Assembly: GCA_937928595.1 (NCBI GenBank)
Contig: CALGJV010000010.1
Coordinates: forward strand, 62,001-126,000
Length of the DNA stretch: 64,000 nt
Reading direction: 5' to 3'
Source: an uncultured Phycisphaerae bacterium
Lineage (GTDB): Bacteria; Planctomycetota; Phycisphaerae; UBA1845; Fen-1342
Part shown: positions 1 to 64,000 of the stretch, in pieces
Position numbering within the stretch: position 1 is the first letter of the stretch
Layout: each line of letters opens with the position of its first letter
Translations under genes and position numbers: made by a program
Notes under the pieces: generated by a model
What the model saw: the letters and a program-made list of their open reading frames with translations, nothing else
The model's database searches: none
Told to the model about the DNA's origin: nothing

Positions 1-1
1 C

Positions 2-73
2 ATTCAGTCGCTCCGAGCACCCGACGACTTGAGCGTGCGCCGGCTGCGTGAAAAACCGGCGAAGATCGAATGA
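2..73 (+). CDS. possible 3' end of an upstream gene (partial)
   Basis: The second forward frame is open from the window edge to a TGA and ends in a basic, charged tail (REKPAKIE). The other two forward frames stop earlier. Only 23 codons are visible, so no product can be named; this could also be chance. Confidence 0.3.
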   Translation: MQSLRAPDDLSVRRLREKPAKIE

Positions 74-172
74 AGGCCGCGTGTGGGCCTATCCGCGAGT
101 TATCGCGCCCTGGCGCGGCGCGAACGCGGGTTCGCGGACGACGCGGCGGCGTCGGCGGATTCTGCGGGGTCG

Positions 173-1303
173 TCAGGCCGCGGGCAACGCGTCGACGAGC
201 TGCGCGATCTCCTCTTCGGTATTGTAAAAGTGTGGGCTGGCCCGCAGCCGGCCGAGGCGGCGGGAGAGCACGATCTTGAACTCGTCGCGCAGATGCCGCT
301 TGAGCGCGGCGAGGTCGCACTTATCGGACGAGAACGTCACGATCCCGCTCCACTCGGTGGCCGTTCGCGGGCTGTGCACCGTCCAGCCCTTGCGCCGGAG
401 CCCCTCGACGAGCAGATCCGTCAGCAGCTTCACGCGCTTCTGGATCTCCTCGATGCCGACTTCGAGCAGGAGATTCAGCGAGGCGCCCAGCGCGCAGATA
501 CCGGCGAGGTTGTAGGCGCCGCTGTCGAAGCGCCGGGCATCACCGTGCAGGTCGATCCGGACTTCGTTCGAGTCGAACCAGTGCTTCATGCACAGGTAGC
601 CGATCTCGCTGGGCCGCAGGTGCCCGATGAGCTCACGCCGGCAGAAGAACAGACCCGCGCCCTCCGGGCCGCAGAGCCATTTGTGGCCGTCGGCCGCGAG
701 GAAGTCGATGTTCATCTTCCGCACGTCGATCGGGTGGACGCCGAGGGCCTGGATCGCGTCGACCAGCAGCAGTACGCCCCGCTCCTGGCACAGCTCCCCG
801 AGCCGCGTCAGGTCGATCCGGAAGCCGTTGCTCCACTGCACGGCCGAAATGGCCACGATGCGCGTCCGGCGGTCGATGGCGGCTGCGAGCCGGTCGAACG
901 GCAGACGGCCCTGGTCATCGGCGACGCGTTTGAGCTGGACGCCGCGCTGCTCGAGGTGCATCCACGGGTACACGTTGGCGGGGAACTCGAGCGTGTTGGA
1001 CACGACGTTGTCGCCGGTGACGAAGGGGATGCCGTTGGCGACGTAGTTGATGCCCTCGGTGGTGTTCTTGACGAACGTGATCTCGTCGGGGTCGGCGTTG
1101 ATCAGGCGGGCCACGGCCTGCCGCACATGGTCGGCGGTGCGGTAATACGTGCCGTCGAGGTAGGACGCCTGGGACATTTCGCGGGCGTAGGCGATCATGG
1201 CCTCGGCCGCGGGGCCGGACAACGGGGCGACGGCGGCGTGGTCCTGGAAGTTGAACCGCCGCGTGATCGGGAACCGTTCGCGAATGTGCTCGATGTCTCG
1301 CAT
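173..1303 (-). CDS. class V aminotransferase (cysteine desulfurase/epimerase-like fold)
   Basis: This is a PLP-dependent fold-type I enzyme of about 376 residues. The N-terminal half has the NTTEGIN stretch that class V enzymes use to bind the cofactor phosphate. LLVDAIQALG carries the aspartate expected to pair with the pyridine nitrogen, and DGHKW (about residue 208) holds the Schiff-base lysine. The C-terminal small domain contains the SRRLGRLRASPHFYNTEEEI stretch expected to bind substrate carboxylate. I start at the ATG giving MRDIEH rather than 10 codons upstream, because the upstream extension is cysteine-rich and unlike the family. The substrate cannot be told: IscS-like desulfurases carry a catalytic Cys loop that I do not see, so an isopenicillin-N-epimerase-like or other member is more likely. 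It diverges from hslU. Confidence 0.85.
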   Translation of the reverse strand: MRDIEHIRERFPITRRFNFQDHAAVAPLSGPAAEAMIAYAREMSQASYLDGTYYRTADHVRQAVARLINADPDEITFVKNTTEGINYVANGIPFVTGDNVVSNTLEFPANVYPWMHLEQRGVQLKRVADDQGRLPFDRLAAAIDRRTRIVAISAVQWSNGFRIDLTRLGELCQERGVLLLVDAIQALGVHPIDVRKMNIDFLAADGHKWLCGPEGAGLFFCRRELIGHLRPSEIGYLCMKHWFDSNEVRIDLHGDARRFDSGAYNLAGICALGASLNLLLEVGIEEIQKRVKLLTDLLVEGLRRKGWTVHSPRTATEWSGIVTFSSDKCDLAALKRHLRDEFKIVLSRRLGRLRASPHFYNTEEEIAQLVDALPAA

Positions 1304-1335
1304 GGTGCATCCCGCGCAGCCGCTGCGCAGCACTT

Positions 1336-1364
1336 ATTGTAACGGGACGGCAAGAGTCCGTCAG
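1336..1364 (-). promoter_or_regulatory. sigma70-like promoter for the class V aminotransferase
   Basis: On the minus strand CTGACG (1359-1364) and TACAAT (1336-1341) are separated by 17 bp. They lie about 33 bp upstream of the chosen ATG, in the space divergent from hslU. The call rests on the pattern only. Confidence 0.4.
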
Positions 1365-1462
1365 GTTCGGCCGGGAGCGGCCGGCGGCCGCTACTGCCGC
1401 GGTCGGGCCGGTGCTATCATCGCGCGGCGCGGGCTGGCGGGTCCGCGCAGGAAGCGGAAGCC

Positions 1463-2800
1463 ATGACCGAGCTGACTCCCCGGGAAATCGTCCAGGCGCT
1501 GGACCGGTTCATCATCGGCCAGGAGGACGCGAAGCGCATTGTCGCGATCGCAATCCGCAACCGCTGGCGGCGGCTGCGACTGCCGCGCGAGCTGCGCGCG
1601 GACGTCGCGCCGAAGAACATCCTGATGATCGGACCGACGGGGGTCGGCAAGACAGAGATTGCGCGGCGGCTGGCGCAGCTCGTGGACGCTCCGTTCATCA
1701 AGGTCGAGGCGACCAAGTTCACCGAGGTCGGGTACGTCGGTCGTGACGTGGACAGCATCGTGCGGGACCTGGTCGAGCGGGCGGTGGCGCTGGAGCGGGA
1801 GCGGGCGGCCGTGGCGGTGCGGACGCGGGCGGTGGCGGCCGCGGAGGACCGCATCCTTGACCAGCTCTTGCCCGGGGGGGAGGCGGCCGGGCCCGACGAG
1901 GACGACGCGGAGCGCCGGCAGCGGACGCGCGAGAAGCTGCGGGGGCAGTTGCGGGCCGGCGGGTTGGCGGACCGCACGGTCGAGGTGTCGGTGCAGGAGC
2001 GCTCGGTGCCCGTGCACGTCATGTCGAACATGGGGCTCGACCAGATGGGCCCGGAGTTCGAGCAGATGATGGAGCGGATCATGCCGCCGCGGGCGCACCG
2101 CCGTCGGATGCCGGTGCCCGAAGCGCTCGAGTTCCTCACGCAGCAGGAGGTGGACCGGCTGCTGGACCACGATGCGCTCCAGCAGGCCGCCCTGCGCCGC
2201 TGCGAGGAAGGGGGCATCGTGTTCCTCGACGAGCTCGACAAGATCTGCGGTGCGGGGCTCGTGGACGGCCTGGGGCCGGAGGTGTCGCGCAGCGGCGTGC
2301 AGCGCGACCTGCTGCCGCTCGTTGAGGGCACGACCGTCAGCACGCGCTATGGGCTGGTGCGGACGGACCACATCCTGTTCATCGCGGCCGGCGCGTTCAC
2401 GCAGGCTCGGCCGAGCGACCTGATGCCGGAGCTCCAGGGCCGGTTTCCGCTGCGGGTGGAGCTCAAGGACCTGACGGCCGAGGATTACCACCGCATCCTG
2501 ACCGAGCCCGAGAACGCGCTGCTCAAGCAGCAGGTGGCGCTGCTGGCGACGGAGGGGGTGACGGTCACGTTCACGGACGAGGCGATCGTCGAGATGGCCG
2601 AGATGGCGTACAAGGCCAACCAGATGCTGGAGAACATCGGCGCGCGGCGGCTGTACACGATCGTTGAGAAAGTCTTCGAGGAAATCGCGTTCAACGCGTC
2701 GGACGCCGTGAACAAGGCGGTAACGATCGACGTGGACTATGTGCGGATGCGGCTGGCGGACGTGCTGGAGGATGAGGAGCGGCGCCAGTTCGAGTTGTGA
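1463..2800 (+). CDS. hslU: HslU, ATPase subunit of the HslUV protease
   Basis: HslU is an AAA+ unfoldase that feeds substrates to the HslV peptidase in the cytoplasm. At 445 residues it has family length. Visible motifs are Walker A GPTGVGKT (57-64), the pore loop GYVG (90-93), an inserted intermediate domain rich in charge (about 110-230), Walker B GIVFLDELDK (about 251-260), the arginine-finger stretch PELQGRFP, and the sensor-2 GARRLYT. The C-terminus ends RRQFEL; in this family the tail inserts into HslV to activate it. The ATG is preceded by AGGAAG. The partner hslV, usually immediately upstream, is not in this position or elsewhere in the window. Confidence 0.95.
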   Translation: MTELTPREIVQALDRFIIGQEDAKRIVAIAIRNRWRRLRLPRELRADVAPKNILMIGPTGVGKTEIARRLAQLVDAPFIKVEATKFTEVGYVGRDVDSIVRDLVERAVALERERAAVAVRTRAVAAAEDRILDQLLPGGEAAGPDEDDAERRQRTREKLRGQLRAGGLADRTVEVSVQERSVPVHVMSNMGLDQMGPEFEQMMERIMPPRAHRRRMPVPEALEFLTQQEVDRLLDHDALQQAALRRCEEGGIVFLDELDKICGAGLVDGLGPEVSRSGVQRDLLPLVEGTTVSTRYGLVRTDHILFIAAGAFTQARPSDLMPELQGRFPLRVELKDLTAEDYHRILTEPENALLKQQVALLATEGVTVTFTDEAIVEMAEMAYKANQMLENIGARRLYTIVEKVFEEIAFNASDAVNKAVTIDVDYVRMRLADVLEDEERRQFEL

Positions 2801-3016
2801 GGGGGATTTCGGGCTTCGTCGGTCGCCCGCCCCGGCGGTCGCGGTGCGACGCGTGCAGGGAACGGGCCGACGCCGCGCTCGGATGCCGAAGCCGTGACGG
2901 CGCCGCCGGTGTGCTCGACACCAGGGGCGCGCTCGGGGCCGCATGAACGCCGCCGGACCCGCGGTTATCATCCGCGTTGGACCGGCCGCATCGGACCGCG
3001 GCCGAGGAGGCGCGCC

Positions 3017-4960
3017 ATGTCCGGCCGGCAACGAATCGATGCGTGGGCGGTGAAGCGGGGCGGCTTGTTGCGAGGCGCGCTCCTTGCGCTGCTGTGGGCG
3101 GCGGGGCCGGCCACGACCCTCGGGCCGGTGTTGGCGGCGGCCGCGGGGCAGGGCACGCCCGCGGGCTTCACGGCCCTGTTCAACGGGCGGGACCTGAGCG
3201 GCTGGCAGGGGCTCGTCGGCGGCCCGCCGGAGCGGGCGAAGCTGAGCCCGGAAGAGCTGAGATCGAGGCAACAGCAGGCCGACGAGACCATGCGGGCACA
3301 TTGGAAGGTCGTCGACGGCGTGATCGTCTTCGACGGCGCAGGCGACAGCCTTTGCACGCAGCGCGAGTTCGAGGACTTCGAGCTCATCGTTGACTGGCAG
3401 ATCGGGGCCCAGGGCGACAGCGGCATCTATCTCCGCGGCTGCCCGCAGGTCCAGATCTGGGACAACCCGGAGGGCTCGGGCGGGCTGTGGAACAACAAGA
3501 AGTTCGCGGCGCGGCCGCTCATCGTGGCGGACCGGCCGGTCGGGGAGTGGAACCGCTTCCGGATCCGCATGGTCGGCGAGCGGGTGACGGTGTACCTCAA
3601 CGATCTGCTGGTGACGGACGACGTCCCGCTGGAGAACTACTGGGAGCGGGACAAGCCGGTGTACGCTCGCGGCCCGATCGAGTTGCAGAGCCACAAGACG
3701 CCGCTGAAGTTCCGCAACATCTTCATTCGCGAGCTGCCGCGCAAGCCGCCGCCGCCTGCCCCGGTGCTGAAGCGCGGCGACCGTGTGGCGGTGGTCGGCG
3801 ACTCGATCACCGAGCAGAAGCAGTACAGCCGGTTCATCGAGGACTACCTGCTGGCGTGCGTGCCGCAGCTCGAGCTGTCGTGCGTGCAACTCGGCTGGAG
3901 CGGCGAGCGCGCGCCGGGGTTCGCGGAGCGCCTGGAGCACGACCTGCTGCCGCTGAAGCCCACCGTGGTCACGACGTGCTACGGGATGAACGACGGGAGC
4001 TACCGTGCGTATGAGCCCGCGATCGGCGCGACCTACGCGAAGGCGCTGCGGGACATCGTGACACGGCTGCGGCAGGCCGGCGTGACGGTCGTCGTCGGCG
4101 CGCCCGGCGCGGTGGATCTGGACACCTTTCGCCGCCCGGACCTGCCCGCGGATGTGTACAACGCGAACCTCGCGCAGCTCCGCGACCTCGCGCGCGAGCG
4201 GGCCTGGGAGGAGAGTCAGCCGTTCGCGAACGCGCACGACCACCTGATGGTCGCGATGCGCAAAGCCAAGCCGGTGCTCGGCCCGGCTTACCATGTCTGC
4301 GGCGGCGACGGAATCCATCCCGCCCCGAACGGCCACCTCGTCATGGCCTACGCGTTTCTCAAGGCGCTTGGGCTCGACGGCGAGATCGGCACCGTGACCG
4401 TGGACCTGGCCGCCGGCGGCACGACCGCCACCGCGACCGACGGACACAACGTGCTCTCGGCCGCGGCCGGCGCGGTCGAGCTCGAAAGCACGCGCTACCC
4501 ATTCTGCTTCTACGGTGAGCCGAACTCGCCGACGGCGACGCGCAGCATCCTGCCGTTCGTGCCGTTCAACGCCGACCTCAACCGGTTGACGCTCGTGGTG
4601 CGGAACCTGCCGACGCCGGCCGCGACGGTCACGTGGGGCGAGACGCGGCGCTTCACGCGCGAGCAGCTCGAGGCGGGCGTGAACCTCGCGGCGGAGTTCC
4701 TGGACAATCCGTTCAGCGAACCGTTCCGACAGCTCGACGAGCTGGTCGCGCGGAAGCAGGCGTTCGAGACCGCGCTGGTCAAGGAGTGTTTCGCGTCGTT
4801 CCGCCGCATCCGCAGCCTCGCCCCGGACGATCCGGCCGTCGAGGAGGCCATCGCGACGTTGCGGACGAAGCTGCTGGCGGCGCAGGAGCGTTGGCAGGCC
4901 GACGCGCGGGCGGCCGTGAAGCCGGTGCGGCACACGCTGGTGATCCAGCCGGCAGAGTGA
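3017..4960 (+). CDS. secreted DUF1080 (3-keto-disaccharide hydrolase-type) plus SGNH/GDSL hydrolase fusion
   Basis: This is a two-domain exported protein of 647 residues. After a basic N-terminus and hydrophobic signal segment (about 15-40), the first domain starts FTALFNGRDLSGWQG and has the lectin-like jelly roll of DUF1080. That family includes planctomycete carbohydrate-active hydrolases. The second half is an SGNH hydrolase: block I GDSITEQ (about 258-264), block III GMND (about 322) and the catalytic DGIHP (about 431). A C-terminal region of about 150 residues resembles tails seen after such esterases. The start is set by GAGGAGG six bases before the ATG; an upstream GTG would add 41 arginine-rich residues before the signal peptide. 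A likely role is deacetylation and cleavage of polysaccharide, but the substrate is unknown. The glutamine-synthetase-like gene follows after 35 bp. Confidence 0.85.
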   Translation: MSGRQRIDAWAVKRGGLLRGALLALLWAAGPATTLGPVLAAAAGQGTPAGFTALFNGRDLSGWQGLVGGPPERAKLSPEELRSRQQQADETMRAHWKVVDGVIVFDGAGDSLCTQREFEDFELIVDWQIGAQGDSGIYLRGCPQVQIWDNPEGSGGLWNNKKFAARPLIVADRPVGEWNRFRIRMVGERVTVYLNDLLVTDDVPLENYWERDKPVYARGPIELQSHKTPLKFRNIFIRELPRKPPPPAPVLKRGDRVAVVGDSITEQKQYSRFIEDYLLACVPQLELSCVQLGWSGERAPGFAERLEHDLLPLKPTVVTTCYGMNDGSYRAYEPAIGATYAKALRDIVTRLRQAGVTVVVGAPGAVDLDTFRRPDLPADVYNANLAQLRDLARERAWEESQPFANAHDHLMVAMRKAKPVLGPAYHVCGGDGIHPAPNGHLVMAYAFLKALGLDGEIGTVTVDLAAGGTTATATDGHNVLSAAAGAVELESTRYPFCFYGEPNSPTATRSILPFVPFNADLNRLTLVVRNLPTPAATVTWGETRRFTREQLEAGVNLAAEFLDNPFSEPFRQLDELVARKQAFETALVKECFASFRRIRSLAPDDPAVEEAIATLRTKLLAAQERWQADARAAVKPVRHTLVIQPAE

Positions 4961-4995
4961 ACCGCGGCCGGCGACCGACGACGGAGACGCGGCGC

Positions 4996-6270
4996 ATGAC
5001 GCCTGCCGATGTTCTGAATCTGATCCACGAGTACGCGGCCGAGCACATCGACCTGCGCTACACGGACCTGCGCGGCCGGCTGCGGCATGTCACGGTGCCG
5101 GCGACGCGGCTGGAGCCGGCCGGGTCGGGTTTCGCGCCCGTGCCGCATGGGGAGGGAGCGCTGATGGCCGACGCGGCCACGGCCTTCGCCGACCCGTTCT
5201 GCCAGCATCCGACCGTGGCGCTGCTGGCGGAGCGCGCGGCGGCGGGCGGTGGTGCGCCGCTGGACTCGGAACCGCGGGCGGTGGCGCGGCGCGCGGCGGC
5301 GGCGCTGGCCGCGAGCGGGCGGGTCGATGCGCTCGAAGTGGGGCTCGAGCTCGAGTTCTTCGTGTTCGACCAAGCGTATTTTGAACAGGGCCAGGCGGCG
5401 GCCCGCTACGGGGTGGACTCCCGCGAGGGCGTGTGGCGCCGGGGACGCGACGAGGCGGACAACCTCGGGCTGGCGCTCGATGGCGCGCGGGCCGGCGAGG
5501 CCGCGCCGCCGTCGGATACGCTCCACAACCTGCGGGCGGAGATGGTGGCGGCGCTGGCCGCGTGCGGCGTCGAGTGGGAAGAGCACCGGCGCGGCCCCGC
5601 CACCGGCGGACATGCGGTGATTCGCCTGGCGCCGCGGCCGCTGGTGGCGGCGGCCGACGCGGTGCAGGTGCTCAAGTACGTCGTGCGGAACGTCGCCGCG
5701 CGGCACGGCAAGGTGGCGACGTTCATGCCGCAGCCGCTGGGCGACGGGCCGGGGAGCGGCGTCGTGGCGACGCTTCGGCTCACGCACGCCGGGCGGCCGG
5801 TGGCGCGGGAGACGGCGGTCGCGGCGGCGGCGGGCGTCGGGCGTCACGCGGCGAGCCTGGCGGCGCTGACGCGGCCGACGACGAACAGCTTCCGGCGCCG
5901 GGCGGTGGTGGATTGCGGCGGCACGGGAAGCGGCGGGGCGGTGGACGTCGCGGTGGAGGGTGCGGGCAGCCCGGTTCTGCGGTACGAAGGCATGGACGGC
6001 AGCGCGAATCCGTACCTGGCGCTGGCGGCCGTGGCGGCGGCGCTGTGCGACGGGCTGAACGGCGGCGGGGCGACGGGGGGGCACGTCGATCGGCCGGACG
6101 ACCTGGAGGCGGCACGCGGCGCACTCGCTGCGGATTCCGAATACCTGACCCGCGGCGGCGTATTCGCGCCGGCGCTGCTGGCGATCTGGGATGGCGTGCT
6201 GGCGGCGGACTGCGCGGCGGTGCGTTGCCGGCCGCACCCATACGAGTTCTGCCTGTACTTCGATCTGTGA
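4996..6270 (+). CDS. glutamine-synthetase-like protein, probable pseudoenzyme
   Basis: This 424-residue homologue of type I glutamine synthetase has the N-terminal beta-grasp (DLRYTDLRGRLRHVTVPA) and the barrel. E118 and E120 of the ExE pair are kept, as are the ATFMPQP and SANPYL landmarks. Other catalytic positions are changed. The HHHEVATAGQNE metal loop reads HRRGPATGGHAV (197-208), losing both glutamates. The substrate histidine after GSG is V257. The ExR pair near the end is reversed to R329-Y-E331. It probably neither makes glutamine nor binds a normal metal set, and a regulatory or altered-substrate role is possible. The start is the ATG 35 bp after the previous gene, where the family's N-terminus begins; the longer open frame upstream overlaps that gene and is not convincing. 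Confidence 0.8.
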   Translation: MTPADVLNLIHEYAAEHIDLRYTDLRGRLRHVTVPATRLEPAGSGFAPVPHGEGALMADAATAFADPFCQHPTVALLAERAAAGGGAPLDSEPRAVARRAAAALAASGRVDALEVGLELEFFVFDQAYFEQGQAAARYGVDSREGVWRRGRDEADNLGLALDGARAGEAAPPSDTLHNLRAEMVAALAACGVEWEEHRRGPATGGHAVIRLAPRPLVAAADAVQVLKYVVRNVAARHGKVATFMPQPLGDGPGSGVVATLRLTHAGRPVARETAVAAAAGVGRHAASLAALTRPTTNSFRRRAVVDCGGTGSGGAVDVAVEGAGSPVLRYEGMDGSANPYLALAAVAAALCDGLNGGGATGGHVDRPDDLEAARGALAADSEYLTRGGVFAPALLAIWDGVLAADCAAVRCRPHPYEFCLYFDL

Positions 6271-6392
6271 GGCCGGCGCGCGGCCGACCGGCGGAGGGTG
6301 CGGGCTGCGGGCTTTCGGCATATAGTGAACGTGGCCGACGGCGTGACGCGTGGCGCGGGGGCCGCGCTGGCCGCCGGGCCGGGAGAACGGCG

Positions 6393-6851
6393 ATGGCACA
6401 GTCGCGTGAAGAGGAACTGGCGCTGCGGGTTCAGGAAGAGCATCAGGCCCTCAACCAGCTCTGCCAGGTCGTCCGCGGGCACATGGCCTCGGCCGGGCCG
6501 AGCTACACGCCGGCGTGGCTGACGGGGCTGCGGACGGCGTTCGAGCGGGTGCACGCGCACTTCCAGCGCTGGGTCGAGATCAAGGAGCGCGACGGGTACC
6601 TTGAGACCGCGTTGAGTTTTCGGCCGACGCTGGCCAAGCAGGTGGCGGCGGTCAAGGCCGAGCATGGCCAGTTGCTGCAAATCGCGGAGGCGATTCGGGC
6701 CACGCTGGCGAGCGTGCGGCCGGAGGACCGGCTGTTGCTGGCGGACGCGTGCGACCGGATCGAACGGTTCATCGAGCTGATGCGGCAGCACGAGCAGCGG
6801 GAGAACATGCTGGTGCTGTTCGCGTGCAACCAGGATCTGGGCAGCGACTGA
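6393..6851 (+). CDS. hemerythrin-like HHE-domain protein
   Basis: This 152-residue, all-helical protein carries histidine/glutamate pairs spaced as in hemerythrin HHE cation-binding domains: EEHQ near residue 15, HAHF near 53, EHGQ near 90 and HEQRE near 132. Such proteins bind a di-iron or other metal centre and act in oxygen, NO or iron handling. The sequence gives no specific role. A TATAGT -10-like hexamer lies about 75 bp upstream, and GGGAGAACGG precedes the ATG. It stands between the glutamine-synthetase-like gene and the M3 peptidase on the same strand, with gaps of 122 and 84 bp, so it may have its own promoter. Confidence 0.7.
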   Translation: MAQSREEELALRVQEEHQALNQLCQVVRGHMASAGPSYTPAWLTGLRTAFERVHAHFQRWVEIKERDGYLETALSFRPTLAKQVAAVKAEHGQLLQIAEAIRATLASVRPEDRLLLADACDRIERFIELMRQHEQRENMLVLFACNQDLGSD

Positions 6852-6935
6852 GAGCGGACGCCGCCGCCGGCGGCGCCGCGAACCGGTCGGGGCGGCGCGC
6901 GGACGGTTCCGGGCATTTCAGAGAGGGCGCGAGAC

Positions 6936-8978
6936 ATGGCGATGGCGGCGCTTCTGCGGTGGAGCATGGTGCTGGTGTTGGGCGGGGGGCTGGCGGCGTT
7001 GGCGCACGGAGCGGAGTACGCGATTCCGGCGGACTCGCCGATCGCGCCGGCCCTGCAGAAGGCCGAGCAGGCGGTGGCGGCGATCGTCGCGGTGCCGGAC
7101 GGGCAGCGGACGTTCGAAAACACGCTGGGCGCGCTGGACGACTTGATCGTGCAGCTCCAGCTCGACACGCAGATGCCGATCTTCATGGCGTACGTGTCGA
7201 CCGACGCGGCGGAGCGCGAGCGCGGGCAGCTCGCCGAGCAGCACTTCGGCGACTGGCTGGTGGAGCTGGGCAAGCGGGAGGACCTGTACCGCGCGGTGCG
7301 GGCGGTGGCGGACTTGAAGCCGCAGCTCAACCGGGAGCAGCAGACGCTGCTCGATGACACGCTGCGGGACTTCCGCCGGGCCGGCATGGAGAAGCCGAAG
7401 GAGGTCCGCGACCGGGTCAAGGCCCTGGAACTCGAGGAGAACAAGCTCGGGCTGGAGTTCAACAAGAACATCCGCGAGGACGAGACGAAGGTGCCGCTGA
7501 CGAAGGCGGAGCTGCGGGGCGTGCCGGAGGCCGTGGTCAGCCGGATCCCGTGCGAGGGCGACCTGCACCAGTGCGGTCTCGACCCCCCGACGTACATGGC
7601 GATCATGACCTACGCCGACGTCGAGGCCACCCGCGAGAAGGTCTACCGCGCGTACAAGCGCATCGGCGGAACGAAGAACATCGCGCTGCTCGAGCAGATC
7701 CTCAAGCTGCGCGCGCAGAGGGCCCAGCTGCTCGGCTACGCCCACATCGCGGACTACAACACCGAGCCGCGCATGGTGAAGAACGCCCGCACGGTGCAGG
7801 AGTTCTACGCGAAGCTGCGGCCGTTGATCCGCCGCAAGGCGGAAGCCGATTTCGCCAAGTATCGGGCGGCCAAGCGGCAGCTCACGGGTGATCCGCAGGC
7901 GCAGGTGTACGCCTGGGACCAGTTCTACCTCGACAACTGGCTGCTAAAGAACAAGTACGCGGTCGACAACGAGAAGGTGCAGGAGTACTTCCCGCTTGAC
8001 CGGGTCATCACGGGGTTGTTCGACGTCACGCAGCGGCTGTACGGCGTCGAGTTCCGCGACGTGACGGACAAGGCCCGGGAGCAGGGCCCGCCGCTATGGC
8101 ATGAGAGCGTGCGCGTGTACGAGGTGTGGGACAAGGCGACCAGCCGACACGTGGGGACGTTCTACATGGACCCGTACCCCCGCGAGGCGAAGTACAACCA
8201 CTTCGCGGTGTTCGGGCTCTACCCGCGGAAGGTCTGGGCCGACGGTCGGGTCCAACTGCCGGTCGCGGCGATCGTCTGCAACTTCCCGCCGCCGTCCCCC
8301 GACCGGCCGTCGCTGATGACACACGAGGACGTCGTGACGTTCTTCCACGAGTTCGGACACTGCCTGCACAACGTTCTGACCGAGGTGTCCCTGGGCATGC
8401 TGTCCGGCGCCGCCACCACGCAGGACTTCGTAGAGCTGCCCAGCCAGATGTTCGAGAACTGGTGCTGGGACCCGGAGGTGCTCAACACGTTCGCCCGGCA
8501 CTACCGGACGAACGAGCCGCTTCCGGCCGACCTGCTCAAGGCGATGATCGCCAGTCGCAACGTCAGCAGCGGCGTGAAGGCCGAGCGGCAGGTGTACTAC
8601 GGGCTGCTCGACCTGGCCTACAACCTGTCGCGGGACGGGCAGCTCGACACGACGAAGATCGCGAACGACCTCATGGCGGAGTGCGAGCTCTTCCCGCCGG
8701 TGCCCGACACCTACGTGCAGGCGGGCTTCGGCCACCTCACGAACTACGCGGCGGGCTACTACGGGTACATGTGGTCGCTCGTCTACGCGCAGGACGTCTT
8801 CACTTATTTCAAGGAGCACGGGCTCCTGAACCCGGAGGCCGGAAAGCGCTACCGCGACCTGATCCTGTCGCGCGGCGGCAGCGTGGACGAAATGGACATG
8901 CTCAGGAGCTTCCTCGGGCGCGAGCCCCGGATGGAGCCGTTCCTGACCTATCTCGGCCTGGACGCCAACGCGAACTAG
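6936..8978 (+). CDS. secreted M3-family oligopeptidase (zinc metallopeptidase)
   Basis: This is a 680-residue peptidase of the thimet oligopeptidase/peptidyl-dipeptidase family. The zinc motif HEFGH is at 471-475 (TFFHEFGHCLHNVL), with the third ligand expected in the ELPSQMFENW stretch about 25 residues on. The N-terminus MAMAALLRWSMVLVLGGGLAALAHGAEY contains a clear signal peptide ending AHG-A, so the enzyme is probably periplasmic and degrades short peptides. The length matches the family, and most of the protein is the helical prolyl-oligopeptidase-like bowl (DHVR/VKALELEENKLG...). Near the end YYGYMWSLVYAQDVF matches the substrate-binding tyrosine region. An alternative ATG two codons downstream is equally usable. 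Confidence 0.93.
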   Translation: MAMAALLRWSMVLVLGGGLAALAHGAEYAIPADSPIAPALQKAEQAVAAIVAVPDGQRTFENTLGALDDLIVQLQLDTQMPIFMAYVSTDAAERERGQLAEQHFGDWLVELGKREDLYRAVRAVADLKPQLNREQQTLLDDTLRDFRRAGMEKPKEVRDRVKALELEENKLGLEFNKNIREDETKVPLTKAELRGVPEAVVSRIPCEGDLHQCGLDPPTYMAIMTYADVEATREKVYRAYKRIGGTKNIALLEQILKLRAQRAQLLGYAHIADYNTEPRMVKNARTVQEFYAKLRPLIRRKAEADFAKYRAAKRQLTGDPQAQVYAWDQFYLDNWLLKNKYAVDNEKVQEYFPLDRVITGLFDVTQRLYGVEFRDVTDKAREQGPPLWHESVRVYEVWDKATSRHVGTFYMDPYPREAKYNHFAVFGLYPRKVWADGRVQLPVAAIVCNFPPPSPDRPSLMTHEDVVTFFHEFGHCLHNVLTEVSLGMLSGAATTQDFVELPSQMFENWCWDPEVLNTFARHYRTNEPLPADLLKAMIASRNVSSGVKAERQVYYGLLDLAYNLSRDGQLDTTKIANDLMAECELFPPVPDTYVQAGFGHLTNYAAGYYGYMWSLVYAQDVFTYFKEHGLLNPEAGKRYRDLILSRGGSVDEMDMLRSFLGREPRMEPFLTYLGLDANAN

Positions 8979-9271
8979 CGCCGCCCCGTCCCGCTCGGGC
9001 GGCCACCTGCCAGATTGACAGAACGCTGACACAGCCGGCACGGGGTGCGTCCGCGTGGCGGCCCATGCAGGGCAGGGGGTCTTCTGTTGTAAGTGTATGT
9101 ATGGCAGCTCCTTATGATGGCGTGTGCCTCCTGCCCGATTTGCGGACGGTGCGGCATGGGGCTTGCATCTGGCGGGGGTGAGCGGCGCAGGGTGCGCTGC
9201 GCCCGCGGCCCGGATGAGTCCGGGCGGCGAATGAAACAACTTGTTGCAGTGTAAGAGTTTAAGGAGCGATC
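8979..9271 (+). promoter_or_regulatory. groESL upstream region
   Basis: The 293 bp before groES hold a -10-like TATGAT (9113-9118), a 7-bp hairpin GCCCGGA/TCCGGGC with a TGAG loop (9208-9225), a small AT-rich dyad AACAA-C-TTGTT (9235-9245) and a strong Shine-Dalgarno AAGGAG (9261-9266). I see no CIRCE operator (TTAGCACTC-N9-GAGTGCTAA), so HrcA control of the usual kind is not supported. Confidence 0.4.
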
Positions 9272-9568
9272 ATGGCCAAGGTCTCGATCCGGCCGCTGGG
9301 CGAGAAGGTGCTCGTGAAGCGTCTCGAAGCGGAAGATAAGACGGCCGGCGGCATCGTGCTGCCGGACACGGCAAAAGAGAAGCCGAAGCGTGGGACGGTG
9401 CTGAGCGTGGGGGATGGAAAGCTGCTCGACAACGGCCAGCGGAAGAGCCTGCAAGTGAAGGCGGGCGACAAGGTGCTGTTCAGCAGCTATGCCGGCACCG
9501 AGGTCAAGGTCGACGGTGAAGAGATGATCATCATGGACGAGGGCGACATCCTGGCCGTCCTCGACTAG
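9272..9568 (+). CDS. groES: GroES co-chaperonin
   Basis: This 98-residue Hsp10 caps the GroEL ring. It shows [11 protein letters not shown] at the N-terminus and a mobile loop ([19 protein letters not shown]) that contacts Gro[30 protein letters not shown] is the C-terminal beta-barrel. AAGGAG lies five bases before the ATG. It is followed by groEL after 100 bp, as in most bacteria. Confidence 0.97.
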
Positions 9569-9668
9569 GTCAACGGTTTTCGTGGAATGAGCCCGGCCGC
9601 GGGGCGGCCGGCCGAAACCTGGCTGAGCAGCGGCCGGCCCCGGAAGCCGGCACCTGGTGGAGAGAGCG

Positions 9669-11276
<1,608 letters not shown>

Positions 11277-11317
11277 GGGCCCCGGCGATCCACGCCGCAA
11301 CTTCGAGAACGCGAACC

Positions 11318-11339
11318 GGCCCCGCCGCCCGGCGGGGCC
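11318..11339 (+). terminator. probable terminator hairpin after groEL
   Basis: GGCCCCGCC and GGCGGGGCC form a perfect 9-bp stem around a GCCC loop, 41 bp after the groEL stop. No U-run follows, so termination would be of the L-shaped or Rho-aided kind. Confidence 0.5.
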
Positions 11340-11483
11340 GGATGCGTTGCAGCCCGGGCGGAGCGTCGCGTTCCCAACCGTCCCGGGGCGGACGGGCAGG
11401 CCCCCTGCGGGAGCGGCACGGCGGCGCAAACGGAGCGTCCGCCGCCCGGGGCGAGACGGCGTCGGGTGCTTCCCGCGCCTGCG

Positions 11484-11798
11484 TCAGGACGGCCCGATGT
11501 TCGTGAACTCGGCCGCCACGCGACTCGTGGTGATCGAGACGGGCTCGACGCGGATGATGCGCGCGGCGCGGGCCCAGGGACGGCTGCGGGGGCCGAGCGA
11601 AATGTGTGCTCCGACCGACGGGCTGTCCGGCCGGTCGGTCAGCATCGCGAGTCCGGATTCCGACGCACTCACGAGAAGACCGCTGCGCGACCGCGCGTCC
11701 CCGTTGATGCGCCAAGAAATGCGTTTCCAGCAGGCTGTGCGCTCGGTCGTGCGGCGCGTCAGCCCCGCGCGGTCCCGGCGTCTGCGATCCAGAATCAT
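11484..11798 (-). CDS. probable PilZ-domain protein
   Basis: This is a small protein of 104 residues. It has an RTTER stretch resembling the PilZ RxxxR c-di-GMP motif. About 25 residues on, SASESGLAM fits [DN]xSxxG except that the first position is Ser, and the C-terminus ARIIRVEP...RVAAEF looks like the PilZ barrel ending. It sits directly downstream of a GGDEF/HD-GYP-like gene on the same strand, fitting a c-di-GMP effector. I chose the ATG at 11798 because GGGAG precedes it; a GTG at 11924 would add 42 residues without recognisable content. The family call rests on weak motifs. The gap from groEL and the 144 bp up to the next gene show nothing else except the groEL hairpin. Confidence 0.55.
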   Translation of the reverse strand: MILDRRRRDRAGLTRRTTERTACWKRISWRINGDARSRSGLLVSASESGLAMLTDRPDSPSVGAHISLGPRSRPWARAARIIRVEPVSITTSRVAAEFTNIGPS

Positions 11799-11942
11799 CG
11801 TTCCGCTACTCCCAGCGGCGAACGATCCCCGGTTCCTCAACACCCTTTCGTCTGTTCTTATCGTTTCATCCGGACACCGGGTTGAGCATGGTTCGGCGTC
11901 CGCTGCGTCGCGGCCGCGCGCCACCGAGAGCGCGCGGTCGGA

Positions 11943-13583
11943 CTAGCGGGCGGCCAGGACCCGCGGGGTCGTGTCGCCGCTCAGCACGTCGATGACGTGT
12001 CGCCGGACTGCGGACGATGACCGGGCGGGCGGAGCGACGTCCGCGGTCGTGCGCGCCGGGCGGGCCCCGCGCGCCAGGTAGCGGACCGCGGCATCGACGA
12101 CACGCGGGTCGAAGTGCCGGCCCCGCTCTCGCTTGAGCGACCAAAGCGCGGCCGACAGCGAACAGGCGGTCTGATACGGGCGGTGCGAGGTCATGGCCAC
12201 GAACGCGTCAGCCACGCACAAGACGCGGCTACCGACCGGCGTATCCACGCCCGGCCCGTCGCGGTAGAGGCGGTGGTGGCCGCGGATGAAAGTGCTCACC
12301 ACGCGGTCAACGCCGAGGCGCAGACTCATATCGGCGCCGTCGTCGGCGTGTCGGGCGAGCAGGTGTCGCTCGGCGACGGTGAGCGGTCCGGGCCGGGCCA
12401 AGACCGGTTCCGGGACGAGCAGCTTGCCGAGGTCGTGGAACAGCCCGGCGGTGTGCAGATGCTCGAGCGTGCCGGGGTCCAGGTCCAGCGCTTCGCCGAA
12501 CGCCACGGCCAGGGCCGCCACCCGGCGCGCGTGCCGCGTCAGATGCTCGCGCTGCACGGGGCCCAGCCACGGCGCGAACTGGGTCAGGAGTTGCTCGAGC
12601 CGCTCGTGCGGAGTGGCGCCGGTCAGGCCGGGCACGGCCCGATCGAACAGGACCAGCGGCCACGTGCAGACGCGATCGCGCCCGAGGTTCTTGGCGAAGT
12701 AGAGCGCCTCATCGGCCTGCGTGATCAGCTCCTCGGAATAGTCGCGGCTGGCGCAGGCGGCCACGCCGACGCTCGCGGTGACGTGAATGCGCCGCTCCTT
12801 GTGCACGATCTCCAGGTTGGCAATCCGCTCGCGGATTTCGTCGGCGAGATAGACGGACTCCGCGAGCGTGCCACCGGGCCGCAGAATCAGGAACTCCTCG
12901 CCGCCCCAGCGGCAGGCCACGTCGCGGGGGCCGACGGCGGCCCGCAGCGCCGCCGCCACGGCTCGCAGGACCTGATCGCCGCCCGCATGGCCGTGCGTGT
13001 CGTTGATCCGCTTGAAGTGATCGAGGTCCAGCAGCAGCACGGCGGTGTACCCGCGCCGATCGAGCACCTGGCGGCCGCCGCCGCCGCGGCTAAGACGCTC
13101 GAGATGCCGGCGGTTGGACAGGCCGGTCAGGGGGTCGGTTTCGACCAGCGCGGCGAGCAGACGCTGCCGCCGTTCGGTCCGACGGCGCAGTCGCTCCTTG
13201 CGCCGGCGAGAGAGACAGGCGTGCGTGATCCGGCGAAACAGGGCGTCGCCCTCGAAAGCCTCGTCCTTGGGAAGAAAGTCCACGCTGCCGTTGCGGAACG
13301 CCCGGATGACGACGTTCTGCTCGGTGCTGCTGGACACGACGATCGCGGGGCAGTCCGGTTGATGAACCTGGAGCAGCCGCAGCAGGTCGTCGGCCTGGGT
13401 GTCCGGCAGGTTGAAGTCCAGCACGACGCAGTCGAACGGCCGCCCGACCAGGCGCTGCTCAAACTGGCTGCGGCTGGCGACGACGACGATGTCCGCTTCG
13501 GGATCGTGCTGCCGGATGGCCAGCGCCAGCAGCGACTGATGGTCCGGGTTGTCTTCGGCCAGCAGAATGCGCACCGCAGGCAT
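11943..13583 (-). CDS. response regulator with GGDEF and HD-GYP-like domains
   Basis: This is a c-di-GMP turnover protein of 546 residues. The receiver domain (1-125) has phospho-acceptor D56 in VVLDF and K106. A charged linker of RRRKERLRRR type follows. The GGDEF domain (about 148-310) has an intact active-site GGEEF (227-231), so diguanylate cyclase activity is plausible; the upstream RxxD inhibitory site is absent. The C-terminal HD domain (about 345-505) keeps H383-D384 and the DAFVAMTSHRPYQ signature, but the HHE...GYP motif reads HHRLYRDGPG, so phosphodiesterase activity is doubtful. I start at MPAVRIL, where GGAGAGGAT lies upstream; the longer frame adds 67 arginine-rich residues. A probable PilZ effector gene lies downstream. 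Confidence 0.88.
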   Translation of the reverse strand: MPAVRILLAEDNPDHQSLLALAIRQHDPEADIVVVASRSQFEQRLVGRPFDCVVLDFNLPDTQADDLLRLLQVHQPDCPAIVVSSSTEQNVVIRAFRNGSVDFLPKDEAFEGDALFRRITHACLSRRRKERLRRRTERRQRLLAALVETDPLTGLSNRRHLERLSRGGGGRQVLDRRGYTAVLLLDLDHFKRINDTHGHAGGDQVLRAVAAALRAAVGPRDVACRWGGEEFLILRPGGTLAESVYLADEIRERIANLEIVHKERRIHVTASVGVAACASRDYSEELITQADEALYFAKNLGRDRVCTWPLVLFDRAVPGLTGATPHERLEQLLTQFAPWLGPVQREHLTRHARRVAALAVAFGEALDLDPGTLEHLHTAGLFHDLGKLLVPEPVLARPGPLTVAERHLLARHADDGADMSLRLGVDRVVSTFIRGHHRLYRDGPGVDTPVGSRVLCVADAFVAMTSHRPYQTACSLSAALWSLKRERGRHFDPRVVDAAVRYLARGARPARTTADVAPPARSSSAVRRHVIDVLSGDTTPRVLAAR

Positions 13584-13696
13584 GCACGTGATCCTCTCCT
13601 CACCACGCGTCGCACGGCGCCGGTGACCGGGGCCGCGCCACCACTGTCGTATCGAACGGCGCGCGGCCCGGCATGAGTGCCGCACCATTGTGAAGA

Positions 13697-13716
13697 TATC
13701 GGTTACTTTATCGGTT
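13697..13716. repeat. TATCGGTT direct repeat upstream of the GGDEF gene
   Basis: Two copies of TATCGGTT (13697-13704 and 13709-13716) start 12 bp apart, about 115 bp upstream of the GGDEF gene start. The same heptamer core recurs at 36884-36890 with an inverted copy. This may be a regulator site. Confidence 0.35.
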
Positions 13717-13793
13717 GTCCATGATGAGGGCGCGCGACCCGACCGACGCGCCCCGCCGGGCGGGCGCCGCCGGGCCCGCCGCACCGGCCGACG

Positions 13794-14945
13794 CTACGGG
13801 AGGATAATGACGGTCGATTCGCCCGGCGTCAGCAGCTTGTACAGGAACCCGACATCCTCGTTGTGCATGCGGACGCAGCCGAGCGAGGCGCTCCGGCCGA
13901 TCGACTCGGGCTCGATCGTGCCGTGGATGCCGTAGCCCTCCTGCCCGACGGCGGCGCCGCTGAGGCCCTCGAGACCGATCCAGTATTCCCCGAGCGGGTT
14001 CGCGGGATCGCCGGGCGGGATGATGCGCTTATCGGGAGCGGAGGCCGGCGGATAGTACGTGGGCCGTGTCAGGCGCTCCTTGACCCGCCAGGTGCCCTCG
14101 GGCGTGCCGTTGTCGGTGCCCAGTCCGACGCGGTAGCTGCGGACGTACAGGTCGCCGAGGTACACGTCGAGGCGGAACTTGGACTTGTAAATCCGGGCGT
14201 GGAAGGGTCCCTTGGGGATCTTGAGCTTCTGGCCCACGCGGAGCTTGGTCGCGTCGGCGATGCCGTTGATCGCCATGATCGCGTCCGCGTTGACCTTGCG
14301 GGGGGCCGCGATCCGGATCAGCACGTCGCCGGCGGCGACGGTGTACTCCTCGATCAGCGGATCGTCCGGCGTGCGGGTGCGACCGAAAATGGTGTCGTCC
14401 GCAATGCGCGTCAGCAGGGACCGGACCTCCGCCTGCTGCGAGTCGGTCAACTCCTTGCCGAGCAGCGCATTGAGCGCGTGGCGGGCCTCGATGATCTGGC
14501 CTGCGTCGTACAGCTTGCGGGCCCGCTCGATTTCCGCCAACCCGGTGCGGGTCGGATCGCTGGCCCGCGCCGCCGTCGGGTCGTCGAGCCGCGACGCGGT
14601 CGTGACGGGTGCGGAGGCCGGCGTCTCGTTCGGCGGCTCGCTCGGTCGCGTGGCCGGTGCTGTCGCGGGCGCCGTCGTGCTCTGCGGCTGTGTGGCCGAG
14701 GACGGCTGTTCGGGCGTAATCGCCGGCCGGGTCGTGGGCGCCGCGGGGCCTGGCGTCGTCGGCCGAGCGGGCGGCGTGGGCGGCGGAGTCGTCGCGGCCG
14801 TTGGAGCCGGGGTGGGCGGGGCCGGAGTCGGGGCGGCGGGTGGGCGCCGGAAGTACCATCCGGCGGCGAGCCCGCCGCCGACCACGACCAATCCGAAGAC
14901 GAGCAGGGGCAAGGTCTTGCGACCACGACGCGAACTGGAGCGCAC
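13794..14945 (-). CDS. L,D-transpeptidase (YkuD) with LysM domain
   Basis: This cell-wall enzyme of 383 residues is membrane-anchored or secreted. An N-terminal hydrophobic helix ([19 protein letters not shown]) is followed by a Pro/Thr/Ala-rich linker of about 100 residues, a helical region, a LysM-like segment ([14 protein letters not shown]...[10 protein letters not shown]) and a YkuD domain. The catalytic motif is GIHGT...[12 protein letters not shown], with the nucleophile in GCVRM. It would form 3-3 peptidoglycan cross-links or attach proteins to peptidoglycan. The GTG start at 14945 is fixed by a perfect AGGAGG seven bases upstream; a GTG 16 codons earlier lacks one. Confidence 0.9.
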
Positions 14946-14951
14946 GAGCCA

Positions 14952-14957
14952 CCTCCT
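14952..14957 (-). promoter_or_regulatory. Shine-Dalgarno deciding the L,D-transpeptidase GTG start
   Basis: AGGAGG on the minus strand is followed by six bases and then GTG at 14945. This favours the shorter protein that begins just before the membrane helix. Confidence 0.6.
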
Positions 14958-15215
14958 GGGCTGGGCCGCGCCCGCCGGCACATCTTGCGCCACGGACTAC
15001 GTTCGAAACTACCACAATCCGCCGCTGTACGCCACCGGTTCGGCCGGCGGCGCCACAAGAGGGCTGATTTCCGGGGGTGTGTCTGGTACACTGGGAACAG
15101 TCGTCGGCCACGGCGGCCGGCGCACGTCGGTCAACCTGTTCTCACGAGGCCACTCACGCAACGCGCCCCGGGCGGGACGCCTTGCGCCAGCGGCCCCCGA
15201 GACGCGAGGCGACGC

Positions 15216-15935
15216 ATGTCGGGAGACGCGGTATTGGATGCCTGCCAGCAACGGATGGGGTATCGCTTTCGGGATGTGGGTCTGCTCAAGTCGGCCTTGC
15301 GGCACGCGTCGTCGGCGGACCACCGCCGCGACAGCAATGAGCGCATGGAGTTCCTCGGCGACGCGGTGCTGGGGCTGGTGATCTGCGAGGCACTCTACGA
15401 GCGCCTGCCGCAGGCGCTGGAGGGGGAGCTGACGAAGATCAAGTCGGCGGTGGTGTCGCGCCGGACGTGCGCGCGCGTGGCGGCGGCGCTGCGGCTCACC
15501 GACAGCCTCGTGCTGGGGCAGGGCCTCGACACCGGCGAGGAGCTGCCGCAGTCGCTCGCGGCCGGGACGCTGGAGGCGGTGATCGCGGCCGTGTACCTCG
15601 ACGGAGGACTCGAGGCGGCGCGGAAGTTCATTCTGACGCACATGGACGCGGAGTTGCGGGCGGCGACCGAATCGCAGCACCAGTTCAACTTCAAGTCGCA
15701 GCTTCAGCAGTACGCGCAGCGCGAGCTGTCGGGCTCGCCGGTGTACGAGCTGCTGGACGAGAAGGGGCCCGATCACGCCAAGTGCTTCGAGGTCGCGGTG
15801 TCCGTGGGCGTCCGCCGCTTCCCGAGCGCGTGGGGCCCCAGCAAGAAGGAAGCGGAGCAGAAGGCCGCGCAGCTCGCGCTGGTCGCGCTGGGCCAGCTGC
15901 CGCGCGCGGCGGTCGAGGAAGGGCTGGTCTGCTGA
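15216..15935 (+). CDS. rnc: ribonuclease III
   Basis: RNase III cuts double-stranded RNA in rRNA maturation and mRNA control. The protein is 239 residues, the normal length. The signature NERMEFLGDAVLG (about 42-54) contains the catalytic acidic residues, and the second acidic site lies in the ATLEAVIAAVYLDGG helix. The C-terminal dsRNA-binding domain has the usual FEVAVSV...SKKEAEQKAAQLAL. The ATG begins the domain directly. A TACACT -10-like hexamer lies upstream in the 270-bp gap divergent from the L,D-transpeptidase. Confidence 0.95.
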   Translation: MSGDAVLDACQQRMGYRFRDVGLLKSALRHASSADHRRDSNERMEFLGDAVLGLVICEALYERLPQALEGELTKIKSAVVSRRTCARVAAALRLTDSLVLGQGLDTGEELPQSLAAGTLEAVIAAVYLDGGLEAARKFILTHMDAELRAATESQHQFNFKSQLQQYAQRELSGSPVYELLDEKGPDHAKCFEVAVSVGVRRFPSAWGPSKKEAEQKAAQLALVALGQLPRAAVEEGLVC

Positions 15936-16030
15936 AGAGCCGGGGGCGGTCGCCGTTCAAACCGGGTTGCTGCGCCCGCACCGCACGCGGCCTGCTCTGA
16001 GACCGCGCGCGGGGGCGTGACCGTCGCCCT

Positions 16031-19000
16031 CTACCCGCCCAGGGCGGCCACGAACCCGTCGATGTCGTCCAGGTCCACCCGGCCGTCGCCGGTGAAGTCG
16101 CCTTGCAGGTACGAGCACGTCGGGAACTCGGCCGCGTACGCATCCGGCCCGGTGATCGCGAGCACGAACGGGTCGATGTCATCGAAGGTGACGCGCCCGT
16201 CGCAATTCAGGTCGCCGCGGGGCAGCGGCGGCGGTGTGTGGCCGCCCGCGAACGCGACGATGTCGAGCTCGTCGAGCCAGCCGTCGCGGTTGAGATCGGC
16301 GATCGCGAGGTGGCCCTCCCCCTGGGCGATGAGGTCCGCGACCGAGATCCGCGTGATCGGCGTACCCTCGGTGTCCTTCGCGCCGCTGCACGCCGGCGCG
16401 CTGGCCAACAGGAAGTTGCCGCTGATGAAGGTGAAGTCGGCCGTATTGACCAGGCCGTCGCCGCTGATATCCGCGTGCGGATACGGCGTCGTGCAGGTCG
16501 TGTCGCCCGAGCCGTAGTTGGTCGCGTAGCGCCACGAGAAGATGCCGAAGTCGAGGATGTCGATGTACTTGGTGTCGTTCAGGTTGCCGCCGATCAGCTT
16601 GTCCGCACCGGTCAGCGCCGCCGTGTAGACCGTCCCGGCGACACCGAGCGTCGCAGTGCGGCGGAGCGTGTGGAGCTTGTCGCGGACCGTCACGCACGAG
16701 TACGGGCCGCTCGCACAGGGAGCCAGCACGGACACGCCGGTGGCGAGGCCGCCCGTGAACGTCACCGTCTGGTTCAGTTCGAGGGAGGATGTGCCGTTCC
16801 ACAGGCCCAGCGTGATGCAGCGGGTGCCGGTGAAGGGCCAGCTCAGCTCCACGTCGAACCGGATCTCGTTGTACGGCGCGACGGTGACCAGCAGGAAGTC
16901 GCTGCCGGTGTTGCCGCAGGCGTCCGTCGCCCGGGCGATCACCTTGTGCGTCCCGACCGGGAACGCATAGCTCGCCGCCGCCTGGCCGGTCACATCGAGC
17001 GTGCCGTTGTTGCCAAGGTCGAGGTCGTACAAGACCGTCGCAGCCAGGTCGCCGCTGCACGCGTCGAGCGCCGTGGCCGGCGTCCAAGCCAGCGTCGCCG
17101 TGCAGGCACCGGCGTCCGCGTTGACCGCGAGGTCCGCGCCCAAGGTGACGACCGGCGGTGTATCGTCGATCGTGACCGCCGGCAGGCTGGTGCGGGCCGG
17201 CGCGACGGCCTCGCCGAAGTAGTCCGCCAGCACCGTGAAGTACGGCTCGCTGTCCGGCGGGAGCGCGACCAGCCCGCCCGCACTGCAAGCCTCGGCCGTG
17301 ATCGTGAACGTCAGCCGTGCCATCACGGTGTCGGCGGCGGTCGGCTGGCCGCCGTTGGCGTCGTCGATACCCACGGCGTACAGAAGCTGACCGGCGGCGG
17401 GCGTGATTTCCGCGACCTCGAGCACGAACGGGGCGTCGCCCGGCGTAGCGCTGACGAGCGTCAGCCGCGTGCTGTCGTAGGTCACGTAGAACTGCCCGCC
17501 GCGGACGAGTGAGGTCGCGTTGCTCAGTCGGATCTCGACGGTCAGCGCGCCGTTGACGTCGTAGCACGGGCCGCCGAGCGGCACCAACGATACGAGCGCC
17601 GCGCCGGTTCGCCACGGGGCGTAGTCGATGCCGTCGCTGACGGGGTTGCCGAGCCCGCCGGGGTTGTAGAGCCCACCGGTGCCGGTGTCGTCGCTCGCAT
17701 CGAGCGGGCCGGACGCCGCCCCCCACCAGTTCTGTTCAGCGCTGACCACCGCTGCCGCGGCGTTGTGGCCGCCGATCGTGTTGCCCGCGATGGTGTTGGC
17801 CGTGAACACCAGGCCGGTCCCGTCCAGCACGCCGAAACCGCGGTGGTTGCCGACCAGCGTGTTGTACCGCAGCGTGACGTTGCTGGGGGCCGGGCGGTTG
17901 GTCACGGAGCCGAAGGCGGCCGCGTTGCCGCCGCCGTAGAGCCCCGCGGTGCCGGAGTAGCCGCTGACGCGGTTGCCTTCGATCAGCGTATCGGCGAGCT
18001 GTCCGCTCAGGCCGAGGCCGTCGACGACCGTGCCGCCGCCGGTACTCGCACGCACCGTGGTATAGCCCGGAAAGGCTGCGTCGCAGCGGACGAAATTGTG
18101 GCGGATCGTGCTGCCGGCCTGGTAGCCGGTGATGCCGTAGGCCGCGTTGATGATCGTGTTGTCGCGGATCGTGGCCGTCGTGACGACGTCGTCGGTCAGC
18201 TCGGGCGTGCCGTTGTCGTTGCCGCCGGTGATGCCGCTGACGCCGGCGTCCACGATCTGGTTGCGCTCGACCAGCGCCGCGGGGCTGGGCCCGTGCTGCC
18301 AGAGGTTCACGCCGTCCGCCGCGGTCGTGACGATGACGGTGTTGCGTACCGTCAGCCCGCCGTAGCCTGCCGCGGCCGGGCCGTCCACGTGGACTGCCTT
18401 GACCGAGTCGCGAATCTTCAGACCGTCCAGCGTGACGTTGTTCGCCTGCACCCGCAGCGCCCCGGCCGGATCGCTGCTCGTGAACACCGCCTCGCCGCTG
18501 TCCACGGACGGATCGCGGCTGCGGCCGTCCTGACCGGCCTGGGGGCCGCTCAGCGTCAGGGCGCGGTCGATCAGCACGCTCCCGCTGTACGTGCCCGCGG
18601 CGACGGTGACGGTTCCGCCGGCGGTCACGGCCCGGACCGCGCGGGCGGGGCTGGTGAAAGCGTTCTGCCCGAAGACGTACGCCCCGACCGCGTCGCCGTT
18701 GCCGTACGCGGTCCAGTTGTCATCGACGGCCGCACTGGGGACGCCGGTCAGCGTGAGATTCGGGGAGGTATGCAGACCGGTCGCAACGCTCGTGCCGCCG
18801 GTCGTGCCGGTCGTGGAATAGGTGTAGCCGCGCGGACTGGTCAACGGGCTTTCGAGCGTGGCGCCGCGGAGGACCTCCACGTCGCGCGTGAGCACGAACC
18901 AGTTGCCGATCGAGGTTGTGAGGTCATCGGCCGGACCGGCCTGGTTGTACTGCGGGTAGCCGACGACGAGGTTGAAGCCGCCGCTGCCGTCCGGCTCGGC

Positions 19001-19435
19001 GTAGACCAGCCAGCCGTCGATCGTGTCGGATGGCGTGTGCGTGTAGGTGCCCACCTGCAGCCAGAACGGCGCCGGGTCGGTCGGCGTGGAGCCCCCTCCG
19101 GCGACGTGGTACGAGGCGGCTTCGTCGATCCGGACGATGTCGCCGTCCTGGAGGCCGCTCACCGTGGTGACCGTGTAGATGCAGCCGCCGATGAGCCACG
19201 GCCCGGCCGGCGCGTTCGGTGATACGAGCGTCGCTTCCAGGACGCGGTACTCCGTGGCGCTGGAGTAGCCCCCGGCCGCGATCCACGCGGCTTGCGCCTT
19301 GTAGGCCGCGACGCCGGCTGCGTCGGTCAACTCGACGGGTTTGCCGCCGAACGATCCGTGTCGAATGACGACGTCCGCGAGCGAGAGCGCAGCCGTCAGG
19401 CTCGCAACCGCCAATAGCGCGACCAAACGTCTCAT
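16031..19435 (-). CDS. secreted multidomain protein: beta-helix, cohesin-like, HYR-like and dockerin-type modules
   Basis: This is an exoprotein of 1134 residues. A signal peptide (MRRLVALLAVASLTAALSLA) precedes an N-terminal region of unknown type. A right-handed beta-helix follows (about 270-620; repeated NVTLDGLKIRDS, VTLRYNTLVGNHRG, FTANTIAGNTIGG patterns). A cohesin-like domain (about 630-745; GGQFYVTYDSTRLTLVSATP) and a HYR/PKD-like domain (DTPPVVTLGADLAVNADAG) come next. The remainder is a C-terminal module shared with the 1688-aa protein at 25505-30571, ending in calcium-loop dockerin-type repeats. AGGAG lies eight bases before the ATG. The function is unknown; the parts suggest polysaccharide or surface binding and assembly outside the cell. 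Confidence 0.85.
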   Translation of the reverse strand: MRRLVALLAVASLTAALSLADVVIRHGSFGGKPVELTDAAGVAAYKAQAAWIAAGGYSSATEYRVLEATLVSPNAPAGPWLIGGCIYTVTTVSGLQDGDIVRIDEAASYHVAGGGSTPTDPAPFWLQVGTYTHTPSDTIDGWLVYAEPDGSGGFNLVVGYPQYNQAGPADDLTTSIGNWFVLTRDVEVLRGATLESPLTSPRGYTYSTTGTTGGTSVATGLHTSPNLTLTGVPSAAVDDNWTAYGNGDAVGAYVFGQNAFTSPARAVRAVTAGGTVTVAAGTYSGSVLIDRALTLSGPQAGQDGRSRDPSVDSGEAVFTSSDPAGALRVQANNVTLDGLKIRDSVKAVHVDGPAAAGYGGLTVRNTVIVTTAADGVNLWQHGPSPAALVERNQIVDAGVSGITGGNDNGTPELTDDVVTTATIRDNTIINAAYGITGYQAGSTIRHNFVRCDAAFPGYTTVRASTGGGTVVDGLGLSGQLADTLIEGNRVSGYSGTAGLYGGGNAAAFGSVTNRPAPSNVTLRYNTLVGNHRGFGVLDGTGLVFTANTIAGNTIGGHNAAAAVVSAEQNWWGAASGPLDASDDTGTGGLYNPGGLGNPVSDGIDYAPWRTGAALVSLVPLGGPCYDVNGALTVEIRLSNATSLVRGGQFYVTYDSTRLTLVSATPGDAPFVLEVAEITPAAGQLLYAVGIDDANGGQPTAADTVMARLTFTITAEACSAGGLVALPPDSEPYFTVLADYFGEAVAPARTSLPAVTIDDTPPVVTLGADLAVNADAGACTATLAWTPATALDACSGDLAATVLYDLDLGNNGTLDVTGQAAASYAFPVGTHKVIARATDACGNTGSDFLLVTVAPYNEIRFDVELSWPFTGTRCITLGLWNGTSSLELNQTVTFTGGLATGVSVLAPCASGPYSCVTVRDKLHTLRRTATLGVAGTVYTAALTGADKLIGGNLNDTKYIDILDFGIFSWRYATNYGSGDTTCTTPYPHADISGDGLVNTADFTFISGNFLLASAPACSGAKDTEGTPITRISVADLIAQGEGHLAIADLNRDGWLDELDIVAFAGGHTPPPLPRGDLNCDGRVTFDDIDPFVLAITGPDAYAAEFPTCSYLQGDFTGDGRVDLDDIDGFVAALGG
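16158..16219 (-). repeat. dockerin-coding repeat, copy 1
   Basis: About 62 bp encoding GDLNCDG-x-FDDIDPFVLA. It is near-identical at DNA level to the copies at 19635-19696 and 25632-25693. Confidence 0.7.
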
Positions 19436-19467
19436 CGCCGTGTCTCCTGCCTCAATCGGGTACCGCC

Positions 19468-19485
19468 AGGATGCGTGGGCATCCT
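19468..19485 (-). terminator. hairpin after the cohesin/dockerin gene
   Basis: AGGATGC and GCATCCT pair around a 4-base loop, just past the stop of the minus-strand gene at 19508-20248. There is no U-run, so this is only a weak terminator candidate. Confidence 0.35.
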
Positions 19486-19507
19486 CATCCGGACCGCTTC
19501 TCGGCGT

Positions 19508-20248
19508 TCAGGCGCCGAGGAGCGCGATCCAGGGGTCTATGTCGTCGAAGTCCACCGCGCCGTCGCAAGTCACATCCGCGTTCAGCCAGTTGCAGTCGGG
19601 GTACGCGGCACCGAACGCCTCCGGGCCCGACAGCGCGAGCACGAACGGGTCGATGTCGTCGAAGTCGATCACACCATCGCAGTTCACGTCGCCGCGGGCG
19701 CCGGGTGCGAATGACAGCGGCTGAAGCGTTCCGGTCACGACGAGGCCGGGGGTGAACCCGTCGTACACGACGGTGCGCGTGTACAGGCCGAAGGTGGCCG
19801 GCATCGCGACCAGCGTGTTCACGCCGTGCAGAGACTTCCGGAACTTGAACCGGGCCATCAGCAGCCCTTCCGGCGTGGCCCAGGCCGGCTGCGGCGGATT
19901 GCCCAGCTGCGACATCGCGGTGTAGAGCGCGTTGCCGTCCAGCCAGGTGTCGTTCAGCCCGTCGAGGTTGTGGTCGTTCGGAAAACCCGACGACAACCAC
20001 GCGTAGGGGTACGTGATCGTGCTGTCGAGGCCCTCGAATCGGAGCACGGCCGGATCCCAGACCAGAATCACGTCCGCCGCCGCGAGAGCCTGCGGCGAGC
20101 CGCCATCCGAAACGGCGTAAAGGTCGACCGCCAGAGCGCGCGTCGCGCACGCTTCGGGCACGGCCCGCAGTTCCAGGTTGATATTCCCGCCCGCCGACAC
20201 TACGCCGCTCACGACTATCAGCAACGTGCTCAGGAGGTGGCGACTCAT
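19508..20248 (-). CDS. secreted cohesin-like plus dockerin-type protein
   Basis: This is a small exoprotein of 246 residues. A signal peptide (MSRHLLSTLLIVVSGVVSAG) is followed by one cohesin-like beta-sandwich (about 20-170; VILVWDPAVLRFEGLD and LLMARFKFRKS are the typical strands). Two dockerin-type calcium loops end the protein (GDVNCDGVIDFDDIDPFVLALSGP and a second VTCDGAVDFDDIDPWIALLGA, each interrupted by a YPDCNWLNAD link). I use the ATG that begins the signal peptide; the longer frame adds 60 residues of no recognisable content. Carrying both cohesin-like and dockerin-like parts, it could self-associate or link surface proteins. It lies downstream of no obvious operon partner; the 1134-aa gene follows 72 bp later. 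Confidence 0.8.
   Translation of the reverse strand: MSRHLLSTLLIVVSGVVSAGGNINLELRAVPEACATRALAVDLYAVSDGGSPQALAAADVILVWDPAVLRFEGLDSTITYPYAWLSSGFPNDHNLDGLNDTWLDGNALYTAMSQLGNPPQPAWATPEGLLMARFKFRKSLHGVNTLVAMPATFGLYTRTVVYDGFTPGLVVTGTLQPLSFAPGARGDVNCDGVIDFDDIDPFVLALSGPEAFGAAYPDCNWLNADVTCDGAVDFDDIDPWIALLGA
19635..19696 (-). repeat. dockerin-coding repeat, copy 2
   Basis: Same approximately 62-bp DNA unit as at 16158-16219 and 25632-25693, encoding GDVNCDGVIDFDDIDPFVLA. Confidence 0.7.
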
Positions 20249-20715
20249 CTTGACCAACTCGCTCCCATCGGGCGCCGCCGGGCGGCCGTTAGCCGGCTCG
20301 GACGGCCGTGACGATGCCGACATCCCCAGCGGCGCGCGATACCCGCCGCTCGACGGCCCCGCGACGTGCGGAGCCGAAACGTGTGGACCGGCAGGCAAGA
20401 TGCGACACAGATTCCCCCGACGATCCAAGCTTCCTGCGCCACTCCTGCCTTGCGTCCATGCTACTGGAACAGTCCCGGAGGGTCAACGAAAAGGCGGGTG
20501 AACTATCGGACGCACTGCGTCGCCTCCGTTCCGGCCGCCGCGGTCGTGCATCGCAAGCAGCCGTAGACGGGGGTTTTTTCGGGACGCGTGTCGTCGCTGC
20601 GACGGCAAGTTCGGCGAGCGGCGCGCCGCGATTCGTATATTTCCCAATGTGACGCGCGCGCGTGTTCACAGATTGCCCAACGGCGGCTTACGCACGGCGG
20701 CGAGCGGGCGGCCCG
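20249..20715. other. intergenic region divergent between the dockerin gene and the GTPase operon
   Basis: These 467 bp have no convincing gene; codon composition and starts do not support the open frames seen. A -10-like TATATT lies at 20636-20641, about 75 bp before the operon's first ATG, without a recognisable -35. A GGGGGTTTTTTCGGG run sits at about 20571-20585. No terminator or RNA gene was recognised. Confidence 0.4.
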
Positions 20716-21459
20716 ATGAAGAAGTACGGGATGGACGCGACAGCAGTGGACAAGCAGGTCGCCGCGCTTCGCGAATCCGACGCGGTCGTCGCCAGCCGGC
20801 TGGCCGAACTGGATGGCAAGCTGACGGCCTGGTTCGCGGCGATGCGGGGAGCCTTGGCCACGCTCGCGGCCGCTGCGGAGCGGGAGCGGTTGCGGCCAAC
20901 GGAGGCCGTGCCCCCCGAGCCGGTGATCGAGCCACCGCCGGCGGTTGCCGAGGCCGTTGAGCCATCGGGCCGGCTGGCAAACGCGAGTCCACCCGCGGAG
21001 CCCGACGGGTCGTCGTCGGCCGTAGTCGAGCCGTCCGATGCGCCGCGCCGCGGGCTGGTGCCGCCCCGGGATGAGTCGTCGGCGGCCCCGACAGCGCCCG
21101 GCGGAGTCGACGACGCGGCGGAGTTGACGGTGGGCCCGCGGGCGAAGCGCAGAGGGACGGAGAAGGCTCCCGTCGTTCGCTTGCCGGATGTGCCAACGAC
21201 CGACGCGAGTCCGTCGCCGCCCGCGGACCCGGTGGCCAAGCAAGCCCCGGCCACGGGGGCGGGGCCGGTGTCCGACGCGGCGGCGGAGGATGAGGCGCTG
21301 CTGGCACAGCTGGATCCGGAGACGGCGAACGCACTGCGGGTCAAGCGGCGACTGACGGGCAACCGGAAGTCCATCCGCCAGTTGCTGGACGAGATGCGGG
21401 CCAGCGGCGGACCGGGCGCTGTACCGCCGGCCGCCAAGAGCAAGCGGTGGTGGAGATAG
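20716..21459 (+). CDS. hypothetical disordered protein, first gene of the GTPase operon
   Basis: I do not recognise this 247-residue protein. The N-terminal 60 residues look helical (MKKYGMDATAVDKQVAALRESDAVVASRLAELDGK...). The middle (about 65-195) is a Pro/Ala/Ser/Glu-rich low-complexity stretch, likely disordered. The end (about 200-247) is again helical and basic (NALRVKRRLTGNRKSIRQLLDEMRASGG...KSKRWWR). No signal peptide or membrane segment is seen. The ATG was chosen over a GTG 18 codons upstream because the extension is unlike the helix that follows. Four bases separate it from the coiled-coil gene, so the two are probably co-translated. Its role may be an adaptor for that protein. Confidence 0.6.
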   Translation: MKKYGMDATAVDKQVAALRESDAVVASRLAELDGKLTAWFAAMRGALATLAAAAERERLRPTEAVPPEPVIEPPPAVAEAVEPSGRLANASPPAEPDGSSSAVVEPSDAPRRGLVPPRDESSAAPTAPGGVDDAAELTVGPRAKRRGTEKAPVVRLPDVPTTDASPSPPADPVAKQAPATGAGPVSDAAAEDEALLAQLDPETANALRVKRRLTGNRKSIRQLLDEMRASGGPGAVPPAAKSKRWWR

Positions 21460-21463
21460 GGCG

Positions 21464-22483
21464 ATGGCGAAGTCAACGGCGGAACCAGCCGTAACTGCGA
21501 TGCCGGCGGCCGTGGACCTGGCGGCGCTCGAGGCGCTGGGCCGGGACGTGATGGCGAGCCTCCAATCGCTGCGGGAGCTGTTCGCGTCGCGTACGGCCGT
21601 GCTCGAGGAGTGTCGGACGGCACTCGTTGATTTCCACACCCAGTTGAGCGAGGAGCATGCGCAGCTCGCGCAGCGCGAGCAGGAGCTGTGCCAGCAGTAC
21701 GAGCAGCGTGAGACGGCGCTGGTCGCGCGCGAGCAGCAGTGCGCGGCCCGCGAGGCGGAGCTGGCGGACACGGCGGCGCGGCTGGAGGCGGTGCCGAAGG
21801 AGCTGCAGGCGCGCGAGAGGGAGCTGGAGAAACAGGCCGGCGCACTGACCCAGCGCGAGCAGGAACTGACGGCGCGGGCTGAGGCCGTGGAGATCCGGGA
21901 GCAAGAACTCGCCCGGCGGGCGCAGGAACTTGAAGCGGGGGCCGCGCAACTGGCGGAGGAGCGTGATCAGCTCGTGGCGCTCGGCGAGCAGGCCGCGACG
22001 GTTTCGGCCGAGCTCGACGGCCGCAAGGCGGAGCTGGATGAGTACCACCAGGAGCTCAAGGCGCGGGCCGCGGCGCTGGCCGAGCAGGAGCAGGCGCAAG
22101 CCCGGGCCCGGGCCGAGTTCGAGGCGCGGCAGGCGGAGGCGGAGAAGAACCTGGCCCGCGCGAACGAACGCGCGGCGGAAGTCGAGAAGCAGCAGGCCCT
22201 GCTGGTTGCGCGGCAGCAGTCGTTCGACGCGCAGCTCCGGGAGCTCGACACGGCGCGCGAGCATCTGGCGCGGCTGCAGAAGCAGCTCGAGGCGGAGCTT
22301 GGGGCGCTGGCGGGCCAGAAGTCGGACCTGCTCCAGCGTTTCGGCGGCGCCGGCGGCGAGGGCGCGAGCAAGCCGGACGCGGGTGTGCCGAAGGCGGGGG
22401 ACCCGAAGTCGCGGGAGTCTCTGGAACGGTTCCAGAAACTGTGTCGCGACGCGAAACGCAAGGCGATCGGGTCCGGCGGGTAG
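21464..22483 (+). CDS. long coiled-coil protein of the GTPase operon
   Basis: This 339-residue protein is dominated by one uninterrupted coiled coil from about residue 20 to 290. It is rich in Gln, Glu, Ala and Arg, with repeated REQEL/ARERELEKQ units. A glycine-rich break (GGAGGEGASKP) and a basic helical tail (SRESLERFQKLCRDAKRKAIGSGG) follow. There is no signal peptide and no nuclease or SMC motif. It overlaps nothing; GGAGATAGGG precedes the ATG, within the previous gene's end. By context it may scaffold the SUMF1-like and GTPase partners encoded next. The family is not recognised, and coiled coils match many unrelated proteins. Confidence 0.75.
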   Translation: MAKSTAEPAVTAMPAAVDLAALEALGRDVMASLQSLRELFASRTAVLEECRTALVDFHTQLSEEHAQLAQREQELCQQYEQRETALVAREQQCAAREAELADTAARLEAVPKELQARERELEKQAGALTQREQELTARAEAVEIREQELARRAQELEAGAAQLAEERDQLVALGEQAATVSAELDGRKAELDEYHQELKARAAALAEQEQAQARARAEFEARQAEAEKNLARANERAAEVEKQQALLVARQQSFDAQLRELDTAREHLARLQKQLEAELGALAGQKSDLLQRFGGAGGEGASKPDAGVPKAGDPKSRESLERFQKLCRDAKRKAIGSGG

Positions 22484-22507
22484 CCGACCCGGCGAGGATC
22501 GTGGCGC

Positions 22508-23488
22508 ATGCCCCTGGGATTCTTCACACGCAACAAGTCGTCGGGCGTTGGGAGCGCCGCGGCGATCCAGGGCACCGGCTACACGCCGGCCGATAAGCCG
22601 TCGCTGCCGGGCGATCCGCTCGCGCAGGCCCTGCACGCCGGGCGGCTCGGCCTGATCGTGGCCCAGCCCGACCGCTGGCGGGACCAGCCGGACTACGCGG
22701 CCGTCCGCGAACGGACGCTGCTGGCGGTGGATGACTACTTCGCGCTGGTGCCGGAGGGACTGGTGTCGATCCCGGCGACCATTTTCGACGAGCCGGGCGG
22801 ACCGGAAACGGACGTCGAGACGCAGCCCTACCTGCTGGCTCGCTGCGCCGTGACCAACGCGGACTTCCAGCACTTCGTCGACGCCGGGGGCTACGAGGAC
22901 CTATCGCTCTGGCCGGAGGAGATCTGGGCGCACCTGATCAGCCTCAAGGACCAGACCGGGATGCCGGGGCCGCGGTTCTGGCAGCAGGGCCGGCACGACA
23001 AGCGGCTGGCGCGGCACCCCGTGGTGGGGGTGTGCTACTACGAGGCGCTGGCCTACGCGCAGTGGGCTGGGTACCGGCTGCCGACCGAGGCCGAATGGCA
23101 GATGGCGGCGACGTGGCGCATCCGCAGCGCAGCCACGGCTCAGCGGCGTTATCCGTGGGGCGACGGGCTGGACGTGACGTGCTGCAACATCTGGGCGTCG
23201 GGTCACGGCGGCACGCTGCCGGTGGACGCCTGCGCGGGGGGCGCGGCCCCGAACGGGGTCCTGCAACTGATCGGTAACACGTGGGAGTGGACGTCGTCCG
23301 ATTTCGAAAGCACCGACCGCGAGGGGCGGAAGGTCGTCGGCGACACGCTCATGAAGTGCATCCGGGGCGGGGCGTTCGATACGTACTTTCCGTGGCAGGC
23401 GACCGGCGATTTCCGCACGGCCGCAAACTGCCTGGCGCGGTACCACAACATCGGGTTCCGCTGCGCGATGGACCTGCTGAACAACTGA
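22508..23488 (+). CDS. SUMF1/FGE-fold protein without the catalytic cysteines
   Basis: This 326-residue protein has a short N-terminal extension (about 1-85) and a formylglycine-generating-enzyme/SUMF1 fold. Landmarks are LLARCAVTNADFQHFVDAGGYED, HPVVGVCYYEALAYAQWAGYRLPTEAEWQMAA, the YPWGD turn, NVWEW-like GNTWEWTSSDF, and the closing IRGGAF...NIGFRCAMDL. In true FGE the stretch after RGGSW carries two catalytic cysteines; here it reads RGGAFDTYFPWQATGD with none. It is therefore more likely a binding module of the C-type-lectin/SUMF1 fold than an oxidase. Upstream GAGG and a 24-bp gap place it in the operon with the coiled-coil and GTPase genes. Confidence 0.8.
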   Translation: MPLGFFTRNKSSGVGSAAAIQGTGYTPADKPSLPGDPLAQALHAGRLGLIVAQPDRWRDQPDYAAVRERTLLAVDDYFALVPEGLVSIPATIFDEPGGPETDVETQPYLLARCAVTNADFQHFVDAGGYEDLSLWPEEIWAHLISLKDQTGMPGPRFWQQGRHDKRLARHPVVGVCYYEALAYAQWAGYRLPTEAEWQMAATWRIRSAATAQRRYPWGDGLDVTCCNIWASGHGGTLPVDACAGGAAPNGVLQLIGNTWEWTSSDFESTDREGRKVVGDTLMKCIRGGAFDTYFPWQATGDFRTAANCLARYHNIGFRCAMDLLNN

Positions 23489-23522
23489 GGCCGTCCGGCG
23501 GCCCGCAGGCGGAGGAACAGCC

Positions 23523-24407
23523 GTGCCGATCGCGGTTGGCAACACATCGGTTTACACGCCGTGCCTGATCTGCAACACCGGCAATCCGCCGCAGGCGGTG
23601 CAGTGCAAGAAGTGCTACGCGCCGATGGCGCTCGTGCACGAGGCGGTGGCCCAGGGGCGCGTGCCGCAGGTGGTTAGCATCGTCGGCGACGCGAACGCTG
23701 GGAAGACCGTCTACCTGGGCTTCCTGCTGGACATGCTCTCGCAGCGCGCCAACCAGTTCGAGGCGGTGCCGCGCGGGGCCTACTCGGTCAACCTCCAGCA
23801 GACGGTCATCAGCCACATGGCGTACCGCATGTTCCCGCCCAAGACGCCGATGGAAGCCGACCAGTGGAACTGGGCGTACTACCAGGTGTGCAAGCGGGCC
23901 AAGCACACGAAGTGGGTCGACCTTGTGATGCCGGACATGGCGGGTGAGGCCATCGCGGCGGAGATCGCGTCGCCCACCACGTTCCAGGTGGTCCAGAGCC
24001 TGCTGGGGCGCTCCGTGGGGCTGCTGCTGCTCGTGGACGCCGCCCTGGCCGGCAACGGCTCCGCCCAGCCGGACTTCTTCGCGCTCAAGGCGATGAGCTA
24101 CCTCGACAGCGTGCTGGGCGGGGGGCGCGACACGAAGATCGCCCTGCCGATCGCGATCGTGCTCACCAAGGCCGACTACGTGCCCGAGTGCTTCGACGAT
24201 CCGGCCCGGTTCGCCGCGGCGAACCTCAACCGCCTCTGGAACATGTGCGACACGCGGTTCTCGAAGGTCAAGTTCTTCGCGTGCAGCGTCGTCGGGTCCC
24301 TCGCGTACGCCGTGGGGACCGGCGACGAAGGCGTCACCCCGGTGCCGCTGCATACGGCGCTGCGGGGCGTGCTGGAGCCGTTCGAATGGATCGTGAATCA
24401 GCTGTAG
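23523..24407 (+). CDS. zinc-ribbon GTPase
   Basis: This is a P-loop GTPase of 294 residues. The N-terminus has a zinc ribbon, C14-x2-C17 and C28-x2-C31. Walker A is GDANAGKT (55-62), the G3-like element is PDMAGE (about 139-144), and G4 is TKAD in AIVLTKADYV. A hydrophobic beta-strand (VGLLLLVDAALAG) precedes G4. The end has no membrane segment. It resembles GTPases of the GTPase-associated conflict systems described by the Aravind group more than translation or Era-like GTPases, but this is memory-based. The GTG start is preceded by GGAGG seven bases away. It overlaps the next gene by 22 bp, implying coupled translation and a shared function. Confidence 0.75.
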   Translation: MPIAVGNTSVYTPCLICNTGNPPQAVQCKKCYAPMALVHEAVAQGRVPQVVSIVGDANAGKTVYLGFLLDMLSQRANQFEAVPRGAYSVNLQQTVISHMAYRMFPPKTPMEADQWNWAYYQVCKRAKHTKWVDLVMPDMAGEAIAAEIASPTTFQVVQSLLGRSVGLLLLVDAALAGNGSAQPDFFALKAMSYLDSVLGGGRDTKIALPIAIVLTKADYVPECFDDPARFAAANLNRLWNMCDTRFSKVKFFACSVVGSLAYAVGTGDEGVTPVPLHTALRGVLEPFEWIVNQL

Positions 24408-25372
24408 CGTCCCCGGTCGCGTCCATCGCGGCCGAACAGGCGATCTTCACGTCGATCCGCTCCCCGCTCGGTACCGGCTACCGCCTGGTCGCGGCCAGCC
24501 CGGGGTTGTCGAACGAGGACCGCAGGGCGATCGTGCAGGTGGCGCCGTCGCATGGGAACCTCGCCAGCGAGGCGGCGGACGCCACGGGCTTCGTGACGCT
24601 GCCGCTGCCCGGCGGCCGGCGCGCGGTGCTGCTCGCCTGCCACGCCGGCCCCGAGCACACGAACCGCGGCGGCCTCCGCGTGCACACGCACGCCGTGGCG
24701 ATCGACCCCGGCGAATTCGCGCGCGCGTTCCGCGGCGACGCTCTGCGTTTGGCCGCGGCCGCGCGAGCTCTGCTGACGCCCGACACGCTGCGGTCGCCGC
24801 CGATCTCGCTCGGCCGAACGGTGCTGCTGCCGGGTGACGACCCGCCCGGGACCGCGGACGCGCCGCCGGAAGCGGAGCACGAGCGGCTGGCCGTCGTGCT
24901 GGCGGCCGCCCTGGTCGCGCGCCCGCTGCTCGTGCTCGGCCACCCCCGGCCGGAGCAGGCGCTGCGGTGGATTCTGGCGGCCCTGCCGCTGGGCGGGCGG
25001 GTGCGGCTCTCGACGGTATTCGGTCTCAAGCTGGCCTCGTCCCGCATGTTCGACGTCACGTGGGCGAATGCCGCCCCGGCGGAGCTCGAGCGCTGGCTCA
25101 GCGACCGTCCCTGCGCCGTGCTGGACTGGGCCAGCGGGCAGTTCGCGCCGGCCGGGGCCGACATGGCCGTGAATGGCGGGCCCGAGTTCGGACCGGCCGA
25201 CGCGGCGGCGTTGGCGGGCGACTACCGCGGCTGGATCGGCTTTGCCCGCCGGTGCTGGCGGGAGGGCGACGAGGCGATGCTGCACTCGGTCGCGGACGGG
25301 CTGGCCGACGCGCCCACGCCCGCGCGGCTGGCGCTGGCGGTGCTGAACGCCGCACCACCGGCCGAGGGCTGA
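24386..25372 (+). CDS. putative GTPase-associated protein (GAP1-N2-like)
   Basis: This 328-residue protein begins inside the GTPase gene. Its N-terminal half (about 15-115) reads AEQAIFTSIRSPLGTGYRLVAASPGLSNEDR, then PGGRRAVLLACHAG and a THAVAI strand. That resembles the N-terminal domain of GTPase-associated protein 1. The rest is alanine- and leucine-rich helical sequence with an LSTVFGLKLASSRMFDVTW strand. I see no nuclease, protease or membrane motif. Overlap with the GTPase suggests a direct partner, perhaps an activator or effector-regulator. The family call is a resemblance and needs a profile search. Most of the long frame upstream of the chosen ATG runs through the GTPase gene out of frame. 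Confidence 0.5.
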   Translation: MDRESAVASPVASIAAEQAIFTSIRSPLGTGYRLVAASPGLSNEDRRAIVQVAPSHGNLASEAADATGFVTLPLPGGRRAVLLACHAGPEHTNRGGLRVHTHAVAIDPGEFARAFRGDALRLAAAARALLTPDTLRSPPISLGRTVLLPGDDPPGTADAPPEAEHERLAVVLAAALVARPLLVLGHPRPEQALRWILAALPLGGRVRLSTVFGLKLASSRMFDVTWANAAPAELERWLSDRPCAVLDWASGQFAPAGADMAVNGGPEFGPADAAALAGDYRGWIGFARRCWREGDEAMLHSVADGLADAPTPARLALAVLNAAPPAEG

Positions 25373-25504
25373 ACGCCGCCCGCGGCTGCCCCGGCGCGGC
25401 TCCTCCGTTCCTCCGTCCCTTGCTCCCTGAGCCCCCTGGACCCCCGGAGACCCTTGGTCCCTCTCTCCGTGCCTCCGGGGCTGCGTGCCTTCGTGCCTTC
25501 TTCC

Positions 25505-28500
25505 TCAACTCCCGATCAGCGCCACGAACGCGTCGATGTCGTCGAAAATCACCGCGCCGTCGCCGTCGCAGTCGGCATTCATCCAGATGCAATTCGGGTA
25601 GCTGCTTTCGTACGCGCCCCGCCCGGACAGCGCCAGCACGAACGGGTCGATGTCGTCGAAGTTGACGACGCCGTCGCAGTTCAGATCGCCGCGCTTCATG
25701 CCCGGGGCGATCCCGTTCACGAAGGCCGCGATGTCGGCGGCGTTCAGCAGACCGTCTGCGTTGAGGTCGGCCACGGCCAGGGCGCTCAGGCCGCGCGCGT
25801 GCAGTTCGGCGACCGCAATCTCCGTCACCGGGGCGTAGCCCGGGCCGCCCGCATCGCAGCACGCCGGGTCGGACGTTCGCAGGAAGTTGCCGTGGATGAA
25901 CGTGAAGTCGGCCGTGTTGACCACGCCGTCGCCGCTGAGATCGGCATGCGGCGCCGGGGTTCCGCAGACGGACGGCCCGGCCGGCTGCTGCCACAGGCTC
26001 AGGAAAACGCCGAAGTCCAGCACGTCGATGACGTGGTCGGCATTCAGGTTGCCGGGCACGAGCGGCCGGCCCGCGACCGCGAAATCGGCGACGTAGCGGC
26101 CGTCGACCTTCGCGAGGCCCGCTTCGGGAAGCGTCGCTCGCAGCGAGTGGAGCGAGTCGCGAACGGAGAGGCAGGTGTACTCGCCGCACGGCGCGGTGAG
26201 CGTGAGGCTCACGACCGGGTTCGTGCCCGCCGGGAACGTGACCTGCCGCTCGAACGTGACCGGCGCCGGATCGCCGCAGCGCCACAGTTCGAAAGACAGG
26301 CAGCGCACGACCGGGACGCCGTACGCCCCGCTCAGCGGCACCGTCACGTCGATCACGTTCTCGGGCGCGACCGCGACACGGAAATCCCAGTGCGTCGCCA
26401 GCCCGATTCCGTCCGTCACCCGGGCCCGCACGGCCGTCGTGCCCGCGGAGTACGTGTGCGGACTGGTGAGCGGCGTCTCATATGTGCCGTTGTCGTCTAG
26501 GTCGGCCGCGTAGCTCACGGTAACCGGGCCGCAGCCGTCGCTCGCCGGGACCGCCGGCAGATTGAGCACCGCGGTGCAGAGCCCTGCGTCGGCCGGATGC
26601 ACAAACGTCGCCGCACCGCTGACGACGAAGTCGAGGTCGAGTTGCCCCGTCACGCCGGGAGCCAGCGCGAACGCGCCGGCGCCCGCGGCGCCGCCGGTCG
26701 CCACGATCTCGAGCGCTTCGACCGCGGTCACGGCGGCCGCCCACTGGACCGGAGTCGGCGGATGGCCCGCCGCATCGGCCCAGAGCCGGTAATCGCCGAG
26801 ATCGGCCGAGAAGGTCGCCCACCGGGCGTCACGCAGCGTCGTGGCGTCCAGGTGGTCGTCCCCGCCCGGCTGGCGGCCGCGATAGTACCAGGTCTGGCCG
26901 CTGCTTTGGACGGCCACCGACAGACCGGGGCGGTATGCCGGGCTCGGACCATACACGGCTGCGAAGTCCGCGAGCGTGATGGCGGAACCGTCGGGGCGGC
27001 TGGTGCGCAGTCGGGCCGCGAACGTCACGCTGCGACCGGTCAGGTCGCCCAGCAGGGCGCCGTAGTACGCGCCGCCCGCCAGGGGCACCGTGGTGCGGAC
27101 GCCGGTGAACACCGTGGCGCCGGGGCACTCACTCGTCGGCAGCGGTACGGTGAGCACGCCATCGGCAACGCCGGGCGTCAGCGCGGTGGCGTTGGACAGA
27201 CCGCCGGTGCACTCGGCGATGGCTGTGCCGTACTCCCAGCGGGCACTCACGTCGGTGTCGAACTCCTCGGGGCCGCCGGTAGGCAACAGGGTCGGCGGCA
27301 CGTCGTCCGCGACGGTCAGCACGATGGGGGTGACCCAGGTCAGCGTCGTCGTGTCGATCCGGCCCCACTGACCGGACGTGTGGTCGGGGGCGAAGTCCGG
27401 GTACTCCGGGCCGGGGGAAGTTGTGCCGGACCCCTCCCACGCGGCGCGCGCAGTGAGCGTGACGCCGAGGCCGAGCGCCGGGAAGACGGCGTGGGTGGTC
27501 GTGTGAGTCCAGGACGCGAGCGGATCGATACTTCCGGCGACGTAGACGTGGTGCGTGTCATGCGTGTGGCGCACGATCGCGCCCGTCACGACGCCGCTGC
27601 CGCCGAGCAGCGCGGCATCGAACTCGAGCGTACCGCCGGTGTACGGCGTGCGCCAGACCATCTCCCCGCCGCCGCCGGGGTCGCCGGTGTGCGTGTCCCA
27701 CAGCAGGGTCGGCGCCGCCGCCCGCGTGGCACCGCTGAGCCGCCACTGCGTGCCGAGCGTGCTGCCGTCCCAGCTCGCCGCGTTCACGACGCTGCCGTCG
27801 GGCGGCGGGTAGTTCGGATAGCTCTCGGTCCAGCGGCCAGCCAGCGGGGCGGCCCCGGGGGAGCCGGCCGGGTATCCGCAGCAGTCGGTCGCGAAGAGCG
27901 TGACCTGTACGTCCGTGGGGACGTTGCCGGCGAACTGGAGCGGGGCGGAGCCGGAAATGTCGATCCGGCCGCCGGAAGGAGTCAGGGTCACGTCGAGCGC
28001 CCCGAGCGCGCCGGCCCCCGCGGTGACGCGGGCGTCGACCACGACCCGGTCCGGATCGAGGCAGCAGGCGTCTTGCAGCGTCGCGCTGAAGTGTACGTCG
28101 GTCGTGCAGTCCGCGCCGAGCGGCGCCGCGACAGCGGTGGGGCCGGCCAGTAGCGGCGGCGCATCATTGACCGACAGCGTGCTCAGCGGCGGGATGAGCA
28201 CCTGTCCTTCCGCGGCACTGAGCATCGTCGGCGGGTCATGGGCGCGCCAGGCGACGAGGTTGGGAGCGGAGCAGATCTGCGTGCGTGCGGCAAATGTCAG
28301 CACCACCATCTGCGCGTCGCCCGTGCCGGTCGTACCGAACGGCGCGCCGACGGCCACGTCCACATGGCCGGGCTGGGGCGTGCAGCCCTGCTGCCCGTCC
28401 GGCGCCGCCGAGCACTCGAAGATCTCGATCGTGAACGGCGACTCGGGTCGCACCGCCGGCGTGACGCTGACCAGCTCGAGCAGCGCGGGGTCATACGCGA

Positions 28501-30571
28501 GGAACGCCTGCACGCCGTTGACGTTTTCGGGAATGCTCAACATCCACAATTCGACCCGCACCGTCTCGCCCGCGGCGTAGCACGTGCGGTCACCCAGCAG
28601 GGCCATTTGCGCGGGACCCGCGCTCGCCACGATCACGCTGGTCTGGCACGCCGTCGCGTTGCCGGCCGCGTCACGGGCCGTCAGGGTGACGGGCTGCACG
28701 CCGAAACCGAGCGGCGTGCCCGGCGGCGGCGCCTGCGTAACTGTGACCCCGCCGGTACAGTTGTCGATGACGGGCGCGAGCGGCACCAGATCCGGCAGCA
28801 GGACGGTTTCGCCGACGTTCATGAGCAGCGTCACGGGCTCGGGGCACGCGGTGAACTGCGGCGGCTCGAGGTCTCGGACCGTAACGGACTGCGTGCAGGT
28901 GGCGACGTTGTCGGCCGCGTCGCGGGCCGTCCAGGTCACGACCGTCGTACCGAGCGGAAACGTCGCCGGTGCGTCGCTGGTCACGCTGGTGACGCCGCAG
29001 TTGTCGGCGACGACGGGGGTCCCGAGCGCGACGCCGGTGGCGACGCAGCTGCCGGCGTCGGTCGCCACAACGACGTCGGGCGGGCACGTGATCGTCGGCG
29101 GCTCGGCATCGAACACCGTGACGTCGAAGCTGCAAGTCGCGGGATGTCCGCAGGTGTCGGTCGCGGTGTACGTCACGGTGGTGACGCCGATGGGCAACAC
29201 GACGCCGGGGGCGAAGTTGCTCCCGAAGGCGCTCAGCCCGCAGGCGTCGTCGGCCGTGGGCGGCACCCAGGTGACGACGGCGTCGCACCGGCCCGGGTCG
29301 CTCGGCACGGAGAAGCCGGCCGGGCAGCCGGCGAACGTGGGCGGCTCCGTGTCGGCTGTGATCGTCAGCGTGTAGGCGCCGCAGGCGGTCGTGTCGCTGT
29401 CCACGACGATGTAGTAGGTGGTGCCGGCGGTCACGCTCAGGCACAGGCGGGAGACGCCGGGAGTGCTGCTGGTCGACGTGCAGACGTCGTCGCCGCACGG
29501 GAGCGGCGGGCCCGCGCCGGGGCACGCACCCTGCCAGACGTAGAGCTTGGTGCCGAAGCTGGTCGGGCCGTCGCACAGCGAGATGCGCAGGCAGACGTTC
29601 TCGACGGCGTCGTACCGGTACACGATGTCGCGTCCGCCGGGGTTCAAGTTGGGACAGGCGACATCGTAGTCGTCGTAGTAGACGCAGCTGTCGCGCACGT
29701 CGGTGAACGGTAGGGCCGGCACGGGCAACGGATCGTCGCAGCGGTCGCCCGGTGCGCGGCACAGGCCGGGAGCGCAGGCGGTGCCGTCGCCCAGGTACGT
29801 GCCGCCCGCCGCGGCGCATTCGGCCGGCGACAGGCGCTCGCACGATGGCGCGGGGAAGCAGCACGCGCCGCGGGAGCCTTGGAGGCAGAACGCGCGATCG
29901 TAGGGCTGCCGGAAGAGCAGCCCCGTCTGAACATTGTACTGGAAACACCGGGTGTCGCCGGTGGGCGAAGACCCCCACAGGAACCAACAATCGGTCGGCG
30001 ATCCACCCGTGCTGACTCCCACGATGGTGACCCATCCGGACTGGAGCGGGCAACAGGGCGAGAGCTCGGCCGTGTACTTGTTCAGTTCGCCGGTGGGTGG
30101 AAAGACGGCGCCGGTCGGCTGGCGAACGGGTGTCACGGTGTAGCTGGCGACGAGCGTGCCGGGGAGGCCGCTGTTGTTCGTGTAGAAGTTGATCACGAAC
30201 TGGGCCGGATCCTCGGAGCATTCTTGCCAGAACGTGCCGTCCCAACTGGCATCGAACCCCCAGAACTCGATCGCGCAGATGTCGGTGCCGACCGAGTAGT
30301 CGTCGAACACGAGATAGCCCGCGGCGGCGTCACTCGTCAGCGCTTTCCACACTTCCGTAGTCGCATGGGGCGGCTGTGCGTACGTGAAGCCGGAGTTGCA
30401 CGTCAGCAGCCCCGTCAGCGGCGTGGGCTCGGCCGGCTTCCCGCCTCCGCTGACTCCCTCCGGACCGTAAGGCTCGTCCGCGCGCACCACAACCGCCGAG
30501 CACAGCGCCAGCGCACAACGCGCAACAACGCGCAGGACCAACGAGGTGTCCACGTCGGCTCTCACGGACAT
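25505..30571 (-). CDS. giant secreted multidomain protein with HYR, cohesin-like and dockerin-type modules
   Basis: This is an exported protein of 1688 residues. After a signal-like N-terminus (LRVVARCALALCSAVVVRADE) comes a region of about 180 residues and a cysteine-rich module (GACCFPAPSCERLSPAECAAAGGTY). A beta-sandwich of bacterial pre-peptidase type follows (KLYVWQGACPG...TYYIVVDSDTTACGAYTLTI). Then come three HYR-like repeats (EPPTFAGCPAGF, EPPTITCPPDVV, EPPQFTACPEPV) and a cohesin-like domain (about 660-790). A long unique region, the module shared with the 1134-aa protein, and dockerin-type repeats ending IDDIDAFVALIGS-like complete it. The function is unknown, likely surface or matrix. 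The Shine-Dalgarno is weak; the ATG follows a possible promoter 95-120 bp upstream. Confidence 0.85.
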   Translation of the reverse strand: MSVRADVDTSLVLRVVARCALALCSAVVVRADEPYGPEGVSGGGKPAEPTPLTGLLTCNSGFTYAQPPHATTEVWKALTSDAAAGYLVFDDYSVGTDICAIEFWGFDASWDGTFWQECSEDPAQFVINFYTNNSGLPGTLVASYTVTPVRQPTGAVFPPTGELNKYTAELSPCCPLQSGWVTIVGVSTGGSPTDCWFLWGSSPTGDTRCFQYNVQTGLLFRQPYDRAFCLQGSRGACCFPAPSCERLSPAECAAAGGTYLGDGTACAPGLCRAPGDRCDDPLPVPALPFTDVRDSCVYYDDYDVACPNLNPGGRDIVYRYDAVENVCLRISLCDGPTSFGTKLYVWQGACPGAGPPLPCGDDVCTSTSSTPGVSRLCLSVTAGTTYYIVVDSDTTACGAYTLTITADTEPPTFAGCPAGFSVPSDPGRCDAVVTWVPPTADDACGLSAFGSNFAPGVVLPIGVTTVTYTATDTCGHPATCSFDVTVFDAEPPTITCPPDVVVATDAGSCVATGVALGTPVVADNCGVTSVTSDAPATFPLGTTVVTWTARDAADNVATCTQSVTVRDLEPPQFTACPEPVTLLMNVGETVLLPDLVPLAPVIDNCTGGVTVTQAPPPGTPLGFGVQPVTLTARDAAGNATACQTSVIVASAGPAQMALLGDRTCYAAGETVRVELWMLSIPENVNGVQAFLAYDPALLELVSVTPAVRPESPFTIEIFECSAAPDGQQGCTPQPGHVDVAVGAPFGTTGTGDAQMVVLTFAARTQICSAPNLVAWRAHDPPTMLSAAEGQVLIPPLSTLSVNDAPPLLAGPTAVAAPLGADCTTDVHFSATLQDACCLDPDRVVVDARVTAGAGALGALDVTLTPSGGRIDISGSAPLQFAGNVPTDVQVTLFATDCCGYPAGSPGAAPLAGRWTESYPNYPPPDGSVVNAASWDGSTLGTQWRLSGATRAAAPTLLWDTHTGDPGGGGEMVWRTPYTGGTLEFDAALLGGSGVVTGAIVRHTHDTHHVYVAGSIDPLASWTHTTTHAVFPALGLGVTLTARAAWEGSGTTSPGPEYPDFAPDHTSGQWGRIDTTTLTWVTPIVLTVADDVPPTLLPTGGPEEFDTDVSARWEYGTAIAECTGGLSNATALTPGVADGVLTVPLPTSECPGATVFTGVRTTVPLAGGAYYGALLGDLTGRSVTFAARLRTSRPDGSAITLADFAAVYGPSPAYRPGLSVAVQSSGQTWYYRGRQPGGDDHLDATTLRDARWATFSADLGDYRLWADAAGHPPTPVQWAAAVTAVEALEIVATGGAAGAGAFALAPGVTGQLDLDFVVSGAATFVHPADAGLCTAVLNLPAVPASDGCGPVTVSYAADLDDNGTYETPLTSPHTYSAGTTAVRARVTDGIGLATHWDFRVAVAPENVIDVTVPLSGAYGVPVVRCLSFELWRCGDPAPVTFERQVTFPAGTNPVVSLTLTAPCGEYTCLSVRDSLHSLRATLPEAGLAKVDGRYVADFAVAGRPLVPGNLNADHVIDVLDFGVFLSLWQQPAGPSVCGTPAPHADLSGDGVVNTADFTFIHGNFLRTSDPACCDAGGPGYAPVTEIAVAELHARGLSALAVADLNADGLLNAADIAAFVNGIAPGMKRGDLNCDGVVNFDDIDPFVLALSGRGAYESSYPNCIWMNADCDGDGAVIFDDIDAFVALIGS
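25632..25693 (-). repeat. dockerin-coding repeat, copy 3
   Basis: Same approximately 62-bp DNA unit as at 16158-16219 and 19635-19696, encoding GDLNCDGVVNFDDIDPFVLA. Confidence 0.7.
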
Positions 30572-30663
30572 TCACGAGCTTCCCAAGCGCACCGGCCCGG
30601 AGAGAAGCGACGGCGCGCCCCCGGCGTGAATGATGCGCCGCGACTGCACTCCCTCCTCGAATC

Positions 30664-30693
30664 ATTTTATGCGCGTTGTCAACGAGGAGGCAA
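30664..30693 (-). promoter_or_regulatory. possible promoter for the 1688-aa exoprotein
   Basis: Minus-strand TTGCCT (30688-30693) and TAAAAT (30664-30669) are spaced by 18 bp, about 93 bp before the ATG. Weak -35, good -10. Confidence 0.35.
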
Positions 30694-30805
30694 TCCGCTC
30701 TTCACCCAAAACACCTTGCGGGCGCGGTCAGGCCGGGCGGCCGAAAAAACCAGGCCGTACCCGCCTACTCGGGAACCCTTAGCTCAAACAGCCGACACCT
30801 GGTAA

Positions 30806-30843
30806 GGTATTCCGGTGCCGGCCGAAGGGGCCGCCGGTATACC
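30806..30843. other. imperfect hairpin in the intergenic region
   Basis: GGTATTCCGG and CCGGTATACC pair at 9 of 10 positions, with an inner GGCC/GGCC stem, about 225 bp past the stop of the gene at 31066. No U-run follows on either strand. It could be part of a 3' UTR structure or an operator. Confidence 0.4.
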
Positions 30844-31065
30844 TATGCTGCGCGGTGGGCACGTCTGACACGAAACGTGCAACGCCCGGAAGAAAGGGCG
30901 AGCGGTGGGGGCTGCGGCGGCGGGCCCGTCCGGCGCAGGACGTCCGGGAATCACGGACCGCGCATCGTGGTGGGCCGCGGGCGGGCCGGGCGAGACCGGG
31001 AGGATTCGGGCTGTGGACCAAGGTGCCTCAAGCGCGCCGGGGGCCTCCGGAGGGCCGCCCCGGGG

Positions 31066-33054
31066 CTACTTCTTCACCTGAACCGACGTCCGGCAGCTCG
31101 CCGCCTCACCGGTTGTGTCGCTCACGGTAAATGTCACCCATGTCCGGCCAAGTCCGATCATGGTTCCGGGCGGGGGCGACTGCGTGACGACGACGGTCGC
31201 GGGGCAGTTGTCAGCGACCACGACCAGACCTGTCAGGTCCGGTAGCGGAATCGACGAGAGCCCGCCGGTGCTGAGGTTCTGAGCCGGCGCACATTGCACG
31301 ATCTGCGGCGGCTGGTTATCGAAGACGGTCACGGCCTGTGTACAAGTCGCCGTGTGGCCGGCAGCGTCGCGCGCGGTCCATGTGACCAGCGTCGTGCCCA
31401 GCGGGAAAACGCTCGGCGCATCGTTCGTGAGGCTGAGCCCTCCGCAACTATCCGTAGCCACGGCGCTGCCGAGCGGCACGTCGATCGCGCTGCATTGACC
31501 CGCGGCCGTCGGCATGTTGAGCGCCGGCGGGCACACCAGTGTCGGCGGTTCGAGATCGAGCACCGTGATGTCGAACGTATAGGTGGACGTCAGTCCGCAG
31601 GCGCCGACGGCCACGTACGTCACGGTGGTCGTGCCGACGGGGAACACGCTGCCCGGCGCGTGCGAGGCGGTCACGGCGGGAACGCCGCACGCGTCGCTCA
31701 CCGCCGGCGGCATCCACGACACGACCGCATCACATCGACCAGGGGCGGCGGCGACTGTAAGCGGACCGGGGCCGGCGGCGAAGCTCGGGGCTGCGACGTC
31801 AGAGCTGATCACCAGCTCGTACGTGCCGCAGGCGGGGTCGGCGCCGTCGATGACAATGTAATAAGTTCGTCCGGGGACGGTATTCACGCACACCTGCGAC
31901 AATCCGGGCACGCCGACGGCCGAGACGCAAGCGTCATCGCTGCAAGCCGAAGCGCCGGCCGCGTTTGGGCACGCGTCTTCCCACACATAGAGCTGAGTAT
32001 CGAAGGTGGTCGCGTCTCCGCACAAGCTGATCCGCAGACACTCGGCCTGCACCGGCGTGTATCGGTAGACGACCTCCGCTCCGCCCAGGCCGTGCGAGGC
32101 ACAGGGCGCGGCGTAGTCGTCGTAGAAGCCGCAGGTCGTGCCGACCGCGACGAACGGCACGGTGTCCACGACGAAGGGATCGTCGCAGCGGTCGCCGGTC
32201 GCGCGGCAGGTGTCGGACTCGCAGACCGTGCCGTCGCCCTGGTAGGTGCCGCCCGCGGCGGCGCACTCCCCGGGAGACAGCCGGATGCAGGTCAGGTCGG
32301 GCAGACAGCACGCGCCGCGTGCGCCCGTCAGGCAGAACGCCCGGTCGTACGGCAGGCGCACCGGTGCCGTTCCGCGGTATTGCAGCGCAGAGCCGTCGCC
32401 GCTCGGAGAGGACATCCACTGGAACCAGCAGTCACCGGGTACACCGCCGATGCTCGCCCCGCGGATCGACAGCCAGCCGCGCCGCAAGGGACAGCACGGC
32501 GCGAGTTCCACGGTGTACAGGTTGAGTTGGCGGTTGTTGAAATACAGCAGGCCGGTGGGCTGGCGGGCGGGGGTCACAAGGTACGAGGCGACGAGCGCGC
32601 CGGGAGATCCGGCATTGTCCGCGTAGAACGCGAGCTCGAACGCGGGGGCGTTCTCCTGGCATTGCAGCCACACGGCACCCGTCCACAACGCTTCGAACCC
32701 CCAGAACTGCACCGCGCAGATGTCCGTGCCGACGGCGTAGTCGTCGGCGATCCGATACTCCGACGCGGCGTCGCTGGTGTGCGCGTAGTAGATCGGCGCG
32801 CTCGGCAGGTGCGGCGGGCGGGCCAGGATGGAATCCGGACCGCACTCGACCAGCGATGTCCGCGGGCCCGGCGCGGCGCCCTCGCCCCGCCCGCATACGC
32901 CCGCGCTATTGTCCGCTGGCACCATTGGCGGCCAGGACCAAGGAAACCCGAACGTACTGCTGAAGCCGAGCGCCGGGACGGCCGGTCCAAAAAGGAGCAG
33001 CAGCCCCACGACGGCCGGCGTGTGACGGTCCGGAGAATGCCGCTTCGTTGACAC
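31066..33054 (-). CDS. secreted HYR-domain protein, shorter paralogue of the 1688-aa protein
   Basis: This is an exoprotein of 662 residues whose order matches the first part of the 1688-aa neighbour. A signal peptide (TPAVVGLLLLFGPAVPALG) precedes the FWGFEALWTG...region, the GACCLPDLTCIRLSPGECAAAGGTY cysteine module, a TQLYVWEDACPNAAG...TYYIVIDGADPACGTYELVI sandwich, and HYR-like repeats. It stops at CRTSVQVKK, before any cohesin or dockerin part, and so lacks the anchoring tail of its relatives. This is either an ancestral form or a truncated duplicate. The GTG start has AGGAG eight bases upstream. A TTGCGG-17-TACGAT pair at 33128-33156 may be its promoter. Confidence 0.85.
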   Translation of the reverse strand: MSTKRHSPDRHTPAVVGLLLLFGPAVPALGFSSTFGFPWSWPPMVPADNSAGVCGRGEGAAPGPRTSLVECGPDSILARPPHLPSAPIYYAHTSDAASEYRIADDYAVGTDICAVQFWGFEALWTGAVWLQCQENAPAFELAFYADNAGSPGALVASYLVTPARQPTGLLYFNNRQLNLYTVELAPCCPLRRGWLSIRGASIGGVPGDCWFQWMSSPSGDGSALQYRGTAPVRLPYDRAFCLTGARGACCLPDLTCIRLSPGECAAAGGTYQGDGTVCESDTCRATGDRCDDPFVVDTVPFVAVGTTCGFYDDYAAPCASHGLGGAEVVYRYTPVQAECLRISLCGDATTFDTQLYVWEDACPNAAGASACSDDACVSAVGVPGLSQVCVNTVPGRTYYIVIDGADPACGTYELVISSDVAAPSFAAGPGPLTVAAAPGRCDAVVSWMPPAVSDACGVPAVTASHAPGSVFPVGTTTVTYVAVGACGLTSTYTFDITVLDLEPPTLVCPPALNMPTAAGQCSAIDVPLGSAVATDSCGGLSLTNDAPSVFPLGTTLVTWTARDAAGHTATCTQAVTVFDNQPPQIVQCAPAQNLSTGGLSSIPLPDLTGLVVVADNCPATVVVTQSPPPGTMIGLGRTWVTFTVSDTTGEAASCRTSVQVKK

Positions 33055-33127
33055 CGCCTTGCTCCTGGGGAATCAGGCACTGCGCCCGGGGACGTGCGAT
33101 CGTCGCCTCGTATCCTGCTCCGGATTG

Positions 33128-33156
33128 ATCGTAGCGGCCGACTCCCCACGCCGCAA
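33128..33156 (-). promoter_or_regulatory. possible promoter for the 662-aa exoprotein
   Basis: Minus-strand TTGCGG (33151-33156) and TACGAT (33128-33133) with a 17-bp spacer, 74 bp before the GTG start. Matches to consensus are partial. Confidence 0.3.
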
Positions 33157-33171
33157 CGAAAGACCGGCGGC

Positions 33172-35010
33172 TCAGTCGCCCGCGAGCGCCGCCAGCAAGG
33201 CGACGAACGGCTCGATGTCGTCGAAATCCACCGTACCGTCGCCGTTGCAGTCGGCGTTCAGCCAGTCACAGCTCGGGTACCGGACGGCGTAGGCGGCCGG
33301 GCCCAGCAACGCAACGTGGAAGGCCTCCACATCGGTAAATTCGACGCGGCCGTTGCAATCCGTGTCGGCGGGGGCGAGCCCCGCACAGCTGATGCACTGG
33401 CAACCGATATCCGCGTGTACGATGCGCAGGTCGTCGAGGAGAATGTAGCCGTCCTTGGTCACGTCCAGGTCGCGATCGAAGTTGGGCAGCGCGTCGCTGT
33501 CCCCGAGGCGCGTCAGGACCGCGGCGAGGTCGTGACGGGTGGTCGCGCCGTCGCGGTTCACGTCGCCGCGGCAGCCGTTCTCCCAGATCGCGATTTCTAG
33601 CGTCCATCCGGACCGCTGGCCGACCTTGTCCTCGATCGGGTTGCCCGCGAATCCCGCGACAATCTCCGGCAGCGTGTTGCCCAGCAGGTCGCCGAGGGCG
33701 AGGTTTCGGGGGCGTAGGATCTGGTTGTTCGTGATGTTGCGGAACCCGGACGTGTCGACGGGGGTGGGCTGCACCCGCGTCCAACCGGGCGCGGCACTGG
33801 TGCGCAGCGTGATCTCGATCTGGTTGGGGTCGAAGGGGCCGCCGAGCTTCTGTTTGGTCACGAGGTCGGTTCGGCCGTCGCCGTCCATGTCCGCCGCCGC
33901 GACGGCCATGCCGCGATTGACTGCCAGGCCGGCGTACCCGTTCAGTTCCGCGCTGAGCGCGTAGTCGGCCGAGAGGCCGATCGGCGACCAGATCTGCATG
34001 CGCATTCCATGCTGGTCCGCCAGGACGAGGTCCGGAGCCGCCGCCGGCGGGCCGGGCAGCGCGAGCACGTCCGAGCACAGGATCGTGAGCCGCCACTCGC
34101 GTGCCTGGAAGTGGCCCGGCGCGGGCGCGAGTCCACGCCACAGGGCGAGTACGGGGTCGCGCTCCTCGGCGCTGGAGCGGGTTCCGGTGAAGGCGAGATC
34201 GGGACGGCGGTCGCCATCGAAGTCGCCGATCGTCAGCGCGCGCGTCCAGCCTGCAATCAGCGACTCGGCCGGGCTGCCCCATGCAACCCGGAACATAGCG
34301 CTCATGTCGCCGGTTGTCTTCCAGAAGTGCAGGAAATCGCCGTCGACCTGTAGCACCGGGTCCACGATGTACACGAGGTCGTCACGCCCGTCGCCGTCGA
34401 AGTCGGCGGCCAAGGCCCGCGGCGGAGTGATGAAGTTGCCGGTCGAGTTGAAGCCGAAGGGGAAGGCGAGACGCGGGGCGAACTGGAAGCCGCCAAGGTT
34501 CTCGATGAACCAGAGCTCATCACCGTAGAACGCCGCGACCGCCAAATCGAAATCGCCGTCGCCGTCGAAGTTCCCCACCGCGACTTCCCCGGTGCCGTTG
34601 TGGAAGATGGAGCGCGCCGGCACCCCCGCATCGTAGACGAACAGGTCGAGGTCGGCGGCCCGCGCGAAACCGTTGCCCACGTTGGCAAAGATCGTCAGGA
34701 AACGTCGGCCGACGGCGCCGTTCTGGAGGTCCGTCGCGAACCAGGCCACGGCAACGTCAAGCCGGCGGTCACCGTCCAAATCCACCAACTCGACATCCGT
34801 GACCGTCACGACGTCGTATTCGGGCGGCAGGTTCGCGACGGTCAGCCGCAGGGGACTGGTCCGCAAGAGGAGGGGCAATCGCTCGGAGGCGAGAGCTGGC
34901 GCGAGTCCAACAGCGGCCAGGACCCCGGCGGCCGACAGCCACCCCCCAAGGCGAGAGCGCGACGGGCGGCGGAGGCCGAGTGAGTGCAAGCGGGAAGCCG
35001 AAGTGGCCAT
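33172..35010 (-). CDS. secreted FG-GAP/VCBS-repeat protein with dockerin-type tail
   Basis: This 612-residue exoprotein has a basic N-terminus and a signal segment (LSAAGVLAAVGLAPALA). Five or more FG-GAP/VCBS repeats follow, each with a calcium loop (ELVDLDGDRRLDVAVA, AVGNFDGDGDFDLAVA, LAADFDGDGRDDLVYI, TIGDFDGDRRPDLAFT, AAADMDGDGRTDLVTK). These build an integrin-like beta-propeller. The last 150 residues carry dockerin-type loops (GDVNRDGATTRHDLAAVL, DTDCNGRVEFTDVEAF, ADCNGDGTVDFDDIEPFVALL). A role in adhesion or extracellular binding is likely. No good Shine-Dalgarno precedes the ATG, so the start is less certain. The gene is followed closely by the 662-aa exoprotein. Confidence 0.85.
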   Translation of the reverse strand: MATSASRLHSLGLRRPSRSRLGGWLSAAGVLAAVGLAPALASERLPLLLRTSPLRLTVANLPPEYDVVTVTDVELVDLDGDRRLDVAVAWFATDLQNGAVGRRFLTIFANVGNGFARAADLDLFVYDAGVPARSIFHNGTGEVAVGNFDGDGDFDLAVAAFYGDELWFIENLGGFQFAPRLAFPFGFNSTGNFITPPRALAADFDGDGRDDLVYIVDPVLQVDGDFLHFWKTTGDMSAMFRVAWGSPAESLIAGWTRALTIGDFDGDRRPDLAFTGTRSSAEERDPVLALWRGLAPAPGHFQAREWRLTILCSDVLALPGPPAAAPDLVLADQHGMRMQIWSPIGLSADYALSAELNGYAGLAVNRGMAVAAADMDGDGRTDLVTKQKLGGPFDPNQIEITLRTSAAPGWTRVQPTPVDTSGFRNITNNQILRPRNLALGDLLGNTLPEIVAGFAGNPIEDKVGQRSGWTLEIAIWENGCRGDVNRDGATTRHDLAAVLTRLGDSDALPNFDRDLDVTKDGYILLDDLRIVHADIGCQCISCAGLAPADTDCNGRVEFTDVEAFHVALLGPAAYAVRYPSCDWLNADCNGDGTVDFDDIEPFVALLAALAGD

Positions 35011-35057
35011 AAGTGTCGCCGGTCAGGCTCGACACGGGGATTATTCTGGGAACCACA

Positions 35058-35110
35058 TGTCTAGAAAAGAAATGGAGGGGGGACGGGAACCCAAATCCCG
35101 TCCCCCCTCC
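35058..35110 (-). terminator. strong intrinsic terminator after the PEP-CTERM pair
   Basis: A perfect 15-bp stem (arms 35074-35088 and 35096-35110, 7-base loop) is followed on the minus strand by ATTTCTTTTC. It lies 30 bp after the stop of the downstream PEP-CTERM gene. This is the clearest terminator in the window. Confidence 0.9.
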
Positions 35111-35139
35111 GCCGTAGTTAAGGCTGTGGGCGACTTTTA

Positions 35140-35889
35140 CTACCGGCGGCGAGCCAGGAGCAGACCGCACGCGATCAGAGCCAGCGCGGCCGGCTCCGGC
35201 GTGACGAGAATCTGCGTCTGGGCGCTCATGAGATCCTTCGCCGTCAGTGTGAAGTCGTTGCGGAGGCTGATGTCGCTGACCGCCACCGGGATGTCGGCCC
35301 AGGTGCCGATCGCGGGCTCCTTGCCCGTGCCGGTCACCGTGCCGCCGTTGTTGACCGACAGGCCCGCGATCAGGTTCGCGAAGACCGTCGTGCCATTGTA
35401 GTACCCGGTGAAAATGCCGGCGCCGCCGCCGGGGCCTTGCAGGCTCGCGGGCACGCCGTCATTGAAATCCGTCAGCGTGAAGCCCGCGGTCGCCCGTCCG
35501 AGCGACAGGAACGCCGGGATCGTGGCGAAGTCGACCACGGCCGACTTCACGACGAACGTCGCGTCGAGATCGCCGTTGGCGATGTCGAAGTTGACGATCA
35601 CGCGCGGAATGTTCGTGTTGAGGTCGACGACGCGAACATTCGCCATGTTGAGCGTGGCGATGATGTTGGGACCGCTCATCAGCGTGACCGGGCCGCCGAG
35701 CGACCACGTCTGCCCGCCGGTGCCCGGGTCAGGAACCAGCGACGCCGACGTCACCTCATAGAACGTCGAGCCGTTGGCGTTGGACGCCTCGATCCGGAAG
35801 ATCACCGGCGAGACGCCGGCCACTGCCGCCGAAGCGGTTGCCAGCACAAGGCCGGCGAGAAGTACCTGACGCATCCGGTTCATTCGCAT
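35140..35889 (-). CDS. PEP-CTERM surface protein, second of a tandem pair
   Basis: This 249-residue exoprotein has a signal peptide after MRMNRMRQVLLAGLVLATASAAVAG. A beta-rich body (about 30-220; ATLNMANVRVVDLNT, SAVVDFATIPAFLSLGRATAGFTLTDFN) precedes a C-terminal sorting signal TPEPAALALIACGLLLARRR, the PEP-CTERM pattern recognised by exosortase. The neighbour at 35951-36682 has the same layout and shared phrases (ATL, SAL/V..FPAxL, A..GxTLTDF), so the two look like duplicates. GAGAGGATGGAG precedes the ATG; ATGs two and five codons later are alternatives. An exosortase gene is not in the window. The gap to the neighbour is 61 bp and a strong terminator follows, so the pair is one operon. 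Confidence 0.88.
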   Translation of the reverse strand: MRMNRMRQVLLAGLVLATASAAVAGVSPVIFRIEASNANGSTFYEVTSASLVPDPGTGGQTWSLGGPVTLMSGPNIIATLNMANVRVVDLNTNIPRVIVNFDIANGDLDATFVVKSAVVDFATIPAFLSLGRATAGFTLTDFNDGVPASLQGPGGGAGIFTGYYNGTTVFANLIAGLSVNNGGTVTGTGKEPAIGTWADIPVAVSDISLRNDFTLTAKDLMSAQTQILVTPEPAALALIACGLLLARRR

Positions 35890-35950
35890 GGGTCTCCATC
35901 CTCTCCCAAGGGGCGCTCTGCGCCGAACCCTCTCTCCCCACTGTTCTCGC

Positions 35951-36682
35951 TTAGCGGCGCCGCAGCAGCGCGGCCGCGACAATCAGCAGCAGGCTCGCCG
36001 GCTCCGGCACGATCTCGAAGGTCGAGGTGCCCGCCGCGAGGTCATTGGCCGACAGCGTGAAGCTGAACTGCGAGCTCATGCTCGAAACCAAACCCACGAT
36101 GGGCTGGACGCCGGTGTTGATGTTCGCATCAACGATGTCGAACGGGTCGGCCAGCATCTGTGCGATGCCTTCGGTGAACGTCGTGCCGCCCGGGACGAAC
36201 CCATTGTACTGCGCGAGGTACGCGCCGCTCGCCGGCCCGAGGCCGTTCAGCACCGCGCCGGTGCCGTCGAAGTCCGTCAGCGTGATGCCCGCACTGGCCT
36301 GGCCCGTCGGATTGAGCAGCGCCGGGAACGACAGAAGCGCCGACTGAATGGTGAACGTCGTCTGGGCGTTACCCGCCTGAACAGCGAAGCCGAGACTAAT
36401 GACCGGGTCGCTGCGGAACAGAACATCACCTTGCTTGAGGGTCGCGATCACTTCGCGACCCGTGCCGCCGATGATCGCCACCGGCTCGGTGAGCTGCCAC
36501 CGCCACACGTCCCCCTGCCACTGCCCCATGTCCTCGGTCACGTAGAAGTGGCCCGCACCGGCGGCGTTCTGCGCCGTCAGCGCGAACATGTAGCCTTCCG
36601 TGCCCGCGAATGCCGGAACGGTGAGAGCGAGAAGCGCTGCCGCGCCGACGATCAAACTCTTCGAGAGCCCCACAACGCGCAT
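35951..36682 (-). CDS. PEP-CTERM surface protein, first of a tandem pair
   Basis: This 243-residue exoprotein has a signal peptide (MRVVGLSKSLIVGAAALLALTVPAFAG) and a beta-rich body. Its phrases GREVIATLKQGDVLF, SALLSFPALLNPTGQASAGITLTDFDG match the downstream paralogue. The PEP-CTERM tail is VPEPASLLLIVAAALLRRR. GGAGGAG lies seven bases before the ATG, which fixes the start; the frame extends 21 codons upstream without support. A sigma70-like promoter (36766-36794) and a TTTATCGG dyad (36882-36913) lie upstream, so it is the first gene of a two-gene operon. Confidence 0.88.
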   Translation of the reverse strand: MRVVGLSKSLIVGAAALLALTVPAFAGTEGYMFALTAQNAAGAGHFYVTEDMGQWQGDVWRWQLTEPVAIIGGTGREVIATLKQGDVLFRSDPVISLGFAVQAGNAQTTFTIQSALLSFPALLNPTGQASAGITLTDFDGTGAVLNGLGPASGAYLAQYNGFVPGGTTFTEGIAQMLADPFDIVDANINTGVQPIVGLVSSMSSQFSFTLSANDLAAGTSTFEIVPEPASLLLIVAAALLRRR

Positions 36683-36765
36683 TTGGATCTCCTCCTTCCT
36701 CTGCCCTAAGGGCATGGCCGCCTCTACCCCATCGGTCGAGGTCAACCCGTAGTCCTACTTGCCCG

Positions 36766-36794
36766 GTTATAGTCGATCGGGGAACCGGAGTCAA
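36766..36794 (-). promoter_or_regulatory. sigma70-like promoter of the PEP-CTERM operon
   Basis: Minus-strand TTGACT (36789-36794), a 17-bp spacer and TATAAC (36766-36771) lie about 84 bp before the ATG. This is the best-matching promoter in the window. Confidence 0.65.
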
Positions 36795-36881
36795 CCGAGA
36801 AGTGCAACCGCCGGGCGAGGAAGGTTGCATTCCCGTAACCGTTCTCGGAGTTACCAGCACGACAAGTTGTCTGCTAACTTA

Positions 36882-36913
36882 TTTATCGGTCGCTGACCCG
36901 CCCGGCCGATAAA
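36882..36913. promoter_or_regulatory. TTTATCGG...CCGATAAA dyad
   Basis: Perfect 8-bp inverted repeat with a 16-bp spacer, about 90 bp upstream of the PEP-CTERM promoter. It shares the TATCGGT core with the direct repeats at 13697-13716. A possible operator. The rest of the 296 bp between this operon and the ChaN gene shows nothing else. Confidence 0.4.
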
Positions 36914-36978
36914 GTGCGGCTCGCTAACGCTTCGATGTCCTCTGATCCGGCGACGGCGGAGATTTCTCTCGCTGGCAC

Positions 36979-38142
36979 CTATCCGCCCCGGGCCGCGGCC
37001 GACTCGGCGGGCGGTTTCACACCGTACAGCACCACGTCCCCGGCCCCGAGATCGTCCCGGTCAAGTCGCAGCTCCGCATCCGGCCGGCCGCGATAAACGA
37101 GCGTGAGGACGCGGTCGCGCGGCCGACGGCTGCGAAGTTTTTCAACGGTGCCACCGTCATGCTCGACGTGGAAAACACCGACCACAAGCAACACGCGTTG
37201 ATGCGGATGAGTGCGGCGCGCGAGCGCGACCGACTCGGCCATGGCCTCGTCCCACAGAAGCTGCGCGAGGTAGAGGCGCTCCGGCGTGTTCGAGGGATCC
37301 TCGCTCGGCGCGGCCGTCGGCGGGGACTCCAGCGGGGAACCGGCCGGCTGTGAGTCCGCCGGCATCGTCGTCGGCGGCGGGTCGACGGGACTGCTGGTCG
37401 GCGGCTCGGCCGCCGGCTGCGTGTGGGACGGCGCGGTTGTGGGGGGGGCGGCGGGCTGGGTGGCCGGCGCGCTCGCGGGCTGCGAGGCGGGCGGCGGCGT
37501 TTCGCCGCCGTGGCCGCTCATCAGTTCGAGGAAGCGCTCCTCGTAGGGGCCGCTGAGGTACGTGTTGCGGCGCGGCAGCCAGCGCTGGTCCTCGGCCGGC
37601 AGAGTCGCGCGAAACTCGCGGTATGCGAGGCCGGACTGGCGGTACGCCCGCACGAGCCGGCGCGGGGCGTTGGCGGCGATGACGGGCGCGTGTGCCGCGC
37701 GCGCCAGCTCGATCAGCGGCCGGTGCGAAAGCACATATGCGCGGCCCTGGCGCGTCTGCTGCCGGAACGCGGGCTCGGCGATCCGCCGGGCCAGATAGGC
37801 GTCGAGGCTCGCCTGGGTGTCGGCTTCGAAAAACTCCATGGCCAGCGCGACCGGGCGCGGCTGCTCGAGCAGAGCGTGAAACACTTGGGCCTCGAGCTGG
37901 TTGCACACGGCGTCGGAGTGCTCCTCGCCGAAGACGATCACGTCGGCGGTCGCGCAGCGGCGGGCCAGGTCGGCGAAGCTCAGCGGCCGCCCCGTGCGGC
38001 CGTCGTAGGCGCGGAACTGGGCGAACAGGGCGGCACTGCCCCCGGTACGCTTCCACAAGTCGAGGCGCGAGGTTGCGCAGCCGGCGCAAGCCGCGGTGAG
38101 GAGCAGGCCGATGATCAGGCGAGCGCCTGTGTCGTGACGCAC
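36979..38142 (-). CDS. ChaN-like (DUF399) lipoprotein with a proline-rich insertion
   Basis: This 387-residue probable lipoprotein has a hydrophobic signal ending LLLTAACAGCATS, whose cysteines offer an imperfect lipobox. The ChaN/DUF399 fold is recognisable at DVIVFGEEHSDAVCNQLEAQVF, VALAMEFFEADTQASLDAYL, VIAANAPRRLVRAYRQSGLA and VLLVVGVFHVEHDGGTVEKL. Known members bind haem and work in iron uptake. Between the two halves (about residues 205-280) lies a long Pro/Ala/Thr/Ser-rich insert that is probably disordered. The GTG start has GGAG seven bases upstream; a much longer open frame on this strand is a fusion with the shadow of the ALDH gene. The gene lies 80 bp downstream of the aldehyde dehydrogenase. 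Confidence 0.8.
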   Translation of the reverse strand: MRHDTGARLIIGLLLTAACAGCATSRLDLWKRTGGSAALFAQFRAYDGRTGRPLSFADLARRCATADVIVFGEEHSDAVCNQLEAQVFHALLEQPRPVALAMEFFEADTQASLDAYLARRIAEPAFRQQTRQGRAYVLSHRPLIELARAAHAPVIAANAPRRLVRAYRQSGLAYREFRATLPAEDQRWLPRRNTYLSGPYEERFLELMSGHGGETPPPASQPASAPATQPAAPPTTAPSHTQPAAEPPTSSPVDPPPTTMPADSQPAGSPLESPPTAAPSEDPSNTPERLYLAQLLWDEAMAESVALARRTHPHQRVLLVVGVFHVEHDGGTVEKLRSRRPRDRVLTLVYRGRPDAELRLDRDDLGAGDVVLYGVKPPAESAAARGG

Positions 38143-38222
38143 GGTGGTGCTCCGCGAGCAAGATCGGGGCCGGTGGCCGGGGCGACAGCATAACCGCCGG
38201 GCGGGCGGGGGGCACCGGGGCT

Positions 38223-39659
38223 TCAGAGCTCGGCCGCCCGGTTCAGCACCAGGAGCTTCCGCTCGGTCATCTCCTCGATCGCGTAGCGCACGCCCTCGCG
38301 GCCGAGGCCGCTCTGCTTGACGCCGCCGTAGGGCATGCTGTCGACGCGAAAGCTTGGCACGTCGCCGACGATTACGCCCCCGACCTCGAGTTCCTCGTAC
38401 GCGTAGAACGCGTGCCGCAGGTCGCGCGTAAACACGCCGCATTGCAGGCCGAAGGCGCTGTCGTTGGCGGCGCGCACGGCGGCCGCGAAGTCGTCGAACG
38501 GCGTGAGGGTCGCGACGGGGCCGAAGACTTCGACGCCGCTCACCTTCTGGCGCGGGTCCACGTTTTCGAGCCAGGTCGCCTCGTACAGCGTTCCGTGGCG
38601 CCGGCCGCCGCACAGCACGCGGGCCCCGGCGGCGACGGCCTCGGCCACCCAGCGCTCGACGCGGACCGCTTCGTCCTCCGAGATCAGCGGTCCCAGGTCG
38701 GTTGCCTCGTCGAGCGGGTCGCCCAGCCGCAGACGCGAAGCGCGCTCGATGAGGCGCGTCCGCAGCGGTTCGTAGATGCTCCGGTGCGCGAACACCCGCT
38801 GCACGCTGATGCAGCTTTGTCCGGACTGGTAGAACGCGCCGAACGTCAGGCGGTCGGCGGCGAAGTCGAGGTCGGCGTCGGCATCCACCAGGCACGCCGC
38901 GTTGCCGCCGAGCTCGAGCGCGACGCGCTTGCGGCCGGCCCGGGTCTTGAGATCCCAGCCCACCGCGGGCGAGCCCGTGAAGCTGAGCAGGGCGACGCGC
39001 TCGTCGGTCACGAGCGGGTCGGCGTCGGCGGCGCTGCACGGCAGAATCGAGAACGCGCCGGGCGGCAGGTCGGTTTCCGCCAGAATCTCCCCCAGCAGCA
39101 GCGCCCCGACCGGCGTGGCCGACGCGGGCTTGAGCACCCACGGGCAGCCGGCCGCGATCGCCGGTCCGACCTTGTGGGCGACGAGGTTCATCGGGAAGTT
39201 GAAAGGCGTGATGAAACCGCACACCCCGACCGGAAAGCGGCGCACGAGGGCCTGGTAGCCGGTCGCGCGGGGGCTGATGTCGAGCGGCAGCCACTCGCCG
39301 GTGATGCGCACGGCCTCCTCGGCGGCAAGGCGGAGCGTGTCGATGAGGCGCGTGACCTCACCGCGGGCGTCGCGGATCGGCTTGCCGGCCTCGATCGCCA
39401 GCGCGGCGGCGAACTCGGTCTGACGCTCAGTGATGCGCTGCACGAGGTGCGTGAGGACGGCCTGACGGCGGTGCGAAGGCAGGCGGCGGACGGCCTCGCG
39501 CGCCGCCGCGGCCTGGCCGATCGCCTCGGTCACGAGTGCCCGGTCGGCGCGGGCGACCCGCGTCACCGGAGCGCCCGTGTACTTGTTTGATACGAAAAGT
39601 TCCGTGCCGGTTTCGACCGGGCGGCCGGCCAGGAAACAACGGTATCGGTCGTGCAGCAT
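38223..39659 (-). CDS. NAD(P)-dependent aldehyde dehydrogenase
   Basis: This 478-residue member of the ALDH superfamily oxidises aldehydes to acids. It shows the NAD-binding core (GFITPFNFPMNLVAHKVGPAIAAGCPWVLKPAS), the general-base glutamate in ALELGGN (about 255) and the catalytic cysteine in YQSGQSCISVQR (about 290). EVFGPVATLTPF is in the C-terminal half. The sequence most resembles the lactaldehyde/phosphonoacetaldehyde/GAPN-like branch (PYGGVKQSGLGREGV), but the substrate cannot be told. The ATG begins the family N-terminus. It is transcribed away from rex across a 363-bp gap. It and the ChaN gene are on the same strand. Confidence 0.92.
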   Translation of the reverse strand: MLHDRYRCFLAGRPVETGTELFVSNKYTGAPVTRVARADRALVTEAIGQAAAAREAVRRLPSHRRQAVLTHLVQRITERQTEFAAALAIEAGKPIRDARGEVTRLIDTLRLAAEEAVRITGEWLPLDISPRATGYQALVRRFPVGVCGFITPFNFPMNLVAHKVGPAIAAGCPWVLKPASATPVGALLLGEILAETDLPPGAFSILPCSAADADPLVTDERVALLSFTGSPAVGWDLKTRAGRKRVALELGGNAACLVDADADLDFAADRLTFGAFYQSGQSCISVQRVFAHRSIYEPLRTRLIERASRLRLGDPLDEATDLGPLISEDEAVRVERWVAEAVAAGARVLCGGRRHGTLYEATWLENVDPRQKVSGVEVFGPVATLTPFDDFAAAVRAANDSAFGLQCGVFTRDLRHAFYAYEELEVGGVIVGDVPSFRVDSMPYGGVKQSGLGREGVRYAIEEMTERKLLVLNRAAEL

Positions 39660-39951
39660 GTCAGGGCTCCGGGCGGCTCGAATCTAGCGGAAGGCGTGAG
39701 GGGCCACAAGAACGACATCCGGCACGTCCCAGTACAACAACGCTGCGGGAAACTGGGCACTGGGGCGACAACGGGGTCCATTGCGGGTGCATCGGCGGGC
39801 GAGGACGGGCCGGTTGGCGTTGTAAGCTGTTGGTGGATTTCGAGTTATGTGGCCGGCGCCGCCGCGCGCAAATCGGGTCGAAACGATACGATATATGGAT
39901 GTCTGGCTGCGGAGGGCTGAAAACCAAGCCGTGTGAAACCCCGGATAGCAT

Positions 39952-39980
39952 TTGACATTCGGCTCCGGTTATGCTACCTT
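39952..39980 (+). promoter_or_regulatory. promoter of rex and the hydrogenase locus
   Basis: TTGACA (39952-39957), a 17-bp spacer and TACCTT (39975-39980). The -35 is perfect and the -10 is weak. The Rex operator starts at the next base, so bound Rex would block transcription. Confidence 0.6.
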
Positions 39981-39998
39981 TCGTGAAGTCGTTCACAA
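39981..39998. promoter_or_regulatory. Rex operator
   Basis: TCGTGAAGTCGTTCACAA differs in one base from the symmetrical Rex consensus TTGTGAAnnnnTTCACAA, and its GTGAA/TTCAC core is perfect. It lies 25 bp before rex and just after the -10. A further TTCACAA half-site is at about 40009-40015. Confidence 0.8.
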
Positions 39999-40022
39999 CG
40001 AAAGCCGATTCACAATGGCAGA

Positions 40023-40748
40023 ATGATGTACAAGGCACAGCTAACCGAGGCGATGATGACCGGCAGCGCGACCAGCTCGTCCGCGGTAGAGCCCGTGCGG
40101 ACCGCGGCCCCAATCGAGATCCCGGTGAGGATGGTGGAACGCTTGAGTGCCTATCGACGGCAGTTGCGGCGATGGGTGGCGGAAGGCCGGACCCGGATCT
40201 ACTCCCACGAACTCGGGGCCCTCGTGGGCGGCACGCCCGCCCAGGTCCGCCGCGACCTGATGACCATCGGATATACGGGCAGCCCGGCCCGCGGATACGA
40301 GGCCACGGGCTTGATTGAGCGCATCAGCCAGCTCCTCGACGCCCCAACGCGTCAGGGGGTCGCGCTGGTGGGCGTGGGCTACCTCGGGCGCGCGATTCTG
40401 AACTACTTCAGCAAGACGCATCCGGATCTGCCGATTCTCGCGGCGTTCGACGTGGCGCCGGAGAAGATCGGCCGGGTGCTCGACGGTTGCCGCTGCTATG
40501 CGATGACCGAACTGGAGGCCGTGCTCGGCACGCAGCCGGTCACGGTCGGCATCGTGGCGGTGCCGGTGGAGGCGGCGCAGGGCGTGGCGGACCGGCTGAT
40601 TCAGGCCGGCGTCCGCGGTCTGCTGAACTTCACGCCGACGCGGCTGCGTGTGCCCCCCGAGGTGTACGTCGAGGACGTGGACATCGCCGTGTCGCTGGAG
40701 AAGGTGGCGTTCTTCGCGCGGCACGGGGCGGGCAGCGACGAGGAGTAG
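40023..40748 (+). CDS. rex: redox-sensing repressor Rex
   Basis: Rex represses anaerobic and NADH-oxidising genes and lets go when NADH/NAD+ rises. The protein is 241 residues. A winged-helix N-domain (about 37-105; ERLSAYRRQLRRWVAEG, TPAQVRRDLMTIGYTGSPARGYE) is followed by a Rossmann domain (GVALVGVGYLGRAILNYF, ILAAFDVAPEKIG). The tail LEKVAFFARHGAGSDEE is the usual swapped helix. It is about 30 residues longer at the N-terminus than normal; starts at 40053 (MMTGS) or 40131 (MVERLS) are alternatives, since the first ATG has no good Shine-Dalgarno. It is the first gene of the hydrogenase locus, so autoregulation and control of hydCBA are likely. Confidence 0.93.
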   Translation: MMYKAQLTEAMMTGSATSSSAVEPVRTAAPIEIPVRMVERLSAYRRQLRRWVAEGRTRIYSHELGALVGGTPAQVRRDLMTIGYTGSPARGYEATGLIERISQLLDAPTRQGVALVGVGYLGRAILNYFSKTHPDLPILAAFDVAPEKIGRVLDGCRCYAMTELEAVLGTQPVTVGIVAVPVEAAQGVADRLIQAGVRGLLNFTPTRLRVPPEVYVEDVDIAVSLEKVAFFARHGAGSDEE

Positions 40749-40752
40749 GACC

Positions 40753-41268
40753 GTGTCACCCGAATCGGTGGGTTGCGCCTGTGCGACCGAGACGCTCCAG
40801 GCGGACGCGGTGCTGGACCGCTTCCCCGAGGCCCGCCGCGAGCACCTGATCCCGATTCTCCAGGCCGTGCAGGACGAGTTCGGCTACCTCTCGCAGGCGA
40901 ACATGCTCGCGATCGGGCGGCGGCTCAACTTGCCGGTCAGCAAGGTCTACGGCGTTGCGACTTTTTACAACCAATTCCGCTTCCAGCCGCGGGGCCGGGT
41001 GCACTGCCAGGTGTGCCGCGGCACCGCCTGCCACGTGAAGGGTTCGGCCACCGTGCTCGAAGCGATTCGCCAGGCGCTCAAGATCGACCCGGGCCAGACC
41101 TCGCGCGACGGGCAGTTCAGCCTCGAGGTGGTGGCGTGCATCGGCGCCTGCGGTTTGGCGCCGGTGGTCACGATGAACGGCGAATTCCACGCGAGCGTGA
41201 CGCCGGACAGCGTCCGCAAGCTCGTGCAGCAGTACGCGAAGGATACGCAGAATGGCAACGGGAAGTAA
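40753..41268 (+). CDS. hydC: HydC, NuoE-like [2Fe-2S] subunit of NADH-linked [FeFe] hydrogenase
   Basis: This 171-residue thioredoxin-fold ferredoxin passes electrons between HydB and HydA. Cluster ligands are visible as CRGTAC (C-x4-C) and CIGACGLAP (C-x3-C), with the helical N-domain LDRFPEARREHLIPILQAVQDEFGYLS before them. The GTG start is preceded by GAGGAG seven bases away; the gap to rex is 4 bp. It overlaps hydB by 17 bp. Together with HydB and HydA this makes the trimer of the bifurcating hydrogenase type, but whether bifurcation takes place cannot be read from sequence. Confidence 0.92.
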   Translation: MSPESVGCACATETLQADAVLDRFPEARREHLIPILQAVQDEFGYLSQANMLAIGRRLNLPVSKVYGVATFYNQFRFQPRGRVHCQVCRGTACHVKGSATVLEAIRQALKIDPGQTSRDGQFSLEVVACIGACGLAPVVTMNGEFHASVTPDSVRKLVQQYAKDTQNGNGK

Positions 41269-43255
41269 CGGAAACGCGGCCGGCGGACCGTGCGCTTGTG
41301 CGCGATGCGCCAACCCGCTGCTGACGGCCGAGGATCGGGCGGCGCTGCTCGGCCCGGCTCCGGCGGACACGCCGGAGACGCAGGCCCAGCGGGAGATTCG
41401 GCTGGCGCTGCTGCGGCGCGACCGCGTCGAGCGTCCGGCGATCTTCGTCGGGGCTGGCACGTGCGGCCTGGGCGCGGGCGCCGGCAAGACACTGGCGGCC
41501 GTGCGGCAGTACCTGGCCGAGCGGCAGATCGCGGCCGACGTGGTCGAAGTCGGCTGCATCGGGATGTGCTCGGCCGAGCCGCTGGTCGACGTGCAGTTGC
41601 CCGGCCGCACGCGGGTGTGTTTCCGGGCGATCACGGCCGACAAGGTGCCGGGGCTGCTCGAGTCGGCGTTGGCCGGGCAGATTCCGGCGGCGCACGTGCT
41701 GGGGCAGTTCCGAGGGGTGCAGCTCCAGTCGTGGCTGGACGTGCCGTACCTGGATGAGCACCCGTTCTTCAGCCCGCAGACGCGCTGGGTGCTGGCGAAC
41801 TGCGGGCTGATCGATCCGAACAGCCTGGAGGAATACCTGGCGCGCGGCGGGTACCGGGGCTTGGCGCAGGTTCTGCGCAACATGACGCGGGCCGAGCTGT
41901 GCGACCTGGTCGAGCGGAGCGGGCTGCGGGGGCGCGGCGGCGGCGGTTTTCCGACGGGGAGGAAGTGGAAGATCGCGTTGAACTCGCCGGGCGACCAGAA
42001 GTACCTGATCTGCAACGCCGACGAGGGGGACCCCGGCGCGTTCATGGACCGGGCCGTGATCGAAGGGGACCCGCACCGGCTGGTGGAGGGCATGGCGGTC
42101 GCCGCGTACGCGATCGGCGCGAGCAAGGCCTACGTCTACATCCGGGCGGAGTACCCGCTGGCGATCAAGCATCTCGAACACGCCATCCGTCAGGCGCACG
42201 CGGCCGGCCTGCTGGGCGAAAACATTTTGGGCAGCGGTTTCGACCTGCACATCACGCTCAAGCAGGGCGCCGGGGCGTTCGTGTGCGGCGAGGAAACGGC
42301 CCTGATCAACAGCATCGAGGGGCGGCGCGGCATGCCGCGGCCGCGCCCGCCGTTCCCGGCGGTGTCGGGGGCGTTCGGCAAGCCGACCGTAATCAACAAC
42401 GTGGAGACGCTGGCGAACCTGCCGACGCTGCTGGAGCTGGGGGCGGAGTCGTTCGCGGCGGTGGGCACGGCCGGCAGCAAGGGCACGAAGGTGTTCGCGC
42501 TGTCGGGCAAGGTGGCCCGGACGGGGCTGATCGAAGTGGCGATGGGCACGACCGTGCGGCGGATCGTGTTCGACATCGGCGGGGGGATCCCGGACGGCAA
42601 GGCTTTCAAGGCGGTGCAGATCGGCGGGCCGTCGGGCGGGTGCATTCCGACGGCGCACCTGGACATCGAGATCGACTACGACTCGCTCAAGACCGTGGGC
42701 GCGATGATGGGGTCGGGCGGCCTCGTCGTGATGGACGAGGACAACTGCATGGTGGACGTCGCGAAGTTCTTCATGGACTTCATCCAGCGCGAGAGCTGCG
42801 GGAAGTGCATTCCCTGCCGCGAAGGCACGCGCCACATGCTGGAGATCCTCCAGGCGATCACGCGCTCGCGCCGGAACGAGAGCGGCTACAAGGCCCTGGA
42901 GCGTTTCAAGGGCGTGATGTACCTGAACCGGCTCGCGGAGGTCATCCGCGACACGAGCCTGTGCGGCCTGGGCCAGTCGGCCCCGAACCCGGTGCTCAGC
43001 ACGCTGCGCTGGTTCCGCGAGGAGTACGAGGCGCACGTGTTCGAGCGCAAGTGCCCGGCGGGCGCGTGCAGCGAGCTGCTGTCGTACCGGATCGACGCCG
43101 ACAAGTGCCACGGCTGCACGCTGTGCGCGTTGAAGTGCCCGACCGAGGCGATCATGGGGGCGAAGCGGGCCCCGCACTACATCGTGCCGGAGAAGTGCAT
43201 CGCCTGCGGCACGTGCGTCAGCCTGTGCCGGTTCGAGGCCATCGTCGCGGAATGA
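41252..43255 (+). CDS. hydB: HydB, NuoF-like NADH/FMN subunit of [FeFe] hydrogenase
   Basis: This 667-residue flavoprotein of HydB/NuoF type begins with a thioredoxin-like [2Fe-2S] domain (AIFVGAGTCGLGAG, EVGCIGMCSAEPLV). The FMN/NADH fold follows: GRGGGGFPTGRKW (about 226) and NADEGDPGAFMDR. A [4Fe-4S] site SCGKCIPCREG (about 515) comes next. The C-terminus carries two ferredoxin clusters (CHGCTLCALKCP about 619 and CIACGTCVSLC). The extra C-terminal ferredoxin is typical of HydB and absent from NuoF. It oxidises or reduces NAD(H) and exchanges electrons with HydC and HydA. The start overlaps hydC. A candidate ATG elsewhere is not needed. Confidence 0.95.
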   Translation: MATGSNGNAAGGPCACARCANPLLTAEDRAALLGPAPADTPETQAQREIRLALLRRDRVERPAIFVGAGTCGLGAGAGKTLAAVRQYLAERQIAADVVEVGCIGMCSAEPLVDVQLPGRTRVCFRAITADKVPGLLESALAGQIPAAHVLGQFRGVQLQSWLDVPYLDEHPFFSPQTRWVLANCGLIDPNSLEEYLARGGYRGLAQVLRNMTRAELCDLVERSGLRGRGGGGFPTGRKWKIALNSPGDQKYLICNADEGDPGAFMDRAVIEGDPHRLVEGMAVAAYAIGASKAYVYIRAEYPLAIKHLEHAIRQAHAAGLLGENILGSGFDLHITLKQGAGAFVCGEETALINSIEGRRGMPRPRPPFPAVSGAFGKPTVINNVETLANLPTLLELGAESFAAVGTAGSKGTKVFALSGKVARTGLIEVAMGTTVRRIVFDIGGGIPDGKAFKAVQIGGPSGGCIPTAHLDIEIDYDSLKTVGAMMGSGGLVVMDEDNCMVDVAKFFMDFIQRESCGKCIPCREGTRHMLEILQAITRSRRNESGYKALERFKGVMYLNRLAEVIRDTSLCGLGQSAPNPVLSTLRWFREEYEAHVFERKCPAGACSELLSYRIDADKCHGCTLCALKCPTEAIMGAKRAPHYIVPEKCIACGTCVSLCRFEAIVAE

Positions 43256-43304
43256 TGCGTCGCGCCCGCCCCGTCGCGGTCGGGCGCCGGGAGTCAAACG
43301 CCCC

Positions 43305-45026
43305 ATGCAGATCGAAGTGAACAACCGGATGATCGAGGCCCGGCCGGGCGAGATGCTTCTGACCGCGCTGCGACGGGCGCACGTGAACGTGCCGACGCTG
43401 TGCAACCTCGAACACCTGACGCCGACCGGCGCGTGCCGGTTGTGCGTGGTCGAGGTCGAGGGGCAGCGGAACCTCGTGCCGAGCTGCGCGTTTCCCGTGC
43501 AGGAGGGCATGAAGGTCCGCACGCACTCGCCGCGGGCGGTCGGCGCCCGCAAGACCATCGTCGAGCTGCTGCTCGCCAACCACCCGGACGACTGCCTCTA
43601 CTGCGTGCGGAACAACAACTGCACCTTGCAGTCGCTGGCGGCCGAGCTCGGCGTGCGCGAGCGGCGCTTCCGCGCCGAGCGCAGCAACACCTACCACGCC
43701 GACACGTCCAGCGCGTCGATCGTGCGCGACCCGTCCAAGTGCATCCTGTGCGGCAAGTGCGTGCGCGTCTGCGAGGAGGTTCAGGGCGTCGCAGCCATCG
43801 ACTTCATCCACCGCGGCAGCCGCACGCACGTCGGCACGGCCTTCGACCAGGGCCTGAACGTCTCGAGCTGCATCAATTGCGGCCAGTGCATCATGGTCTG
43901 CCCGACGTCCGCGCTGCGCGAGCAGAGCGCCATCAAGGAGGTCCTCGACGCCCTCCGCAACCCCGACCGCTTCGTGGTCGTGCAGCACGCGCCGGCCGTG
44001 TCGGTCACGCTGGCCGAGGAGTTCGGCCTGCGCCCCGGGGCCGACGTGGACGGCTGCCTGACGGCCGCGCTGCGGCGGCTCGGGTTCCGGCGCGTGTTCG
44101 ACACGTCGTTCTCGGCCGACCTGACGATCATGGAGGAGGCGTCGGAGCTGGTGCGCCGCCTCCGCACGGGCGGCCGGCTGCCGATGTTGACGAGCTGCTC
44201 GCCCGGGTGGATCAAGTACGTGGAGGAGTTCCATCCGGACTTCGTGCCGAACCTGTCGACCTGCAAGAGCCCGCAGCAGATGCTGGGGGCGCTGATCAAA
44301 TCGTTCTTCGCGCAGCGCGAGGGCCTCGACCCGGCGAAGATCTACTCCGTGGCGATCATGCCCTGCACCGCCAAGAAGTTCGAGGCCGGGCGGCCCGAGC
44401 TCGGCCGCGACGGGCGGCCGGACGTCGACGCCGTCCTGACGACGCGCGAGCTGGCCCGCATCTTCCGCCTGCGCGGCATCGACCCGACGCGGGTCGTGCC
44501 GGAATCGGCCGACCACCCGTTCGGCGAGCGCACGACGGCCGGCAAGTTGTTCGGCGCGACCGGCGGCGTGATGGAGGCGGCGCTGCGCACCGCGCACCAC
44601 CTGCTGACCGGACGCGAACTCGAGGAGCTCAAGGTCAAGCCGGTGCGCGGCCTCGAGGGCGTCAAGGAAGCCCGCGTGCGGATCAACGGCGTGGAGCTGG
44701 GCGTCGCGGTCGCCAGCGGCCTGGCGAACGCCGGCCGGCTGCTCGGCGAGGTCCGCGCCGGCCGGGCGGACCTGCAATTCATCGAGGTGATGACGTGTCC
44801 GGGCGGCTGCATCGCGGGCGGCGGGCAGCCGCTGGGAGCGGACCGGGACGCGGTCCGGGCCCGGATGCGGGCGCTGTACCAGATCGACCGGGACGAGCCC
44901 GTGCGCGTGTCGCACCGCAACGAGGCGGTCCGCCGCCTGTACGACGAGTTCCTCGACGAGCCGCTCAGCGAAGCCAGCCACCGCCTCCTTCACACGCACT
45001 ACCACGCCCGCGAGGTGATCCGCTAG
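43305..45026 (+). CDS. hydA: HydA, catalytic subunit of NADH-linked [FeFe] hydrogenase
   Basis: This 573-residue hydrogenase has an N-terminal [2Fe-2S] domain (CNLEHLTPTGACRLC...SC) and a His/Cys [4Fe-4S] site (HPDDCLYCVRNNNC). Two ferredoxin clusters (CILCGKCVRVC, CINCGQCIMVC) precede the H-domain. H-cluster motifs are L1 TSCSPGW (about 296-302), L2 MPCTAKKFEA (about 352-361) and L3 EVMTCPGGCIAGGGQP (about 502-517). L1 has Ser299 where most enzymes have the proton-relay cysteine of TSCCP. The ending LLHTHYHAREVIR resembles other NADH-linked hydrogenases. It needs HydE, HydF and HydG for its active site; hydE and hydG are downstream. It follows hydB by 49 bp. Confidence 0.95.
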   Translation: MQIEVNNRMIEARPGEMLLTALRRAHVNVPTLCNLEHLTPTGACRLCVVEVEGQRNLVPSCAFPVQEGMKVRTHSPRAVGARKTIVELLLANHPDDCLYCVRNNNCTLQSLAAELGVRERRFRAERSNTYHADTSSASIVRDPSKCILCGKCVRVCEEVQGVAAIDFIHRGSRTHVGTAFDQGLNVSSCINCGQCIMVCPTSALREQSAIKEVLDALRNPDRFVVVQHAPAVSVTLAEEFGLRPGADVDGCLTAALRRLGFRRVFDTSFSADLTIMEEASELVRRLRTGGRLPMLTSCSPGWIKYVEEFHPDFVPNLSTCKSPQQMLGALIKSFFAQREGLDPAKIYSVAIMPCTAKKFEAGRPELGRDGRPDVDAVLTTRELARIFRLRGIDPTRVVPESADHPFGERTTAGKLFGATGGVMEAALRTAHHLLTGRELEELKVKPVRGLEGVKEARVRINGVELGVAVASGLANAGRLLGEVRAGRADLQFIEVMTCPGGCIAGGGQPLGADRDAVRARMRALYQIDRDEPVRVSHRNEAVRRLYDEFLDEPLSEASHRLLHTHYHAREVIR

Positions 45027-45101
45027 GGGTCACCGGGCGGCGGGTGCGTATGGGGCGTCGGAGGTTTCCGATAGGATAGGCGACGGGCGGGCCGGTCCCC
45101 G

Positions 45102-45119
45102 GGGCCGGCGCGCCGGCCC
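45102..45119. terminator. GC palindrome between hydA and the sensor kinase
   Basis: GGGCCGGCGCGCCGGCCC is an 18-bp perfect palindrome in the 138-bp gap after hydA. It may attenuate or end the structural transcript. A TAGGAT -10-like hexamer just upstream could start a separate one. Confidence 0.35.
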
Positions 45120-45164
45120 TCCGGGGCAGGAGCGGCGTCCGGCGCGACCGGGCGCCGGGAGCAC

Positions 45165-47180
45165 ATGGACCCGCAAAGCGCACCACTGGTTTCGACGATC
45201 CGCGAGCGCTGCCGGCTGTGCTACACCTGCGTGCGGGAGTGCCCGTCGAAGGCGATCCGGATCGCCGGCGGGCAGGCCGAGGTGCTGGCGGACCGCTGCA
45301 TCGGGTGCGGGAATTGCGTGCGCGTGTGCAGCCAGGCGGCCAAGCGCGTGCGGTCCGAGGTCGAGCCGGTCGAGGCGCTGCTGGCGTCGGGGGCGCGGGT
45401 CGCGGCGCTGGTGGCGCCGAGTTTCCCGGCCGAATTCACCGAGATCGAGTACGAGTACCTGGTGGGGATGATCCGCGATCTGGGCTTCGAGCGCGTCTGC
45501 GAGGTCGGCTTCGGGGCGGACCTGGTGGCGGCGGAATACCAGCGGCTGCTGGCGACGCAGCCCGGGCGATTCATCGCGACGACGTGCCCGGCGATCGTGG
45601 GCTACGTGGAGCGCTATCATCCGGACCTGGTGCTGGCGCTGGCGCCGATCGTTTCGCCGATGGTGGCGTCGGCGCGGGCGCTGCGGCGGCTGTACGGCGA
45701 CGACCTGCGGATGGTCTTCATCGGGCCGTGCATCGCCAAGAAGGGCGAGGCCGGAAGCGAGCGGATCGAAGGGGAAGTCGACGCGGCCCTGACGTTCGGC
45801 GAGCTGCGCGAGATGCTCGGGCGGCGGGCGCTGAAGGCCGAGTCGGTCGCGCCCAGCGACTTCGACCCGCCGCACGCCGGCAGCGGGGCGCTGTTCCCGC
45901 TCAGCCGCGGCATGCTCCAGGCCGCCCAGCTGCCCGAAGACCTGCTGTCCGGCGAGGTGGTGGCGGCGGACGGGCGGAGCGAGTTCGTCGAGGCCATTCG
46001 CGAGTTCGAGACCGGCGACATCCACGCCCGCCTGCTCGAGGTCCTGTGCTGCAACGGGTGCATCATGGGGCCGGGTTGCACGAGCCGGGCGCCGCTCTTC
46101 AGCCGACGGGCGCAGGTCAGCCGGTACGCCAAGCGGCGGATGGCCGACGGCGACCGCGAGCGCTGGCACGAGTACTGGGCGCGCCTGGCGGACCTGGACC
46201 TGCGGCGGACATTCAGGGCGTACGACCGGCGGATCCTGGCGCCGTCGGAGGCGGAGGTTCGTGACATGCTGGCGCGGCTGGGTAAGTTCCTGCCGGCCGA
46301 CGAGCTGAACTGCGGCGCGTGCGGCTACGAGACCTGCCGCGAGCACGCCAGCGCGATCCTGCGCGGGCTGGCCGAGGGCGAGATGTGCCTGCCGTACACG
46401 ATCGAGCAGCTCCGCACGACGTGCCGCGACCTGGCGGTGTCGAACGAGCAGCTCGCCAGCGCGCAGGAAGCGCTGATGCAGTCGGAGAAGCTGGCGAGCA
46501 TGGGCCAGCTCGCCGCGGGCATCGCCCACGAGGTCAACAACCCGCTCGGCACGGTGCTCATGCTGGCCCATACGCTGCTGGAGGAGACGCCGACCGAGCA
46601 CCCGGCCCGCGAGGACCTGGCACTGATCGCCAGCGAGGCCGACCGCTGCAAGCGCATTGTGTCCGGCCTGCTCCAGTTCGCCCGCAAGAACAAGGTCGAG
46701 ACGCGTTCGACGAACGTGCCCGGACTGGTCGAGCGGACGGTGCGAATGCTCCGCATCCCGCCGGGCGTGACCGTGCGGTACGAGCACACCGACGAGGACC
46801 TGAAAGCGGAGATCGACCGCGACCAGGTCGCGCAGGTCGTGACGAACCTGGTCAACAACGCGGTGGACGCGATGCCGGGCGGCGGGACGCTGACGGTGCG
46901 GACGGCGGCCGACGGGCCGCGCGTGCGGATCGAGGTAACCGACAGCGGCATCGGGATTCCACCGGAGAACCTCAAGAAGATCTTCGAGCCGTTCTTCACG
47001 ACGAAGAGCGCCGGCAAGGGCACCGGGCTCGGGCTGTCCGTGACGTACGGCATCGTGAAGATGCACCAGGGGGACATCCGCGTGGTGTCGAACGCGGACC
47101 CGGCCGGCGGGCCGACCGGCACGACGTTCACCGTGACCCTGCCCCGCGAGCGCGCGAAGCCGAGCGCGGCGGCGGGCTAG
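45165..47180 (+). CDS. histidine kinase with hydrogenase-like H-cluster sensor domain
   Basis: This 671-residue fusion starts with two ferredoxin clusters (CRLCYTCVRECP, CIGCGNCVRVC). A domain related to [FeFe]-hydrogenase large subunit follows: L1-like TTCPAIV (about 139), L2-like GPCIAKK (about 187) and L3-like CCNGCIMGPG (about 295). A four-cysteine FeS motif CGACGYETCREHA (about 383) leads to a short coiled linker. HisKA has the phospho-acceptor in AAGIAHEVNNP (about 453), and HATPase_c has NLVNNAVDAMP and FEPFFTTKSAGKGTGLGLS. L1 lacks one cysteine, so it is probably a sensor rather than a catalyst. It is likely to signal to the receivers encoded next and resembles the sensory classes of [FeFe] hydrogenases. 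Confidence 0.85.
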   Translation: MDPQSAPLVSTIRERCRLCYTCVRECPSKAIRIAGGQAEVLADRCIGCGNCVRVCSQAAKRVRSEVEPVEALLASGARVAALVAPSFPAEFTEIEYEYLVGMIRDLGFERVCEVGFGADLVAAEYQRLLATQPGRFIATTCPAIVGYVERYHPDLVLALAPIVSPMVASARALRRLYGDDLRMVFIGPCIAKKGEAGSERIEGEVDAALTFGELREMLGRRALKAESVAPSDFDPPHAGSGALFPLSRGMLQAAQLPEDLLSGEVVAADGRSEFVEAIREFETGDIHARLLEVLCCNGCIMGPGCTSRAPLFSRRAQVSRYAKRRMADGDRERWHEYWARLADLDLRRTFRAYDRRILAPSEAEVRDMLARLGKFLPADELNCGACGYETCREHASAILRGLAEGEMCLPYTIEQLRTTCRDLAVSNEQLASAQEALMQSEKLASMGQLAAGIAHEVNNPLGTVLMLAHTLLEETPTEHPAREDLALIASEADRCKRIVSGLLQFARKNKVETRSTNVPGLVERTVRMLRIPPGVTVRYEHTDEDLKAEIDRDQVAQVVTNLVNNAVDAMPGGGTLTVRTAADGPRVRIEVTDSGIGIPPENLKKIFEPFFTTKSAGKGTGLGLSVTYGIVKMHQGDIRVVSNADPAGGPTGTTFTVTLPRERAKPSAAAG

Positions 47181-47205
47181 ACGGCGGCGAGGGCGAGCAG
47201 GCGGT

Positions 47206-47598
47206 ATGGCGGCGGATATACTGATTGTCGACGATGACGTGGACTTCCTGACCGTGCTGCGCGTGCAGCTCGAGTCCCGCGGATACCACGTGCGGACGGC
47301 CGAGAGCGCCCGCGCCGCCCGCGAACTGCTGCGGGCGCAGCGACCGGATCTCGTGGTGGCGGACCTGATGATGGAGGAGCCGGACGCCGGCTTCAGCCTG
47401 TGCCATCAGATCAAGCGGCAGGACCCGACCATTCCGGTGCTGCTGTTGACGGGAGTGACGGCCGAGACCGGCCTGCGGTTCGACGCGGAGACCCGGGAAG
47501 AACGGGCCTGGATCCAGGCCGACGGCGTGCTGGCCAAGCCCGTTCGCCCCGAGCAGCTCGAAGCCGAGCTGCACCGGCTGCTTCCGAACGGACCCTGA
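47206..47598 (+). CDS. stand-alone receiver (CheY-like) protein
   Basis: A 130-residue receiver with no output domain: acidic pocket DDD (10-12), phospho-acceptor D53 in VVADLMM, and LLTGV and LAKP (conserved Thr and Lys) later. With 25 bp before it and 1 bp after, it is co-transcribed with the two kinases, so it probably relays phosphate between them or to an unlinked regulator. No DNA-binding part is present. Confidence 0.9.
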   Translation: MAADILIVDDDVDFLTVLRVQLESRGYHVRTAESARAARELLRAQRPDLVVADLMMEEPDAGFSLCHQIKRQDPTIPVLLLTGVTAETGLRFDAETREERAWIQADGVLAKPVRPEQLEAELHRLLPNGP

Positions 47599-47599
47599 G

Positions 47600-48781
47600 A
47601 TGGAAACCCTGCGCGTACTCGTGGTCGACGACGAGGCCGGCATGCGGCACGCGGTCGTCCGCGCGCTGCGGGGTTACCGGCTGCATCTGCCGGATGTGGA
47701 GGGCGAGGTCGGCTTCGAGCTGGAGCAGGCCGCCAGCGGCGAGGAGGCGCTCGAGCTGCTGGCCGCCCGTCCGCCCGACATCATGCTGCTCGACCACAAG
47801 ATGGGCGGGATGAGCGGCATCGAGGTGCTCGAGCAGGTCGTGAAGCGCGAGCTGGACGTGCTCACGATCATGATCACGGCGTTCGCGACGCTCGAGACGG
47901 CCGTGCACGCGACCAAGTCCGGCGCGTTCGACTTCCTGGCCAAGCCGTTCACGCCGGACGAGCTCAAGGAGACGATCCGCAAGGCCGCCGGGCACCTCCT
48001 GACGCTGCGGCAGGCCCGCAAGCTGGCGGCCGAGAAGCGCCGCGTGCGCTTCGAGTTCATCTCGGTGCTCGGGCACGAGCTCAAGGCGCCGCTGGCCGCG
48101 ATCGAGGGCTACCTGAACATCATCCGCGACCGGGCGCTGGGGATGGACGTGGCCGCCTACGAGCCGGCCGTGCAGCGCTGCCTGATCCGGGCCGAGGGCA
48201 TGCGCAAGCTGATCATGGACCTGCTGGACCTGACGCGGATCGAGTCGGGCCAGAAGCGGCGCGAGCTGGCCCCGGTCGATTTCCGCGAGGTGGCCGCGGC
48301 GGCGCTGGAGACGGTGCGGCCCGCGGCGGCCGAACGCAACATCACGCTGGGGCTGGAACCGGGCGAGCCGCAGGTTCTCACGGCCGACCGGGGCGAGCTC
48401 GAGATCATCCTGAACAACCTGCTGACGAACGCCGTGAAGTACAACCGCCCGGGCGGGCGCGTGACCGTGCGGCTGACCGGCGACGCGGACCGGGTGGTGC
48501 TGGCCGTGACGGACACGGGGATCGGGCTGACGCCGGAGGAGGCCGCCAAGCTGTTCAACGACTTCGTGCGGATTCGCAACGACAAGACGCGCGACATCAC
48601 CGGCAGCGGACTGGGTCTGTCGGTGGTCCGGAAGCTCGCGTTGCTGTACGGGGGCGACGCGACCGTGACCAGCACGCCGGACGTCGGCAGCACGTTCACG
48701 GTGACGCTGCGGCGGAACGCGAAGCCGCCCGTGGTGGACGATGGAAAGAGCCGAACTGTACCGCTGGCTGCGGGAAACTGA
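47600..48781 (+). CDS. receiver-histidine kinase hybrid (REC first)
   Basis: This 393-residue cytoplasmic protein has an N-terminal receiver (acidic DDE at 10-12, D65 in MLLDHKM, K105 in FLAKPF). A HisKA domain follows (FISVLGHELKAPLAAIEGYL, phospho-acceptor about residue 157), then HATPase_c (NNLLTNAVKYN, VTDTGIGL, GSGLGLSVV). It has no sensor domain of its own, and the receiver probably takes its signal from the H-cluster kinase or the stand-alone receiver. The 3' end overlaps hydE by 41 bp. There is no DNA-binding domain. Confidence 0.9.
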   Translation: METLRVLVVDDEAGMRHAVVRALRGYRLHLPDVEGEVGFELEQAASGEEALELLAARPPDIMLLDHKMGGMSGIEVLEQVVKRELDVLTIMITAFATLETAVHATKSGAFDFLAKPFTPDELKETIRKAAGHLLTLRQARKLAAEKRRVRFEFISVLGHELKAPLAAIEGYLNIIRDRALGMDVAAYEPAVQRCLIRAEGMRKLIMDLLDLTRIESGQKRRELAPVDFREVAAAALETVRPAAAERNITLGLEPGEPQVLTADRGELEIILNNLLTNAVKYNRPGGRVTVRLTGDADRVVLAVTDTGIGLTPEEAAKLFNDFVRIRNDKTRDITGSGLGLSVVRKLALLYGGDATVTSTPDVGSTFTVTLRRNAKPPVVDDGKSRTVPLAAGN

Positions 48782-49802
48782 CGAGACGCGGCTGGCCGAG
48801 CTCTGGGAGCGGGCGGACGCCGTGCGGCGCGCGCACGTGGGCGACGCCGTGCACCTGCGCGGGCTGATCGAGATCTCCAACAACTGCGTGCGGCGCTGCG
48901 CGTACTGCGGGCTGCGGGCGCCCAACGTGAAGCTCGGCCGCTACCGGATGACGACCGAGCAGATCCTGGGGTGCGTGCGGCAGGCCGCGGCGCTGGGTTA
49001 CGGCACGGTCGTGCTTCAGGCCGGCGAGGATCCGCTCCTGACGACCGAGTGGGTGGCGGCCCTGGTCAAGCGCATCCGCGTCGAGACGCCGCTGGCGATT
49101 ACGCTGAGCCTCGGGGAGGTGGACGAGGGTGCGCTGCGGGCCTGGAAAGCCGCCGGCGCCGACCGCTACCTGCTCCGGTTCGAGACGTCCAACCGGGCGC
49201 TCTACGACCGGCTGCACCCGCCGCGGGCGGGGCGGGTGTCGGATCGGCTGGCGCTGCTGCGGCGGCTGCGCGAACTGGGGTTCGAGGTGGGCAGCGGCGT
49301 GATGGTCGGCCTGCCGGGGCAGACGTACGACGACCTCGTGTCGGACCTCGAGCTGTTCCGGGCGCTGGACCTCGACATGATCGGGCTGGGGCCGTACATC
49401 CCGCACCCGGAGACGCCGCTGTGCGGCGAAGCCGCGCGGGCGGGCGGGCCGGAGCAGGTCCCCAATGACGAGCGGACGACGTACAAGATGATCGCGCTGG
49501 CCCGGCTGGTGTGTCCGCGGGCCAACATCCCGAGCACGACCGCGCTGGCGACGCTGAACCGCGCGCAGGGCCGCGAGCTCGGCCTCCAGCGCGGCGCGAA
49601 CGTCGTGATGCCGAACCTGACGCCGGTCGAGCTGCGGGCGCAGTACGAGATCTACCCGGGCAAGGCCTGCGTCAACGAGACCGCGGAAGCGTGCAGCGGC
49701 TGCCTGGTGGCGCGCATCACGCGCATCGGGCGCACCGTCGGCACCGGCCGCGGCGATTCGCCGAACTGGACGGCCCGGGTCGGGCCGACCGGCCCGGCCT
49801 GA
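48741..49802 (+). CDS. hydE: HydE, radical SAM maturase of [FeFe] hydrogenase
   Basis: This 353-residue radical-SAM enzyme helps build the H-cluster's diiron part. The cluster motif CVRRCAYC gives Cys49, Cys53 and Cys56 (C-x3-C-x2-C). The SAM site and barrel are visible in VLQAGEDPLL and LGLGPYIPHPETPL, and the C-terminal MPNLTPVELRAQYEIYPGKACVNE is typical of HydE. The ATG lies inside the previous kinase gene (41-bp overlap), but the family N-terminus (ELYRWL) begins there. The stop is 8 bp before hydG. Confidence 0.93.
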   Translation: MERAELYRWLRETDETRLAELWERADAVRRAHVGDAVHLRGLIEISNNCVRRCAYCGLRAPNVKLGRYRMTTEQILGCVRQAAALGYGTVVLQAGEDPLLTTEWVAALVKRIRVETPLAITLSLGEVDEGALRAWKAAGADRYLLRFETSNRALYDRLHPPRAGRVSDRLALLRRLRELGFEVGSGVMVGLPGQTYDDLVSDLELFRALDLDMIGLGPYIPHPETPLCGEAARAGGPEQVPNDERTTYKMIALARLVCPRANIPSTTALATLNRAQGRELGLQRGANVVMPNLTPVELRAQYEIYPGKACVNETAEACSGCLVARITRIGRTVGTGRGDSPNWTARVGPTGPA

Positions 49803-49810
49803 GGACGAAG

Positions 49811-51235
49811 ATGCCGCGTTTGCCGGACCTGGCCCTGAGCGACGGGGCCGTGGACTTCATCGACGAGGACCGCTTCGCGGCGCTGCTGGCGGCGCCCCGG
49901 CCGGACGCCGCCCGCGTACGGGACGTGATCGCGCGCAGCCTGGCCAAGCAACCGCTGACGGTGGAAGAGACCGCCGTGCTGCTGGGAGCGGACACGCCGG
50001 ACCTCCAGCAGGAGCTGTTCGCGGCGGCCCGCACGCTCAAAGAGACCGTGTACGGCAACCGCATCGTGCTGTTCGCACCGCTGTACATCGGCAATGACTG
50101 CGTGAACGAGTGCCTGTACTGTGCGTTCCGGCACTCGAACGCGGACGAGGTGCGGCGGACGCTGGACGCGGCGGAGATCCGCCGGCAGGTCGAGGCGCTC
50201 GAGCAGCGTGGCCACAAGCGGCTGATTCTCGTGTTCGGCGAGCATCCGCGCTACGACGCGGACTTCATCCACGACTGCGTGCGGCTGGTGTACGGCGTGC
50301 GCGTCGGGCCGGGGGCGATCCGCCGGGTGAACATCAACGCCGCGCCGCAGGACATCGCCGGCTACCGCCGGATCAAGGCCGCCGGCATCGGCACGTTCCA
50401 GGTCTTCCAGGAGACGTACCACCACGCGACCTACGCGGCCATGCACCCGCGGCACACGCGGAAGGGCGACTACCTGTACCGGCTCGACGCGTTGAGCCGC
50501 GCGCAGGAGGCCGGCATCGACGACGTCGGCATCGGCGCGCTGTTCGGGCTGTACGACTGGCGTTTCGAGGTGCTCGCGCTGGTGGCGCACGCGCGGCACC
50601 TCCAGGAGCGCTACGGCGTCGGGCCGCACACGATCAGTTTTCCGCGCGTCCGCCCGGCGCTGGGGGTGGCGCTGGACGAGCGCTGGAAGGTGAGCGACGC
50701 GGACTTCAGGCGGCTGGTGGCGATCCTGCGGCTGGCGGTGCCGTACACCGGGCTGATCCTGACGGCCCGCGAGCCGGCGGAGCTGCGGCGCGAGCTGCTG
50801 GGGTTCGGCGTGTCGCAGATCGACGCGGGCACGCGGATCGAGCTGGGCGGCTATACCGAAGCCGGCGACGCCCAGTGCATGGAGCGCGAGCAATTCGAGC
50901 TCGGCGACATCCGCTCGCTCGACGCGGTGCTGGGCGAGCTCGTGACGGACGGCTACCTGCCGAGCTTCTGCACGGCCTGCTACCGCCTCGGCCGCACGGG
51001 CGAGCACTTCATGGAGTTCGCGATTCCGGGCTTCATCAAGCGCTTCTGCACGCCGAACGCGCTGCTGACGGCCGCCGAGTACCTGCGGGACTACGCCAGC
51101 CCCGAGACGCGGGCCGCGGGCGAGCGGCTGATCGCGGCCGAGCTGGAGCGCATCGAGGAGGGACCGCTGAAGGCGGAGCTGCTCGACCGGCTGCGACAGA
51201 TCCGCGAGACCGACCGGCGGGACCTGTACTTCTAG
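49811..51235 (+). CDS. hydG: HydG, tyrosine-lyase radical SAM maturase
   Basis: This 474-residue radical-SAM enzyme cuts tyrosine to make CO and cyanide for the H-cluster. The N-terminal cluster motif CVNECLYC gives Cys97, Cys101 and Cys104. The second cluster is C387-x2-C390-x22-C413 (CTAC...RFC), which marks HydG over the related thiamine enzyme ThiH. Other landmarks are VFGEHPRYD, VFQETYHHATYAAMHP and GIGALFGLYDW. GAGGACGAAG precedes the ATG; a longer frame overlaps hydE. HydF, the scaffold GTPase, is not next to it. Confidence 0.93.
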   Translation: MPRLPDLALSDGAVDFIDEDRFAALLAAPRPDAARVRDVIARSLAKQPLTVEETAVLLGADTPDLQQELFAAARTLKETVYGNRIVLFAPLYIGNDCVNECLYCAFRHSNADEVRRTLDAAEIRRQVEALEQRGHKRLILVFGEHPRYDADFIHDCVRLVYGVRVGPGAIRRVNINAAPQDIAGYRRIKAAGIGTFQVFQETYHHATYAAMHPRHTRKGDYLYRLDALSRAQEAGIDDVGIGALFGLYDWRFEVLALVAHARHLQERYGVGPHTISFPRVRPALGVALDERWKVSDADFRRLVAILRLAVPYTGLILTAREPAELRRELLGFGVSQIDAGTRIELGGYTEAGDAQCMEREQFELGDIRSLDAVLGELVTDGYLPSFCTACYRLGRTGEHFMEFAIPGFIKRFCTPNALLTAAEYLRDYASPETRAAGERLIAAELERIEEGPLKAELLDRLRQIRETDRRDLYF

Positions 51236-51266
51236 GCGGGCGGAATCCGTCCGCGGAGGCGCGGCG

Positions 51267-52253
51267 ATGCAGACCACGACTCTCGGCCCACGCGGCCCGC
51301 GCGTGTCGCTGATCGGCTTTGGCGCCTGGGCCATCGGCGGCCGGAACTGGGGCCCGACCGACGACGACGTTTCCCGTGCGGCGCTGCACGCCGCCCTCGA
51401 CGCCGGTGTCACGCTCATCGACACCGCGGACGTCTACGGGTGCGGCCACTCCGAGACGCTCATCGCCGAGGTGCTGCGGGTCCGCGGCGGCGAGGCGGCC
51501 CGGCAGCGGGCCGGAATCCTGGTCGCCAGCAAGGCCGGCAACGACTTCTACCACGCCGCCGCCGCGGACGACCGCGGCTACGACCCCATCCGGCAGAACT
51601 ACGACCGTGACTATCTCATCTCGGCCGCCGAGCGCAGCCTCCGGCGGCTCGGCGTCGACGCCCTGGACATCCTGCAGTTGCACAGCGGCGACCGGGCGCA
51701 GCTCGAACGCGACGACCCGTGGGACGCGCTGGCGACGCTCAAGCGTCAGGGCAAGATTCGGTGGGCGGGCTGGAGCGTGCAGTCGTTCCAGGAGACCGCG
51801 CAGGCCGATTTGCTCGACGCCCGTCACGGCGTGCTCGACTGTCTCTAGGTGCGCTACAACCTGCTCGAGCGCGACGCCGAGCGGGAACTGCTGCCGCGGG
51901 CCCGACGCTACGGGCTCGGTGTAATCGTGCGGATTCCGCTGCTGTTCGGACTGCTGACGGGCAAGTTCACGCCCGCCAGCACGTTCGGACCCGACGACCA
52001 CCGCCGGATGAACCTCGCCCCGGAGAAGCTCGCGGAATACCTCCCGCGGCTGGCGGCGCTGCAACCGCTGTTCGAGCGCTACCCGCATCAGACCCGCACG
52101 CAGGTCGCGCTGCGGTTCTGCACCTCGCACCCCGCCTGCCACACCACGATCCCGGGCGCCAAGACGCCCGCGCAGGTCGCGGAAAACGCGGCCGCCGGCG
52201 ACCTCGGGCCGCTGACGGATGACGATCTCGCGCTGGTCGCACGGGTGGCGTAG
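51267..52253 (+). pseudogene. aldo/keto reductase interrupted by an in-frame amber codon
   Basis: A 329-codon aldo/keto reductase frame is split by TAG at 51846-51848 (codon 194). The text reads HGVLDCL-stop-VRYNLLER, where relatives have Gln (DVVQVxYNLL), so CAG to TAG explains it. The first half keeps the family tetrad: Asp and Tyr in DTADVYGCGHSE, Lys in VASKAG and His in LQLHSGD. The second half has the NADP part (RIPLLFGLLTGKF, TQVALRFCTSHPACHTTIPGAKTPAQVAEN). GTG right after the stop could reinitiate to make two fragments. It could be a real pseudogene, a sequencing error or readthrough. It follows hydG by 31 bp, on the same strand. Confidence 0.85.
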
Positions 52254-52299
52254 CGGACGGCCCCCCGAATCGCGCGGGTCGGGCGGAAATGCCGTCGGC

Positions 52300-52725
52300 T
52301 CAGAACGGCGCGAACGTGGCCGGGGCGTTGTCCACGACCACCGTGCTGTTGCCGACGACGAGGCGGGCCCGCAGCGTGCCGCCGGCGTCCGTTCCGCCGG
52401 GCGCGAGCGTTCCGGTGAACGCCAGCCGGCTGCCGCCGAAAGCTCCGTCGATGACGACCGTTTCACCCAGCACGTAGCCGCGGCCGACGGCGGCCGAGTT
52501 CGTGAACGTGCCGGTATCGCCGAGCTCGAACTTCACGGACACCAACCGCCCGTCGACGTCGAAAGTGAGCCGCAGTTGCGTCAGCACGTCGTCTACGGGC
52601 GCCGCGAGCGCCCAGGTGTCTGTCAGCGGGGTGCCGACCGGACCGACCGGCGCACAACCGGCGGCAACGCTCAGCAAGATGCCGCAACCGAGGCCGAGCA
52701 AGCCGAGGAGGGCGTGAGCGCGCAT
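52300..52725 (-). CDS. small hypothetical lipoprotein
   Basis: I do not recognise this 141-residue protein. A signal ending LLSVAAGC gives a lipobox and Cys for lipidation. The rest is beta-rich (LRLTFDVDGRLVSVKFELGDTGTF, GSRLAFTGTLAPGG) and looks like an eight-stranded lipocalin-like or avidin-like sandwich, without clear motifs. I start at MRAHALL because AAGGA lies seven bases upstream; an ATG six codons earlier lacks a site. It is 91 bp downstream of the cyclophilin and convergent with the aldo/keto reductase. Confidence 0.6.
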   Translation of the reverse strand: MRAHALLGLLGLGCGILLSVAAGCAPVGPVGTPLTDTWALAAPVDDVLTQLRLTFDVDGRLVSVKFELGDTGTFTNSAAVGRGYVLGETVVIDGAFGGSRLAFTGTLAPGGTDAGGTLRARLVVGNSTVVVDNAPATFAPF

Positions 52726-52815
52726 GCGGAAATCCTTCAGCATTTGAGCATCGACGAAACGCGTGAGCCGACCGCAGTGTACGGCGACCGGCGAGGGGCG
52801 GGAAGTCGCGCGGCG

Positions 52816-53898
52816 CTACCGACTCGACCGGGCCCGCTCGGCGGAGGGCGCGGAGGGGGCGGCGCCGCGGTGGCCGAGGTTGCGGACCCGCTCCGAGTCG
52901 GCGTCGACGAGGTTGATGGAGCGAATCGTCACGGGGGCCAGCGGTCGGTCGGTCCGGTCGGTCTTGACCGCGGCGAGGGCCTGGAGGGTCCGGAGGCTCT
53001 CGGGGTCGGTGGCCCGGCCGATGACCGTGTACTTGCCGTCGAGCGACGGTTGGCGGCCGAGGGCGACGAGGAACTGGCAACTGGCCGAGTTGGGGTCGCT
53101 GGGCCGGCGGGCCATCATGAGCGTGCCGATGTCCACCGGCGTGTTGTGAAACTCGCCCACGACCGTCTTGCCGTCCTTGCGCAGGCCGGTACCGTTGCCG
53201 TTGGGGCAGCCGCCCTGGAGCACGAAACCGGGCACGATGCGGTGGATGGTCTTGCCGTTGTAGAAGTCGGTTCGCACCAGATCGAGGAAGTTCTCCACGT
53301 TTCGCGGAGCCAGCTCGTACTCGAGCGTGAACGTGACTTTGCCCAGATCGGTGACGAGGATCGCGTCCTTGCGCGGCTCGACGCGAAACTCCGCCGCCCC
53401 GACCGGGCCGCGGGGACCGAGCGGCTGCCACTCGACGCGGTACGCGCCGGGATAACGCACTCCCGCGTAGTAATCCCGCAGGTCGACTTCCGCGCCCAGT
53501 GAAGAATGGGCCGCGATGCGCAGGATCACGCCGGATGGATCCCCGCCGCCCGCGAGGGCCGGCTTGATCGCCTGCGGCGTTTCATTATTGAATGTGAAGA
53601 CCAATGCCGGATGGTCCGGCTGCCCGAGCAGCAACGTCTGAGGCAGCGTGACGCCATCGTCGAGGTTCCACGGCACGGAGAGCGGGATGTCGACCGGCCG
53701 ATCGCCGGTATTCACAAGCGTAAACCGCACCCGCACGGGCATGTCGGTCGTGTAGATGGGTCGGGTCGGCTGAAGCTCCGCAAGGAGGGCTTCCGCACCC
53801 GCGAGGGGCTCCTCGCTGCCGTGCGCGCACGGCAAGACCAGGAGCCCAGCCAGGGCGGCGACAACGAGACCCGGTGGTGAGCGCCAGCAACTTCGCAT
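52816..53898 (-). CDS. secreted cyclophilin-type peptidyl-prolyl isomerase
   Basis: This 360-residue exported protein has a signal peptide (GLVVAALAGLLVLPCAHG). A beta-sandwich domain (about 40-180; VRVRFTLVNTGDRPVDIPL) of unknown role precedes a cyclophilin domain (about 180-330). Active-site landmarks are FYNGKTIHRIVPGFVLQGG, GEFHNTPVDIGTLMMARRPSDPNSASCQFLVALG and YTVIGRATD. The C-terminus (NLGHRGAAPSAPSAERARSSR) is low complexity. The enzyme would assist folding of secreted proteins outside the cytoplasm. The ATG is the first residue of the signal. Confidence 0.9.
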   Translation of the reverse strand: MRSCWRSPPGLVVAALAGLLVLPCAHGSEEPLAGAEALLAELQPTRPIYTTDMPVRVRFTLVNTGDRPVDIPLSVPWNLDDGVTLPQTLLLGQPDHPALVFTFNNETPQAIKPALAGGGDPSGVILRIAAHSSLGAEVDLRDYYAGVRYPGAYRVEWQPLGPRGPVGAAEFRVEPRKDAILVTDLGKVTFTLEYELAPRNVENFLDLVRTDFYNGKTIHRIVPGFVLQGGCPNGNGTGLRKDGKTVVGEFHNTPVDIGTLMMARRPSDPNSASCQFLVALGRQPSLDGKYTVIGRATDPESLRTLQALAAVKTDRTDRPLAPVTIRSINLVDADSERVRNLGHRGAAPSAPSAERARSSR

Positions 53899-53986
53899 CG
53901 GCTGCCTGACGAGTTATACCCGCAAGGCCGGCTGCGGTTCCGCCGCGCCGACCGAAAAACGGCGATTTCGGATTCGGCCCAGCCTA

Positions 53987-55189
53987 TCAGACGACGGCGC
54001 GGAGTTCCAGATGCAGGACGTCCGGCAGGGCCCGAATGGCCTCCAGGGCCTCCGTGCTGGGCCGCTCGTCGAGCGAGATGGTGCACCAGGCGGCTTTCGC
54101 ACCGGCGAAAACCCGGCTTTCGATCTCCTCCGCGTTGATTCCATCGGCGCGGACGGCCTCCAGAATGGACGCCATCACGCCGACCTGGTCCCGGACCCGC
54201 AGCACGAGTTGCCAGGTGGCCGGGCTTCGTTCGAGCAGGTTCAGGCAGTTCCGCACCTCGCCCGCCACGAGGAAATCATGCACGATGCGGACCACCTCGG
54301 CGGCGGCCGCCGCGCGGGCCTGCTCGGTCAGCGGCCCGATGTGCTGTGTGCAAATCACGCCGGGCAGCTCGGCCAGCTTGACGCGGAAGCTCGAGGGCTC
54401 GGTGGTCGGCTCCGGAATGAATACGTCCACGGCGACCCGCAGCCGGCGACTCGGAATCGCTTCCGCCAACGCGACCGCATCGACCGCTCCGGGGCGCCCC
54501 ACGTGCACGAGCGCGGCGCCCTCCGATAGGCTCGCCAGGAACTCCTCATCGATCAGGACGCCGCGATCCTCCTCGTCTTCGAACGAGTGGACGGTCACGA
54601 TGTCAGCGGCGCGGGCGAGTTCCCGGGGCCAGTTGCAGAACGTGACGCCGATCTCCTCGGCGCCCTCGCCGACACCCGGCGGGGGCCAAGCCAGCACCCG
54701 CAGTCCGAACGCCCGAGCCCGCGCGGCCACGAGGCGGCCCACGGCGCCCCAGCCGACCACGCCCAGCGTCCGTCCGGCCAGGCCGCGGGCGTCACTGACT
54801 TCGGGACGGATCCAGCGGCCCTCGCGCGAGGCCACGGCGTTCTCGACGATCCGGCGGTCGAGCGCGAGGACGAGGCCGAGGGTGAGCTCGGCGACGGCGA
54901 CGGCGTGCTGCTCGGGGCAGTGGGTGACGAACACACCGGCGGCCGAGGCGTCGTCGACCGCGATCTCGCCGGGCCCCGGTCCGGCGTGGATGACCATCTG
55001 GAGGTCGCGGGCGCGGGCGATGGCGTCCGGCGCCACACGCAGGTTCTGGACGATCAGGACGCCGACGCCGGTCAGCGCGTCGCGCAACTCGCGGGCCGCG
55101 AGGTTCGGACGCGCGACGACCTCGGCCCCCAGCGCGGCGAGCTGTTCGAGGGCGGTGGCGGGCAGGTCGCAGGCGACCAGGATCTTCAT
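53987..55189 (-). CDS. D-isomer-specific 2-hydroxyacid dehydrogenase with ACT-like tail (SerA-like)
   Basis: This 400-residue enzyme matches phosphoglycerate dehydrogenase in plan. The substrate domain and a Rossmann fold (GVVGWGAVGRLVA) carry the catalytic Arg in GAALVHVGRPG and the His in TQHIGP. A C-terminal ACT-like domain (about 320-400; LVLRVRDQVGVMASILEAVRADGINAEEIES) follows. The usual LPLT turn is replaced by VHSFEDEEDRG, which is unusual. It may make serine, but other 2-hydroxyacids are possible. GGAGGAG lies upstream of MKILVAC; a longer frame adds 23 arginine-rich residues. It is 108 bp downstream of accC on the same strand. Confidence 0.85.
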   Translation of the reverse strand: MKILVACDLPATALEQLAALGAEVVARPNLAARELRDALTGVGVLIVQNLRVAPDAIARARDLQMVIHAGPGPGEIAVDDASAAGVFVTHCPEQHAVAVAELTLGLVLALDRRIVENAVASREGRWIRPEVSDARGLAGRTLGVVGWGAVGRLVAARARAFGLRVLAWPPPGVGEGAEEIGVTFCNWPRELARAADIVTVHSFEDEEDRGVLIDEEFLASLSEGAALVHVGRPGAVDAVALAEAIPSRRLRVAVDVFIPEPTTEPSSFRVKLAELPGVICTQHIGPLTEQARAAAAAEVVRIVHDFLVAGEVRNCLNLLERSPATWQLVLRVRDQVGVMASILEAVRADGINAEEIESRVFAGAKAAWCTISLDERPSTEALEAIRALPDVLHLELRAVV

Positions 55190-55297
55190 GACGGCCCGGA
55201 CTCCTCCACGGCGGCGGCCATGCCGCGCCGCTCGCGCATTAGACCAGACGCCGGGCACCGGCTCAATCGCCGTCCGGGGCGACCGCGGGCCGGCACC

Positions 55298-56659
55298 TCA
55301 GGACTTGCCGCGCTCGGAAGCACCGAACGTGCGTTCGATGAAGCCGGTGTCCACCCGGCCGCGAACGAAGTCCGCCTGCTCCATGATCGCCCGGTGGAGG
55401 GGGATCGTGGTCTGAATCGGGCCGATGACAAACTCGGCCAGGGCCCGTCGCATGGCACGGATCGCGTCGGCGCGCGTCGCGCGGTGCACAAGCAGCTTGG
55501 CGACCATCGAATCATAGAACGGGCTGACGTTGTAGCCGGCGTAAGCGTGGGTATCGACGCGCACACCCGGTCCGCCGGGCAGGATCAGCCGCTGAATCGG
55601 CCCCGGACTGGGGCGGAACCCATCTTCGGGCGATTCGGCGTTGATGCGACACTCCAGGGCGTGACCGGACTGGTGGACCTGGTCCTGCTTGAGCTTGAGC
55701 GGCTCGCCCGCGGCGATGCGGATCTGCCACTGCACCAGGTCTTCCCCCGTGACCAGCTCCGTCACCGGATGCTCCACCTGGATGCGGGCGTTGACCTCGA
55801 TGAAGTAGAAGTTCTCGCGCTCGTCGACGAGGAATTCGCACGTGCCCGCCGAGTAGTAGCCGGCGGCCCGGGCCAGTCGCACGGCGGCCGCGCACAGCTT
55901 GGCGCGGGTCCGGGCGCTGATGTGCGGGGAGGGCGATTCCTCGACGAGCTTCTGGTGGCGCCGCTGGAGCGAGCAGTCACGCTCCCACAGATGGATGACG
56001 TTGCCCTTGCGGTCGCCGAGCAGCTGGACCTCGACGTGGCGCGGCCGCTCGATCAACTTCTCAACGTACAGGCTGCCGTCCTTGAAGGCGGCTTCGGCCT
56101 CCGCGCGGGCGTGCTTGAAGCTGGTGCGCAGCGTCGCTTCGTTGTGGGCCGGGCGCATCCCGCGGCCGCCGCCGCCCGCGGCCGCCTTGATCATGACCGG
56201 ATAGCCGAGTTTCTCGGCGATGGCGACGGCCTCGTCCTCGCTGTCGACGTTGCCGGGACTGCCGGGCACGCAGGGCACCTTGGCCTGCTTGGCGAGCTTG
56301 CGGGCGGCGACCTTGTCCCCCAGGGCCTGCATCGCTTCGGGGCTGGGTCCGATGAACTCGATCCGGCAGTCGCGGCACATCTGCGCGAAGCGCGCGTTTT
56401 CGGCCAGGAACCCGTACCCGGGGTGGATGGCCTGCACGTCGGTGAGTTCGGCGGCGGAGATGATCGCGGCGGCGTTCAGGTACGACTGCGTCGGCGACTC
56501 GCCGCCGATGCAGATCGCATCGTGGGCGAGATTCAGGTAGGCGGCGTCGCGGTCGGCCCGGGAGTAGACCGCGATGGCGTCGATTCCCAAGTCCCGGCAG
56601 GCGCGGATGATCCGCAGCGCGATCTCACCGCGGTTGGCCACAAGGATGCGCGTGAACAA
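55298..56659 (-). CDS. accC: acetyl-CoA carboxylase, biotin carboxylase subunit
   Basis: This 453-residue ATP-grasp enzyme carboxylates biotin on AccB. It starts [26 protein letters not shown], and shows the glycine-rich loop [27 protein letters not shown], the [20 protein letters not shown] metal and substrate stretch, and [11 protein letters not shown]. The length is normal for the family. The gene follows accB by 13 bp. It acts in the first step of fatty-acid synthesis. Confidence 0.97.
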
Positions 56660-56672
56660 GCCGTGCTCCGCT

Positions 56673-57188
56673 CTAGGCCGGCCGGACCGCGAACAGCGGC
56701 TGGTCGTATTCCACGGCCTGCGCGTTCCGGACGAGAACCTTCGTGATCTGCCCGGTGCATTCGGACTTGATTTCGTTGAAGACCTTCATGGCCTCGATCA
56801 GACAGACCACCGTGTCGGGCGAGACGTGCGAGCCCACGTTCACGAACGGCGGCGATTCCGGGTCCGCCGCGTGATAGACCGTCCCCACCATCGGCGAGCG
56901 GATCAGGATTTCGTTCTCCGCGGGGGCTTGGACGGCGGGCGCGGCGGCAACGGGGTTCGGGGCTGGCGCGGCCGCCGGCGGCGGCGCAACCGGCGTTGGC
57001 AGCGCTGGGGCCGCTGTGATGATCGGCTGTCCGCGGCGCAGGAGGATGTGGGTATCGCCCTCCCGCAGTTCGATGCGGCTCAGGTCGTTGGCGACCATGA
57101 GCTCGACGAGGTTCTTGATGTTCTTGATGTCCATCGGGGCTCTCGGGGCACAATCGCCGGAGGTTTCCTTCGTCTTGGCCTGGCTCAT
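56673..57188 (-). CDS. accB: biotin carboxyl carrier protein
   Basis: This 171-residue carrier of biotin has an N-terminal helix region ([24 protein letters not shown]), a Pro/Ala-rich linker (about 58-92) and a biotinyl domain. The biotin lysine is K135 in the motif EAMKVFNEI. The start ATG overlaps the stop of the M24 peptidase by 4 bp (ATGA), so the two are translationally coupled. Other bacteria often have efp between these genes; here it is missing. Confidence 0.97.
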
Positions 57189-58276
57189 GCGAAGCTCAGC
57201 GGAAGCGTGGACAAGACCTCGTGACCGGTTTCCGTCACGAGCACGTCATCTTCGAGTCGGACACCGCCGACGCCCGGCAGGTAGATGCCGGGCTCAATCG
57301 TAATCACCATGCCCGGCTCCAGGACGTCGGTCGACAGCTTCCCCAGCCGGGGAGCCTCGTGCCCGACCAAACCGATCCCATGACCCAGCGCGTGATTGAA
57401 ACGCTTCCCGAAGCCGGCCTTGTCGATGACCTGCCGCGCCGCACGGTCGACCGCGGCCGCTCGCACGCCCGGCCGGACAGCCTCGATACCCCGCGCCTGC
57501 GCCTCGCGGACGACATCGAAGACCTTCCGGAGTTGCGCGGGGATGCTACCGAGCCATACCACACGGGTCAAGTCGCTGCCGTACCAGTCGACGCGGGCCC
57601 CCCAATCGACCAGCAAGGGTTCTGTTTCCGTCAGACGCCGATCGCCGGGCTCGTAGTGGGGCAAGGACGAGTTCGGCCCGACCGCGACGATCGATGGGAA
57701 TGCTTCGCCTTGCGCCCCGCGCTGCCGCATCTCGTATGCCAGCCGTGCCGCGATCTCCCGCTCCGTCAGACCCGGACGCAGCCACTTCCGCACGGCGTCG
57801 AACGCCTGCTCGGCCACCACGACGGCCTTGCGGATCCGAGCGACCTCGCCCGGCGTCTTCACGGCCCGCCGGGGCTGAATCGCGCTCGGGATCGGCACCA
57901 GGCGGATCGGCTTGCCAAGCTTGCGGAGTGCGTTGAACTCGCTGACGGACATGTGGCCGCCGTTGAACCCCACGCGCCGCGCGCGCAGCCGCCGGAGCTC
58001 GCGTATCGTCGCTTCGGGCCCCCGCTTCTTGCGCAGCACTTTGCGGGCCCAGGGGGCCTCGTGATCCGCCGCCTCGTCAAACCGGCCGTCGGTGAGGAGC
58101 ACGACCTGTCGCGGCGTGACCAGCACACCGCCGTCTTCCCCCGTGAAGCCCGTGAGCCAATACTGGTCCATGCGATCCTGAACGAAGTAGGCGTCTAGTC
58201 GCCGCCGCTCGATTTCTGACCGTAACTCCTTTATTCTACTGAAGTAAGGCTCCGGCGTGCGCATCGCTCGGCTCAT
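57185..58276 (-). CDS. M24 family aminopeptidase (Xaa-Pro type)
   Basis: This 363-residue metallopeptidase has a creatinase-like N-domain (about 1-130) and a pita-bread domain. Metal ligands are visible: Asp in LLVDWGARVDWYGSDL (two), His in ALGHGIGLVGHEAP, Glu in ITIEPGIY and Glu in RLEDDVLVTE. Such enzymes cleave before proline or remove N-terminal residues. GGAGAG precedes the ATG; a GTG further upstream is not supported. It is the first gene of the operon with accB and accC, as is common. Confidence 0.9.
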   Translation of the reverse strand: MSRAMRTPEPYFSRIKELRSEIERRRLDAYFVQDRMDQYWLTGFTGEDGGVLVTPRQVVLLTDGRFDEAADHEAPWARKVLRKKRGPEATIRELRRLRARRVGFNGGHMSVSEFNALRKLGKPIRLVPIPSAIQPRRAVKTPGEVARIRKAVVVAEQAFDAVRKWLRPGLTEREIAARLAYEMRQRGAQGEAFPSIVAVGPNSSLPHYEPGDRRLTETEPLLVDWGARVDWYGSDLTRVVWLGSIPAQLRKVFDVVREAQARGIEAVRPGVRAAAVDRAARQVIDKAGFGKRFNHALGHGIGLVGHEAPRLGKLSTDVLEPGMVITIEPGIYLPGVGGVRLEDDVLVTETGHEVLSTLPLSFA

Positions 58277-58486
58277 TCGCGGTCTCTCCGGGACGACGCG
58301 CCCCACCCCCGGGCGTCGCGTCCGAGTATCCTCGGCGGGCAATGTAACCGGAACGTGCGCGGCCCGCCAGCCCGGCGGGGCCGGCCGGCTGCGTTGACCG
58401 CCGGTCCCGGCCGGACTATCCTACGGGGCTCGCGGCGCTGGCCGCGGTTGAGCACGAAACCGGATCGTCAAGCACCGAGGGTAGTC

Positions 58487-58762
58487 ATGGCCCGCGTCTG
58501 TTTCTTCACCGGCAAGCGAACCAAGTTCGGTCGCTCGATCTCCCGCCGCGGCAAGGCGAAGTACCTCGGAGGCGTCGGGCGGAAGACGACCGGCATCGCG
58601 TCGCGCAAGTTCAAGCCCAACATCCAGAAGGTGCGGGCGGTGGTGAACGGGCGCGTGACGCGCATCCGGGTGAGCTGCAAGGCGATCCGGATGGGGCTGG
58701 TGGTCAAACCGCCGGTGCGCGACTGGAAGCCGCCGGTCGAGGCGACGGCCACGCCCTCCTGA
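58487..58762 (+). CDS. rpmB: 50S ribosomal protein L28
   Basis: A 91-residue ribosomal protein with MARVCFFTGKRTKFGRSISRRGKA at the start and the basic core KFKPNIQKVRAVVNGRVTRIRVSCKAIR. It has only one cysteine in the CxxxG position, so it is the zinc-free type. GAGGG lies upstream of the ATG. A TATCCT -10-like hexamer sits 65 bp upstream. gatC follows after 11 bp; the pair is divergent from the M24 gene. Confidence 0.95.
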   Translation: MARVCFFTGKRTKFGRSISRRGKAKYLGGVGRKTTGIASRKFKPNIQKVRAVVNGRVTRIRVSCKAIRMGLVVKPPVRDWKPPVEATATPS

Positions 58763-58773
58763 GGAGCGCGCCG

Positions 58774-59076
58774 ATGGCGGGCGAGATCGACGCCGAGCGC
58801 GTGCGGCAGATTGCGCGGCTGGCCCGCCTACGGCTGTCCGACGACGAAGTGATGCTGTTCACGGGGCAGTTGGGGGCGCTCGTGGAGTACGTGCGGCAGC
58901 TTGACGCGGTGCCGACCGACGGCGTCGAGCCGTTGGCGCATCCGGTCCCGGTCGCGAACGTGCTGCGGGACGATCGGCCGACGCCGACCCTCGACACGGA
59001 GGTTGCGCTGCGAAACGCGCCGCAGCGGGAAGGACCGCTGTTCCGCGTGCCCAGGGTGCTCGACCAGGGCGCTTGA
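58774..59076 (+). CDS. gatC: GatC, subunit C of Asp/Glu-tRNA amidotransferase
   Basis: A 100-residue bridging subunit of GatCAB, which makes Gln-tRNA and Asn-tRNA by amidation. Landmarks are VRQIARLARLRLSDDEV, LGALVEYVRQLDAVPTDGVEPLAHP and LRDDRPTPTL. GAGGAG lies at the rpmB stop. gatA and gatB are not in the window. Confidence 0.94.
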   Translation: MAGEIDAERVRQIARLARLRLSDDEVMLFTGQLGALVEYVRQLDAVPTDGVEPLAHPVPVANVLRDDRPTPTLDTEVALRNAPQREGPLFRVPRVLDQGA

Positions 59077-59087
59077 GCAGCGGACGG

Positions 59088-61142
59088 TCAGGCCGGGGCG
59101 ACCTTGGCGGGGGAGGCGGCGACGTCCGCGGGGGCGGGGGCGGCCGCCGTCAACGGCGGCGGAGCGGGGGGCTCGAGGTAGAACTCGGGCACGATTTCCT
59201 TGAGCCGGCGGCGGGCCTCAACCCGGTCGAGCCGGTCGGCGTCCGCCAGCAGCGCGTCGATCTGCCGGACCGTCGTGTCCCAGTCGACCGGGACGTTCTG
59301 CCAGATGCCGATCTTCGGGTGCGCGGTGCGGGCGACGTTCTCGCCGTCGATGGCCAGCTCTTCGTAGAGCTTCTCGCCCGGGCGCAGGCCGGTGAAGACG
59401 ATCCGGATGTCGACGTCGGGGCGAAAGCCGGAGAGCGTGATCATCTCGCGGGCGAGGTCGACGATCTTGACCTGCTCGCCCATGTCGAGCACGAAGATCT
59501 CGCCGCCGCGCCCCATCGACGCGGCCTGGAGCACGAGCTGGGCGGCCTCGGGGATGGTCATGAAATAGCGCACCATCTCCGGGTGCGTCACCGTGACGGG
59601 CCCGCCGCGGGCGATCTGCTCGCGGAAGATCGGGATCACGCTGCCGCTGCTGCCGAGCACGTTGCCGAAGCGGACCGTGACGAACTGCGTCTTCGAGCGG
59701 GCGCTGAGCCCCTGGATGTACATCTCCGCGACGCGCTTCGAGCAGCCCATGATGCTGGTCGGGTTGACGGCCTTGTCCGTCGAGATCATGACGAACTTGT
59801 CGACGCCGGCGGCGTGCGCCGCGTCGGCCACCGTCCGCGTCCCGCGGATGTTGTTCTTGAGCGCCTCGCCCGGGTTGAGCTCCATCATGGGCACGTGCTT
59901 GTGCGCCGCGGCATGGAAGACGGCGCTGGGTTGATACCGACGGAAGAGGGTTTCGATGCGGCCGCGGTCGGCGATGTCGGCAATGCTGGGCACCAGGTCG
60001 ATCGCGGGGAACGAACGCCGCAACTCGCAATCGATCTGGAACAGGCTCGGTTCGGCCTGCTCGACGAGCAGCAGTTGCCGCGGCTCGAAACGCGCGATCT
60101 GCCGGCACATTTCGGAGCCGATCGAGCCGCCGGCCCCGGTCACCATCACGACCCGGCCGCGGATGAAAGCGGCGATCTGGTCGTCGTCCAGCCGCACGGG
60201 CGGTCGGCCCAGCAGGTCGTTGATGTCGACGTCGCGGATCTCCTTGACCGTGGCCCGCCCGGTGAGCAGGTCGGTCAGCGCGGGCAAGGTCTTGAATCGC
60301 AGGTTGGTGCCCTCGCAGAGCTCGACGACGCGGCGCAGCCGCTCGCGCGAGGCCGAGGGCATCGCGATCAACAGCTCGTCCACCGCGTACTCGTCGGCGA
60401 AGCGCTTCACGTCCTCGATCGGGCCGAGCACGTCGATGCCGTGAATCTGCTGCCCGTGCTTGCTGGCATCGTCATCCAGGAAGCCGACCACGCGGTAGCG
60501 CTCGACCGGCATGCGCTGGATCTCGCGGACGGCGTTCTCGCCCGCGTTGCCGGCGCCGAGGATGAGCAGCTTGGGCACGGTCCCCTCGGCCGGCGGGCGG
60601 ACTTCCTCGTGGTAGAGCCGTACGGCCAGCCGCGCGCCGCAAACCAGCGCGACGGTCCCGCCGAAATCGAGCAGAAAGACGGAGTCCGGAAAGCGCGCGT
60701 CGAAGACCGCCGGCAGGCCGAGGCGCTGGAGATTCAGCAGGCCGTAGTAAAGGATGAAGATGCCGAAGAACCCCCACCAGGCCGCGGTCACGACGCGGAA
60801 CACATCCCGCAGGCTGACGTAGCGCCACGACCCGCGGTGCAGGCCCATCAGCACGAACGCCGTGAGCTTGATCGCGACCACGGGCACCATCAGCGGTAGG
60901 CAGAACTCCGTGAACCAGTCGAACACCTCGGTCGGAGCCTCGACCGGCCACAGCCACGACTTGAGCCAGCGGAATGGCGCCCCGAGGGAGGGCGAACGCT
61001 TGAAGTTGTACGCCAGCGCGAACGCCAGAAGCCAGGCCGCCGCGAACAGCGCGGCGTGCGCCGCGCCGCTCAGCCAGACCCGGTGGCGCTGCACCCAGGC
61101 GTTGCGGCTGATCCACGGCAGTTCGCGTGCGTGATCGGTCAT
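59088..61142 (-). CDS. membrane nucleotide-sugar 4,6-dehydratase/epimerase (CapD/WbpM/PglF type)
   Basis: This 684-residue membrane protein of polysaccharide synthesis has four hydrophobic segments in the first 150 residues (AALFAAAWLLAFALAY, LMVPVVAIKLTAFVLMG, AAWWGFFGIFILYYGLL, LLDFGGTVALVCGARLA). A degenerate Rossmann domain (LLILGAGNAGENAVREI) and an active short-chain domain (MVTGAGGSIGSEMCRQIA) follow. The catalytic triad is of the MxxxK variety, STDKAVNPTSIMGCSKRVAEMY. The C-terminus is a Pro/Ala-rich tail. The family makes UDP-sugar intermediates for capsule, O-antigen or glycoproteins. I use the ATG of MTDHARE; it is 43 bp after the neighbouring secreted-protein gene. Confidence 0.92.
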   Translation of the reverse strand: MTDHARELPWISRNAWVQRHRVWLSGAAHAALFAAAWLLAFALAYNFKRSPSLGAPFRWLKSWLWPVEAPTEVFDWFTEFCLPLMVPVVAIKLTAFVLMGLHRGSWRYVSLRDVFRVVTAAWWGFFGIFILYYGLLNLQRLGLPAVFDARFPDSVFLLDFGGTVALVCGARLAVRLYHEEVRPPAEGTVPKLLILGAGNAGENAVREIQRMPVERYRVVGFLDDDASKHGQQIHGIDVLGPIEDVKRFADEYAVDELLIAMPSASRERLRRVVELCEGTNLRFKTLPALTDLLTGRATVKEIRDVDINDLLGRPPVRLDDDQIAAFIRGRVVMVTGAGGSIGSEMCRQIARFEPRQLLLVEQAEPSLFQIDCELRRSFPAIDLVPSIADIADRGRIETLFRRYQPSAVFHAAAHKHVPMMELNPGEALKNNIRGTRTVADAAHAAGVDKFVMISTDKAVNPTSIMGCSKRVAEMYIQGLSARSKTQFVTVRFGNVLGSSGSVIPIFREQIARGGPVTVTHPEMVRYFMTIPEAAQLVLQAASMGRGGEIFVLDMGEQVKIVDLAREMITLSGFRPDVDIRIVFTGLRPGEKLYEELAIDGENVARTAHPKIGIWQNVPVDWDTTVRQIDALLADADRLDRVEARRRLKEIVPEFYLEPPAPPPLTAAAPAPADVAASPAKVAPA

Positions 61143-61185
61143 CGCTGTTCCGACTGGGCCGCCCGCGGCGACCGCCTGCGCCTGT

Positions 61186-62304
61186 TCAAGGCCGGGCCAG
61201 CACGGCATCGGCGAAGGACTGCGCCACCGTGTAGCGGCCCTCGGCCTGGGCGGCGGCCAGCCCCGCGAGCCGAGCGGCCGCCTCCCGCGCGTGCGGCATG
61301 TCGTTCAACCGCCAGGCGCAGTACGTTTCGACCACCCGGCCGTTGACCGTCTCCTGGTACCGGCGGCTGGCGGTGTCCGCCGCCCGCAGTTGCGCCTCCA
61401 GATAGTTCGACCGGCCGCCGCGGGCGTCGCCCACGTACGCCAGCAACTCGTCGCGCCGATCCAGGAAGTTCGGGTCGCGCTCGAAGGCCGCGAGAATGTA
61501 GGCGGCGGCCGACTGCAACTGGTCGGACTCGAGCAAGCCGTGGGCGATCAGCAGTGCGGGCAGGTAAGCCTGCGGATCGAGCTGATGCGGGACTTCCAGC
61601 AGCGCGATGGCGCGCCGCAGATCGCCGGCGCAGGTGGTGCAGTTCGGATACCGCAACAGGCCGCGGGCCGGGTCACGGATCGGAGCTTCAACGGTGGCCC
61701 GTCGATACAGAGCCAGACCCTCCGCGAGTGTGCGCTGGGCCCGGTCGCGGTTGTTGGCCTCGAGTGCCTCAAGCACGGTCGGGGCCCGGGGCGGAGCTTC
61801 ATCGGGAAGCGGGTTGACTGCCAGCAGCCGCTGAAACTCGTCGCGCGGGGGCTGCGGCGTGAAACGGTAGGAATCGATGGCGGGCATGCCGCCCGGGCCG
61901 ATCGTCAACGGGGGCAAGTCCAGTCGCTTGGCCTCCGCCAGGCCGGAGATCGTCTCGGCGTCGCCGGGGCGCCCCAACAGCAGCGAGAACGGGTTGGCCC
62001 GTCCGCCGAAGGTCGGCGCGACGCCGAGCATGGGCATCGGCACCATGGACGCGTACGGCGACACCCGCGTGTTGTTCCTGAACGAAAACGGCTGCTCGCC
62101 GATCGTGCCGACGTTCCGGCGTGTGGCGTCGAATGGTCGCAGCCCCGGATCCTGCGTGTATTGCCCACCCAGGTAGCGGGACGGACCCTTCTCCGCCGGA
62201 CGGCTCACGTCGTCGGACGTGCGCACGCGGAGCTGCGCCCACGCCGAAGCGGACGCCGCGAGCACGGCGACAGGGACCACGACTCGGCGGACCGCTGGGT
62301 TCAC
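61186..62304 (-). CDS. secreted hypothetical protein with helical repeats
   Basis: This 372-residue exported protein starts with a signal peptide (VVVPVAVLAASASAWAQ). The middle (about 30-160) is proline-rich and of low complexity. The last 200 residues look like TPR-type helical repeats (LEALEANNRDRAQRTLAEGLALYRRA, RRAIALLEVPHQLDPQAYLPALLIAHGLLE, AAAYILAAFERDPNFLDRRDELL). I do not recognise the family; it resembles planctomycete repeat proteins. The GTG start has AAGGAGGT seven bases upstream. A TATAAT (62355-62360, minus strand) lies about 50 bp upstream without a good -35, and a GGCGCTC/GAGCGCC dyad is in the leader. Probably co-transcribed with the dehydratase gene. Confidence 0.6.
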   Translation of the reverse strand: MNPAVRRVVVPVAVLAASASAWAQLRVRTSDDVSRPAEKGPSRYLGGQYTQDPGLRPFDATRRNVGTIGEQPFSFRNNTRVSPYASMVPMPMLGVAPTFGGRANPFSLLLGRPGDAETISGLAEAKRLDLPPLTIGPGGMPAIDSYRFTPQPPRDEFQRLLAVNPLPDEAPPRAPTVLEALEANNRDRAQRTLAEGLALYRRATVEAPIRDPARGLLRYPNCTTCAGDLRRAIALLEVPHQLDPQAYLPALLIAHGLLESDQLQSAAAYILAAFERDPNFLDRRDELLAYVGDARGGRSNYLEAQLRAADTASRRYQETVNGRVVETYCAWRLNDMPHAREAAARLAGLAAAQAEGRYTVAQSFADAVLARP

Positions 62305-62354
62305 GGACCGTACCTCCTTCCGGCGCTCCGAGCGCCGTGCGCCAGCCCCGGCGG

Positions 62355-62360
62355 ATTATA
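62355..62360 (-). promoter_or_regulatory. -10 element of the secreted-protein/dehydratase operon
   Basis: Perfect TATAAT on the minus strand, about 51 bp before the GTG start. No recognisable -35 at 16-18 bp, so strength is uncertain. Confidence 0.35.
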
Positions 62361-62657
62361 CTGCCGCCGCCGAGCCCGTTCCGCTGTGAGTGGAATCGGC
62401 TGAATCGGGCCGGCACCTGTGGGCGGCGCGACGATTATCGGAGCGCGATCCGGGCGTCGCCCCCGGTACAATGGCCGGCGGCGGTTGCGGGCCAACGGTC
62501 TCCCTCGCGAAAGCGCGATACCGCAGGGCAGGACGCGCGGAGGCGGAGTGCGGCCGGCGTAACCGCTTCCGGGCACAGATCGACGTTGCTGCGGAGTTGG
62601 AGCTCCCGCCGGCCGGCCGTACGCTGTGTCGCCCACCGGGGCGTGAAGGAGTCGCAG

Positions 62658-63671
62658 ATGCTGGTGGTGATGAGTGTCGGAGCCACACCGGAACAGATTG
62701 AAGCGGTCGCCGATCGGATTCGGCAGTTCGGCTACACGCCGCACGTCATTCCGGGCGGGATCCGCACGGCGATCGGGATCACCGGCAACAAGGGTCCGGA
62801 GGGGCGCGAGCTGCTCCTGATGATGCCGGGGGTCGAGGACGTCGTCCGAATCACCGTCGGCTACAAGCTCGTGTCGCGCGAGACGCACCCGCAACCGAGC
62901 GTCTTTCCGATCGCCGGGACCGCGGTGGGCGGGGCCTTCACGGTGATCGCGGGGCCGTGCTCGGTCGAGAACGAGGCGATGATCCTCGAGACGGCCCGGT
63001 TCATGACCGGGCTTGGGGTGCGGCTCATGCGGGCCGGCGCGTTCAAGCCGCGGACGAGCCCGTACTCGTTTCAGGGCCTGGGTGAGGAGGGGCTCGCGAT
63101 TCTCGCCAAGGCCCGGCGCGAGACCGGCATCGGCATCGTCACCGAGGTGATGGATGTCGAGATGGCCGACCGGGTGGCCGAGGTCGCGGACGTGCTCCAG
63201 GTGGGCACGCGAAACATGCAGAACTACTCGCTGCTGCGCAAGTTGGGCACCGTGCGCAAGCCGGTCCTGCTGAAGCGCGGCATGGCCGCGACGGTCGAAG
63301 AGTGGTTGCTGGCGGCGGAATACCTGATGGCCGGCGGCAACCGCCAGGTGATCCTCTGCGAGCGCGGCGTCCGCACATTCGCGGACCACACGCGGAACAC
63401 GCTCGATCTGTCCATCGTGCCGGTGGTGAAGCACCTTTCGCACCTGCCCGTGATCATCGACCCCAGTCACGGGACCGGGCGGGCGGAGTACGTGCCGGCA
63501 ATGTCCCGGGCGGCGCTGGCCGCGGGCGCCGACGGCCTGATCGTCGAGGTGCACCCGGATCCGCGCTGCGCGCTGTCCGACGGACAGCAGTCGCTGAGCT
63601 TCGACGGGTTCCGCGCGCTGTACGAATCGCTGAAGCCGCTGGCGGACGTGCTGCGGGTGACGCTGCGGTAG
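62658..63671 (+). CDS. aroF: DAHP synthase (3-deoxy-7-phosphoheptulonate synthase), beta type
   Basis: This 337-residue enzyme is the first of the shikimate pathway, joining PEP and erythrose 4-phosphate. The N-terminal ferredoxin-like regulatory domain (1-85, MLVVMSVGATPEQIEAVADRIR) is followed by the TIM barrel. Landmarks are TVIAGPCSVENEAMI, FKPRTSPYSFQGLGEEGL, VLLKRGMAATVEEWLLAAEY, CERGVRTF and IIDPSHGTGRAEYV. Its length and the ACT-like N-domain match the type in Thermotoga, which is feedback-regulated by aromatic amino acids. AAGGAG lies seven bases before the ATG. A TACAAT -10-like element is at about 62467. Confidence 0.95.
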   Translation: MLVVMSVGATPEQIEAVADRIRQFGYTPHVIPGGIRTAIGITGNKGPEGRELLLMMPGVEDVVRITVGYKLVSRETHPQPSVFPIAGTAVGGAFTVIAGPCSVENEAMILETARFMTGLGVRLMRAGAFKPRTSPYSFQGLGEEGLAILAKARRETGIGIVTEVMDVEMADRVAEVADVLQVGTRNMQNYSLLRKLGTVRKPVLLKRGMAATVEEWLLAAEYLMAGGNRQVILCERGVRTFADHTRNTLDLSIVPVVKHLSHLPVIIDPSHGTGRAEYVPAMSRAALAAGADGLIVEVHPDPRCALSDGQQSLSFDGFRALYESLKPLADVLRVTLR

Positions 63672-63686
63672 GGGCCCGGCGGGCCC
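63672..63686. terminator. GGGCCC hairpin between convergent genes
   Basis: Two copies of the palindrome GGGCCC separated by GGC lie exactly between the DAHP synthase stop and the phosphatase stop. Could form a short bidirectional terminator; it has no U-run. Confidence 0.35.
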
Positions 63687-64000
63687 TACTCATTCCAGAC
63701 GCGGTGGGCCAGAACGACCGTGATGTCGTCCGGTTGCACGCCGCCCTCGGTGAAGTTCCGCAGGTCGGTCAGCATCTCCTTGAGCATCGTGCTGGCGAGC
63801 TGGCCGAACCCGTCGCAGACGATGTTCAGGAACCGGTCCTCGCCGAACGTCTCGCCCTTGCGGCTCTTGGCGGTGGTCACACCCGAGGTGAACAGCACCA
63901 CGGTCTCGCCCGGCTCGAGCTGCTCGGGCAGGAGCGCGTAGGCCGCGTTCTTGTCGAGTGAGAGGGGCGGTGACGGTTCGGCCGGACCCAGCCGGCGCGC
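63686..64000 (-). CDS. SpoIIE/PP2C-like phosphatase, C-terminal part (cut by window edge)
   Basis: The last 104 codons of a longer minus-strand gene; the start lies beyond base 64000. It has the C-terminal pattern of SpoIIE-type serine phosphatases: LLPEQLEPGETVVLFTSGVTTAK, GEDRFLNIVCD and a final DDITVVLAHR with the metal aspartate. The usual TDG motif reads TSG, so one metal ligand is Ser. Such proteins control anti-sigma factor partners. No upstream domain can be seen. Confidence 0.75.
   Translation of the reverse strand, partial: ARRLGPAEPSPPLSLDKNAAYALLPEQLEPGETVVLFTSGVTTAKSRKGETFGEDRFLNIVCDGFGQLASTMLKEMLTDLRNFTEGGVQPDDITVVLAHRVWNE

Follow-up and report, generated by a model that had tools for sequence, protein, structure and literature searches.

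The window analyzed here, by which we mean the whole stretch of 64,000 nucleotides from an uncultured Phycisphaerae bacterium, carries on its plus strand a rex gene followed by a set of [FeFe] hydrogenase genes, with the following features.

39952..39957, plus strand: -35 hexamer TTGACA (sequence, and placement in relatives)
39972..39980, plus strand: extended -10, TGC-TACCTT (TG at 39972-39973, hexamer at 39975-39980, 17-bp spacer)
39981..39998, plus strand: predicted Rex operator, copy 1, TCGTGAAGTCGTTCACAA (one mismatch to TTGTGAANNNNTTCACAA; conserved in relatives)
39999..40014, plus strand: predicted Rex operator, copy 2, worn, CGAAAGCCGATTCACA (8/10 core bases at exactly +17)
40023..40748, plus strand (start may be 40053): rex, of a hydrogenase-linked Rex clade (NCBIfam, Pfam, PDB, tree)
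40753..41268, plus strand: nuoE-like [2Fe-2S] subunit (PF01257; GTG start chosen, the open reading frame list beginning at 40648)
41252..43255, plus strand: hydB, NuoF-like, FMN/NADH subunit (PF01512, PF10589)
43305..45026, plus strand: hydA, NADH-dependent [FeFe] hydrogenase, group A6 (NCBIfam NF040763, 817.7 bits, cut-off 765)
45165..47180, plus strand: hydS-like, [FeFe] hydrogenase domain fused to a histidine kinase (PF02906, PF00512, PF02518)
47206..47598, plus strand: stand-alone receiver domain (PF00072)
47600..48781, plus strand: receiver-histidine kinase hybrid (PF00072, PF00512, PF02518)
48741..49802, plus strand: hydE maturase (TIGR03956, 336.6 bits, cut-off 254.6)
49799..51235, plus strand (start approximate): hydG maturase (TIGR03955, 476.1 bits, cut-off 312.15)

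The order and spacing of rex and the hydrogenase genes fit a single operon, and the genes may be cotranscribed: a gap of 4 bp separates rex from nuoE if the GTG at 40753 is the start of the latter, and a search of 39900-52300 for plus-strand terminator-like sites gave none. Since Pfam shows no DNA-binding output domain in the sensor kinase and receivers (45165-48781), no DNA-binding regulator other than Rex is seen in the putative operon. An aldehyde dehydrogenase gene on the other strand has its start at 39659 and is directed away from rex. Farther upstream, the minus-strand genes at 33172-36745 encode apparent secreted proteins with dockerin-like and PEP-CTERM-like ends, as judged by eye from the translations.

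Promoter and probable Rex operator in front of rex

A preliminary description of this DNA had placed an 18-bp site with a single departure from the Rex consensus immediately after the -10 element. Both points hold: the site at 39981-39998 differs by one base from TTGTGAANNNNTTCACAA, the consensus as printed in PMC6391272 and PMC8376106, and the hexamer TACCTT ends at 39980, with the site beginning at 39981. The same description had let rex start 25 bp after the site; the first ATG, at 40023, leaves 24 bases behind operator copy 1, and other starts are possible, e.g., the one at 40053 with CGAGGCG in front. A three-codon frame, ATG GCA GAA TGA, lies at 40015-40026: it starts on the base that closes the right half of copy 2, overlaps the ATG at 40023, the first of rex, and could be a tiny leader frame or a chance occurrence.

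The -10 hexamer is poor (3/6), and a generic promoter scan did not pick it up; the promoter hexamers are supported because relatives place them likewise. In 13 of the 20 related loci, a hexamer matching TTGACA in at least 5 of 6 bases precedes the operator core by 28 to 32 nt (30 nt in the window); among the 24 paired sites that make up the base table described below, it is present in 9, the scan there covering only 29 nt of upstream DNA. By eye, copy 1 in many relatives runs into the -10 or lies right against it, much as in the window, an arrangement that fits repression through blocking of the polymerase. With TTGACA-N17-TACCTT directly before 39981-39998, transcription would be expected to start inside the operator.

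How rare is such a site? Within the window, two matches to TTGTGAANNNNTTCACAA with at most three mismatches compare with a mean of 0.24 in 100 shuffles, 2 of which also reach two matches, and the core YGTGAN6TCACA is complete (10/10) once, at operator copy 1. The genome-wide scan that the preliminary description had proposed as a check returned 23 places with at most three mismatches in 3,694,415 bases, versus 5 for the reversed pattern. Only two of the 23 have fewer than three mismatches: the operator at 39981-39998 and a match (C10:61077) that we dropped as a second Rex target because it sits within the kdsA reading frame. At this threshold of two mismatches, the genome thus showed no further candidate besides the rex operator and the kdsA match. 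The three-mismatch places (21, one of them at 40396-40413 of the window) exceed the reversed-pattern total of 5. Thirteen of these 21 were inspected, and each lies in a stop-free frame of at least 261 codons, one of them inside rex, which suggests that the inspected places are coding DNA. A one-mismatch match in a 3.7-Mb genome is thus not remarkable alone, and the relatives are the test. The case for the operator rests on its position and its conservation.

The site and its 17-bp partner in related bacteria

A Rex protein search of 150 relatives gave matches in 101, from which 40 rex loci were fetched. Twenty-two of these loci (L074 to L095) belong to the Rex clade of the window, their Rex proteins being 43 to 67% identical to the window's. 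In 16 of the 22, nuoE and hydB stand behind rex, followed mostly, where the contig reaches, by hydA, the sensor hydrogenase kinase, receivers, hydE, and hydG in the order of the window. In two others the sensor kinase comes directly behind rex, and four (L081, L082, L091, and L095, the last of which ends inside rex) have no such gene in the locus DNA. A site with at most three mismatches precedes rex in 20 of the 21 related loci having upstream DNA (L091 has none and was left out); the one miss is L081. The 17 paralogous rex loci, which encode a second Rex type about 36 to 43% identical, contain no site with fewer than four mismatches. L111 encodes a third Rex type beside hydrogenase genes and has two three-mismatch sites.

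Clade, site, and hydrogenase are not invariably found in combination. The genome behind L081 (G123) encodes a same-clade Rex but has no site in the approximately 330 bp available upstream of it, nor hydrogenase-set genes nearby; G132 (L082) has two paired arrays before rex, yet no hydrogenase-set genes nearby. Elsewhere in G123 (L145), what appears by eye to be a receiver-domain gene is closely preceded by a perfect TTGTGAANNNNTTCACAG site.

The preliminary description had recognized a single Rex operator on the rex promoter. That reading is supported by the conservation of the site at related rex genes, but what appears to be a second copy, 17 bp downstream, had been missed. The spacing emerged from an offset test, in which the core YGTGAN6TCACA was scored from -90 to +90 around the best site of each locus, offsets within 7 being excluded. 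The 20 loci of this test had been found by protein and not by motif (L091, L081, and L111 were left out). Offset +17 alone stands out, with a mean of 6.9/10 versus 2.7 overall (z 7.6; the next offset reaches z 2.4). A partner scoring at least 8/10 is present at +17 in 12 of the 20 loci and, with scores of 8 or 9, at -17 in two further ones; L089, L090, and L094 have no partner 17 bp to either side. One genome, G024, has an array of four Rex-like palindromes, head to tail with a 17-bp period, in front of rex (L132, 1500-1567).

The pair was also recovered without reference to rex. When 397 genomes of the class were scanned blind for the paired pattern, with one mismatch allowed, 25 genomes matched, versus none for the reversed pattern. 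Merged over strands, the matches correspond to 27 places: 25 before rex (in 24 genomes, G132 having two), one before hydE-hydG (G103), and one before hydB (G174). For two of the 25 rex places (L120 and L121), the tblastn alignment extends into the site with its low-identity N-terminal end. The genome of the window was not matched, its own pair having three mismatches to the pattern. Among 199 genomes across the phylum (13 of the same class, the window's included), the pair was not found, and in the 25 genomes behind named records (2 Planctomycetota and 23 from other phyla) it occurred once, with no hydrogenase-set gene in the 3 kb covered. For 24 of the 27 paired places (G128, the second G132 array, and G103:C150 were left out), we tabulated the bases: 18 of these 24 have G at the joint of the paired sites, where the window has A.

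For a view of the wider regulon, the single pattern TTGTGAANNNNTTCACAG was run with one mismatch against 34 chosen genomes, giving 70 strand-wise matches versus 7 for the reversed pattern. Twenty-three such places besides the known rex promoters were inspected; among the places listed, nine adjoin hydrogenase-set genes (two further rex copies, one divergent neighbor of a rex operon, and six other nuoE-hydB clusters) and the remaining 14 showed no hydrogenase-set gene alongside. Both a rex operon and, divergent from it, a second nuoE-hydB-hydA cluster carry a Rex-like site in G146 (L177, 1094 and 1857).

These comparisons bear on the nature of the window's second copy. Its right half, TTCACAA (40009-40015), is intact, and its left half is worn, with CGAAA in place of YGTGA. 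It is possible, although to our minds doubtful, that the window has an ordinary single Rex operator and that the sequence at +17 is there by chance. The worn left half would fit this, as would the loci L089, L090, and L094, which are unpaired at 17 bp, and such a reading is compatible with self-repression, rivaling only the paired arrangement. Against it, 8 of 10 core bases match at an offset fixed beforehand by the relatives, a core score of at least 8/10 having a frequency of 3.1e-4 in the window, and the right half is perfect. We take 39999-40014 as a putative worn second operator copy.

The Rex clade and other readings of the palindrome

The window protein is a Rex by NCBIfam NF003995 (198.5 bits, cut-off 126), with the winged-helix N-domain (PF06971) and the Rossmann NAD(H)-binding domain (PF02629). 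Its relatives in the PDB comprise eight distinct sequences, seven named Rex and one named "AT-rich DNA-binding protein." A tree of 76 Rex sequences places the 34 of the window type in one group on a long stem with 100/100 support, in a bootstrap that had not fully settled. The 18 second-type sequences form another group, inside which the named Planctomycetota locus L049 falls among genomes of the window's class, in line with a planctomycete origin of the window.

The two types also differ in motif, the window's clade having mostly VRRDxM...GSPxxGY and the second type mostly RKDLAYFG...GHPGxGY. In Streptococcus agalactiae Rex, Arg50 and Arg51 read two operator guanines (PMC8376106), and by count from Tyr66 the RR of VRRDL in the window Rex occupies the place of these two residues. 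By the pattern used, 32 of the 34 clade members and none of the 18 second-type proteins have arginine at the second of these operator-reading positions. The S. agalactiae wing residue Arg62 falls on a proline in the window Rex; we dropped this proline as a clade-specific trait because it is present in 31 of 34 clade members and 16 of 18 paralogues alike. On the cofactor side, the NAD contacts Ala94 and Tyr98 of Thermus aquaticus Rex (PMC8063818) align with Ala and Tyr in the window Rex (1xcb alignment).

Might the palindrome belong to another regulator? A site for a protein of the CRP/FNR family (CRP or HcpR type) deserves mention because TGTGA-N6-TCACA is also the consensus of these proteins, Desulfovibrio HcpR having been assigned wTGTGAnnnnnnTCACAw (PMC1274295), but we consider it quite improbable. 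The window's genome does encode one CRP-family protein above the family cut-off. Aligned by eye with the CRP recognition helix, this protein has a serine (TSETLSR) at the place of CRP Arg180. Replacement of Arg180 by Ser or Pro is reported to accompany a motif without G at position 3 (PMC1274295). Moreover, a site behind the -10 fits a repressor rather than an activator, and every one of the 27 blind-scan places has the pair in front of rex or hydrogenase genes. Least credible of all, to the point of being negligible, is an RNA hairpin in the leader: CTTTCG (39978-39983) and CGAAAG (39999-40004) lengthen the dyad imperfectly, but the folds of 39981-40060 and 39975-40060 are no better than shuffles (z +1.19 and +0.46) and do not form the hairpin, Rfam gave no match, and relatives retain the palindromes and not the CTTTCG/CGAAAG extension (by eye). 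A riboswitch was rejected on the same grounds of no Rfam family and an RNA fold that is not unusual.

Proposed switch and comparison with known systems

The reading that we favor, and hold to be very probable from sequence comparison, is that Rex represses its own operon from 39981-39998 and that NADH relieves this repression. The preliminary description had likewise proposed that Rex controls itself along with the hydrogenase genes, and site conservation, Rex family, and gene order support a link of this kind. In such a switch, an NAD+-loaded Rex dimer would sit on the palindrome at 39981-39998, over the expected transcription start, and block RNA polymerase. A rise in NADH would release Rex, so that rex, the [FeFe] hydrogenase, the H2-sensor-like kinase, and the maturases would be made together, and H2 production would then reoxidize NADH (with ferredoxin), closing the loop. 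Most relatives would accommodate two Rex dimers side by side, 17 bp apart, while the genome of the window may have kept a strong first copy and let the second weaken. Going one step further, it is tempting to speculate that the two dimers at 17 bp bind cooperatively.

More tentatively, and as a proposal that we regard as finely poised without quite tipping in its favor, a separate and largely hydrogenase-dedicated Rex branch may have coevolved with its own operator, in which palindromes abut head to tail at 17 bp and neighboring dimers would bind cooperatively. If this were true, the 17 bp, corresponding to 1.6 helical turns, would set neighboring dimers on almost opposite sides of the helix and could yield a steep NADH switch. 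The change in the recognition helix, RRDxM for the RKDLAYFG of the same bacteria's paralogues, may accompany the paired operator. The paired, quadruple, and half-worn arrays form a natural series that would be suited to relating the spacing of Rex dimers to the sharpness of an NADH switch. More broadly, the comparison locates the most likely point of control of H2 metabolism by a redox sensor in this bacterial group, for which we met no accounts of Rex in the literature searched, among the matches listed.

Several elements of this picture are already known, namely, Rex autoregulation, Rex control of [FeFe] hydrogenase and hydG, and the presence of two Rex sites in a promoter. The likenesses and differences that follow are those of the passages compared. 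In Caldithrix abyssi (Cabys_3675-3679), rex likewise comes first in an [FeFe] hydrogenase operon, a candidate Rex site lies 38 bp before rex, and repression at low NADH/NAD+ has been proposed (PMC5317091); one site is described there, in contrast to the 17-bp pairs of the window's relatives, and C. abyssi Rex is not among the 76 sequences of the tree. Caldicellulosiruptor bescii Rex resembles the proposed system in its control of [FeFe] hydrogenase genes, hydG, and rex itself, backed by gel shifts, and in the consensus TTGTGAANNNNTTCACAA (PMC6391272). It differs in that several operons and a wide regulon are involved, whereas the window's genome has no other noncoding site with at most two mismatches. 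In the hnd operon of Solidesulfovibrio fructosivorans, a Rex site is likewise predicted at the promoter of a bifurcating [FeFe] hydrogenase, and HydS has also been suggested as a regulator (PMC10084766); the passages compared mention neither a rex gene within the operon nor paired sites.

More than one Rex site per promoter has been reported for Staphylococcus aureus ldh1 (PMC3544828) and S. agalactiae adhE (PMC8376106), and two adjacent Rex half-sites for Streptomyces avermitilis aveR (PMC5355995). These three cases share with the window's relatives the presence of two sites or half-sites, but an abutting array with a fixed 17-bp period is not described for them in the passages compared. Nor did we meet, among the matches listed in the literature searched, a description of tandem or paired Rex operators at a fixed 17 bp tied to one clade, a statement that concerns this literature and makes no claim of absence from print. 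What seems new here, as judged from the sequences compared, is thus the evenly spaced 17-bp pair of putative Rex sites common to related bacteria.
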